This document shows, piece by piece, positions 1 to 42,425 of a stretch of DNA of 42,425 bases; the stretch's first letter is position 1; each line of letters opens with the position of its first letter. Source of the stretch: Cytophagaceae bacterium (GTDB lineage Bacteria > Bacteroidota > Bacteroidia > Cytophagales > Cytophagaceae); the NCBI GenBank assembly GCA_025454925.1, contig JALONM010000030.1, forward strand, positions 1 to 42,425, read 5' to 3'. The notes beneath the pieces are model-generated. The model saw only the letters and a list, made by a program, of their open reading frames with translations, was not told the DNA's origin and did no database searches. The position numbers and the translations under genes are program-made.

Positions 1-3000
1 TTTCGGGCTTTCCTTCTATCATGATAAAAGCTCCCCAGTAAATGGGCTTTTTGTATATTTCTTTTATCTCCTTTTTCGCCTCAATAAAGGCCAGGCGTTT
101 ATCTCCGGTGCGCATCCAGCGTTCGTAAAAACTTAACATCAATTTTTGAGTAACCTCGTCGTTTACTTTAAATAAACTAATTACTACTGCTTTGGAACCT
201 GCCAATAAAAACGAGCGCTGTAAACCATATACGCCTTCCCCTGCCTGCACCGATCCTTTTCCTGTTTCGCAAGCCGAAAGCACCACCAGGTCTGTCTGAT
301 CCAAGCTCATATCCATAGCCTCCAGTGCTGTCAGGATGCCATCCTTCTGATTGACGTATGCATTTTTTGCATTATCTAAAATATCCCCGGATCCCCGCAA
401 AAGCACGCCAGAATTTAACAAAGGATTATTTGCCAAATCATCTTCACCCAAACCGGAATGAGACTGTTCTTTAAAATATCCGTGGGTAGCTATGTGCAGT
501 ACCTTAGGGCTTTTTACTTTTTTAACGGAGTCTTCTTCTACCTGCTGGTACAATAGCTTCCACGATTCTTGGGAAGAGGATGTTAACAATTGATGTATCT
601 CGTTAATTTCTTTCTCTGCACCTGGCAAATCATGTACGTTTTTTACCTTTACATTTTCTGTATAGAACTCCGGACTTCCACACAATATAAACTGGTTCGA
701 TTCTTTCTTTTTATTTTCTTTTGCCTTGGTTTTTGAACCTTGAATTAAATCCCTGGTATTGGTTACCAGAATCAAGGTATTCTGATCCAAGTTGTACACG
801 CCCAGACTATCCGCAAGCATCTCCAGGTTGATTTGGTTATATACTCCGTCACAAGAAATATACAGGGTGGACAGATTACCTATTTTCTCTTTTATCTTTT
901 TCCAATATATGTTGTATGAGTATTGATCAGGGGTATTAAACTGTGCCGAGTTTCTGTAGTAATTTAAATACTTTCCCTCCATCTGATTTCCATTCTGCAT
1001 CAATACCGCATCCGGAACCACCGACTGTTGTTTCAACAACAACGCTGCATATCGAATGGTATCGGTGAATGTTTTATAAAATGTGCGGAACCGCAACACT
1101 TCTACGGCGCCTTCATTAGGCAAAATGGATTTTGCCACTTTATTCCAGCTACATCTTTCTTCGGCTCTTTTAGCAGAAAAATCGTCGGAGCGCTGGGCCA
1201 TTTCTTTTTCCAAACGCTCAATGTTAGCTTCTAATTCGCTGATGGTAATGCCTTGTTCCTGTAAACTCTGTTTGCTCATGCTAAGGGCACTGATTAAAAA
1301 TTCTTTTTCCGCTATCCATTCGTTGTACCGAACAATGAGTAAACTATCGTCACTATTTAGAATTTTATCGAGGAGTTTAATGCTGGATGAAAGCAACAGA
1401 GCCTTGGTATTTAATACATTGTTGTATACCTGGGGGGTATATTGAGGCCATTCGGAGGATGGGCGGGAAAATACCACTGTGGTATAAAACTCAAACTCTT
1501 CGCGAAGCATATTCCAGAATTTACTCTTCTGGCGAAAGCTTAAACTTGGAAAATATTCTTCCGTAAATTTCAAATACACAGGAATGTTTTCTTCCATGAT
1601 GCGCAGGGCAGCACTGGCCTCGCCTTTCATGTAAAGCGTCCTGGCTAGTTTACCACTTACCTTTAAATATTCCGGATGACTGGAATTAAATAGTTCGCGG
1701 TAGGATTTGCGTACCTCTGAAAAGCTCTTTTCTGCTTCTTTGTATTGCGATTTTGCGTAAAAAACTTCGCCTCTCAAGGCTTCCAGGCGAATGCTGTTTA
1801 CATTGGAAGTGCCAAGTTTTTGAATCCAAAAATTATCTGCTTCCAAAATTCCTTGTAAGGCTTTGTCGTATTGTTTATGCCTGATTTGCAAAACACTATA
1901 ACCTTCCAGGGTTTGCGCATACAAAGGGCTGCTTTTTCCCGTGCTGTTTTTTATGATATCAAGTGCCTCTTTGTAGAGATTTTCTACCTCCTGAAACTTT
2001 GATCCCTGGCGGAGTGTGTTGAGATAAGCCAATTTAAGTAAGGTCTCCGAACGCCTCAAATGCTTTTTCCCTAGCACTTTTTCAATAATCTTATCGGCAT
2101 TTTTATAGGACTCCTCTGAACCTTTTGAATCATTGATCTGCAGGAGGTAATCACCATTCCGGAGATAAAAATCTGCGGCAGCCAAACTTTGCATGCCATA
2201 AATGGAATCAATGAGTCTTCGGGTTTCCTCCAACATTTTTCCGCATTGAGGAAAGTTACCCGTAAGAATCAACAAGGAAATCATTTCTTCGTTGAGCGGA
2301 ATGCGCTGAGGAGAGCCTGGGCCGAGCGCAGCAAGTACCTCTTGTTGGGCACGAACCAACACCTTTTCTGCTTTAAAATAATTACCTGACAAACTTAACA
2401 AGGCAGATTGTCTTGAAGCCGATTGTACTACCAAATTAATATTTCGCACATATACGTCTTTGCGCGCCGCCGCATTTGCCTGTGCGATGAGTTTAGCACT
2501 TTTATCAAATTCCCCTAGCAACTGATACAATGAGGTAATTGCCAGCATGGCTTTTTGCTTCTCTCCCAAATCCTCCGTATCGAGCGATAGCTTAGCCAAA
2601 ACAGGCAGGCTGTCCATGGCCATTTTATACTGACTGGCCATGATATGACTTTCCATGGCATGAGCCAGGTGATACGCATAGGCAGGTCCTTGACGCTGGT
2701 AGAGCGCAGCCGCTATGTGCAGCGCTTCTGCAGCTTTACTGCGCGCCGCTTCCATAGCATCTTGCTTCATGTATAATTCCGAATACATTGAAAGGCATTC
2801 CAACTGGTACTTACATTGAGCGGGAAAGGCCACACGAACAATAGTATCATAGCTTTGCTGTAATACGTTAGCCACCCATTTAAAATTTTTCCCATACGAG
2901 AGCTCGCAACGGGCTACGTCTAACAAAGACTGATGATAAACGACTGAACTTTTACCGTGCAAGCTAGACAACTCTTCGCTGGTCTTCTCCAACAACACCC

Positions 3001-4156
3001 GATAATTGCGGATATCCCCTTCATCCAGTGATATTTCTGTCAATAAAAATTGTAGCTCCCGATACTCCGGAAAATAAACTGGCAAGTGATTGAACTCTTT
3101 GCTGGTAAGTTCCGCTCTTTGTCGCGCCAGGTCAAGGTTGCCTTTCCACAGTTCATCGTAGGCTACACTTAAATTATACGATAACTGATAGCGATCTACA
3201 TAGCCTGAGGTCTGAGAGGCCAACATCAGGAGTCTTCGGGCATAGCTTTGCGCGTGAATTAAATCTCCTGATTTTTGAAAACAGTAAACCAACCAACGCA
3301 AATTTAAAATACGCTCAGGGCAAGACTCCAGGCGCTCATCCATGGCATAGGCATAATAAAAAGCATTCGAGGCTGAATTGAATTTTTGTTTTCTAAAAAA
3401 ATACTTGCCTTCCAGAGAATACAAGGCTAGCAAGGAAGGTTCCGATTTTCCGGCCCATTTGCGAAAATGCTGCTTTTCCTCTCCCAACAGACTAAGAAAA
3501 TTTTTGTCATCTCCCCGAGCGGCAAACATTTCTAAGGCCAGGAGTTTACGTTTTAACCATAGCCGTGTAGCAAAGATTTTATTTTGTTTTTCTGAATAAA
3601 AAGAAGTTACAACCGTGCTGACGGTGGCAGATCTCCAATCCCCCAAAAGCTTTTCTGCCTTGGCATACGAGCCCGATTGAATGAGGTATTCCAATTCAAG
3701 CAGTGATTTCCATTCATGCACCAGGGTGTCGGTAACTGAAACGGATGCTGAAAATGCTTCCTGCAAGTAGCGCCGTGCCTCTTGGCTGCGATGAAGTGCA
3801 AGGAAACATTGGCTGAGGTGCATCGCCGAAAGCATTTTGTCTTTGCCTGGCTGCATTTTGGTAAATAGGCTACAAGCCTCTTCCAAGGCCGATTCAGAAC
3901 GCTTAAAATACATTTGGGCCTGATACAACTCCACTTTAAATAATAGCACCTGAAGTTGGGCCAATGGCTCTGAATGAAATTTTTTGTAATACCGGTGAAT
4001 CAAACCGAGAGCTTCTTCATATTCTCCTTGCTCCATTTTCGATTGCAATATGAGCAATTTTTTTTCCGAGGATTTACTTGCTGAAAACGTGCGCTCTTCA
4101 GCTATCGCGAGGATGGGAAGGATGAAGAGAAAGGATAGAAAAAATAAGCTCCTCAT
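1..4156 (-). CDS. Exported TPR-CHAT protein (caspase-like), 3' end off window
   Basis: Reading from the ATG at 4156 gives about 1,385 residues before the window edge. The N-terminus is a signal peptide (MRSLFFLSFLFILPILAIA, then EERTF). About 1,000 residues of helical TPR-like repeats follow, then a coiled-coil-like stretch and a C-terminal CHAT domain. The CHAT domain shows the caspase-type dyad: His in HIATHGYF near residue 1221 and Cys in VVLSACETGKG near residue 1296. The ending IYWGAFIMIEG is typical of the last CHAT strand, so only a short tail should be missing. The CHAT and start frames agree (both positions are in phase with 4156). Known family: CHAT proteins are clan CD peptidases or scaffolds. 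The start lies one base after the upstream PorP/SprF stop, which suggests translational coupling. Substrate and location beyond export are not known. Confidence 0.9.
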   Translation of the reverse strand, partial: MRSLFFLSFLFILPILAIAEERTFSASKSSEKKLLILQSKMEQGEYEEALGLIHRYYKKFHSEPLAQLQVLLFKVELYQAQMYFKRSESALEEACSLFTKMQPGKDKMLSAMHLSQCFLALHRSQEARRYLQEAFSASVSVTDTLVHEWKSLLELEYLIQSGSYAKAEKLLGDWRSATVSTVVTSFYSEKQNKIFATRLWLKRKLLALEMFAARGDDKNFLSLLGEEKQHFRKWAGKSEPSLLALYSLEGKYFFRKQKFNSASNAFYYAYAMDERLESCPERILNLRWLVYCFQKSGDLIHAQSYARRLLMLASQTSGYVDRYQLSYNLSVAYDELWKGNLDLARQRAELTSKEFNHLPVYFPEYRELQFLLTEISLDEGDIRNYRVLLEKTSEELSSLHGKSSVVYHQSLLDVARCELSYGKNFKWVANVLQQSYDTIVRVAFPAQCKYQLECLSMYSELYMKQDAMEAARSKAAEALHIAAALYQRQGPAYAYHLAHAMESHIMASQYKMAMDSLPVLAKLSLDTEDLGEKQKAMLAITSLYQLLGEFDKSAKLIAQANAAARKDVYVRNINLVVQSASRQSALLSLSGNYFKAEKVLVRAQQEVLAALGPGSPQRIPLNEEMISLLILTGNFPQCGKMLEETRRLIDSIYGMQSLAAADFYLRNGDYLLQINDSKGSEESYKNADKIIEKVLGKKHLRRSETLLKLAYLNTLRQGSKFQEVENLYKEALDIIKNSTGKSSPLYAQTLEGYSVLQIRHKQYDKALQGILEADNFWIQKLGTSNVNSIRLEALRGEVFYAKSQYKEAEKSFSEVRKSYRELFNSSHPEYLKVSGKLARTLYMKGEASAALRIMEENIPVYLKFTEEYFPSLSFRQKSKFWNMLREEFEFYTTVVFSRPSSEWPQYTPQVYNNVLNTKALLLSSSIKLLDKILNSDDSLLIVRYNEWIAEKEFLISALSMSKQSLQEQGITISELEANIERLEKEMAQRSDDFSAKRAEERCSWNKVAKSILPNEGAVEVLRFRTFYKTFTDTIRYAALLLKQQSVVPDAVLMQNGNQMEGKYLNYYRNSAQFNTPDQYSYNIYWKKIKEKIGNLSTLYISCDGVYNQINLEMLADSLGVYNLDQNTLILVTNTRDLIQGSKTKAKENKKKESNQFILCGSPEFYTENVKVKNVHDLPGAEKEINEIHQLLTSSSQESWKLLYQQVEEDSVKKVKSPKVLHIATHGYFKEQSHSGLGEDDLANNPLLNSGVLLRGSGDILDNAKNAYVNQKDGILTALEAMDMSLDQTDLVVLSACETGKGSVQAGEGVYGLQRSFLLAGSKAVVISLFKVNDEVTQKLMLSFYERWMRTGDKRLAFIEAKKEIKEIYKKPIYWGAFIMIEGKPE

Positions 4157-4157
4157 A

Positions 4158-5060
4158 TCAATCTTTTCTTTTGCGGAACAAATTATCCATGGTCAACAAC
4201 AAATTGATCTCATGTGTATTTAGATTTACCCCAAACAATGCCTGCGTTTCAAACGCATAGGCAAATCGCAGGCGGGAGCTGATGTGCGTTCCTAATTGTA
4301 TGGAAGCTGAGCCATAACTTAAAAATGTTAAGCCTGCCCAGAAGTAATCTTTAATTTCAAATGTGGTATTGATCTGCGTAATCAATCCGTTATCGCGATA
4401 ATAATAAAATCCTATGTTCGGTCTCAGATTGTACGCATCACTCAGGCGTATGCGGGTACCCATAAATGCGTTGATGTTTCTTTTGCGTTTAAAAAAAGAT
4501 TCCGCAGTATCGCCTTCCAGGGAAATTTTATTATTGGCAAAAAAGTCTGCGGAAGCCAGGCCTGCATAAAATTTTCTGCCGTTGAGATGAAAACCTGCTC
4601 CGAGTTTTAATTGTGATTTTTGATAGGTACTGGAACTAATGACAGCGTCCTGCTGATCCCAGATGTTGAACTCGTCTGTGGAAAACGCGTGGTTGCTCCA
4701 AGCCAGCCTCATGCCCGAGGCAAGGGTCCATTTTTTGGATATGTTGATGCGATATGCATAATTAAGATTGATTTCGGTATTGGAATAACCGCTGTATCCT
4801 TGTGCGCTGAAGTTTAATCCACCGGCCATGTTGCGGTATTTATAATCTGCCCACAAATGCGCTGTCTTGGGCGAGCCTTCAATGGTGGCCCATTGCAAAC
4901 GCGAGAAGGTGGAGAAATTTAATTTAGAAGCATGCATGCCAAACGCGGCTGGATTGTATACCTGCTGGTTATTGACAAAATGGGCAATGGGTGTAAACTG
5001 TTGTGCCCAAAGAGCATGACTGACAAAACTGAGTATCAGTATTCGAACAAATTGATTCAT
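4158..5060 (-). CDS. PorP/SprF-type outer-membrane protein
   Basis: This 300-residue protein has a signal peptide ending in HALWAQQ and an early NNQQVYNPAAFG motif, the hallmark of the PorP/SprF family. The rest alternates aromatic and polar residues as expected for an outer-membrane beta-barrel (for example WADYKYRNMAGGLNFSA and FYYYRDNG). Known family: PorP/SprF proteins help secrete or anchor surface proteins that carry type B C-terminal domains through the type IX system; SprF does this for the gliding adhesin SprB. The gene lies 13 bp downstream of exactly such a type B protein, so the two are very likely partners. Its stop codon is one base from the CHAT start. It could also serve other cargo, but the pairing is the simplest reading. 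Confidence 0.9.
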   Translation of the reverse strand: MNQFVRILILSFVSHALWAQQFTPIAHFVNNQQVYNPAAFGMHASKLNFSTFSRLQWATIEGSPKTAHLWADYKYRNMAGGLNFSAQGYSGYSNTEINLNYAYRINISKKWTLASGMRLAWSNHAFSTDEFNIWDQQDAVISSSTYQKSQLKLGAGFHLNGRKFYAGLASADFFANNKISLEGDTAESFFKRKRNINAFMGTRIRLSDAYNLRPNIGFYYYRDNGLITQINTTFEIKDYFWAGLTFLSYGSASIQLGTHISSRLRFAYAFETQALFGVNLNTHEINLLLTMDNLFRKRKD

Positions 5061-5073
5061 GAAGCGAATAGTA

Positions 5074-7341
5074 TTAATATCGGATTTCTAAAAACCCTTT
5101 CGACACGTCACCAAACTGTCGGGAAGAAGAAGTGTATTGTTGCGTAAAAATAAAATAGTAGGTTCCAGCAGCAGCTCTTTCATTGTCGAGCGTTTCTCCC
5201 TGCCAGGAATTATCATAGTCTTCGCGCTCGTATATGAGGTTCCCCAGGCGATCGAAAATTTGTAATTTATTGGAACTGGCTTTTTTATCAATTCCGCGAA
5301 TTACGAAATAGTCATTCTGGCCATCGTTATTGGGAGTAATAAAGTTAGGGGCAAGGGTATTGTCGGAATTAAGTAACAGTACCAGATAATCTTCCGTTTC
5401 GGAGCGATCGTATTCGCTGGCACAAGCCATGTCTGAAGTTAATGGATTATTGCTCACACGTACACGCAATCGTGCCGGCCCAACTTTACCGCGAATAGGA
5501 ACGCTGACATTTCGAATATACAGAACGGAATCCGAACCAGCTTTTTCTCCCAGACCTCCAAATTCATCCGAGGTTATTTTTCCATCGTTGTTGCTATCGA
5601 TCCAGGCTGCGCCATAGCGAGATGCACTTGACGGACAATGTAATTTCATGGTAAATCGATCCCCTAAAAATAAGGTGTCGTAATCTTCTAGTGCCGTATA
5701 ATCCTGGTACCCGCTTGGATTGTAGCCAGACAGTTCTGAAAAAGTAGGACCATTTTCGATATACACTGAATTGATAAAACTGTTTTCACTATCGGTTTGA
5801 TAAAATTCACATTGTGTTTCCGCCAACTCATCGGAGAGTGAATAATACTGCTTCACCCGGATGTACTTAGATAACGATTGAATTAGCAATCCACGCGAAT
5901 CATAAATATTACAGGTCAAATTAGCCGATGGAGCAAAGGCTGGGAAAAAAAGAGTAAATGAACTTTTATTGCTTTTACCTAAAACATACACACTATCCGA
6001 ATCATATTCCCATTCATAATAAAAACCATCCGATTGCGGATATACGGAATAGCTGTTCTGCGAAGATATGGTAACAAAGTCTTTGCCCACAATATCAAAA
6101 GTTACTGGCTGGCTAAGGTACATTCTTGACATAAAATAATTTTGACCGCCATTTTGTATTCCTCCCAATACCAGCTTCCCTTGCCCAAAGTCTACATCGG
6201 CAGAATATATAAATGCCTTGGTGGTATCAGAATAAAATCCCTGATTTCCAAAACTTATATCTAAGATACCTGAAGGACTTACCTGAAATACAAGTGGATG
6301 AAATCCATCCAATCCTGTAGTAGTTCCAGCTGCATAAATGGAACCATCAACGTCTAATGAAATCGAACTTAAATAAGAAACCTGTCCGATGTAATCAAAT
6401 ACAGTATATCCGGCTCCGCTGAAACTTAACGTAGAACCTGTACCTGCATCAAGCCAACCTAACAAAGGAGATATCATGGAGCCGTTTACAACATATCCCC
6501 CAAAAACCAAGTTATTATCCTTGTCAAGCATTATGCAGGTAGTTTTTTCGTTCCCTCCATTGGTCAGTGAAATCGTTCGCATACCGCCCAGAAAACCTGA
6601 ATCCGGGAATCCATTTGACCTGAGTTTTATAATAGCAATATCATCAAAGGCAAAATTTCCTTGAGTCTGTCCGCAAATAAAAATACTGCCATCAGAATTT
6701 ATTGTAAACTTGCTGGCTTCTACATAGTCATTTTCGTAATACCCTTGATTCGTTCCGAATTGCGCTTGAAGCCCTGCATCTTCCTGAACTTTATACAACC
6801 TGGTATTGTATGCTATTCCAGTTCCGTAGCTTGCAAGTATAAGACAAGTACGATCGATGGGATTATAAAAAATATCTTTCGCAAATACCGATTCCAAACC
6901 ATTCGTCTGATACACCATATTATAAAAGGAACCATCCATGCGCAAACGGAAAGCGACCATTACTTTAGGCGCGGTAGAAGAAATAGCTGTAAATCCTGCT
7001 GCGATAATAAAATTTTCGGAAGTAATGGTTACTGCTCGAATTTCATTGATCTGATTACCCGCAAAAGTAGGGAGAGTAAAGAGGATAGGAGAAACATCGG
7101 ACTTACTCGAATCGATAAAGGCAATGTAAAATTTATTAGAATTGGATGTACCACCTGTACCAGCCGCCAGGTATCGCCCATCGGGAAGAACTTTTACTGT
7201 TCTTATGATTTCAAAGGTATTTGCGGAAACACCAAAAGATATTGAACCATCTTTGCCAAAACCAAGATCGGTAGTACCTGATTTTTGCGCATATGCACAC
7301 GTTCCTAAAATTAGGAACAGCATCCAACGTAGTTGTTTCAT
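5074..7341 (-). CDS. Surface protein with delta-60 repeats, GEVED domain and gliding-type C-terminal domain
   Basis: About 755 residues from the ATG at 7341, chosen because MKQLRWMLFLILGTCAYAQ is a clean signal peptide; an in-frame ATG at 7389 would add 16 residues. Residues about 5-420 are delta-60-type beta-propeller repeats (TDLGFGKDGSI, VLPDGRYLAAGT, ILDISFGNQG). An Ig-like segment follows, then a GEVED-type domain near 530-650 (AAWIDSNNDGKITSDEF, ARLRVRVS). The last ~90 residues are a gliding-motility-associated C-terminal domain (NFITPNNDGQNDYFVIRG, LQIFDRLGNLIYER, AAAGTYYF). Known family: this is the type B T9SS signal, exported with help from PorP/SprF. The protein is likely displayed on or released from the cell surface. 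It is the first gene of a three-gene unit. Confidence 0.88.
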   Translation of the reverse strand: MKQLRWMLFLILGTCAYAQKSGTTDLGFGKDGSISFGVSANTFEIIRTVKVLPDGRYLAAGTGGTSNSNKFYIAFIDSSKSDVSPILFTLPTFAGNQINEIRAVTITSENFIIAAGFTAISSTAPKVMVAFRLRMDGSFYNMVYQTNGLESVFAKDIFYNPIDRTCLILASYGTGIAYNTRLYKVQEDAGLQAQFGTNQGYYENDYVEASKFTINSDGSIFICGQTQGNFAFDDIAIIKLRSNGFPDSGFLGGMRTISLTNGGNEKTTCIMLDKDNNLVFGGYVVNGSMISPLLGWLDAGTGSTLSFSGAGYTVFDYIGQVSYLSSISLDVDGSIYAAGTTTGLDGFHPLVFQVSPSGILDISFGNQGFYSDTTKAFIYSADVDFGQGKLVLGGIQNGGQNYFMSRMYLSQPVTFDIVGKDFVTISSQNSYSVYPQSDGFYYEWEYDSDSVYVLGKSNKSSFTLFFPAFAPSANLTCNIYDSRGLLIQSLSKYIRVKQYYSLSDELAETQCEFYQTDSENSFINSVYIENGPTFSELSGYNPSGYQDYTALEDYDTLFLGDRFTMKLHCPSSASRYGAAWIDSNNDGKITSDEFGGLGEKAGSDSVLYIRNVSVPIRGKVGPARLRVRVSNNPLTSDMACASEYDRSETEDYLVLLLNSDNTLAPNFITPNNDGQNDYFVIRGIDKKASSNKLQIFDRLGNLIYEREDYDNSWQGETLDNERAAAGTYYFIFTQQYTSSSRQFGDVSKGFLEIRY

Positions 7342-7458
7342 ATGTAAATGTCGGGTAAGGAATAAAAGAGCAAACAAAAACCAGGCCATCTATTGAATAG
7401 TCTATTGGTTCGTGTTCCGCCTTCTTTCTAGAAACAAGATACGCAAATTATCTGAGCT

Positions 7459-7887
7459 CTATTGTTCGCAACGCTTCTTTAAGGCCTGGTTCATGGATTC
7501 AAACCCAGGTAACGTTTTTTCTTTCAGGCTTTTCTTGAAAAAATTCACCAATATTCCCGAGAAAGTTTCACTGTGTTTAAACAAGGTTTTTTCTGGGCCC
7601 AACACTTCGAGTTCAAAAACATGCTCTCCATCAAAAATGCCTTTAAAACCCAGGCTTCCCAACCAACGAAGTTCGCGCTCTGCATTGCAAACCAACACCT
7701 TAGGTTTAAATGTCATGGACGATGAACCTGGATTTTGAATGACCGCTGTAATGGTTTCCCCCTGTTTTAATGTCCCTGATAATTCAACTATAAAGGGATT
7801 CCAACTTGAATAGGCATCCTTGTCCATTAATACGTTCCATACACGTTCGGCAGAAGCTTCAATAGTAATTTCAGAATAGATTTTCAT
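7459..7887 (-). CDS. SRPBCC/START-fold protein (polyketide cyclase-like)
   Basis: From the ATG at 7887 the product has 142 residues and begins MKIYSEITIEASAERVWNVLMD, the standard first strand and helix of the SRPBCC (Bet v 1-like) fold. The WNPFIVELSG motif and the C-terminal long helix (FFKKSLKEKTLPGFESMNQAL) fit. An in-frame ATG at 7938 would add 17 residues that do not belong to the fold. Family members bind hydrophobic ligands; many bacterial ones have no known ligand, and none can be named here. No signal peptide is present, so the protein is probably cytoplasmic. It stands alone between the type B surface gene, which starts 117 bp beyond its 3' end, and a gene-free region. Confidence 0.75.
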   Translation of the reverse strand: MKIYSEITIEASAERVWNVLMDKDAYSSWNPFIVELSGTLKQGETITAVIQNPGSSSMTFKPKVLVCNAERELRWLGSLGFKGIFDGEHVFELEVLGPEKTLFKHSETFSGILVNFFKKSLKEKTLPGFESMNQALKKRCEQ

Positions 7888-7938
7888 GAGCGTTTTTGAT
7901 TTGTATGGAACAAAACTGCGACAATTTAGGCGAAACAA

Positions 7939-8324
7939 TCTTGATATAAATCAAGAATTTAAACCAACTTTTCTGCATGGAAGCGCAGCGCAGTATTGAG
8001 AATGCTCATGGATCTTCTATCCAAGGTCGCCAATTCCGACTTAGAAAATCATGGGCTTCGAAAAGAATTTCTATGAAGAAATTCCAACTACATACAAGAG
8101 CGGTTTTTGCGTGAGGGATAGAGTGAAAAGCCTAGTGCATGGTGGCGCCTGCAGCGCCGCCATGCACCAAGGGCTTGCAGCGATAGCCCGGCCCGCAGTG
8201 GCGTTGGCGCTCGCAGCGCCAAGGTGCCACCAGGGACACGCCCAAATTAAAGGCAACGTAATGGATGGAGATGTAACTGCATAACCAAATGCAATCAATA
8301 TATTGGGTTAAATGCAGGAATTTT
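7939..8324. other. Gene-free spacer with a GC-rich double-hairpin element
   Basis: No convincing gene was found here. Overlapping open frames on both strands in 8051-8298 are composed of low-complexity Ala/Cys/His stretches caused by a GC-rich repeat. The core of the spacer holds the two hairpins described in the separate repeat entry. Confidence 0.6.
8135..8230. repeat. Paired GC-rich hairpins, REP-like intergenic element
   Basis: Hairpin 1 has arms 8135-8148 and 8154-8167 (GTGCATGGTGGCGC with GCGCCGCCATGCAC; 14 pairs including one wobble) around the loop CTGCA. Hairpin 2 has arms 8198-8210 and 8216-8230 with a TTGGCGC/GCGCCAA core and the loop TCGCA. A GCGATAGCCCGGCCCGCAG segment joins them. 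Composition is far more GC-rich than the surroundings. From memory, similar 'GATAGCCCGGCCCGC' stretches recur between genes in Bacteroidota, so a dispersed repeat is likely. Whether it acts as an RNA element or as DNA is unknown. Confidence 0.55.
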
Positions 8325-8888
8325 TTACTGCTTTTTTCTAATACGGCTGAAGGTTTCCGGGGTCATCCCCAACATAGACGCTAAATACTGCTGTGGAACT
8401 TGATTGAATAAGCTGCGATTGGTAGAAAAGAAAAATTCATAGCGCTCCTCCGCAGTCATAGAAAGCAATGCAATGATACGGTCTTCCAGGGTGGCAAAAC
8501 ATTTTGCCAAAAAAAGCTTTTCGAGCATATGCCATTGCGGAAGTTCTTTTCCTAATTGCTGATAAGCAGATTTGGTTATGGTATATATTTCACAATCGCT
8601 TAAGGTTTGAATATTCCAACGGGAAGGTGTGCCAAATAAAAAACTGCTGAGGTCGGTAACGAAATAACCAGGCGTTGAAATCCATTGTGTTATTTCTTTA
8701 TGTTCATTGTGTATGAACATGCGTAACATGCCTGACTTCACAAAGCTTAGTCGTTCGCAGGAACGCCCTTGTTCCAAAAAATAAGCGCCTTTGGAAAGTT
8801 GCTGCGAAACAAAACGTTGACTGATGTTCTGAAGTATCTCCTCGGAAACTCCGAAATAAGATTGTATGTATTGCTCTAACTCCGTCAT
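8325..8888 (-). CDS. Crp/Fnr-family transcription regulator
   Basis: This 187-residue protein has the cyclic-nucleotide-binding fold of Crp/Fnr regulators at residues about 20-120 (KGAYFLEQGRSCERLSFVKSGMLRM, then ITQWISTPGYFVTDLSSFL). A long dimerisation helix follows and a C-terminal helix-turn-helix ends in VPQQYLASMLGMTPETFSRIRKKQ. It lacks the Fnr iron-sulfur cysteine cluster and the Arg-Ser phosphate cassette typical of true cAMP binders, as is common in Bacteroidota members. It starts 5 bp after the stop of the choice-of-anchor-Q lipoprotein gene, so it is probably the last gene of that operon. The signal it senses is not evident. Confidence 0.88.
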   Translation of the reverse strand: MTELEQYIQSYFGVSEEILQNISQRFVSQQLSKGAYFLEQGRSCERLSFVKSGMLRMFIHNEHKEITQWISTPGYFVTDLSSFLFGTPSRWNIQTLSDCEIYTITKSAYQQLGKELPQWHMLEKLFLAKCFATLEDRIIALLSMTAEERYEFFFSTNRSLFNQVPQQYLASMLGMTPETFSRIRKKQ

Positions 8889-8893
8889 GAAAT

Positions 8894-10234
8894 TTACGGT
8901 AGATATTCGTAAGCACCCATATCGGGAATTGCATCGCGCAACTGATCCCCCAAATCTCTGGATTGACCGACTATAGGAATTCCTTTATTAATGGCCGGAG
9001 ATGCTGGTCGCAGTCTGAAATTGCCTTCGTAGTAGGCCACCCACTGAGGATCCCGATCAAACAAACAATTGCTTTGATTTGTTACTTGTCCTTTCAATAA
9101 ACAATTTATGAAATTGCTTGAGCCGCCATTGATTTCTATTTCTGTGTTGCGCCCTCCATACACGATGCTGTTCCTCATAGTAAATTCGTCCGTATCGCGT
9201 ATTAAAAGGGAGGCTTCATTTCTAATGAGTGCATTTATATTTGACAACGTACAAAAGTCCAGGTACCAAGACCCATTGTTGGCGTAGCATAAAGCCTCAA
9301 CTGCGCTATAGGCAAGCAAATTACGCGCCTGTACATCGGCACCGGAAGCCTGAATTAATTTTTCAGAAGCATTAAAAAGTGTAGCATTTTCAATGAACAA
9401 CTCTGCCAATGTATCTGCATCATCGGCTTGCTGAAGTTCAATAGTATTGGTTCCTCCGGAAATTTCTGCCCATGCTATTCTATTGCCTTCTGATCCTGTG
9501 CCAAATCGAATTCCTGACCACGAACCTGCCTCTCGTTTGGCATTATCTTCCAATCGATCAGAATGCATGATAACAGGCTGAGAAAAAGTTCCTTCTACAA
9601 GCAACGTTCCTTCTACCAATAGGCTTGCCTGAGCATGAAAATAGACTTCTGTACCCGCTGCCACCTGCAAGGTACATGACGCAGGAACAATGCAGGTGCC
9701 CGTGATAAGATAAGGTTTTCCGGAGATCCAGTTTTCTGCACAGGAACAGGTATATTGTTTCAACTCAATAGCATCTCTCGCAACGGCATGAATTGGAATG
9801 CTCATTGCTTGGCCAGATCGTATGAATTGAAGTGCATCTGCTACTGCATATGGAATAAATTGATTTTGCGCTTGCACATCGGCACGTATAAGAATCAATA
9901 GAGAATCATGGGCAGGCAAAAGTATATTTTTGGCGGAAGTCTGTTCCATGCCTTTCAGCACCATATCAAAATGAGTAGCCACATCGAGCTTTATTTCTTC
10001 AAGCAAGACCGTAGTTGCATTTCGATTAAAAACCCATAGGTACACATATGCCGATGGCCTTCCTGAAAAAAGTGTATCATAGGTGATGGTAGATTGAGAA
10101 AATGAAAGTGGAATATTGGGATCCACGGAAACGTCCTCTTCCTTTTTGCAGGAGACTAATACAATAGCCAATATCACCTGAAAAATTCCCATGAGGAATT
10201 TTGTGAAACATGGCTTCGGGAACATCGCTTGCAT
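8894..10234 (-). CDS. Choice-of-anchor-Q lipoprotein, probable right-handed beta-helix
   Basis: The product has up to 446 residues; in-frame ATGs at 10234 and 10225 are both possible. The N-terminus has a lipoprotein signal with lipobox VLVSC followed by KKEED. Residues about 40-150 look like an Ig-like domain. Residues about 165-400 carry short strand repeats (SLLVEGTLLVEGTFSQPVIM, NSIVYGGRNTEIEINGGSS) typical of a parallel beta-helix. The C-terminus (NFRLRPASPAINKG, then LRDAIPDMGAYEY) is the choice-of-anchor-Q motif. Known context: such lipoproteins are surface or periplasmic and often of unknown function. Its neighbours upstream (alpha/beta hydrolase, 45 bp) and downstream (Crp regulator, 5 bp) suggest co-transcription. 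Confidence 0.82.
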   Translation of the reverse strand: MQAMFPKPCFTKFLMGIFQVILAIVLVSCKKEEDVSVDPNIPLSFSQSTITYDTLFSGRPSAYVYLWVFNRNATTVLLEEIKLDVATHFDMVLKGMEQTSAKNILLPAHDSLLILIRADVQAQNQFIPYAVADALQFIRSGQAMSIPIHAVARDAIELKQYTCSCAENWISGKPYLITGTCIVPASCTLQVAAGTEVYFHAQASLLVEGTLLVEGTFSQPVIMHSDRLEDNAKREAGSWSGIRFGTGSEGNRIAWAEISGGTNTIELQQADDADTLAELFIENATLFNASEKLIQASGADVQARNLLAYSAVEALCYANNGSWYLDFCTLSNINALIRNEASLLIRDTDEFTMRNSIVYGGRNTEIEINGGSSNFINCLLKGQVTNQSNCLFDRDPQWVAYYEGNFRLRPASPAINKGIPIVGQSRDLGDQLRDAIPDMGAYEYLP

Positions 10235-10279
10235 ATACTAATATAAAGCAAATTTTTGCTAAAAATTGCTGGCTGGCTT

Positions 10280-10945
10280 TTATCTCTTTTCTATATTCAT
10301 AAACTGTTCCACTGCACGAAGAACCTGAGCCTGCTGTTCGGCGATTAAAAAATGCCCTCCTTCTATGATAAGCAATGGAGAAGCCTTCGGTAGTGGAATT
10401 ATTTTATCCCGATTTCCGTGAATGCGCAACACCTGGGCCTGAGTGGTAATTCCTTTCCATTTGAAGAATGCCCGGATGGCCCAATTGGCAAAAAAAATAT
10501 CCGTATCACGAATTATTGAGCGAAGAAGGATTTTATGCTGCTTTTGTTGAACTCCAAAAAAATAAACAAGTACCGAGGGAGGTAGGTGTTTTAGCCAAAA
10601 GGCCAAGGGTAAGGCATACAGACGTAATAGTCCAGCCAGTTGTAATTTCCAATCCCAATCCTGTTTCCCCCTTATGGTTGATACGAGGACCAGTTTTGCC
10701 TGTGGCACATGCTGAGAAAGTTGTTGCGCGATTACTGCACCAAAGGAAACACCAAGCAGTATGCTGGCCTTCGAGCAATCGAGTTGTGGAAGCAGCACTC
10801 GCTGGCAATAAGATTCCAGTGTTTCCTGGTGATGCAAAGGCGCAGACCATTCGAGGCACTTGCATACATATCCTTGCAGCGTAAACCCTTCAAACACGCT
10901 GCTGTCGGCGCCGAGTCCACTGACCAGGTAAACTATTCCTTTCAT
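10280..10945 (-). CDS. Alpha/beta hydrolase
   Basis: This 221-residue protein shows the alpha/beta-hydrolase pattern: an oxyanion region near VSGLGADSSVF, the nucleophile elbow GVSFG with Ser67, a late acid in HGNRDKIIP (Asp180) and a catalytic His in EGGHF (His198). There is no signal peptide, so it is probably cytoplasmic. It is short for the fold and has a small cap region (about 100-160). The substrate cannot be inferred; the family includes esterases, lipases and thioesterases. It starts 8 bp after the stop of the cytochrome-c-like lipoprotein gene, which makes co-transcription very likely. Confidence 0.82.
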   Translation of the reverse strand: MKGIVYLVSGLGADSSVFEGFTLQGYVCKCLEWSAPLHHQETLESYCQRVLLPQLDCSKASILLGVSFGAVIAQQLSQHVPQAKLVLVSTIRGKQDWDWKLQLAGLLRLYALPLAFWLKHLPPSVLVYFFGVQQKQHKILLRSIIRDTDIFFANWAIRAFFKWKGITTQAQVLRIHGNRDKIIPLPKASPLLIIEGGHFLIAEQQAQVLRAVEQFMNIEKR

Positions 10946-10953
10946 ACTCCCGA

Positions 10954-11361
10954 TCAGTTATTGGGTGCGCCTTGCTGCAACCATTTCAAAATGAGATCTG
11001 TTTTGCAAGCATCCATTTTGCCTTCGGGTGGCATCGGATCCACTTCATCCATGATGTGCAAATACAACTTACTTTGCGCTGGACTGCTTGTATTCACATA
11101 GGAGCCAGCCATCAGGGATGCGTAGGCGGTGTTGTTCTCGAGATTTACTTTACCAGGAGGAAGATTGCCAGAATGGCAATAAGTGCCTACACAATTATAA
11201 TTAAACAAAGGCTGCAAATGCAGCGATAAGCGAACAGTATCGGGTAAACAGTTTGTTTCCTGAACAGCGGTAGTGGTTGCCGGATCCTCCATATAATCGT
11301 ACCGACAAGAAACCAAAGCCAGGCATCCTATCAGCACAGTATATGTCATCAACGTTCGCAT
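10954..11361 (-). CDS. Small cytochrome-c-like lipoprotein
   Basis: This 135-residue protein has a lipoprotein signal with lipobox LVSC (Cys19). Residues 57-63 read CVGTYCH, a CX4CH motif in place of the usual CX2CH, preceded by LQPLFNYN. A methionine in DPMPPEGK near residue 110 could be the distal haem ligand. The C-terminal helix ILKWLQQGAPNN is also typical of small Bacteroidota cytochrome-c-like lipoproteins. Known family members often have this spacing and some may not bind haem, so haem attachment is an inference. It is the first gene of a probable minus-strand operon running through the hydrolase, the anchor-Q lipoprotein and the Crp regulator. Confidence 0.75.
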   Translation of the reverse strand: MRTLMTYTVLIGCLALVSCRYDYMEDPATTTAVQETNCLPDTVRLSLHLQPLFNYNCVGTYCHSGNLPPGKVNLENNTAYASLMAGSYVNTSSPAQSKLYLHIMDEVDPMPPEGKMDACKTDLILKWLQQGAPNN

Positions 11362-11443
11362 GAGGATACAGTACGAGAAAAAATTGTGTGAAGTTCTACA
11401 CTAAGATATAGAATTCAGGAGATTTCATTTGTATGGGAGAATC

Positions 11444-11473
11444 AAAAAAGGCTGCTCCCAAACGGAAGCAGCC
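11444..11473 (-). terminator. Rho-independent terminator of secDF
   Basis: On the minus strand, GGCTGCTTCC (11464-11473) pairs with GGGAGCAGCC (11450-11459) around a GTTT loop. That gives ten pairs with one wobble, followed at once by six T (11444-11449). It sits 27 bp beyond the secDF stop. Confidence 0.88.
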
Positions 11474-11499
11474 TCGAACTCTAGTATTGGCTTATAGTG

Positions 11500-14400
11500 C
11501 TAAACCACAGGTTTTTTCTTCAGGTTATTTTTTGCTTTCACGTCAGTTTCTACTTCCTCAGTAGGTACAACAGGAGCTTCTTTCCAAAGATCCAGTACCA
11601 TAGGAACGGCGATAAAGAGAGTGGAATAGGATCCGAAAACTACGCCAATAAACATGGCCAGAGAGAATCCACGAAGCGACTCCCCACCAAATAGTAACAA
11701 TATTAATACCACCACTAACACAGTAAAAGTTGTCATGATGGTACGGCTCAAGGTAAAGTTAATGGCCTGGTTAATTAAGCCCGACAGTTCTTCTTTCTTA
11801 AACTGATTGATATCCTTTTTCGCCCCGTTCAAAACTTCGCGAACACGGTCAAACACGATTACGGTATCGTTGATAGAGAACCCGACGATGGTTAAGACTG
11901 CCGCTACAAACACCTGATCAATTTCATACGATATACCCAACAAATGAAGTATGGAGAATATTGAAATTATCATCAAGGCATCGTGGAATAAGGCAGTAAC
12001 GCCACCCAAGGAGAATTGCCATTTGCGGAAACGGAACAATACATAGATGAAGATGCCCACCAAGGCAAGTCCTAATGACTGATACGATGAAGAAATAATA
12101 TCATCGGCTACGGTAGCTCCAACCTTATTGCTATACAGCACTGAATATCCATCTTTCGAAAATTTAGTCAAACCGCTGTTCAAGGCAGCTTCTACTTTTT
12201 CATCTCCTTGTTGTGATTCATCTTCAATCAAATAACTGGTCGTTATTTTCAGAATATTATTGCTACCATAGGTTTTTACCTCAGTACCCTTATTATCGAA
12301 GCTCGATGAGAGCGCAGATTTAAGATCTGAAGCCACAACATCGTTTTTAAACTCTACCACGTAAGAACGACCGCCTTTAAAGTCTACACCCAGGTTAAGT
12401 CCGCGTACTGCAGCAATACCTAGGCCTATAACCAAAATGGATGCCGACACGATGTAGGCCGTTTTGCGCTTACTGATGATATCGAAGTTTAGGTTCTGGA
12501 AAAGATTTCTGGAAATGAAGGTCGTAAACTGTGCCTGCAAGTCGCCGGTTTCTTTTACAAACCAACCAAGAATAGCTTTGGAAATAAATACCGCTGTAAA
12601 GAATGAACAAGCAATACCTATGATAAGTGTTGTTGCAAAACCTTTGATCGGCCCTGAACCTAACCAAAGAAGAATAATACCCACCAGCAAGGTAGTAATG
12701 TTGGAGTCAAAGATAGAGCTGAAAGCCTTATCGTAACCCGTATCGATTGATACTTTCAAGGGCTTTCCTGCCCGAAGTTCTTCTTTGATACGCTCAAAAA
12801 TCAATACGTTGGCATCTACCGCCATACCTATGGTAAGTACAATACCAGCGATACCTGGCAACGTAAGCACTACACCGGATGGTAAAGAGGCCATGGCGCC
12901 CAAGGTAAATAGTATATTGAATACCAAGGCGATGTCGGCCACTGCACCACTCTTGTTGTAATAGAACACCATGAATAAAACTACCAGGGCAAGACCTGCT
13001 ACGATGGACCACATACCTGCACGGATCGATTCAGCTCCCAAGGTAGGACCTACTGTTACTTCTTCTACGATGCGCACAGGCACCGGAAGCTTACCCGCTT
13101 CAAGAATATTGGCTAAGTCGCTTGCCTCTTCCTGAGTGAAATCACCACTGATGCTGGAGAAACCGTTTGGAATTTCCTCGCGCACCACTGGAGCTGAATA
13201 GCAATACCCATCCAATACAATGGCCACACGACGTTGCTCAGCGGCAGCCGCCTTTGTCATTTTTCTCCACTCCATGCGGCCGTTTTCTTTCATTCCCATT
13301 GAGATGGCGTATTCACCATCCTGCTGATTAAACTCGGCAAAGGCATAGTTGATGGCATCTCCCGATAGAGCAGCTGGCTCATTCGGTGCTTTTCTGCACG
13401 GTACTAATTCAATGTATTTGGATTTTTCACCTTTCGCAGCGCGCTGCGGTTTTTTGCTCCAGACCATGGTAAGTCTGGAAGGCAATAAGGACTTAACTCC
13501 AGGATCTGCCAACAAACGGTTGATTTTTTGTGTGTCTTTGATTTCGTACATCAACATGTCGCGGGCACGCAACAGAGAAATAAATTCCGATACATCGTTG
13601 CTGTCGGCAGCGGTGGAGTCGTTCTTAGCCACTGTGGCGCTGTCCTGCTTGGCTGTTGCCGTAGAATCTCCACCTTGTACATCTACCAATAAATCATCCT
13701 CTGTAGTAGATTTCACCTGGGCTTTGGCAGAAGTATCGATACCCATTTTAGCCTTCTTCATGTTCACCAGGTAACGATCGATCTTGGAAATATAAGGAGC
13801 AATTTCTCCGATCTGATATACTTCAATAAATTCGAGCTGGGCAGTTCCTTGAAGGAGAGCACGCACACGTTGAGGGTTCTCTACACCTGGTAATTCCACC
13901 AGAATACGGTTGGTACCCTGTACCATTTGAATGTTAGGTTGAATTGCACCGAATTTATCGATACGAGCACGCAAACGCTCCAATGTACCGCTCATGGCAC
14001 TTACCACCTGGGCATCGATGATTTTGATAATTTCATCGTTGGAAGAAGTAGCAGTGATGCCTTTGTTATAATTTTGTGCGGTTGCAAAAATGCGGGAAAG
14101 TTTTCCTTCTGCATCTTTATCTTCGTAGGCCTCACGGAAAAGTGTGGTGAAGTTTTTCTGAGTTTTAGCGAGGTCACGCTCCGCTTGCTTTAATGACTCC
14201 TGAAAAATAGGATCCTTCGCATTGTTTCCTGCCAGGGTTTGCAACAAGGCCACTGGTGAAATTTCCAACGTCACGTGCATACCACCTTGCAAGTCAAGAC
14301 CCAATGCAAGCTCCGTTTCCTTGATCTCTTTGTAAGTAAAGTCTGCTCCCAAAAAACTACGAACAGGAACATCATTAATAATAAGGGAGTCCAGATAGTC

Positions 14401-14556
14401 TCTTTTTTTCTTCTGGTCAATTTTTCCATCTGCCCCTGTGGCGTAATCTACTGCGTCACGCTCTATGCCACGGGCTGTAAACGTAAAGCTGAAAAGGTAA
14501 ATACTAATCAGTGTTACCACTACGGTAAGACCGATTATAAAATTCCGGTTTCTCAT
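11500..14556 (-). CDS. secDF: Protein translocase SecDF fusion
   Basis: This 1,018-residue protein is a single-chain SecD-SecF fusion, the usual form in Bacteroidota. It uses the proton gradient to pull proteins through SecYEG. TM1 is at residues 7-29. The SecD motif LGLDLQGGMHVTLEI is near 85-100, a Ser/Asp/Thr-rich linker in the periplasmic part is near 270-325, and five more SecD TMs lie near 515-660 with GMAVDANVLIFERIKEELR. SecF begins near 680, with LGVDFKGGRSYVVEF and SINDTVIVFDRVREVL. The start is fixed by MRNRNFIIGLTVVVTLISIY. A strong terminator follows. Given how many exported proteins lie nearby it supplies a general function, but nothing shows it is co-regulated with them. Confidence 0.97.
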   Translation of the reverse strand: MRNRNFIIGLTVVVTLISIYLFSFTFTARGIERDAVDYATGADGKIDQKKKRDYLDSLIINDVPVRSFLGADFTYKEIKETELALGLDLQGGMHVTLEISPVALLQTLAGNNAKDPIFQESLKQAERDLAKTQKNFTTLFREAYEDKDAEGKLSRIFATAQNYNKGITATSSNDEIIKIIDAQVVSAMSGTLERLRARIDKFGAIQPNIQMVQGTNRILVELPGVENPQRVRALLQGTAQLEFIEVYQIGEIAPYISKIDRYLVNMKKAKMGIDTSAKAQVKSTTEDDLLVDVQGGDSTATAKQDSATVAKNDSTAADSNDVSEFISLLRARDMLMYEIKDTQKINRLLADPGVKSLLPSRLTMVWSKKPQRAAKGEKSKYIELVPCRKAPNEPAALSGDAINYAFAEFNQQDGEYAISMGMKENGRMEWRKMTKAAAAEQRRVAIVLDGYCYSAPVVREEIPNGFSSISGDFTQEEASDLANILEAGKLPVPVRIVEEVTVGPTLGAESIRAGMWSIVAGLALVVLFMVFYYNKSGAVADIALVFNILFTLGAMASLPSGVVLTLPGIAGIVLTIGMAVDANVLIFERIKEELRAGKPLKVSIDTGYDKAFSSIFDSNITTLLVGIILLWLGSGPIKGFATTLIIGIACSFFTAVFISKAILGWFVKETGDLQAQFTTFISRNLFQNLNFDIISKRKTAYIVSASILVIGLGIAAVRGLNLGVDFKGGRSYVVEFKNDVVASDLKSALSSSFDNKGTEVKTYGSNNILKITTSYLIEDESQQGDEKVEAALNSGLTKFSKDGYSVLYSNKVGATVADDIISSSYQSLGLALVGIFIYVLFRFRKWQFSLGGVTALFHDALMIISIFSILHLLGISYEIDQVFVAAVLTIVGFSINDTVIVFDRVREVLNGAKKDINQFKKEELSGLINQAINFTLSRTIMTTFTVLVVVLILLLFGGESLRGFSLAMFIGVVFGSYSTLFIAVPMVLDLWKEAPVVPTEEVETDVKAKNNLKKKPVV

Positions 14557-14654
14557 TATGAATGTATTATTAAACTAAAAGGATTAAACATGTATACAGG
14601 CGAAGCAAAATTATCTTCGCCGCAAAATAAATAAAGATGCGTGCGGATATCAGA

Positions 14655-14969
14655 CTAAGGTGCCTGGGATGGTTGAATGCGTGTGAAGAGCAACTTAAAA
14701 TACCCCACTGAAAAATCAGAGAAATACTGCGAATGCAGCGTCTCTGCCACTAGGGGCGCATACATCAGCGCGAACGTGACCTCTACGGGTGCAGTAAGGT
14801 CAAGCTGCGAAAAAGGAATCAGAGCATCGGTAGGAGCTTTAATCACTACCTGCTCGGTAGAGCTTCCTGATTTTTCGACCTTTACCACTTCTGCTTTGGC
14901 AGGACATTGCAATCCGCTCAAAACAAATGAGAAGGTCAGGATCAGTATGTATAGTAGTCTCCTATTCAT
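14655..14969 (-). CDS. Small exported protein of unknown function
   Basis: From the ATG at 14969 this gives 104 residues starting MNRRLLYILILTFSFVLSG, a signal peptide or N-terminal anchor followed by LQCPAKA. An in-frame ATG at 15005 would add 12 residues but places them before the signal peptide. The mature part (EVVKVEKSGSSTEQVVIK, ... VEVTFALMYAPLVAE) matches no family I recognise. It may be a lipoprotein (GLQC), though the lipobox is poor. It lies 98 bp upstream of secDF on the same strand, which allows but does not prove co-transcription. Confidence 0.6.
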   Translation of the reverse strand: MNRRLLYILILTFSFVLSGLQCPAKAEVVKVEKSGSSTEQVVIKAPTDALIPFSQLDLTAPVEVTFALMYAPLVAETLHSQYFSDFSVGYFKLLFTRIQPSQAP

Positions 14970-15111
14970 TGGATGGCAAATGTACATATTTACCCGAATT
15001 GGCATTCATTTTTAAGTAATTTTTTTTAAGCGGGTAAAAATCAATCCATTGATTTACAATGGAAAATAAAAAGTATAGGAAAAGGCTGGACTTTCATCGA
15101 AAAATTTTCGG

Positions 15112-15119
15112 TATATTTG
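15112..15119 (+). promoter_or_regulatory. Candidate -7 promoter box upstream of accD
   Basis: TATATTTG matches the Bacteroidota TAnnTTTG -7 element exactly and lies 65 bp before the accD ATG. The expected upstream TTTG element is only weakly matched (TTTC at 15092-15095, spacer 16). Confidence 0.45.
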
Positions 15120-15183
15120 ATTCTGTTTTCTGTTCTGGTGTACCGACAGGTTGGAATAGAATGTAACATAGCAAGAGAGAGAA

Positions 15184-16026
15184 ATGTCCTGGTATAAACG
15201 CACTGAAAAAGGCATTGTAACGCCCACGGAAGAAAAACTAGAAGTTCCAGACGGTTTGTGGCATCAATGTCCAGAATGTAAGAAAATCATGCAGGCCGAC
15301 GAACACAGCGCAAGCTCCTATGTTTGTCCGGCTTGTGGTTATCACGACCGAATCAATTCCAAAGAATATTTTGAGATTCTTTTTGATGATAATGCTTTTC
15401 TGGAACTCGACGAGAATTTGAGTTCAGGTGATCCCTTAAAGTTTATCGATTCACAGCCCTACCCTGCGCGCGTAGCAGCCTCCCAAAAGAAAACCGGGTT
15501 GAAGGATGCCGTGCGATCGGGCTATGGTAAGATGAATGGCAGCGATGTGGTGATTGCTTGTATGGATTTTAGATTCATTGGTGGCTCCATGGGTTCTGTG
15601 GTAGGTGAAAAAATAGCACGTGCCATTGATTATGCCCGCAAAAAGAAATGTCCTTTCATCATGATCTCCAAATCAGGAGGTGCACGTATGATGGAGGCTG
15701 GCTTCTCCTTAATGCAAATGGCCAAAACTTCCGCCAAGCTTGCCCTGCTCGACAAAGAAGGTTTACCTTATATTTCTATTTTAACAGATCCTACTACTGG
15801 GGGAGTAACTGCCTCGTATGCGATGCTGGGGGATTTTAATATTGCTGAACCTGGTTCGTTGATCGGGTTTGCGGGTCCACGCGTAATTCGAGAAACCATT
15901 GGTAAAGATTTACCGGAAGGATTCCAAAGTGCTGAATTTGTGCTCGAACACGGATTCCTAGACTTTATTGTGGACCGCCGTGAGATGAAGAAAAAATTAG
16001 CCGATTTACTTGGCATGTTGAAATAA
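15184..16026 (+). CDS. accD: Acetyl-CoA carboxylase carboxyltransferase subunit beta
   Basis: This 280-residue protein is AccD, which with AccA transfers the carboxyl group from biotin to acetyl-CoA in the first step of fatty-acid synthesis. The N-terminal zinc finger is complete (CPECKK, Cys29 and Cys32; CPACGYHDR, Cys48 and Cys51). The crotonase-like core follows, with [21 protein letters not shown] near residues 160-180, [16 protein letters not shown] and [13 protein letters not shown]. Length and the [11 protein letters not shown] start are typical. A promoter-like box lies upstream and a terminator directly downstream, so it appears to be a single-gene transcript. Confidence 0.97.
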
Positions 16027-16054
16027 GTCAATCCTTTTTCGAAAATGGTATTGT

Positions 16055-16082
16055 AAGCCCCGATAGTTTCCGGGGTTTTTTT
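16055..16082 (+). terminator. Rho-independent terminator of accD
   Basis: CCCCG (16058-16062) pairs with CGGGG (16071-16075), with extra A-T and G-T pairs outside and an 8-nt loop, followed by seven T. It overlaps by two bases the stop codon of the convergent gene on the other strand. The minus strand has no T run, so it acts in one direction. Confidence 0.8.
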
Positions 16083-16608
16083 ATACCAATCGTCTATGCT
16101 CTTTCACTGCCGCATCATAAACCTCCGAAACTGGCCGCATTAAATTACTCAGTAAAGACTGTATAAACGGAATCCCCTCTCTCTGGTATTGATCCGCCTG
16201 CTGCAGGCTTAGGCGTATTTCGCGCTGCACTTCATCTCTACCCTCCAATTGACACCATAGCTGATAGTATCCTCCTACTTCTTGGAAAATATACGACCAG
16301 TCCTTCCAGAATATCAGTTTGCCTTCGAGCGTCCTTACATCGAGGAATACCGCCTCAATGGTAAATGGGGTATCCTGAGAAACAAAATAGCGGAATACCT
16401 GCACCGACTCCTGTGCCAAGGCTTGTGCCAATCGGTTTTGGGCTTGCTCCGAAAGAGCCCATTGCTTGGTCAGCGATGCCTGCAGCAAAGTAGCGTCGGA
16501 AAATGACGTTCGTGCTTGGAAGCCCAGCAGCTTGGCAGTCCATTCTGCTTCTGTCAGTTCCAGTCTACTGATCAAATATGTGTTTTCAGATTCAATTTGA
16601 TAGATCAT
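16081..16608 (-). CDS. Unrecognised cytoplasmic protein
   Basis: This 175-residue protein begins MIYQIESENTYLISRLELTEAEW. It has no signal peptide, no membrane segment and only one cysteine. It contains a helical Gln/Ala-rich middle (LAQALAQESVQVFRYF), a mixed strand region with several aromatics (LIFWKDWSYIFQEVGGYYQLW) and a charged C-terminal helix (LRPVSEVY-type end). I do not recognise a family. It is convergent with accD and its coding end reaches the accD terminator. The coding composition resembles its neighbours, so it is probably a resident gene. Confidence 0.65.
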   Translation of the reverse strand: MIYQIESENTYLISRLELTEAEWTAKLLGFQARTSFSDATLLQASLTKQWALSEQAQNRLAQALAQESVQVFRYFVSQDTPFTIEAVFLDVRTLEGKLIFWKDWSYIFQEVGGYYQLWCQLEGRDEVQREIRLSLQQADQYQREGIPFIQSLLSNLMRPVSEVYDAAVKEHRRLV

Positions 16609-16752
16609 ACTTTGATGTTAATGGATCTTTGCAAAGTAAAATACGAATCACACGGCACAATAGTTGAGATAGGCTGTTGAAGATATAACTACTTATGTCT
16701 ATCATTGCCTAATTGTAAACTATTTCTAACTATACTATCCACGTATATTGAT

Positions 16753-17502
16753 ATGAAACACTTGCCCGCACTTCTTCTTTGTTTGCTTTCAGCTCCCATG
16801 GCCTTGCTGGGTCAACAAGAATTATTCCTGCAGTTGAAAAAAGGTAGTTCCCTAAAATCGGTGTTGAACACCGATATGATCATGCATATGGAAATGGGAC
16901 AAAAGAAAATGTCTGTTCCTACTAATACGGTAGTGTATAGCAATATACTTGTAAAAGAAGTAGCAGCGAATGGAAATTTGACTTTTGAATTTGAAGTAAC
17001 TCGGATTATAATGGATATACAAGATCAAAAAACCGGACAAACACAACACTATGATTCGGACAAGCCGGAAGATACCAAAGAATATAAAAAAGCGGACGAG
17101 CGTTTCAGATCACAGATTGGAAAGAAATCATGGGCCGTTTATTCGAACAAAGGAGCTTTGATTTCTAAAGATACCGTCAACAGTAATTCTCTTTCCGAAC
17201 TGATTTTGCTGCTTCCGGAAGGAAAATTAGAAAAGGGCTCTACCTGGACTGAAGAAAAAAACACCGAAATGTCGGGCATGAATATTAAGCTAAGCACTGA
17301 GTACCTGGTTAAATCGGTGGAAGAGGAATATGTACTAGTAGAATCCATTTCAAAAGGAGAAATACTAAAAGAACCTCTCATGTCGATTATTCGCATCCAC
17401 CGCCGCACGGGCATGATTGCGGAACACTCAAGTAAAGGATTGATTGATATGGGTCTTATGAAAATTGATATGAGCAATAAAGTGCTTGTAAACGGCATGT
17501 AG
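16753..17502 (+). CDS. Exported DUF6263-like protein
   Basis: From the ATG at 16753 the product is 249 residues: MKHLPALLLCLLSAPMALLGQQ is a clear signal peptide. An upstream in-frame ATG at 16705 only adds residues before it. The mature part alternates strands with charged turns (LFLQLKKGSSLKSVLNTDMIMHMEMG, VAANGNLTFEFEVTRIIMDIQ, GSTWTEEKNTEMSGM, HRRTGMIAEHSSKG). The pattern resembles the DUF6263 family of Bacteroidota exported proteins, whose function is unknown; this assignment is from memory and not certain. There is no lipobox and no T9SS tail, so it is probably periplasmic. A weak hairpin follows its stop. Confidence 0.72.
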   Translation: MKHLPALLLCLLSAPMALLGQQELFLQLKKGSSLKSVLNTDMIMHMEMGQKKMSVPTNTVVYSNILVKEVAANGNLTFEFEVTRIIMDIQDQKTGQTQHYDSDKPEDTKEYKKADERFRSQIGKKSWAVYSNKGALISKDTVNSNSLSELILLLPEGKLEKGSTWTEEKNTEMSGMNIKLSTEYLVKSVEEEYVLVESISKGEILKEPLMSIIRIHRRTGMIAEHSSKGLIDMGLMKIDMSNKVLVNGM

Positions 17503-17516
17503 TTTTTTGTATTGCT

Positions 17517-17543
17517 AAAAATCCGCAGAAGCGGAGATTTTCA
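17517..17543 (+). terminator. Weak terminator-like hairpin
   Basis: TCCGC (17522-17526) pairs with GCGGA (17531-17535) around AGAA, flanked by an A run before and GATTTT after. It is 15-40 bp after the stop of the DUF6263-like gene. The stem is short, so efficiency is uncertain. Confidence 0.45.
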
Positions 17544-17556
17544 TAAAACAATCAAG

Positions 17557-17665
17557 GCTTACGGAGATAGCGCACCTGCCATTAGCGCCGTTCCGTAAGC
17601 CCGATTTTCAATTTGCAAATACCCGCCACGAATCGGTGATTCGTTTCTCTTTTTTGCCTGAGGAT
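17557..17665. repeat. Cluster of three inverted repeats between convergent genes
   Basis: The first has arms GCTTACGGA (17557-17565) and TCCGTAAGC (17592-17600), with an inner GCGC pair at 17570-17573 and 17585-17588. The second is ACGAATC (17628-17634) with GATTCGT (17638-17644), followed by a T-rich run. The third is a TTGCCT/AGGCAA stem at about 17654-17676. They lie between two convergent genes and could end transcription from either side. Confidence 0.45.
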
Positions 17666-17755
17666 AATAGGCAAGAAAACTAAGCGGTTATTTCTACAGA
17701 AGCATAAGCCAGCCGTAGTAAGTCGATTCGAATGTCAGAATTTCTGAATCTTCTT

Positions 17756-20113
17756 CTACTTTATAAACCTTACTTTATACGTGTGGCCGTTCATTTCTGC
17801 CTGCAGGAAATACAAACCCTGAGCAAAGCCAAGCACAGAAATAGGATCGCCGGCATCCCATTGATACAATTCTGTCATCACCTCACCTTTGGTATTTGTA
17901 ATTTTTACGAAGGAATATTTTCCTTCCCCTTTTAGATATAATTGAGTATGCTCACCTAGGGGATTAGGATAAATAAGTTGTTCCTCTGAAAATAATTCTT
18001 CGGCACTGCTGCGTGCTGCATTTCCTGCGCAAGAGCCTACAGTAAGACTATGCATATTGGCAGAACTGTTTCTTTCGCCACCTGCAGGATGACTATAGGT
18101 ATAATAAAAACGAATGGTTTGTCCAGAACTCACGTTCAACTTAAATGGAATGGAAGGATAAACGCGATACCCAGGATATGGACCAGCACCTGTGCCGTAA
18201 TATAGTATCAGGGTGGATGCGCCCACTCCGCTGAGTACGGGATTAAATGTGATGCTAGGGTTGTTTGATTCAGAAGATACACGGTATGTGTAATCCTGAA
18301 GGTATTGACCAGAACAGCCAGTTCCCGAAGAAGTTTCTTTTACGAACTGCAACTTATTCAGATTAAATCCTCCACCAATCACTTTAATCTTCAATAGGTA
18401 GGAGCCTTCCGTCAATCGAATACCGGACAGGGTGAGATTTCTCCAAATCTGCCATCCTCCGCTGGCTGGCACTGGCACCACCGGGCTGATCGGTTCGTTG
18501 TTCAATTCCAACTGGAAGGAGCCTGTCGAAGATACCGCGGCAATATTGGCTACCACACTATAGTTGGATGTTTCTGTTACCTTTACAGAATACTCCAGCC
18601 ATTCCCCCGTTTGCGTCCAGCCTAGGTTATAGCCTCCCTCCTGGCACACTTCCAAATCCACTGCATCGGTACGAAAGCTATTGCCTTCATTCGTTGCACT
18701 CAAATCAGACCAGGCAACTAGCGAACCTCCCAGGTCATAATGTTCCGCTTCGATGATGCCGGGTATCGTATGAGCGACACCAAGGAACGGACTCTGCTCT
18801 CCAGGAGGGTTGCTTGTTTCCTTTTCAGCTATCAGTTTATTTATGTTGAAACCTCCGGAAACGATTTTAATTCGCAATACTTTCACACCACTTGTCAAAA
18901 TTACTTTTTGACTTAGGGTTTTCCATTGCTGCCAACCACCCGTGGCCGCAACCGTTATGGCTGGACCGAGGTTATTGCCTGCTATTTCATATTGAAGAGC
19001 TCCCGTGTTGAGCGTGGAAGCAACCTGAGCATGCAACCAATAAGTAGCTGATTCTTTAATATCAATCGTGTATTCCATCCACTCTCCAGTCTCCGTCCAT
19101 CCTACATTGTAGCCACCTTCGTTGCAAACTTCCAAATCCACTCCTTCGTTGCGGAAAATATTCCCAACATTCCAGGGATTCGTATCCGAAAAAGCAACAT
19201 CCTGACCACCCGTATCGAAATGTTCAACCTCCAAGGTTCCCGGAAATGCTGAGGGAATGCCTGAATACGGTTTCTGTTCTGCAGGTGGCAGAGTGCCGCT
19301 TATAGAGAGCCTAGCTATAATTGGAAAATGATCCGTTGGATACAATCGGTTTTCATTGTAATGAATAATTTCTGAACTTAAGGTGGCTCCTATTCCTTGT
19401 TGTAATAAAATGAAATCTATTTTAGGTCCACTTGTGCCTCCGCCAAAACCATGAAAGGTACCTACGTTGCCGGCGTTGGGATATAGCTCTCTAAATGTAT
19501 CGCGAAACTTAACAGTTCCTTTGTTTTTTAAATGCACCACAGATTCTTCAACTTCCGGTGCGTTCATATCTCCGGTTACCACTACCGGATATTGCAGGAA
19601 CTGTCTTGTATCGATACGACTGGTAAGTAATTGCGCACTTTTTAAACGGGCATATGGCCCCACAATATCCCAATGATTGTTGTACACATAAAAACGTTTT
19701 CCGTCGCTAAAGTTTTCCAATATTACCCACTGCACCCTCCGGATGTATAATTGTCCCCAGTCAAACGAGCCATTGGGGGCGTCAGGGGTATTCGACAACC
19801 AGAATTTCCCTGCCTGAATTACTCGTAATTTATTGGATTGATACATGATTCCCGTGCTGACTTCCGTGGCCATTTTCATTCCGGGGATATGCTGCATGAT
19901 GGAGTTAACATGCACCCATTCATCTTCCTGCAATCCTATAACATCAGGATTATACAATTTCAACATATTGATGGCTCGCCATTGCCGTGTATTCCAATCG
20001 TTAGGATAGGGATCCACGTTGACACGGACATTAAGCGTCATAATTTTAACATCCTGCGCAGATAGCCAGAGGGCTCCTATGAAGAGTAAGTAAAGCCGTA
20101 TAAATTTTATCAT
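17756..20113 (-). CDS. Secreted EEP-fold phosphodiesterase/nuclease with two CBM6 modules and T9SS tail
   Basis: This 785-residue protein has a signal peptide (MIKFIRLYLLFIGALWLSAQ). Residues about 21-270 are an endonuclease/exonuclease/phosphatase domain with expected metal and catalytic residues: Asn28 in LNVR, Glu63 in LQEDE, His147 in NNHWD, Asp182 and Asn184 in TGDMNAP, Asp261-His262 in TDHFP. Two CBM6-like modules follow (about 290-425 and 445-585), each with EVEHFDTGG or EAEHYDLGG, a YNxGWTxTGEW strand and GGWQxW. A separate beta domain and a T9SS type A tail (IYPNPLGEHTQLYL ... GLYFLQ) close the protein. It is probably a secreted enzyme held on a polysaccharide. The substrate (DNA, phospholipid or other phosphodiester) is not settled. 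Confidence 0.9.
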   Translation of the reverse strand: MIKFIRLYLLFIGALWLSAQDVKIMTLNVRVNVDPYPNDWNTRQWRAINMLKLYNPDVIGLQEDEWVHVNSIMQHIPGMKMATEVSTGIMYQSNKLRVIQAGKFWLSNTPDAPNGSFDWGQLYIRRVQWVILENFSDGKRFYVYNNHWDIVGPYARLKSAQLLTSRIDTRQFLQYPVVVTGDMNAPEVEESVVHLKNKGTVKFRDTFRELYPNAGNVGTFHGFGGGTSGPKIDFILLQQGIGATLSSEIIHYNENRLYPTDHFPIIARLSISGTLPPAEQKPYSGIPSAFPGTLEVEHFDTGGQDVAFSDTNPWNVGNIFRNEGVDLEVCNEGGYNVGWTETGEWMEYTIDIKESATYWLHAQVASTLNTGALQYEIAGNNLGPAITVAATGGWQQWKTLSQKVILTSGVKVLRIKIVSGGFNINKLIAEKETSNPPGEQSPFLGVAHTIPGIIEAEHYDLGGSLVAWSDLSATNEGNSFRTDAVDLEVCQEGGYNLGWTQTGEWLEYSVKVTETSNYSVVANIAAVSSTGSFQLELNNEPISPVVPVPASGGWQIWRNLTLSGIRLTEGSYLLKIKVIGGGFNLNKLQFVKETSSGTGCSGQYLQDYTYRVSSESNNPSITFNPVLSGVGASTLILYYGTGAGPYPGYRVYPSIPFKLNVSSGQTIRFYYTYSHPAGGERNSSANMHSLTVGSCAGNAARSSAEELFSEEQLIYPNPLGEHTQLYLKGEGKYSFVKITNTKGEVMTELYQWDAGDPISVLGFAQGLYFLQAEMNGHTYKVRFIK

Positions 20114-20469
20114 GGGTGTATGTATTTGGTTTCTGAGGGTAAGAAATTAGAAATCCATTAGCCTGAAACATTCAATACCCATTTTTTTTGAAAAAGAGAG
20201 AAAGATTGGCTTCACAGAAAGCGAGAAATTACGGAATAGCGTTTTCCAAATTTTCATTGGAAGGCCTGCACTAGCGTTTTTAATAAAAACTGTTCGTAAT
20301 AAAAACATATGCGTTTGCCTTCCTATGCATCGACTAAAAAAGTCTTGCACAATTGAGCAAACGCATACCTTTGAAAAATAGAATAGAGGATATTTTCGTT
20401 CTGATTTTCTCTTTCGCAAAAAGAAATGGATCTGTCTTTAATCCAATCCTGACGAATGAAAATCAGAGC
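20114..20469. other. Gene-free spacer with an 11-bp inverted repeat
   Basis: No convincing gene was found. A 90-codon minus-strand frame (20147-20419) has no recognisable features and an odd Phe/Ser/Lys/Cys-rich composition, so it is not called. TATGCGTTTGC (20308-20318) and GCAAACGCATA (20357-20367) are perfect inverted copies 38 nt apart. On the minus strand they are followed by a short T run, about 100 bp beyond the stop of the gene that ends at 20470. Confidence 0.5.
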
Positions 20470-22227
20470 TTATTGTTTGATAACGGATGAAACGATAGGT
20501 CCGTTTTCGGTATTCAATTCCAACCAATAGATACCGGCTAGCAATGCTTCGGCCAATACTTCTACCTGATCTTCTGAAAGTAGTATCCTGGCAGGTACTA
20601 CCATTCCATTTACATCTTTCAATTGGGCAGCGATTACTCGGCTGTTAGCCGTTGTTACTATAAATCTATCCTGGAAGGGGTTGGGAAAAGCCGACCATTC
20701 CACGATGCTCTGATCCAAATACGAAGCACTGCGCGCACTCGCATTTACCTGAATGGTTATTGTGGCCTCGGAGGTTTTGCCAGCATTATCGGTCGCCAGC
20801 GCTTTGAGCTGGTGCGAGCCTGCACTAAGATTAGCCAGGACAGGATCTAAGGAGCCGCCATTGGTGCTGTTCCAAACGTAGGGAGCTGTATTCTCCTGAC
20901 GAATCAAATTTCCATCCAAAAATAATTTCACATTCGAGATCGTTCCATCGGCGTCAGATGCATTTACCTGTACAACGATGTTCTTTCCGGTAGTAGCAGC
21001 ATTCAACGGCTGAGCGAAGCTCACAGTAGGATTTCCTGTTGGTAAAGAGCCAATTGTAATGGTGAGATTCGTGCTGGCGGTAGCGCCTTTGTTATCGGTG
21101 GCAACAGCCGTAAACTGGTACGTGCCTGAAGATAGATTTGATAACACTGGATCCTGGTTGATATGATTCCACTCATATGGACTTACCAATTCTTTGCGCA
21201 CAGAAACTCCATTCATAAATAATTCTACCGATACAATGGAACCATCGGCATCGCTGGCAGAGGCACGTACAATAAGTGTGGCAGGCGCAGGGAAATTACT
21301 TCCAGCGGCCGGATTTAAAAATGAAACTTGTGGATTCTGATTCTGTCCGATGACCACCGGATTGGTAAGAACGTTTCGAATATCGGTAATGGAAGGTGAG
21401 TTATTGCCCCCAGACATATTACCATTCACAATATTTCCACCGTTCGAAATCAGGTAATATACCATGCCGGCATCAGAAGGATCAAATTTGCTAACAAATG
21501 GATTTCGGGTATACATCCAACGGAGGTTCGCATCGGAGGAAGTGCGCATCCAATCCCATTCGTTAGTGCTCAAGGCTCTGTTAAGTCTGTAATTTTGATC
21601 TGGTATCGCTACACGTTTTATTGCGGGAAAGTTATTTCCAATGCTTGTCCAGGTATGTGGAGAACAGTCGGCACGATAATAGTTTTCGTTCCAGCGGCCA
21701 TGTGAAATAATGTAAACGTGCGGGTGTGCCGATGAAGAAGAACCATTGATCGCACGCCAAATGGTTTCCATGGGGCCTGCCGCTATTATAAAAAGAGGAT
21801 TGGCGGAGGTAGACCGATTAATTTCTGCGCGCAAATGCGACTCACATCCGGCGGGATTTGCGATATGATCAAACATAACAGACGGACTGTATCCATATCG
21901 ATCGATCATTCCTTGCGCACTGGCCACCATGTGTGCGGCATCCCTCCCTTCAAATTCAGGTTTATCAGCATAATCGCCCCCATCGTTGTCAACCGTGTTT
22001 GCATTGCCACAGGTATTATTGTTGTATTCCACATGCACCACTTTGGATTGATGGCCGGCTGCTTTTGCAATTCCCAATGAAACGGGCAAGGCAATTATGT
22101 CGTCGTCATCGTGTAAATTTCCATCAAAACTCATCGCAATGCGTCCTGCCCCAAAGGGGAAAGTTTGGGCTAATACCGAAGCACTAAGTACCCCTGAAAC
22201 TAAAATTCCTTGGACTAATTTTTTCAT
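20470..22227 (-). CDS. Secreted nucleoside-hydrolase-like protein with Ig domains and T9SS tail
   Basis: This 585-residue protein has a signal peptide (MKKLVQGILVSGVLSASVLAQ). The N-terminal ~270 residues look like a nucleoside-hydrolase-type Rossmann domain: an acidic cluster in SFDGNLHDDDDI (Asp35, Asp40-43), HVEYNNNTC, FDHIANPAGC, PLFIIAAGPMETIW and HVYIISHGRWNENY. Two bacterial Ig-like domains follow (about 290-385 and 390-490), each with a DADGxIxxVxLFxxG motif and an APYVWN or SPYEWN turn. A T9SS type A tail begins near WSAFPNPFQDRF. The hydrolase assignment is from motif layout only. A sugar- or nucleoside-acting secreted enzyme is likely; the reaction is not known. Confidence 0.8.
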   Translation of the reverse strand: MKKLVQGILVSGVLSASVLAQTFPFGAGRIAMSFDGNLHDDDDIIALPVSLGIAKAAGHQSKVVHVEYNNNTCGNANTVDNDGGDYADKPEFEGRDAAHMVASAQGMIDRYGYSPSVMFDHIANPAGCESHLRAEINRSTSANPLFIIAAGPMETIWRAINGSSSSAHPHVYIISHGRWNENYYRADCSPHTWTSIGNNFPAIKRVAIPDQNYRLNRALSTNEWDWMRTSSDANLRWMYTRNPFVSKFDPSDAGMVYYLISNGGNIVNGNMSGGNNSPSITDIRNVLTNPVVIGQNQNPQVSFLNPAAGSNFPAPATLIVRASASDADGSIVSVELFMNGVSVRKELVSPYEWNHINQDPVLSNLSSGTYQFTAVATDNKGATASTNLTITIGSLPTGNPTVSFAQPLNAATTGKNIVVQVNASDADGTISNVKLFLDGNLIRQENTAPYVWNSTNGGSLDPVLANLSAGSHQLKALATDNAGKTSEATITIQVNASARSASYLDQSIVEWSAFPNPFQDRFIVTTANSRVIAAQLKDVNGMVVPARILLSEDQVEVLAEALLAGIYWLELNTENGPIVSSVIKQ

Positions 22228-22388
22228 AATCGTGTTTGGGTTAATAACTATTACTGGATGTCAACACCTAAAGCATGATTTCAGTAAACAGAGATTTCAG
22301 TAGAATGAAATTTTTTCAGAAACGATGTCACATTTCTAGTTTTGCTTGGTATAGTATAAAAAAATAAATCCCGTATATCGTATCCATT

Positions 22389-23564
22389 ATGAAAACAGTA
22401 TTCTTTACCCTTTTCCTAATCGCAAACACAAGCCCGTTTTTATCAGCACAATATTACTTATCTCCTATCGCTTTCCCTCAAGCTCCTTCTTCCTTTGAGC
22501 TGCCAAATGGAATCAGCGTTCAGGGTACAACCGTATTTGCACTTTCGCAAAACGATACCGTATATCGTTACCATACCGATGGCACCTACCTATCCCATTG
22601 GTCGTGTCCGGAATTAGAAGGGGCGGTTAGTATTAAAGTAATGGACGACACTTGTTATTTTGTCCGACTGGGACCATCTTTTGAAACCGAAGTGGTGCTT
22701 ACAAAATCCGATGGAACTTTTATTGAAAAATGGGAAAGAGAAGGAAGCTTTCTGGATAAATTTCGCAAACCTCTTGATTTGTGTATCGACAAGGCACGAA
22801 ACATCTTTGTAGTAGACCAGCAAAAAGATGAAGTGTTTAAATTTACCAACCGGGGTTCCTTTCTTCGCAGTTGGGTGCTGGAAGGTGGCACCGGAAATTA
22901 TGGAGTTTCAGCACATGATATAGAAACCGATGAATTGGGATATGTATACGTGCTGACTGAAAATTCTGAAATCCAAAAATACGATTCTTCCGGTACTTTT
23001 ATTGCTGAAGTCGCCATCAATCCGAGCGGGGAAGCATATTCTCTGAATGTGGATGCGATTAGCTTTAATCCATACGATAACCATCTATATGCATTAGTAG
23101 ATTCCATCGAAAATTTTAATGTCAAAAAAACATATATAAAGGCCTTTTCGACGGCACTTGTTAACCAGCATAAAAATTCCGAACTACGTGCTTTTGGCTT
23201 CGGGGAATTTGTGTGTACCGAAAGCCATCTTTTTCTGGCCGCCTGGAGTGATCACTTAATTTACAAGCTTACCTACTCCACTACATCGCTGCACTCCTCT
23301 GATTCAAAACTAATGAAAGAGGCCTCTATATTTCCTAATCCGGCGAAAGAGAGCTGCTCTGTTAAGTTGCCTGCCGAGTTACCAGTTGGGCCCATTTCCT
23401 ATCGTATCATCGATGCATCAGGAAATGAAAGGGTATCAGAGGTTACTTGGATATACAATTCCTGCTGCCCACTAAAACTTGATGCTTTGGAAAGCGGACT
23501 CTATACGGTGCAATTGCGACACGAAGATCAAACCTTTGTAAGTAAACTAAACATTATACGCTAA
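22389..23564 (+). CDS. Secreted beta-propeller (NHL/6-bladed) protein with T9SS tail
   Basis: This 391-residue protein has a signal peptide ending SPFLSAQ. Residues about 25-300 form repeated blades of the NHL or six-bladed type (GISVQGTTVFALSQNDTVYRY, KPLDLCIDKARNIFVVDQQKDEVFKF, GTFLxxW-like strands). A T9SS type A sorting domain follows (ASIFPNPAKESCSV, then GLYTVQLRHEDQTFVSKLNIIR). It is divergent from the nucleoside-hydrolase-like gene across about 160 bp. Beta-propellers of this kind usually bind proteins or glycans; no catalytic residues can be seen. A strong bidirectional terminator follows. Confidence 0.83.
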   Translation: MKTVFFTLFLIANTSPFLSAQYYLSPIAFPQAPSSFELPNGISVQGTTVFALSQNDTVYRYHTDGTYLSHWSCPELEGAVSIKVMDDTCYFVRLGPSFETEVVLTKSDGTFIEKWEREGSFLDKFRKPLDLCIDKARNIFVVDQQKDEVFKFTNRGSFLRSWVLEGGTGNYGVSAHDIETDELGYVYVLTENSEIQKYDSSGTFIAEVAINPSGEAYSLNVDAISFNPYDNHLYALVDSIENFNVKKTYIKAFSTALVNQHKNSELRAFGFGEFVCTESHLFLAAWSDHLIYKLTYSTTSLHSSDSKLMKEASIFPNPAKESCSVKLPAELPVGPISYRIIDASGNERVSEVTWIYNSCCPLKLDALESGLYTVQLRHEDQTFVSKLNIIR

Positions 23565-23580
23565 CCTTGGCGTACCAACT

Positions 23581-23620
23581 GAAAAACGCAAGAAAGAATT
23601 ACTTCCTTCTTGCGTTTTTC
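23581..23620. terminator. Bidirectional terminator
   Basis: GAAAAACGCAAGAA (23581-23594) is the perfect inverse of TTCTTGCGTTTTTC (23607-23620), and inner GAA/TTC pairs shorten the loop. A runs on one side and T runs on the other let it end transcription from both convergent genes. Confidence 0.85.
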
Positions 23621-23659
23621 TGTTAAAAGAGGCAATCCCCTCGTTTGGTATTCGCAATA

Positions 23660-24079
23660 TTACGCTTCTGCCAAGTATTGTGTAAAGGCAAACCCTTGTT
23701 CACCGTCTTTGGTTTTAATTTCCCACCACTGATCATTGGTTTGGTTTACCAATGTCACTACTTCGTGGTGCGCAGCCTTTCCAACAATTGCATCCGTTGT
23801 ACTAGGTCCTTTGCGTATGTTAAGATTGGTGCTTTCAGTGATAACTTTTAATTTGGTACCTGGAAGGAGCTCCGGAGCAGTAATATTTAGCACCAGATCC
23901 CCTGAAGAAAAGTCAGGATCAATTTTATTATACAAACTCCAAAGTTTGGCTTTGGTAACTGCATTCGACGAACCATTTACATACAAGGCTCCGTTCTTTT
24001 CGGAAATTTGCACCCCGGAAACATCTTTGTTTGCGAGGTCTATGAGTTCTTTATATTTTGCTTGTAGCGCCATGGTCAT
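23660..24079 (-). CDS. SH3-domain protein with BON-like N-terminus
   Basis: This 139-residue protein begins MTMALQAKYKELIDLANKD. Residues about 5-60 resemble the second, BON-like half of the upstream protein (alternating SGVQISEKNGALYVNGSS then a helix). The C-terminal half is a bacterial SH3 domain (LNIRKGPSTTDAIVGKA, then VVTLVNQTNDQWWEIKTKDGEQGFAFTQYL). It has no signal peptide, which is unusual for bacterial SH3 proteins that bind cell wall. The second ATG, two codons in, is also possible. It starts one base after the stop of the BON lipoprotein gene, so the two are probably translationally coupled and may work together. Confidence 0.75.
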   Translation of the reverse strand: MTMALQAKYKELIDLANKDVSGVQISEKNGALYVNGSSNAVTKAKLWSLYNKIDPDFSSGDLVLNITAPELLPGTKLKVITESTNLNIRKGPSTTDAIVGKAAHHEVVTLVNQTNDQWWEIKTKDGEQGFAFTQYLAEA

Positions 24080-24080
24080 T

Positions 24081-24575
24081 TTATTTTTTTACCAATTCTT
24101 TACTATTCACTTTAAGGTTTAATGCTTGCAGTCCTTGCATCAATACCATCAGCTTAGATTTTGCAATTTCACCTTTCAATTTTATTTCTTCTCCCATCAA
24201 TTCATAGGTTACACCAGGGAAATCTTTAAGGGCATCTTTCACCTTCTGCTCCAATTCGCTCACCTGCGCTACTGTTTCTTGTACTACTTCTTGCACTACT
24301 TCCACAGGTTTTTCAACGGTAATCGCATTGGTTACTGATTTTACTCCCTTCACTGCTTTTGCCAATTCTTCTACTTTCGCTTTAACAGCTTCTTCTTTGC
24401 AAGTTCCGGAAATGCTAACAGCTCCTTTTTCCACCGCTACCGATACACCTGATAGATCCAAGCCCTGAAGCGCTGTTTCTACGCCGGTTTTAATTTCAGC
24501 ATCCTTAGGACCACAAGCTGTAAAGCCGATCAAAAACACGATGGCGATCATCGCGCCCAAAAAAGTTTTTTTCAT
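24081..24575 (-). CDS. BON-domain lipoprotein
   Basis: This 164-residue protein has a lipoprotein signal with lipobox FTAC (Cys21). Residues about 25-90 are a BON domain (AEIKTGVETALQGLDLSGVSVAVEKGAVSISGTC ... VKGVKSVTNAITV, given in outline). A Glu/Val-rich linker follows, and a second BON-like half (KVKDALKDFPGVTYELMG ... KLKGEIAKSK). Known family: BON domains, as in OsmY, bind membranes or help envelope stress survival. It precedes the SH3 protein by one base. The pair looks like a small envelope-maintenance operon; a function beyond that is not visible. Confidence 0.83.
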   Translation of the reverse strand: MKKTFLGAMIAIVFLIGFTACGPKDAEIKTGVETALQGLDLSGVSVAVEKGAVSISGTCKEEAVKAKVEELAKAVKGVKSVTNAITVEKPVEVVQEVVQETVAQVSELEQKVKDALKDFPGVTYELMGEEIKLKGEIAKSKLMVLMQGLQALNLKVNSKELVKK

Positions 24576-24823
24576 AGTTTTAATGTACGTTTAGATTAGG
24601 GCAGTAAAGTACATTTTTTAATTGTCTGCTAAAACAAATCGCTTTATTAATTATCTATGACCTGAAAATTACGCTTTGTAAAAAGGCAACGTAAGTATTT
24701 TAACGTAGCCAATAAACGTATGAAATGATTAATCCTAAGTTCGTTCTGCGATGGATATAGACCTTTACCATCCAATTCGTACCTTGTGCACTGGATGGAT
24801 GGTATCATAAAAATATCCACTCT
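24576..24823. other. Divergent spacer with a short inverted repeat
   Basis: CCATCCA (24768-24774) and TGGATGG (24792-24798) are inverted copies 17 nt apart, about 25 bp before the start of the next plus-strand gene. It could be an operator, but this is only a positional suggestion. No gene is seen. Confidence 0.35.
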
Positions 24824-25309
24824 ATGGTAATGAAATCAAAAACCGATTATACGTTATTCCGCACATACCTGCTCTTTTTTGTTTTTTGGGCCTTACTTCT
24901 CTTATTCCCTATGTTGCAAAGTGCCTTGTTCAGCAAGATGCATAAAGGTTCCATTCCCCACTCCCTATTATTTTCGGCATATATATTAGTGTTCCTTCTG
25001 CTACCCGCCTACGGCCTCTCCTGGTGCGCAAGAACTTTTGAAATAGAGAATGGCACGATCAAGGTTAGTGATTTCTTCGGATTGCGCGATCGTACATTTA
25101 CACTACCCGGAAATTCAGGAATACGCATTATTCACAAAAGTATCCCATATCGTTATCAATTGCCCTTTCTAAAAGGAGGATATTCTAATTTCAGAATTCT
25201 GAAAATCGTAACCGCTGAAGGTGTTAGTCTTGAGATCCAATCACGGTACGTAAAAAACTTTACTGAATTACTGGCCGCGTCAAGGTCTCAGGCGACCAAC
25301 AAACACTAG
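24824..25309 (+). CDS. Small membrane protein with PH-like domain
   Basis: This 161-residue protein has two membrane segments (about 12-34 and 45-68) followed by a soluble part. The soluble part begins FEIENGTIKVSDFFGLRDRTFTLPGNSGIRII, a strand pattern seen in bacterial PH-like domains of small membrane proteins. A second in-frame ATG two codons later is equally possible. Its arrangement resembles the first half of the four-TM protein at 40851. I cannot assign a function. It is transcribed on the same strand as the giant gene but is separated from it by about 500 bp. Confidence 0.6.
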   Translation: MVMKSKTDYTLFRTYLLFFVFWALLLLFPMLQSALFSKMHKGSIPHSLLFSAYILVFLLLPAYGLSWCARTFEIENGTIKVSDFFGLRDRTFTLPGNSGIRIIHKSIPYRYQLPFLKGGYSNFRILKIVTAEGVSLEIQSRYVKNFTELLAASRSQATNKH

Positions 25310-25809
25310 GCATTTCCACCGGTTCATCTTTCAACACCTACGAATCAATACCCTTAGAATATTTAAAACCAATCCCTGCATCAACTGCTCAACAAAGGGA
25401 GTGAACTTGTGACCCGTATATTCATTTCTTGCTGGCCTATTAACGTAAGCCTTCATCTGTTGTAGCATTTTGATTCATGGCTTGAGGATCATTCCATGAC
25501 ATTTGCCTGATGCAAAATAAAAAATTCTAGAATTGGTAAAGCCAGTGTGCATGCTGGAACATAGACAACTCAATACCTGATTAAAAAGTAATGTTAAACA
25601 GCGGCAATAAAGCAGCAGGAAACAGCATGCTGGCAGCCACTCCTGCGATTGATGTTAGTTGACTTTTTTATTTACAGTCTTTTGAAAATTAATAAGTTAA
25701 ATCGATTTGTTTATATTTTGTAAGGGGCTGCTATGTTTTTGTATTCAGTAAATTCTGTCTACGTCCTGATTCAGGGCGTACATTGGACCAGATTCAAATA
25801 GGTCTGATT
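25310..25809. other. Long leader spacer of the giant-gene cluster
   Basis: No gene is seen in these 500 bases. GCAGGA (25615-25620) and TCCTGC (25641-25646) can pair, enclosing the 10-bp palindrome CAGCATGCTG (25623-25632). The last 120 bases are AT-rich and hold a promoter-like box. Confidence 0.45.
25712..25720 (+). promoter_or_regulatory. Weak candidate promoter box upstream of the giant gene
   Basis: TATATTTTG is close to the Bacteroidota TAnnTTTG element but one base too long. It lies about 90 bp before the ATG. A TTTG at 25681-25684 is farther upstream than the usual spacing, so the call is weak. Confidence 0.25.
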
Positions 25810-28800
25810 ATGCAGAAAATTTACATGAACATTATTTTTATTTGGGGAATGTTGTTGTTTATCCCCGGCTTGGCTCAACCTGTCCGGGAAGGCGCTGTAA
25901 CTATAAATTCGGAAGGTCATTACGTTCAGATCAACCACGATGGGAATGGCAGCCTTGGTATTGAAAGTGTCGAATTCACCGTAGAATCCTGGATTTACGT
26001 TACTTCAAATATTAGTAACGATTTTAACTTTTTCAGATTTGTAAGTGGTGGTAAACAACTATCGGTTTCGTACCGTGGAGACGGCAACAAAAATTCCGAC
26101 CCTTGGGGGGTTGATACGCAAGGCCTTCCGGAATATGGAGGAGGGACAAAAGATGCTAATTGGTATCTTTCCTACAAAGGGGGGTATACTGCTCCTACAT
26201 TCCTTAACAAATGGCACCACGTAGCTGTGGTTGTTGGATTTAACAGTACGTTCTCCCTTTATATAGATGGACAGAACGCTATAAGCACAAGACTTACCAA
26301 AAGCGGAGGAAATATTGCTTCATTATTCCCATATAACGGAGATGGCAAATGTGAATTAGGAGGAACAGCCATTAACACCGGGCAAAAGGGAACGTTTTAT
26401 GCTTCTGAATTTCGTGTTTGGAATACAAAACTAACTGCCAGTGAAATTTCAAAGTATTACGATGAGGAAGTAAATAAGTCACACCCGAAATGGAACAATT
26501 TAATTCGATACTATCATTTCACAGAATCTTCAGGCACTGGATCCTCCAGGGTATTTGAAGACCGTTCCCCGGTTAGTGAATACGACGGAAGAGTTTCAGA
26601 TGCCTCTATGGGTATTACTACGGATCAAAGTCCGGCCATTAAGCCCCCTGCCTTTACAAGCAATGTATTCACTACTGCATTCACCGCTTCAGATTGTCAA
26701 CTTAGCAGTATTTCCTTGATATGGACCAACCTCCGGTCAGGAACGTTTGGATATCTTAATGCCAACGATGTTTGGTTTCAGGTTCGAAGAGAAGATGATA
26801 ATTCAGAAAAACATGCCGGTGCCGCCAATGCTTCTTCTGATGCTGCGGTGGGAGAAGGAGATAAAAAAAGATACAAACTAAAAACTTATTGGTCTGTAAA
26901 AGGAACACTGGTCTATTCAGACGATGAAATGTGGAGCGATTATGGAACAATAAAAATGCAATACCAAGCACCCATTGCGATAAACGCCAGTACAAGTAGC
27001 TGCGATAAAAGCATTACGCTGGAGTGGTCTGCTGCAGATGGTAATCCTCCTTATTGGACCATCGAACGTTCGACGTCGGCAAGTTTTGCTTCCTCCATTA
27101 CTACCATGACTTCTACCTTGGCAGGAACAAATTCAACCTATACGATGGCGAATCAGCCTGTTGAAACGAATTTGTATTACCGGGTTCGAGCCAGTGGGAA
27201 TGATGTAAACGGTTGTTTGGTTGGTGCGGTGAATTCAGCCATCGCAACGGGCTTTACGTCAAAACCACCGCTGGCTCCTTCCAACATGAGCCTTACTCAA
27301 AATCTTGTTACCAAAACAATACATGTAACATGGACTAATCCATCAGGGAACAACGCCGATAGTTGGATCATAAAGCGCAAAAAATTTGATGGCACGGATG
27401 AAGTAACGTTTACTACTGCGTTAGGTGTTACCCATTTTTCGGATTCGGATTTACAACTCTGCCAGACGTATAGCTATAGTATTGCCGCCGTAAACGAATG
27501 TGCCGCAGAGGGGGTATATGCAACCACCGACCTAACCGGAAATGTTAGCACCGACTTATCCAATGCCATTTCCAGCATGACCGCCACCAAGGGATATTTA
27601 CCCGATGCAGTACAGTTAGAATGGTCGCTGAATGGAAGTTTATCGAACATAGACCGTTTCCGTATTTTTCGATCAAGAGCAGATCAGAATAATTTCAGCT
27701 TGTTAAAAATTTTAGATAACGATCTTACGTACTTAGACGAAACTGCCATTGGAGGCGTATTCTACAATTATAAAGTAGTAGGAGAAGCTGCTTGCGAATC
27801 GAATACCATTTATACCAACGAAGGCATTGATATGGGATTTGTTGTCCCATTTGGAGTAGCAAACGGACATGTTGAATATGCAGGAGGAAATCCGGTAGAA
27901 AATGTTACGATTGATTTCACGCGACAGAGTGGAAATTCCGGACATAGTCTGACTTTCAACGGTACTTCATATATCACAACCGGAAAATCTATCCGGGAGC
28001 TTGGACCTTCTTCTTTCACTATGGAAGCATGGATAAAAACCACTTGCACCCGATGCGGCATCCTTGGTAAATCAGATCTTGACAATACCTGGGAGTCGGG
28101 CGAAAAAAGTTTTTACCTTGACATCAGTGGACGACCTTCATTTGTAGGCAATGGATCCGGCTATATTACCGGAAGTGTGCCGGTGAACGACGATAACTGG
28201 CATCATATCGCCGTAACTTGGGATAAGACCGGAAGTAAGCGCGCTATGTATGTGGATGGCGCTGCTGTTGGCCTGGCCACAGCTACGTATAGTGGAAGCC
28301 AGAGTGATGCGGCATTTACTTTCCAGCTCGGTCGTCAGAATAATCCTGTTTCGGTCACAGAAGCCCTGAATCATTTCACTGGAGAAATGGATGAAATACG
28401 CATCTGGAACAATTCGAGATCTGCCGATCAAATTAAATTGAATTTCAACCGGGTCATCAACGGCTCAGAACCTGGACTATTGGCGTATTGGCGTTGTGAC
28501 GAAGGTTTTGGAAATAAAATCTTCGATGCCTCTTCCTCCGATAATCTGTTTCATAAACATGATGGCACCTTTTTTTCCAACGGGGTTTCTTTCAGTACTG
28601 ATATTCCATCAAACAACCAGCTAGGTATACGAGGCCTTACTAATGAATTCGGTGATTATACGATTCAATATATCCCCTACAAATCCGGAGGAGAAATATT
28701 TAAGGTTACACCTTCCTTGGGTCAACATGCATTCCAACCTTCTTCCCGAACAGTATTCATCGGGGACGGTGCACAAACACAGAATGGACTGGACTTCAAT

Positions 28801-31800
28801 GATATTTCATCCTTTACTGTAACAGGAAAAGTAACGTACTATAACAGTCAGGTACCTGTAGAAGGGGCCACTATTCTGGTCGATGGAAAAGAATCGATAG
28901 GGATCGACAACAAAGTAATCCGCAGCGATGCGGAAGGAAATTATTCCGTGAAAGTACCTATTGGGAAACATTTTATTTCTGTAAAAAAAGAAAAGCATAT
29001 TTTTTCTCAAGGACATTTCCCTCCCCTCGATGCTTACGGAGCCATCACGCTGCATGAATTTACCGAAAATATAAGCGTTAATTTTATAGACAGCACCAAA
29101 ATAAAAGTTGCCGGAAGACTGGTAGGTGGAAATCGGGAAGGTGAAAAAATACTTGGTTTTGATTTGTCGACGAATAACGTCGGAACTGCGGATCTTGAAT
29201 TTAAACTTTTAAAGGAAGGATATGATCTGGACCTGAGTAATCCTGGCATCTTCGACAAAATTTCCATGAGTACAGATCCCGTTTCCGGAGAATATGAACT
29301 TTGGATGATTCCTGAAAAATGGGTGGTAACCAAAGCCGGCAATGCGAAATATTTTGTAGCACCGGAGGATCTTTCAACGATTGATCTTTCTGGATCTCTT
29401 ACTCCAGTGACTGTAAGCACGGTGGTAAATGCCGTCACTTCCCAGTATGAATATCATCATAAATTAAATTTTATTATTCGAGAGAAACCAAGTATTCAGG
29501 TCTCTAATGCCGATGGATCAGATTTTAAAGGAGACCATGAAATTGTAATCATTGACCAAGCCACAGGCATTCCAGATACCTTGGACATTTTAGCGGGTGG
29601 ATATTTTGATTTTCCTGTTTTTCAAATGGGAAAATCCTACTCAGCAAGAGTTAGTGTTTTTGAATATTATGCCAACGAAACACATCCGAATGGTGCAGTG
29701 ATTGATCGGGTTCCTGTAAAAGATGCCGAGGTATCGATAGTAAATAATTTAATGGTTAATCCAGTACCCGTTTCTGGTAAAACAGATTCCAAGGGAGAAT
29801 TTTTGCATCCATTCAAAGGAGGTATTCCATCTCTTAGTTCAAACGGAACTAACTCGTATACACAAACGATGGAAGTATATGTACATGTAGAAGGTTCGCA
29901 ATATACATGGACGGAGGATGGAGAAATATATCGTGCCTATGTATTAGGGTCCAAATCCCAATCCGGCACTGATTTTATAACCTATGGTCCGGAAATTCCG
30001 GAAATGGTGCTGAGAGATCCACCAGGGTCGAACAGTTATGCGTACATCGAAAAAGGATCTACGTTTTCTAGCACCAGCGGATATACCATGTCCACGAGTT
30101 CTGCAACTTCGCTGGATTATACCACTTCCACAGGTGTGCGATTTGGGATAGGTGGAAGTATTACAGGACCATTGGTAGAATCGAACTACATACAAGATGC
30201 ACAGTACGGCATTGGCATTACCAGCGAATTTAACAAAGAAGGAAATTTTACCCGGACATGGTCGTTTAACAAACGCATTGCAACCAGTGCTGATCCGGAA
30301 GATGTGGGCGCAGACGCCGATTTATACATTGGAAAAGGAACAAATTTCTTTATGTCCAAATCCCACAATTTAAAAATTTTACCGCGTCAATATTGCATCA
30401 ACAAAGGCTTGACCTATTATGAAACGAATAAGCCTTATGTAATTGCAATCATGGAAGGAATCGTCATGGACGACCAGTCTACCACGTTTTTTGTTTACTC
30501 ACAAAAACATATTTTATATGAACTAATTCCGGAGCTGATCAACTTGAGAGACCGGCAGTTTTTAAAGCCACAATATGTTAGCATGCTTTTGCCTTCGCAC
30601 AAAGACTTCGGATTAAGCAACGACGATCCGGATTTAAGTGTGCCTGTTTCATATACTTTTACCCCATCTCAAGTGGGTGAGATGGACTCCGTTGCCTTTC
30701 TCAATCAACAGATAGGCATCTGGATTGGTATGATTGGTATTAACGAGATGGAGAAAGCAAAAGCTACCGTTGTTGACAATATTAGTATTGACGGATCCGC
30801 CGGAGCTTTCTCCAATGAAATCACCGAAACCCGAACCTCTGCGGATCAGTTTAAACGCTTTGGATCTGTCAAATTTTACAGCAATTCACAGGCAGGATAT
30901 TTATATTCAGGCGCAGGATTCACGATGAATTATAATAGCAATGCCGACTTCGGGCTAACTACATCCGGTTCCAATGCCATTACCAATCAGATAAAATTTG
31001 GATATGTCATTGACGAGCACGACGAAGGCGATTACTATAGTATTGATGTTAAAAAAAGCAAAGGAACTGTTTATGGATCCGTTCAGGAATTTTCGGTTTC
31101 CAAAGAAAATACGGAAGACTGGATGTCAAACCAACCGGCCTTGCAATATGGATTTGGGGCAGGCAGTCTAGTTTCTTCTGCAGGGTACTTTGCAGCGTTT
31201 AAATTTTTTGTTGGAAAGTCTACCGAAAAAGTTGCTGCTAACCGATCTGCCTATTTAGGGGCTGCATTCTTCGCCATTGATATGGCTACCCATGTAACCA
31301 AATTAGGCTTGGTAGCATCTCATCATGATGTCGATAATCTAAGCGGACTTGATTTTGATGTGTGCGGATTTTCTGTTTCGAGTCCCATTTTTTATACACG
31401 CGGCGGACAGAGCCGTTGTCCGCACGAGGGCATTAACGAATCTCTTTTTTATGTTAATGAACAAGACCGAACCGTTGAATTAAGCCGGGCTACCCTGCAA
31501 CGAGAAGTTCCGGTCATAGAGGTAGAGCAGTCCGTGCAAAATAATGTGCCTGAAAATGATGCTGCTGAATTCAAAATCATACTAAAAAATGAAAGTGAAT
31601 CCAACTCGAATCTTTGGTATGATATTTCATTGTTGGAATCTTCTAATCCCAATGGAGCCATTCTCCTGATTGACGGATTAAGTCCTGAACGATCATTCCT
31701 GATTCCTTCAGGTGGATCTGTTGTTAAAACTCTGACTTTACGAAAAGGAACTAATGCGGTATTTGAGTACGATAGTATTGGATTGATTTTGCATTCTCCA

Positions 31801-34800
31801 TGTCAATTTGACCCTTCCACCGTTCAACACGACATCGCGGATACGGTTTACATTAGTGCGCGTTTCATTCCGGCTTGTTCAAAAATTTCTCTTTCCTCGC
31901 ATCAGGAAAACTGGATAATCAATTACGAAAGTAATCAGCAAACTACCGTTACACTTTCGGGTTACAATCTGAATCTTAGCACCCTTTCCCGAATTGATTT
32001 TCAGTATAAATCTTTAAGCGGTTCAACCGTTACCGCCATGGCTTGGTTTAAAGACACCAACTCTGTTGCCTATACTACATACACCGGACCGAAAAAACAA
32101 TTGAGTCAATCAAGTTCCAGCTTTGTTTGGGACGTACGTGACCTCAGCGATAGAACCTACCAGTTGCGGGCGCGCGCCGTCTGCATGGATGGATCGGTAA
32201 GTGAAACACCTTTTGTAACTGGAATCATTGACCGCATTAGTCCTACCGTTTTTGGAACACCCAGTCCGGGAGACGGAATATGGAGTCCTGGAGAGAACAT
32301 TTCTATCACGTACAATGAAACACTTGAAGCGGGTTTGCTAAGGGATCACTCGGTGCATGTGCGAAGCAAATTAAATGGTGCGGCAGTTTCTCATGGAACC
32401 TCGTTGCGATTTAATGGCAGTACTCAATACGCGCGCATTCCATCTGTAGCCCTGCGCGATAAATCCTTTACCATAGAATTTTGGTTGAAACGCGAAGCAG
32501 GTGCTTCGGGTACAGTATTGGCAAAAGGCCACGAACAGGAACAATTATCCTTTTCCTTTCTTGCCGATGAACGCATACGAATTAAAATCGGAGAAGCCGA
32601 TTTTACTGTCAATCCCTCGCCCTTCTATATCGGTACGCATCCTGTCAATGCCTGGCATCATTGGGCCCTTAGCATGAACCAAGAATCCAACGTCCTTTCG
32701 CTTATGCTCGACGATATCGTTGTGCATTCCGAATCCGATGTGTCATTTAATCCCAACTCAGCCGACGAACTATACCTGGCACGTTCCGTAAATGCGGACG
32801 AATATCTGGCAGCTCAGTTACATGAACTTCGTATTTGGGAAAAAGCACTACTTTTATCTGAAGTAGTATCGAACATGAATGCTTCGCTGGGCGGTTCGGA
32901 ATTAGGCCTCTATGGATATTGGCCTGCAGAGGAGGGGCGCGGTACGCTCGCCTTGGATAAAACTGCTGGAAGGCATATGCAAGTAGTGGCTCAGTGGGAA
33001 TTATATCCAGGAAGTGAAGCCATTCAATTCAACGGAAGCAATCAATACCTCTCCTTAGATGGAAGGAATGCCAACATCAATAAAGACACTGATTTTACTA
33101 TCGAATTCTGGTTTAAAGGAACAACGCCTGCTTCCACCCGAACGTTGTTTTCTTCCGGAAGAGGCGATTTAAGCGACACACTTGCTGCCAATGCAGCTCT
33201 TGCTTTATCGATACAAGTCAATAGCAGTGGATTTTTGCAAGTGGTTTCCGGAGGAGTAATTTTCCCAGCGACAAGCATCAATTATTTCGATTCGAATTGG
33301 CACCATTTTGCATGGGTGGTTGCCCGCAATGCAAGCTCCCGTTCCTATGTAGATGGAGTTTTGCAAAAATCCAGCAGCCCGAATAGTATTCAAGGGCTGG
33401 GTGGAGCCACTGTATGGCTGGGAGCCAGAGGATTTAAGACAGATCCGCTTACTTCCAGTATTGATCAGTACTTTCAAGGTTCCATTGATGAATTCAGAAT
33501 TTGGAATTCAGCCAGAAGCATGGATTTTCTGAACAGCTATAGGAATAATAAACTTCAGGGAACCGAGGAAGGATTGCTTCTCTATTATCCATTTGAAGAA
33601 TATACCGAAGTTATGGGAACGTTGATCCGATCCAGCAGTTTGTCTGACAAAGCAACAGGGCCAGGCTTGTTCCCTTCGAACAACGCCCTTGCCAACGGAG
33701 GACCGGTATTTGTTTCCGGAGCTACCATCAGAGATGTTCGACCGCTCCAGGATATTCCTTTCGATCTGGTGATCAACAACGACAAAATTATCATCACACC
33801 ACTCATTGAAAAAAATAGAATTGAAGGTCAGATATTGGAAATACATGTGCAGGATGCTTACGATCTAAGAGGCAATAAGCAGCTATCCCCTGTAAGCTGG
33901 ACGGCCTATGTAGAACAAAACGAATTGGTGTGGCAGGAATCTTCTTTACACATCCAACATACCATTGGTTCTAGTTCTACCTTTACTGCCACATTGGTGA
34001 ATAAAGGAGGTCAGCAATATCATTATGTTCTCGAAAACTTACCGGCATGGCTGAATACAAATGCCTCCAGCGGAAGTATTTCTCCGAACTCTTCGAGGCA
34101 AATTACCTTTACGGTGCATGAAGGCTTACAGCCTGGTTATTACGAACAAGGGATAAACCTAAGCACGTATTTAAACTTCGATGAGAAGCTAATGGTAAAA
34201 GTGAATGCCCTGGCAACTCCTCCTGATTGGACTTTTGACCCAGGCAAATTTCAATACAACATGAATTTCTTCGGTCGACTTTTAATTGGTCAGGTGCCAT
34301 CTTCGGATGTGAATGATCAGGTGGCTGCTTACGCGGGCAATGAACTGCGTGGCGTCTCCAAGGTACAATACATTCCACAACTTGATGCATATCTTACATT
34401 CATTACCATTTACAGCCATCAGCAATCCGGAGAGAAAATTACTTTCAAGGTATGGGATGCCAGCCAAGGAAAACTTTATGAAGAAGTGAGTCCGGAATTA
34501 ATTTTCAATGCCAATGAGATAGTAGGAAGTTCGACCAATCCGCAAAACATAATAACAGGAAATGGCGTCGCTGCAAAAATTACGCTCAATCCAGGTTGGA
34601 ATTGGATATCCTTTAATCTTGAATCACAGAAGCTCTCGAACATCGATTCATTATTTAACAACCTTGGCACAAGTGGTGATCTGGTAAAAGGACAATCTGC
34701 ATTCGATAGTTATGATCCATCCATTGGTTGGTACGGCAATCTTACTTTTACCAATGGAATTCAGGTGCCTGAAATGTACAAAGTTTATTTAAAAAACGGG

Positions 34801-35709
34801 GGCACACTTTCATACAGCGGAACACCCGTAAATACAGCTGCTACTACCATTCCAATCAAAAAAGGATGGAACTTTTTAGGCTATACCCCGCAAGTAAGCA
34901 TGACGGTGAGAGAGGCATTGGTCGGTCTTCAGCCTGCTTCGGGAGATGTGATAAAAAGTCAGAATAAGTTTGCCATGTACGACCAAGTGCTGGGTTGGAT
35001 CGGTTCTTTGCAAACGCTGAAGCCTAATGAAGGATATATGCTTTCATTTAGTAGCAATACCAGCTTTCAATATCCGGAAAAAGGATCTTTGTCGATGCGT
35101 GTTGCTGAAGACCAAGGAAACGGGATTCCGCAAGAATGGTTCCATACCATGCAACACTTTGCCGATAACATGACTATCGTTGCAGAAGTTGAACGTGCTG
35201 AGTATCCCTTGCAAACGGAAGATGACATCTTGCTGGTGCTTGCAGGCGATGAACCAAGAGGCTATGCTAATGCTTATGATCCTGGAACGGGAAAAATTCT
35301 TTACTTCCTTAACATTGCCGGCGCAGGAAACTCCGAGCTTCGACTTGCCTTTTACAATAAGACAAGCGGAACGCTGAGACCATGTGAAAATGTACTTCGC
35401 TTTCAGCCTAATGCCATCATAGGATCCACTGTAAGTCCATATCCTTTGCGTTTGCCAGCGGCAGGAGAAAAATTTGGATTGGAATCTTTTCTAATCATCC
35501 CCAACCCCTGTCGGGAAGACATCCACGTGTACACCGGCTGTACCAAAGCTACTGTTCACATCTACAATGCACTGGGCATACAAGTATATGGCCAGGAATG
35601 CGAAGAATTGCTGCACCTAACGCTTCCGGAATTCATGTTGCCTGGAATGTATACCATATCCATACAAAGCGAATGTGGCACGTATTCAAAACCATTGATC
35701 AAATATTAA
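25810..35709 (+). CDS. Giant LamG-rich T9SS surface protein (~3,300 residues)
   Basis: The ATG at 25810 gives 3,299 residues with signal peptide IIFIWGMLLFIPGLAQ; an earlier in-frame TTG is unlikely. In order: LamG-like jellyroll 1 (~30-235), fibronectin-III-like repeats (~290-690), LamG 2 (~715-900), a carboxypeptidase-regulatory-like domain (~1000-1060), a ~1,000-residue region I cannot assign, the start of a Big_5-like Ig domain (~2140), LamG 3 (~2190-2370), LamG 4 (~2400-2590), the end of the Ig domain (~2640-2690), a BACON-like domain (LPAWLNTNASSGSISPNSSR), module 1 (~2805-2905), two GWNWIS/GWNFLG repeats (~2927-3090), module 2 (~3095-3215) and a T9SS type A tail (FLIIPNPCREDIHVY). It is probably a secreted adhesin or glycan-binding protein. 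It starts a three-gene cluster. Confidence 0.9.
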   Translation: MQKIYMNIIFIWGMLLFIPGLAQPVREGAVTINSEGHYVQINHDGNGSLGIESVEFTVESWIYVTSNISNDFNFFRFVSGGKQLSVSYRGDGNKNSDPWGVDTQGLPEYGGGTKDANWYLSYKGGYTAPTFLNKWHHVAVVVGFNSTFSLYIDGQNAISTRLTKSGGNIASLFPYNGDGKCELGGTAINTGQKGTFYASEFRVWNTKLTASEISKYYDEEVNKSHPKWNNLIRYYHFTESSGTGSSRVFEDRSPVSEYDGRVSDASMGITTDQSPAIKPPAFTSNVFTTAFTASDCQLSSISLIWTNLRSGTFGYLNANDVWFQVRREDDNSEKHAGAANASSDAAVGEGDKKRYKLKTYWSVKGTLVYSDDEMWSDYGTIKMQYQAPIAINASTSSCDKSITLEWSAADGNPPYWTIERSTSASFASSITTMTSTLAGTNSTYTMANQPVETNLYYRVRASGNDVNGCLVGAVNSAIATGFTSKPPLAPSNMSLTQNLVTKTIHVTWTNPSGNNADSWIIKRKKFDGTDEVTFTTALGVTHFSDSDLQLCQTYSYSIAAVNECAAEGVYATTDLTGNVSTDLSNAISSMTATKGYLPDAVQLEWSLNGSLSNIDRFRIFRSRADQNNFSLLKILDNDLTYLDETAIGGVFYNYKVVGEAACESNTIYTNEGIDMGFVVPFGVANGHVEYAGGNPVENVTIDFTRQSGNSGHSLTFNGTSYITTGKSIRELGPSSFTMEAWIKTTCTRCGILGKSDLDNTWESGEKSFYLDISGRPSFVGNGSGYITGSVPVNDDNWHHIAVTWDKTGSKRAMYVDGAAVGLATATYSGSQSDAAFTFQLGRQNNPVSVTEALNHFTGEMDEIRIWNNSRSADQIKLNFNRVINGSEPGLLAYWRCDEGFGNKIFDASSSDNLFHKHDGTFFSNGVSFSTDIPSNNQLGIRGLTNEFGDYTIQYIPYKSGGEIFKVTPSLGQHAFQPSSRTVFIGDGAQTQNGLDFNDISSFTVTGKVTYYNSQVPVEGATILVDGKESIGIDNKVIRSDAEGNYSVKVPIGKHFISVKKEKHIFSQGHFPPLDAYGAITLHEFTENISVNFIDSTKIKVAGRLVGGNREGEKILGFDLSTNNVGTADLEFKLLKEGYDLDLSNPGIFDKISMSTDPVSGEYELWMIPEKWVVTKAGNAKYFVAPEDLSTIDLSGSLTPVTVSTVVNAVTSQYEYHHKLNFIIREKPSIQVSNADGSDFKGDHEIVIIDQATGIPDTLDILAGGYFDFPVFQMGKSYSARVSVFEYYANETHPNGAVIDRVPVKDAEVSIVNNLMVNPVPVSGKTDSKGEFLHPFKGGIPSLSSNGTNSYTQTMEVYVHVEGSQYTWTEDGEIYRAYVLGSKSQSGTDFITYGPEIPEMVLRDPPGSNSYAYIEKGSTFSSTSGYTMSTSSATSLDYTTSTGVRFGIGGSITGPLVESNYIQDAQYGIGITSEFNKEGNFTRTWSFNKRIATSADPEDVGADADLYIGKGTNFFMSKSHNLKILPRQYCINKGLTYYETNKPYVIAIMEGIVMDDQSTTFFVYSQKHILYELIPELINLRDRQFLKPQYVSMLLPSHKDFGLSNDDPDLSVPVSYTFTPSQVGEMDSVAFLNQQIGIWIGMIGINEMEKAKATVVDNISIDGSAGAFSNEITETRTSADQFKRFGSVKFYSNSQAGYLYSGAGFTMNYNSNADFGLTTSGSNAITNQIKFGYVIDEHDEGDYYSIDVKKSKGTVYGSVQEFSVSKENTEDWMSNQPALQYGFGAGSLVSSAGYFAAFKFFVGKSTEKVAANRSAYLGAAFFAIDMATHVTKLGLVASHHDVDNLSGLDFDVCGFSVSSPIFYTRGGQSRCPHEGINESLFYVNEQDRTVELSRATLQREVPVIEVEQSVQNNVPENDAAEFKIILKNESESNSNLWYDISLLESSNPNGAILLIDGLSPERSFLIPSGGSVVKTLTLRKGTNAVFEYDSIGLILHSPCQFDPSTVQHDIADTVYISARFIPACSKISLSSHQENWIINYESNQQTTVTLSGYNLNLSTLSRIDFQYKSLSGSTVTAMAWFKDTNSVAYTTYTGPKKQLSQSSSSFVWDVRDLSDRTYQLRARAVCMDGSVSETPFVTGIIDRISPTVFGTPSPGDGIWSPGENISITYNETLEAGLLRDHSVHVRSKLNGAAVSHGTSLRFNGSTQYARIPSVALRDKSFTIEFWLKREAGASGTVLAKGHEQEQLSFSFLADERIRIKIGEADFTVNPSPFYIGTHPVNAWHHWALSMNQESNVLSLMLDDIVVHSESDVSFNPNSADELYLARSVNADEYLAAQLHELRIWEKALLLSEVVSNMNASLGGSELGLYGYWPAEEGRGTLALDKTAGRHMQVVAQWELYPGSEAIQFNGSNQYLSLDGRNANINKDTDFTIEFWFKGTTPASTRTLFSSGRGDLSDTLAANAALALSIQVNSSGFLQVVSGGVIFPATSINYFDSNWHHFAWVVARNASSRSYVDGVLQKSSSPNSIQGLGGATVWLGARGFKTDPLTSSIDQYFQGSIDEFRIWNSARSMDFLNSYRNNKLQGTEEGLLLYYPFEEYTEVMGTLIRSSSLSDKATGPGLFPSNNALANGGPVFVSGATIRDVRPLQDIPFDLVINNDKIIITPLIEKNRIEGQILEIHVQDAYDLRGNKQLSPVSWTAYVEQNELVWQESSLHIQHTIGSSSTFTATLVNKGGQQYHYVLENLPAWLNTNASSGSISPNSSRQITFTVHEGLQPGYYEQGINLSTYLNFDEKLMVKVNALATPPDWTFDPGKFQYNMNFFGRLLIGQVPSSDVNDQVAAYAGNELRGVSKVQYIPQLDAYLTFITIYSHQQSGEKITFKVWDASQGKLYEEVSPELIFNANEIVGSSTNPQNIITGNGVAAKITLNPGWNWISFNLESQKLSNIDSLFNNLGTSGDLVKGQSAFDSYDPSIGWYGNLTFTNGIQVPEMYKVYLKNGGTLSYSGTPVNTAATTIPIKKGWNFLGYTPQVSMTVREALVGLQPASGDVIKSQNKFAMYDQVLGWIGSLQTLKPNEGYMLSFSSNTSFQYPEKGSLSMRVAEDQGNGIPQEWFHTMQHFADNMTIVAEVERAEYPLQTEDDILLVLAGDEPRGYANAYDPGTGKILYFLNIAGAGNSELRLAFYNKTSGTLRPCENVLRFQPNAIIGSTVSPYPLRLPAAGEKFGLESFLIIPNPCREDIHVYTGCTKATVHIYNALGIQVYGQECEELLHLTLPEFMLPGMYTISIQSECGTYSKPLIKY

Positions 35710-35715
35710 TCTATC

Positions 35716-35742
35716 GTTTACCCGGCCTGGCGCCGGGTAAAC
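35716..35742 (+). terminator. Intercistronic hairpin between the giant gene and its companion
   Basis: GTTTACCCGG (35716-35725) pairs perfectly with CCGGGTAAAC (35733-35742) around a 7-nt loop, followed only by TTTAA. It lies between the stop at 35709 and the ATG at 35760. A partial terminator or mRNA stabiliser would fit better than a full stop. Confidence 0.55.
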
Positions 35743-35759
35743 TTTAACCCTTGGTAACT

Positions 35760-36677
35760 ATGAAACTTATAGTAAATAAAATTTGGCTGCTGTTTGCATC
35801 GCTCATCATGCATGCCGCTGCGCCCAACTGGTTAGTAAATCCAAACGCTTACCAGTTTAGTATGAACATGACTGCCCTGGCTGAAATCGACGGCATCGAA
35901 TGTACGGATGAAAATGACCGAATTTCAGTATGGAAAAACAACGAGCTCAGAGGCACCGCGCAGGCCCTATTCGTACCCAATGCCAACCGGTACTTTTACT
36001 TTCTCACCGTGTATTCTAATGGAGGAAATGAAGAGCTGACCTACAGCTATTACGATGCCTCGGAAGATGAACTCGTGGAATTAAAAAATAAAGAACGATT
36101 TGTGTCCGATAAAATTCTGGGAAGTCTTTCAGCACCCTATGTATTCTCCAATCAATATGTTCTTCATTTTACCAGCTTTGGTTTTGTAGGAATTTCTACA
36201 CAAGCCAGCATAGATACTGTAACAAGAAAAATAAGGGTACAAGTGCCAGCCGGCACTAATACAGCTCAATTGACCGCACTCTACAGCTATGCGCATGCCC
36301 AATCGATAAGGGTGAATGGCATCGAACAACAGAACGGTTTTACACTTAATAACTTTAGTAATCCGGTGAGCTATGCTGTAACCACCATCCATCAAGTGAA
36401 TCAGACCTGGACAGTGGAGGTAAGCACTACGACCGGAATCGAGCGCACAAAAGAAGATGAGCTGTCCATATATCCGATCCCGGCAAAAGAGTTTTTATAC
36501 ATGGAACTTCCTGATCCTATAGAAGAAGTGCATCTATACGACGCGTCCGGTAATTTGGTATCAACCTTGAAAACTGAAAATAGAATTTCACTTCAAGGTT
36601 TGGCAAGCGGCATCTATACGTTGCGAATCCTTACCAGGCAAGGCATTTACATGCGTCCGTTTATCCATTTGGAATAG
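35760..36677 (+). CDS. T9SS companion protein sharing the giant protein's C-proximal module
   Basis: The ATG at 35760 gives 305 residues (a TTG nine bases upstream is in frame but unlikely). A signal peptide ends near MHAAAPNW. Residues about 20-120 repeat the module found twice in the giant neighbour: NWLVNPNAYQFSMNMTA, then DRISVWKNNELRGTAQ, YFLTVYSNGG and YYDASEDELVEL. A cadherin-like or Ig-like stretch follows (~135-220), then a T9SS type A tail (LSIYPIPAKEFLYMEL ... GLASGIYTLRI). Known pattern: this module is common in Bacteroidota T9SS proteins but I cannot give it a family name. The gene lies 50 bp after the giant one, so co-expression is likely unless the hairpin between them stops transcription. 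Confidence 0.82.
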   Translation: MKLIVNKIWLLFASLIMHAAAPNWLVNPNAYQFSMNMTALAEIDGIECTDENDRISVWKNNELRGTAQALFVPNANRYFYFLTVYSNGGNEELTYSYYDASEDELVELKNKERFVSDKILGSLSAPYVFSNQYVLHFTSFGFVGISTQASIDTVTRKIRVQVPAGTNTAQLTALYSYAHAQSIRVNGIEQQNGFTLNNFSNPVSYAVTTIHQVNQTWTVEVSTTTGIERTKEDELSIYPIPAKEFLYMELPDPIEEVHLYDASGNLVSTLKTENRISLQGLASGIYTLRILTRQGIYMRPFIHLE

Positions 36678-36782
36678 GTACTGCATTCAAAACAAGAACA
36701 TCATAAAGGCAAAGCGTACTACCCCTTCTTTAGAAAAATCAATTCAAGAAAAAATGTATCTTGCATACTTATCCGGTATACA

Positions 36783-38549
36783 ATGAAAGGCAAGCACCGT
36801 GCATGTTTTGGAGTACTTGTATGCATCCTACTGTTTTGCTTTAGCTCTTGCACCAAGCGCGAAGAGCTTAGGCCACTTGCGCATCAAGGCATTATGAATT
36901 TATCATCCTGGGATTTTGAACAGGATGGAGCGATCGCATTAAAGGGAAAATGGAATTTTTGCAAAGAACGCTCTAATGATACTCTTTCACAGGTCTGTAT
37001 TCCCATTACCGTTCCCGAAGACTGGAATCAAAACCCTGCCCTGGAAAGCAATCAAAAGGGCGTATACCGACTGATGCTACAGTTGCCTGTTCTCCGCGCA
37101 CCGCTGAGTCTTCGGATTAATGGGGTAGCTACCGCATATAGGCTATCGGTGAACGGAAAATTATATGGTGGAGTAGGCATTGTTGCCCAGGGAAATCATG
37201 CTGGTGTGCCAGCCTATGAACAAAAAGAATTCCCTTTACCCAACGACTGCCATTCGGTAATACTGGAGTTGGAAGTAAGCAATCATCACCATTACCAAAG
37301 CGGGTTGTTAGTAGCCCCAATACTGTGCTCTAGCATAGCGTCAGCAGAAAGCAGTCGAAACTATTTTCTATTCGGCGGCATTATTTTAGGGGTCATTTTG
37401 CTTAATATTCTTTTTTATACATTTTTATCTTTCTACCTAAAAAATACAAGCTACTACTTCTTTTACGCTTTGTTAAATGTATGTGTATTGCTTCATTTCC
37501 TTTGTCTGGTAGACCGATTTTTATATACCCTCTTTCCCATTGGCTGGTGGGCGTTCTGTTACAAGGTAGAATTAATCACGATCTTTGCAGCATTAATATG
37601 TTGCGTCATGTTCTACAATAGTTTTTTTAGTCTTAACCTGAATAGAAAATTACGTTGGGGAATAGTGACCCTCTTCCTATTAGAAATCCTCTTTACTTTG
37701 CTAATGCCAGCGCCACTCTTTACATATATTGACTTGTTGGTGCGGCCCACTATTTTACTTACAACCCTGGGATTCTCTGCCATCTTTTTGTATTCCATTA
37801 AACATCAAAAACCTGGAGCAATTCAGATCTCATTGATGAATGGATTATTGCTGGGCATTTTAATTCACCAGAATTTTATTTTAAACAGTCCGGTGCACGA
37901 TTTGCAATGGTTGCACATGGGCTTGCTTGTTTATATGATTGGAACCAGTTTGGTTCTATTTAAAAACATTATCAATATTTTTATCAGCGAAAAGGAATTG
38001 TCCAGGCAGGTCGTGGATACGAATGAAAAATTAGAGCGGCAAAATAAGTCCTTGGAAGATATTGTAGATAGACGTACCAAACAGTTAATTGAAGTAGAAA
38101 AAGAAAAATATCAACTACAGTTAGAGCGAAAAGAACAAGACCTCAATATTTTATCGGCAACGAATCTGATGAAGCTTCAGTTTAACAAAAATTTAATTCA
38201 GGAACTGGAGGAGCTGCCTTCTTCTGGCAAAGAACTAAAAATGGCTGTTACCACTTTAATCACCAGGCTTAAAAATCAGTATGCGATTGAAGAAAAATTG
38301 GATGTATTGCAAACGAATTTAGACAAAGTAAACGCTGAATTTTATAACCGGCTTTCTCAACGCTTTCCAGAATTAAGTAAAACTGAACGCGAACTTTGTG
38401 CCTATATAAAACTTAATTTAAGCAGCAAGGACATCGCTGACTTGCGAAAAACATCCTTAAATACCATTAATGTAACCCGAAGTCGTCTTAGGAAAAAACT
38501 AGGATTAACACGCGACGATGAACTGGAATTTTTTATACAATCGTTCTAA
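36783..38549 (+). CDS. 7TM membrane-bound LuxR-type transcription regulator
   Basis: This 588-residue protein has a hydrophobic leader with possible lipobox FSSC (Cys23), an extracellular beta-rich domain (~35-185: MNLSSWDFEQDGAIALKGKWNFC, LSLRINGVATAYRLSVNGKL), seven membrane segments (~190-400) as in 7TMR-DISM receptors, a coiled coil (~405-470: RQVVDTNEKLERQNKSLEDI) and a C-terminal LuxR/GerE-type helix-turn-helix (531-588: LSKTERELCAYIKLNLSSKD, TINVTRSRLRKKLGL). There is no kinase or receiver domain. Known family: 7TMR-DISM proteins usually carry signalling outputs; a direct HTH output suggests DNA binding from the membrane or after release. A TATCTTG box 30 bp upstream may be its own promoter. 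It lies 105 bp after the companion gene and is the best candidate regulator of this cluster. Confidence 0.85.
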   Translation: MKGKHRACFGVLVCILLFCFSSCTKREELRPLAHQGIMNLSSWDFEQDGAIALKGKWNFCKERSNDTLSQVCIPITVPEDWNQNPALESNQKGVYRLMLQLPVLRAPLSLRINGVATAYRLSVNGKLYGGVGIVAQGNHAGVPAYEQKEFPLPNDCHSVILELEVSNHHHYQSGLLVAPILCSSIASAESSRNYFLFGGIILGVILLNILFYTFLSFYLKNTSYYFFYALLNVCVLLHFLCLVDRFLYTLFPIGWWAFCYKVELITIFAALICCVMFYNSFFSLNLNRKLRWGIVTLFLLEILFTLLMPAPLFTYIDLLVRPTILLTTLGFSAIFLYSIKHQKPGAIQISLMNGLLLGILIHQNFILNSPVHDLQWLHMGLLVYMIGTSLVLFKNIINIFISEKELSRQVVDTNEKLERQNKSLEDIVDRRTKQLIEVEKEKYQLQLERKEQDLNILSATNLMKLQFNKNLIQELEELPSSGKELKMAVTTLITRLKNQYAIEEKLDVLQTNLDKVNAEFYNRLSQRFPELSKTERELCAYIKLNLSSKDIADLRKTSLNTINVTRSRLRKKLGLTRDDELEFFIQSF

Positions 38550-38880
38550 TCTCTAATCGATTGCTTGATGCTATGATGCGCATCGTTTCCTTCCGGCAAT
38601 TCTTAGGTGCCTCGTTCGATTTTTTTTGATACAAGGAAAAATCATACTGTTCCAGGACGCAGAGGGTGTAGAATGAAATACCACTCTCACGCTGGACGAA
38701 AATATAATCTCGGAGACGAAATTATGTTCATGGATGGGAATTTCTGCAAAGCCAGCTTTCTGATCGACGCTGAATTTTCTGTGCCAATATTTGGCGTTCC
38801 GCCGTAACACTTCCACTGCAGATTGCGATATCCTGACGATAATCAATCTCAAGCTAACATCCCATGTTGCCAATAGTTTA
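38550..38880. other. Accessory spacer holding an IS66 fragment on the minus strand
   Basis: The stretch between the membrane regulator and the AT-rich gene holds the tnpA fragment listed separately. Nothing else was recognised; open frames across it on both strands are short and cross the fragment. Confidence 0.5.
38652..38840 (-). pseudogene. IS66-type tnpA C-terminal fragment
   Basis: On the minus strand this reads VLRRNAKYWHRKF, then GFAEIPI, then SEIIFSSSVRVVFHSTPSASW. That matches the closing part of IS66-family TnpA (a Tyr-Trp-x-Arg-Lys helix end, Phe-x-Glu-Ile, then a short hydrophobic strand and the final helix). The frame runs on past the usual end into unrelated sequence, and no tnpB follows, so it is a remnant. 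A 64-bp stretch (38652-38715) is 57/64 identical in inverse orientation to 40068-40131. Confidence 0.6.
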
Positions 38881-39909
38881 TTAATATGTATAAGGTTTTT
38901 GTATAATTGAATATTTATCATATTCAATTTCAAATGTTTTAAAATTACGATTGGATAAGTATAGGTAAGAATTCAAGGTGTTGCCTGGAAATGAGAAAAT
39001 TATATAAGATTTCTCAAAAATAAGGTCAGATAAAACCTTAGCATTGTTAGAATATTTCCTCCTTTCTAAAAATTGAGGATGCATTACCTTTTTAAAATCA
39101 TCAAATGATAGATTAGGATTTTCTTTAAACAGTTTATAAACTTCTTTTGAAATTTTTAGTTTTGAGAATGTTGGTATTGAGGATTTTATCATTCTATTTT
39201 CACTGTTTAAGTTAACAAAAGAAAATTCTTCATCATCAATGTTTTTCTCGAATTCTAAGACTAATAAATTGTTAATAATATCAATTACTTTAAAAAGATA
39301 AGAACCAACTTTCAACTGTTTACCAATGTGTGACTTCGATATTTTAACATAGTCATAGTTATATAAGAAACTAGCTTCAAAGGTAATTTTTCCATTAAAT
39401 TCTTCGGATGTAACTTCTGATTTAATGCTAAAACTTTTATAGAACGATACCCAATTATGGTCACTGTATTGTCCATTTTCAGAAGTTGAATATATATAAT
39501 TACTATATGCAGAAGATCCTCCTCCGTTAAACTCTAATATTTCATTTTGACTTGCTATCTTATTTTCTTTGATATTTAATTGAAAATTTTCAGGAGCCTC
39601 CTTAATAGATTCTGGGAAATAAGAGTTAAATTCTAAGAAATAATCAGAAAATGAATTTTTATCAATTTTAATAGTAGCTTTTTTAATTAATGTATCTAAA
39701 GCAGAATCTAAAATCAATTTGTCAATATTTTTTTTCAACCATGGTAAAGTATATTCGTTATCTATCTTTGAATCATATTCTTTAACTTTAAAAGCGCTTG
39801 AGGTAGTTTGGTAAATATATGTTTCTAAATATTCAACTTCTGAGTCACTTATTTGTGCAAAGGACAAGTATGACATTAGTAAGAAAGAAAAAGTAAGTGA
39901 TTTTTTCAT
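38881..39909 (-). CDS. AT-rich exported protein of unknown function, IS66-flanked
   Basis: This 342-residue protein has a signal peptide (MKKSLTFSFLLMSYLSFAQ). The mature part is rich in Lys, Asn, Ile, Phe and Ser and matches no family I recognise. It has a helical N-terminal part (VEYLETYIYQTTSSAFKV), a Gly/Ser turn (FNGGGSSAYSNYIYSTSE) and a strand-rich C-terminal half. No lipobox or T9SS tail is visible. The coding sequence is much more AT-rich than every neighbour (roughly a quarter to a third G+C by eye), which suggests recent transfer. It lies between two IS66 fragments in opposite orientation. The leader before its ATG (TACTAAACGTTGCC, 39917-39938) is described separately. Confidence 0.78.
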   Translation of the reverse strand: MKKSLTFSFLLMSYLSFAQISDSEVEYLETYIYQTTSSAFKVKEYDSKIDNEYTLPWLKKNIDKLILDSALDTLIKKATIKIDKNSFSDYFLEFNSYFPESIKEAPENFQLNIKENKIASQNEILEFNGGGSSAYSNYIYSTSENGQYSDHNWVSFYKSFSIKSEVTSEEFNGKITFEASFLYNYDYVKISKSHIGKQLKVGSYLFKVIDIINNLLVLEFEKNIDDEEFSFVNLNSENRMIKSSIPTFSKLKISKEVYKLFKENPNLSFDDFKKVMHPQFLERRKYSNNAKVLSDLIFEKSYIIFSFPGNTLNSYLYLSNRNFKTFEIEYDKYSIIQKPYTY

Positions 39910-40060
39910 TTTTTTTAATTATTGGCAACGTTTAGTACACGGCAAATTAGGCATTTTAATCTAGTAAGGTTTCGAGTTTGCACATAGCCGAATCGTTAAA
40001 TTTAACTTTAATCTATCAATTATAAAAACAAAAAATTCTTTATACTACCTTTTCTAAAAT
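39910..40060. other. AT-rich leader of the exported protein gene
   Basis: No gene is seen. On the minus strand a TTTGCCGTGTACTAAACGTTG stretch precedes the ATG. From memory it resembles leader sequences repeated before unrelated AT-rich genes in flavobacterial genomes. The IS66 fragment begins immediately beyond. Confidence 0.35.
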
Positions 40061-40062
40061 AA

Positions 40063-40152
40063 CTTGGCTCCGAGATTATATTTACGTCCGGCATTAGAAT
40101 GGTATTTCAATTTACACCCTCTGCGTCCTGGCTCAAAGAACTTGTGGGCTAA
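40063..40152 (+). pseudogene. IS66-type tnpA C-terminal fragment
   Basis: The plus strand reads SEIIFTSGIRMVFQFTPSASW then LKELVG and a stop (TAA, 40150-40152). The closing Phe-x-Ser-Gly-Ile-Arg strand and terminal helix are those of IS66 TnpA. The stop overlaps the tnpB ATG as TAATG, the usual IS66 coupling. The 5' part of the gene is missing. Confidence 0.65.
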
Positions 40153-40536
40153 TGCTGTCAATCACACATAATTCACCGCTGTTACTTGTATCAAGCTCGC
40201 ACGGATATGCGCGAGGGCCTAGACAGCCTATGTGGACTGATTCGCAATGAGCTGGGAAAAGACCCACTTGATGGTGAGCTTTTTGTGTTTTTCAACTTTC
40301 AACCGACCCGCAATCAGATAAAATTATTACTCTGGGAGCAGGATGGTTTTTCCATGTATCAAAAAAAACTCGAACGAGGCACCTATGAATTACCGGAAGG
40401 AAAGGACTCCCATCATAGAATTAGTAGCGACAAGCTGAATCTTATTTTGAAAGGCATCTCCCTTAAAAGTGTGCGTCACAGAACCCGTTATCAGCATCAG
40501 GAAAAAAATCCTGATGGTGTACAAGAAGTTCTCTGA
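40152..40536 (+). pseudogene. tnpB: IS66-family accessory gene tnpB, frameshifted near its start
   Basis: The body reads YLYQARTDMREGLDSLCGLI, then DGELFVFFNFQPTRNQIKLLLWEQDGF, then LERGTYELPEG and LILKGISLKSVRHRTRYQ, the standard IS66 TnpB (OrfB) sequence of about 115-125 residues. The expected start ATG at 40152 (overlapping the tnpA stop) gives MLSITH but in a different frame from the body. Removing one A near 40170-40171 would restore MLSITHIHRCYLYQARTD. So a one-base insertion separates start and body, or the body uses a TTG at 40186. No tnpC is visible downstream, so the element is not complete. Confidence 0.8.
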
Positions 40537-40850
40537 ATGCTTTGCTTGGGCCTTGACTCATGCTTGGCTTGAAACCTGCGACTTCGAGTTCCCCAACAGT
40601 TTGAGCAAGAGTGTTTCGGGTAGGTGTGGTAGGCCGATTTGCCAGAAAAGAGTAGGAGTTTGGGTTGGAGTTTTGAGTTGGACCCAACTCAAAACTAAAC
40701 GAGTAAAGGCAAATAGTCCGCTACTTTTACAACTCTTATATTCCTTTTCGGAACAGAATCCTCTACGAAATACGATCATTGTTCCATCAATAATGCTGGG
40801 AGAAAAGGCTACCTGCTAAGAAGCCTTCTCTGGCCGCACGACCTGAATGC
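40537..40850. other. Gene-free spacer with a 28-bp palindrome
   Basis: No gene is seen after tnpB. The element expected here in IS66, tnpC, is absent. AGTTTTGAGTTGG (40669-40681) and CCAACTCAAAACT (40684-40696) are perfect inverse copies 2 nt apart. A GGAGTTTGGGT stretch at 40655-40665 recurs at 42304-42314. Confidence 0.55.
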
Positions 40851-41852
40851 CTATTTCTTATCGGGGTAGGCGAGATTATACCTATATGAAAGGTATACAA
40901 AAGCCAACAAAATAAGTCCCATAGTTAGTAAGATAAAAAGATACAAGTTTGCTCGATTAGGAAAATACTCCAATTCAAACGTGTTGGGATCTAAGTAGTA
41001 GTTATTTCCATGTTGTACACCACATACTTCCAAATCATCCTTTAAATAATATTTTTCACCAAAAGATCCTTCTCGAGTTCGGATTACTTTAACTTCATAC
41101 AAATACCGTGGAATAAATAAAATCAGCGTGTCGTTTGCTTTCATCGCAAGTAGTCTGTCAATGTACGTGCTATCATAACCCCTCCTGACGCACCAATCAA
41201 GATCAGGCCATTCGTTCACTGGAAGGTATAGGGCATTTCCTCTCCCATTTTCTTTTTCGATAGAAGGTGATGCACGCAACGTTGCAGTAATTGAGGTGTA
41301 ATCTTTGGCAGAGAACGATCTGCTTTCAAAAACCCAACGCACCAGGTATACCATGGCAACCAAATAACCAATGAGAATAAGCAGAATAATACTCGAAATC
41401 ACCCAGAAAAAAGTGCGTTTCTTTTTAAGATGCTCTTTCGTAATATTGGGTAATCTCAAAACCAATTCGAAGGGATATTGAGGAACGTGTTCCAATGATT
41501 TACCATTATTGAGGTAGAAGGTAACCTTAGTCGAGGTTTCAATGGTTTCGTGAATTGAAGACAAGCCATAGCCGCGAATGTCAGCGATTGGGATTACCAT
41601 CCGTTTCTTTTGAATTCCTTTTTTTACAATGAACACCCCTGACTGATGCTCAATCTCTGTGACGACGTTAAAGGCTTTATACAAACAATACATTGCTAGC
41701 GGAAAAAAGAAAGCAGCGATTGTGATAAAATCCATCGAAAAATAAAATGATCCGAATAGTGAGAGTGCTACAAGAAGAGCAGAGATAAGTGAGATTACTA
41801 AGCTGGATCGCGCGACGTACATAGATGGTGGCAGGGCATTATGTTTAAACAA
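40851..41852 (-). CDS. Four-TM membrane protein with PH-like and soluble domains
   Basis: This 333-residue protein has two N-terminal membrane segments (~17-38, ~41-60), a cytoplasmic PH-like stretch (~63-130: VFIVKKGIQKKRMVIPIADI, VTFYLNNGKSLEHVP), a third segment (~146-170), an outer soluble domain of about 125 residues (~175-295: NEWPDLDWCVRRGYDSTYID, IPRYLYEVKVIRTREG) and a fourth segment (~302-323). The N-terminal layout resembles the small membrane protein at 24824. No catalytic motif is visible and I do not recognise a family. It lies between two spacers that share a GGAGTTTGGGT repeat, which suggests that it may be part of an exchangeable unit. Confidence 0.68.
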   Translation of the reverse strand: MFKHNALPPSMYVARSSLVISLISALLVALSLFGSFYFSMDFITIAAFFFPLAMYCLYKAFNVVTEIEHQSGVFIVKKGIQKKRMVIPIADIRGYGLSSIHETIETSTKVTFYLNNGKSLEHVPQYPFELVLRLPNITKEHLKKKRTFFWVISSIILLILIGYLVAMVYLVRWVFESRSFSAKDYTSITATLRASPSIEKENGRGNALYLPVNEWPDLDWCVRRGYDSTYIDRLLAMKANDTLILFIPRYLYEVKVIRTREGSFGEKYYLKDDLEVCGVQHGNNYYLDPNTFELEYFPNRANLYLFILLTMGLILLAFVYLSYRYNLAYPDKK

Positions 41853-42344
41853 GTAAAATTAAGAAATTTTTTTTTTAATTGCTAACTATTCTTTTTCAGA
41901 TACCGATCAAAGAAAGCTGCTATCCACTTCAATGGTTTATACTAACTTAGAATCTTTTCAGGCTTAATAGATAACAGTCTCTGTTGCAATTGATGCGGGT
42001 AGCGTATTTCTTCTTACTAAAGCTCTACAAGTTAATCATTGGGAATACTTTCCAAATAATGGATTTCGAAATGTATTATGGATAAATTAGCTTTCTATTT
42101 TGAGATTCTTAATATCAATACACCATTTCAATTAGTAACGCTGCTTTGGGAGAAGCTAATCTTTTTTCTACCATCTGAACTCAGGTTACCTAAAAATACT
42201 CAATCAGTGTATTTGTTTCGGAGCGAACGCTTTTACTTTTTTGATACACCTGAAGTTTTTCGAAGTCAAACTTAAAAATTGGTTATCGGATTAGAAAAAA
42301 GTTGGAGTTTGGGTCTAAAAAGAAGTCTGGGTCTAAAGTGCGGG

Positions 42345-42370
42345 CAAACTCCGGGCTCAAACTCCGGGCT
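42345..42370. repeat. 13-bp tandem repeat, two copies
   Basis: CAAACTCCGGGCT occurs twice head to tail (42345-42357 and 42358-42370). Its CAAACTCC part is the inverse of GGAGTTTG at 42304-42311, so the segment can fold. Confidence 0.7.
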
Positions 42371-42418
42371 CGAAAAACAAAAGAAGCCACGCTTAAGCGT
42401 GGCTTCTTTTGTTTTTCG
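42371..42418. terminator. 48-bp perfect palindrome, probable bidirectional terminator
   Basis: Arms 42371-42392 and 42397-42418 are perfect inverse copies around a TTAA centre, with core GAAGCCACGC/GCGTGGCTTC. Flanking A and T runs (AAAAACAAAA and TTTTGTTTTT) inside the arms give termination in both directions. The gene it serves on the far side is outside the window. Confidence 0.75.
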
Positions 42419-42425
42419 TTGTACA

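Follow-up and report, generated by a model that had tools for sequence, protein, structure and literature searches.

Type B modules of the type IX secretion system (T9SS) have been described as mobile, running on the gliding track, or static, held by the wall anchor PorE (PMC12618676). In the PorE-PorP-PG1035 set of Porphyromonas gingivalis and in the substrate/SprF-like/PorE-like operons of Flavobacterium johnsoniae, a type B CTD protein is combined with a barrel of the PorP family and, as third member, an exported protein that contains TPRs (PMC9143113, PMC12618676). PorE itself combines OmpA, PD40, TPR and CRD domains (PMC7192894), and it has been proposed to form a bridge between PorP and the peptidoglycan (PMC9143113). 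The SprB-SprF gliding module likewise joins a type B adhesin to a dedicated carrier (PMC12635249). TPR and CHAT domains occur together in Csx29, which is co-encoded with a partner, the controlling one in Craspase (PMC10028731, PMC9729208), and whose protease activity is switched on allosterically within its complex (PMC10028731). Judged by title and opening of the abstract, none of the papers that searches of the open-licence PMC literature returned concerns CHAT paired with type IX secretion or PorP/SprF, and the word "chat" is absent from the main text of PMC9127263.

The stretch of DNA analysed here (the window, 42,425 nucleotides from a Cytophagaceae bacterium) opens with three genes that lie head to tail on the minus strand and encode a type B surface protein, a PorP/SprF-family carrier and a TPR-CHAT protein (Table 1). 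The intergenic gaps are 13 bp between the surface gene and PorP and 1 bp between PorP and CHAT; the TGA stop of PorP is followed by a single base and then by the CHAT ATG, just as the preliminary description had read it. The start of the surface gene is taken as the ATG at 7341, the mechanical ORF beginning at 7389. The edge of the window is also the edge of the contig, and the 3′ end of CHAT is cut there; on its readable side the neighbours of CHAT are PorP and the type B gene, and the opposite side ends with the contig. In F. johnsoniae, the PorE-like Fjoh_3950 is placed directly downstream of the shuttle Fjoh_3951 in the same way (PMC9143113, PMC12618676).

Table 1. Features of the three-gene unit in the window
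Feature	Position	Strand	Basis or remark
Type B T9SS surface protein, 755 aa	5074..7341	-	signal-like start, delta-60-like region, family-less middle, GEVED, C-terminal sorting domain
CHU_C/TIGR04131 type B sorting domain, residues 664-739	5125..5352	-	profile matches
GEVED domain, residues 578-654	5380..5610	-	profile match
Best delta-60 repeat stretch, residues 209-258	6568..6717	-	below NCBIfam cut-off
PorP/SprF-family outer-membrane carrier, 300 aa	4158..5060	-	profile matches; no cysteine
Exported TPR-CHAT protein, 1385 aa readable	2..4156	-	3′ end lost at contig end
Best TPR_12 stretch of the TPR region, residues 795-856	1589..1774	-	profile match
CHAT domain, residues 1081-1380	17..916	-	profile match
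Putative catalytic His1225, HIATHG motif	482..484	-	invariant in 14/14 rows, alignment A4
Putative catalytic Cys1296, LSACET motif	269..271	-	invariant in 14/14 rows, alignment A4

The genome of the window carries a second, diverged full copy of the unit (L017) with the same order and the same 1-bp gap; its CHAT has five more residues before the stop than the readable end of the window CHAT. Within the family, PorP lies directly upstream of 21 of the 78 CHAT genes whose upstream neighbour can be read (L145, one of 79 listed CHATs, was not re-detected by the CHAT model and is excluded from the counts). A type B gene comes next in 18 of these 21 PorP-CHAT pairs, a frequency that the preliminary description had left to be counted. 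The second copy and the family-wide linkage confirm that the three genes form a unit beyond chance and not a local accident, as had been proposed.

The surface protein ends in a type B sorting domain (TIGR04131, 52.1 bits, cut-off 35, residues 664-736; CHU_C, 83.2 bits), which follows the GEVED domain (39.0 bits). The type B assignment of the preliminary description therefore stands, and its delta-60 label is weak for the window protein (41.6 bits, cut-off 76.5), although two counterparts in relatives exceed that cut-off with 147.1 and 155.1 bits. In some other units it is the type B label that is weaker: TIGR04131 reaches 28.4 bits against the cut-off of 35 in L102 and is unlisted in L073, with CHU_C passing in both. 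The surface proteins of other units carry FG-GAP or Ig-like heads. It had been suggested that the CHAT protein cleaves the delta-60 protein. Because delta-60 repeats were undetected in L017 and in L064, the delta-60 part is not a general target, and such cleavage is ruled out as the general function of the unit.

The carrier of the window matches PF11751 (136.7 bits) and TIGR03519 (145.4 bits, cut-off 90.55); a PDB sequence search with the PorP profile gave no match at 0.01. The unit resembles SprB-SprF (PMC12635249) in its type B protein with a dedicated carrier, and differs from it in having a third gene and a PorP with zero cysteines, which therefore has no twin-Cys link to GldK. A C-X-C motif in the last 40 residues was found in 0 of 27 CHAT-linked PorPs, and equally in 0 of 10 OmpA-linked PorPs and 0 of 25 PorPs of the window's genome, so this test does not distinguish CHAT-linked from OmpA-linked carriers. 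A PRYF end is seen in 0 of 27 CHAT-linked versus 5 of 10 OmpA-linked PorPs. A T9SS is present in the genome, as judged from the two parts sought, SprA (2393.8 bits) and the T9SS sortase (1374.5 bits).

It is in the third protein that the unit departs from the PorE modules. At E 0.01 this protein matches TPR-type and CHAT families only (TPR_12, 59.5 bits; CHAT, 174 bits), with no propeller, CRD or OmpA domain. In six other PorP operons the third gene encodes OmpA and PD40 (6/6), mostly with TPR (five) and CRD (five), the make-up of PorE. Because some other PorP operons have a PorE-like OmpA wall anchor in third place, CHAT fills the slot of a known periplasmic partner. This position, together with the bridging role proposed for PorE, could mean that TPR-CHAT is a scaffold only, which connects or chaperones PorP in the periplasm without any proteolysis, and the solved relatives of the TPR part by sequence, mostly kinesin light chains, are consistent with such a role. 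However, all 21 PorP-linked CHAT rows retain both catalytic motifs, and the putative catalytic His and Cys are invariant across alignment A4 despite only 25-41% identity to the window CHAT, which makes a purely structural role improbable.

A hydrophobic, signal-like N-terminal stretch is present in 77 of the 80 CHAT ORFs whose N-terminus can be read, by a crude test that 101 of 192 other ORFs of at least 300 aa from the same loci pass too. Export, regarded in the preliminary description as an oddity of this CHAT, thus looks ordinary for the CHATs of the family. As it carries a signal peptide but lacks its own sorting domain, the protein should be periplasmic. It shares TPR, CHAT and a co-encoded partner with Csx29 (PMC10028731), but unlike Csx29 it is exported, and its partner is an outer-membrane barrel and not Cas7-11. 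PADLOC returned 0 families for all three proteins at E 0.01, and an anti-phage role of the CHAT protein is accordingly improbable, as judged from these three proteins. Searching PDB sequences with the CHAT profile retrieved TPR proteins only, and a query with the CHAT half of the third protein retrieved nothing below E 0.3. The CHAT half was modelled poorly (mean pLDDT 52.2, 4 sequences), and the fold matches of this model are therefore supporting only. The nearest folds are SAVED-CHAT, DdvA, gingipains, separase and caspases, with a flavodoxin-like chain (1ykg, Z 10.1) level with separase and caspases. DdvA (PDB 8rot and 8rw5; Z 11.3 and 10.9) is a transmembrane anti-sigma factor, a membrane signalling protein; its name does not occur in the papers that a search of the open-licence PMC literature listed for it.

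Among the CHAT ORFs of at least 1340 aa in set f1, 21 of 39 were not seen linked to PorP (contig-edge cases counted in), so long TPR-CHATs also work without PorP. Other CHAT paralogues in the relatives adjoin unrelated genes, by eye of glycan and LpxH types, and a scan of genome contigs gave four loci, none with a PorP neighbour. CHAT genes beside unrelated genes, which the preliminary description had named as evidence against the unit, are thus found for other paralogues, but not in the clade of the window CHAT, where all 13 readable members are PorP-linked. The many unlinked relatives would fit simple co-expression, the exported TPR-CHAT acting elsewhere in the envelope and sharing the operon for regulation. 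We regard this as doubtful: the PorP linkage is lineage-specific, is found in two families with the same order throughout, holds for both copies in the window's own genome and has a parallel in the PorE slot.

In a tree of 49 CHATs of the ~1400-aa class (without the broken or short L066, L139, L141 and L210), the 23 PorP-linked rows need 3 label changes versus 15.7 in shuffles. In the PorP tree (labels of L062, L066 and L210 assigned by hand), 26 of 28 CHAT-labelled PorPs fall within one 33-row clade (support 100), and an adjoining 10-row group (support 85) holds 7 of the 10 OmpA-labelled PorPs. Seven PorPs of the 33-row clade have no CHAT after them (L070, L072, L074, L077, L211, L222 and L223). 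One recent copy event is ruled out by the spread of the linked units over two PorP sub-clades and two families; judged by eye from the PorP and CHAT trees, each paralogous copy has stayed with its own partner. Pairwise distances correlate between PorP and CHAT (0.92) and between PorP and CTD (0.90), values that none of 2000 shuffles reached, and between CTD and CHAT (r 0.84). PorP, CHAT and the CTD therefore diverge in step, although distances can also correlate through vertical inheritance alone.

The co-divergence of CTD and CHAT would also suit a maturation protease, with TPR-CHAT processing the type B protein, for example by trimming it or releasing it from its carrier. The sortase PorU, from a related enzyme clan, does this for type A substrates. 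The CHAT model, at low confidence, shares its fold with gingipains, and the unit has no recurring fourth gene downstream, which also means none that might be a dedicated substrate (41 ORFs, the first two 3′ of CHAT in 23 units, with 0 between-genera matches at 1e-5). Nevertheless, maturation seems unlikely. First, type B proteins are proposed to remain on the carrier, and the PG1035 CTD was intact in a pull-down (PMC9143113). Second, CHAT should be in the periplasm and the anchored substrate outside. Third, a CHAT is missing for 11 of the 13 PorPs that directly follow a type B gene in the window's genome.

The reading we prefer, at roughly even chances, makes the unit a T9SS type B surface module of a third kind, in which a periplasmic protease docks on PorP. 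The T9SS would export the surface protein, and the PorP barrel dedicated to it would pick it up and keep it anchored. TPR-CHAT would occupy the periplasmic slot that is held by a PorE-like wall anchor in static modules and by the twin-Cys tail link in gliding modules, its TPR part docking onto the periplasmic face of PorP; both the anchoring and the docking are modelled on published PorP and PorE work. We infer that the three products may form a physical complex and that cleavage may take place. The CHAT part would be a caspase/separase-like cysteine protease. Its gating and substrate are purely conjectural: activity might be set by the state of PorP and the surface protein, such that an outside event (ligand, damage, surface protein loss or failed assembly) would lead to periplasmic proteolysis. 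Tentatively, the unit could even be a transmembrane caspase switch, in which the PorP-held surface protein senses the outside and controls the periplasmic TPR-CHAT via the barrel, resulting in signalling by proteolysis. Delta-60 repeats, FG-GAP repeats and Ig-like domains would then be interchangeable as sensing heads, with PorP and CHAT constant.

A PorP/type B pair joined to an exported caspase-like protein, in place of the wall anchor of its known relatives and recurring in relatives of the window, points to a surface module of a third kind, and to a third-partner slot whose occupant can be exchanged among type B/PorP operons. If this is true, a third class of type B modules would exist beyond the mobile and the static ones (PMC12618676), its partner slot taken by an enzyme, and the exported caspase-like proteins of Bacteroidota would have a definite partner and a function that can be tested.

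The three genes on the window's minus strand are closely spaced, with 13 bp between the surface-protein and PorP genes and 1 bp between PorP and CHAT. The CHAT gene has no stop because base 1 of the window is the contig end. Both SprA and a T9SS sortase score above cut-off in this genome, which has 12 CHAT matches and 29 PorP matches; its T9SS genes suggest a member of Bacteroidota. A second copy on contig C96 (locus L017) holds all three genes in the same order, PorP and CHAT again being a single base apart, and its CHAT runs five residues beyond the point where the window's is cut. The two copies are 35% identical in CHAT (1153 aligned residues), 39% in PorP (293 aligned) and 28% in the surface protein (357 aligned). 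The L017 surface protein has just 368 aa; it retains GEVED and the type B end, and no delta-60 part was detected in it.

Features of the window and of related loci (positions in fetched loci follow the locus name)
Feature	Position	Strand	Remarks
Type B surface protein	ATG at 7341	-	signal-like start MKQLRWMLFLILGTCAYAQ; CHU_C, GEVED, weak delta-60
PorP	5060-4158	-	PorP_SprF domain
TPR-CHAT	start 4156	-	TPRs and CHAT; runs into contig end
446-aa protein	8894-10234	-	lipoprotein-like start; no Pfam family at E 0.01
585-aa frame	20470-22227	-	end weakly matches end of T9SS sortase model (24.6 bits); perhaps a T9SS cargo
Open frame	25783-35709	+	3308 aa
Split TPR-CHAT	L066:4597-8872; L210:2201-6405		frame in two ORFs, unit otherwise kept; assembly error or decay
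1163-aa TPR-CHAT	L101:99-4749; L112:6152-10792		102-103 bp downstream of other-lineage PorP (tail SAPCPKF)
Recurring second pair	L022:5626-9417 (G000:C123)		~900-aa exported TPR-CHAT directly downstream of 313-342 aa exported protein; also L081, L083, L087, L098, L114, L117, L118, L133

In the window's family (f1), 79 CHAT matches were found in 18 relatives, one of which (G005) had none, and their surroundings were read with purpose-made models for PorP, CHAT and the type B sorting domain (CTD). The reading covered 90 CHAT ORFs, 12 in the window's genome and 78 in the relatives, where L145 escaped detection. No upstream ORF was available for 12 of the 90. PorP lies directly upstream on the same strand in 21 of the remaining 78, counting L066 despite its broken CHAT frame. 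The three-gene arrangement noticed in the preliminary description is real, and more strongly so than its reader could know. As to the third member, a type B gene is next in 18 of the 21 pairs, the exceptions being L063, L101 and L112. By locus position, the linked CHATs (those with PorP directly upstream) are spread over 14 of the 19 family genomes. None was found in G009, G013, G016 and the CHAT-free G005; G008 has only L062, whose third gene breaks off after 135 aa without a Pfam match. Linkage was seen for 18 of the 39 CHATs of at least 1340 aa and for 2 of the 38 readable ones of 600-1339 aa. PorP-CHAT gaps range from -77 to 103 bp, the negative values being based on the longest frame and possibly overstating overlap. 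At five loci (L097, L102, L104, L105 and L106), two tandem CTD-matching genes precede one PorP-CHAT pair.

Beyond the family, an order-wide PorP profile search covered 241 genomes (with no more than 9 candidates scored in most of them), from which 20 more stretches were chosen. In family f20, CHAT follows PorP in L207, L208, L209, L210 (CHAT frame broken), L213 and, from an earlier set, L071, with gaps of 1-238 bp, and PorP stands without a following CHAT in L211 and L215; these loci were selected by PorP similarity, so no rate is derivable. In a phylum-wide sample of 296 genomes (2 candidates scored in each), where the window's was the sole f1 genome among the matches listed, the ~1400-aa profile was matched over nearly its full length, among those listed, only in that genome and in three f19 genomes. 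The f19 genes (L219-L221) have no PorP neighbour. A Microscillaceae record carries one unlinked CHAT of the ~1400-aa type (L028), and a genome of family f2 in the same order, G019, has 46 CHAT matches, several near each other.

Both CHAT trees come from quick searches and have long branches. In the 88-row tree the ~1400-aa class is a single clade (SH-aLRT 100). In the 49-row tree of this class, where 23 rows are linked, 23 are not and 3 lie at contig edges, the linkage label has to change 3 times, versus 15.7 in shuffles. There, the clade of the window consists of 13 linked rows plus one at a contig edge. A second linked clade comprises 10 linked rows, the unlinked L018 and one contig-edge row, and its limits are unsure because the unlinked L019 and L103 join it in the 88-row tree. 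In the 64-row PorP tree, whose rows are not random (they were fetched for their resemblance to CHAT or PorP, with the window genome's own PorPs added), 26 of 28 CHAT-labelled PorPs fall in one 33-row clade (support 100), whose other 7 rows are PorPs that no CHAT follows, and 7 of 10 OmpA-labelled PorPs in a neighbouring 10-row group (support 85); partner labels change 2 times, versus 9.0 in shuffles. L101 and L112 represent a distinct CHAT association, with a PorP of another lineage.

Pairwise distances correlate at 0.92 between PorP and CHAT (23 units; 0.95 within clades) and, taking the nearest CTD gene in 21 units, at 0.90 between PorP and CTD (0.86 within clades) and 0.84 between CHAT and CTD (0.83 within clades). 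None of 2000 shuffles reached these values. Common descent by itself can produce such correlations. However, in the two-unit genomes G010 (L073, L106) and G017 (L076, L104), both trees show each PorP paired with the CHAT lineage of its own unit, as read by eye, which speaks against common descent as the sole cause.

OmpA and PD40 occur in each of the third genes of six other PorP operons (L224 from the window's genome; L212, L215, L216, L217 and L218 from other genomes of the order). CRD is present in all except L224, and TPR matches, most below the Pfam cut-off, in all except L212. A type B gene is directly upstream of PorP in five, L212 being the exception. PorE is described as made up of TPR, propeller, CRD and OmpA-like domains (PMC7192894). 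The PorP of P. gingivalis has both PorE and PG1035, a type B protein, as binding partners, and its contact site on PorE was suggested to be the TPR or the propeller domain (PMC9143113). In F. johnsoniae, five operons are reported to combine a type B substrate with its carrier and a homologue of PorE, and type B proteins are divided into mobile and static (PMC12618676). Among 25 PorP ORFs of the window's genome, CHAT is next in 2 and an OmpA-positive gene in 5, although four of the latter calls (L225, L236, L237 and L239) rely solely on a small purpose-made OmpA model; at L236 and L237, PorP lacks an upstream type B gene. Thus, TPR-CHAT stands where the known periplasmic partner of PorP would be encoded.

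SprF joins the gliding track via a Cys-X-Cys C-terminal tail (PMC12635249). This tail is absent from all 27 CHAT-linked PorPs, three of which have a single Cys within the last 20 residues. All 10 OmpA-linked PorPs lack it as well, so its absence distinguishes the unit from SprF-type modules and no more than that. A PRYF end occurs in 0/27 CHAT-linked versus 5/10 OmpA-linked PorPs. It is common to the PorPs of L212, L214, L215, L217, L224, L225, L229 and L231, with an OmpA-positive gene next in 5 of the 8, and our guess is that it is a candidate partner-binding tail, binding PorE.

An alignment of 14 PorP-linked CHATs shows no variation at His1225 or Cys1296. Both motifs are present in 21/21 linked CHAT rows and in 83/91 overall, some of the other eight rows being cut sequences. 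The structure model of the window's CHAT half, of low confidence (mean pLDDT 52.2), best matches SAVED-CHAT (Z 13.4, 170 aligned, rmsd 3.6), followed by DdvA, gingipains, separase and caspases. Csx29 is a TPR-CHAT protease activated allosterically in its complex by target RNA binding (PMC10028731). In the recurring second pair (see table), the protein upstream of the ~900-aa CHAT has by eye the look of an outer-membrane barrel and ends in F or L; that of L022 matches no Pfam family.

No recurring fourth gene was found downstream of CHAT. The heads of the surface proteins vary: Delta-60/DUF5122 plus GEVED in L062 and L065, GEVED only in L017 and L064, FG-GAP in L102 and L120, and Ig-like Big_9 in L073 (the type B label of L102 and L073 comes from CHU_C, not TIGR04131); in L126 the sorting domain alone is recognised. 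Cleavage of the delta-60 protein by CHAT, as the preliminary description proposed, is thus unsupported as a rule. That the three genes make up a single surface/periplasm module is likely. Variation of the heads, with the remainder constant, fits a module whose outside part can be exchanged.
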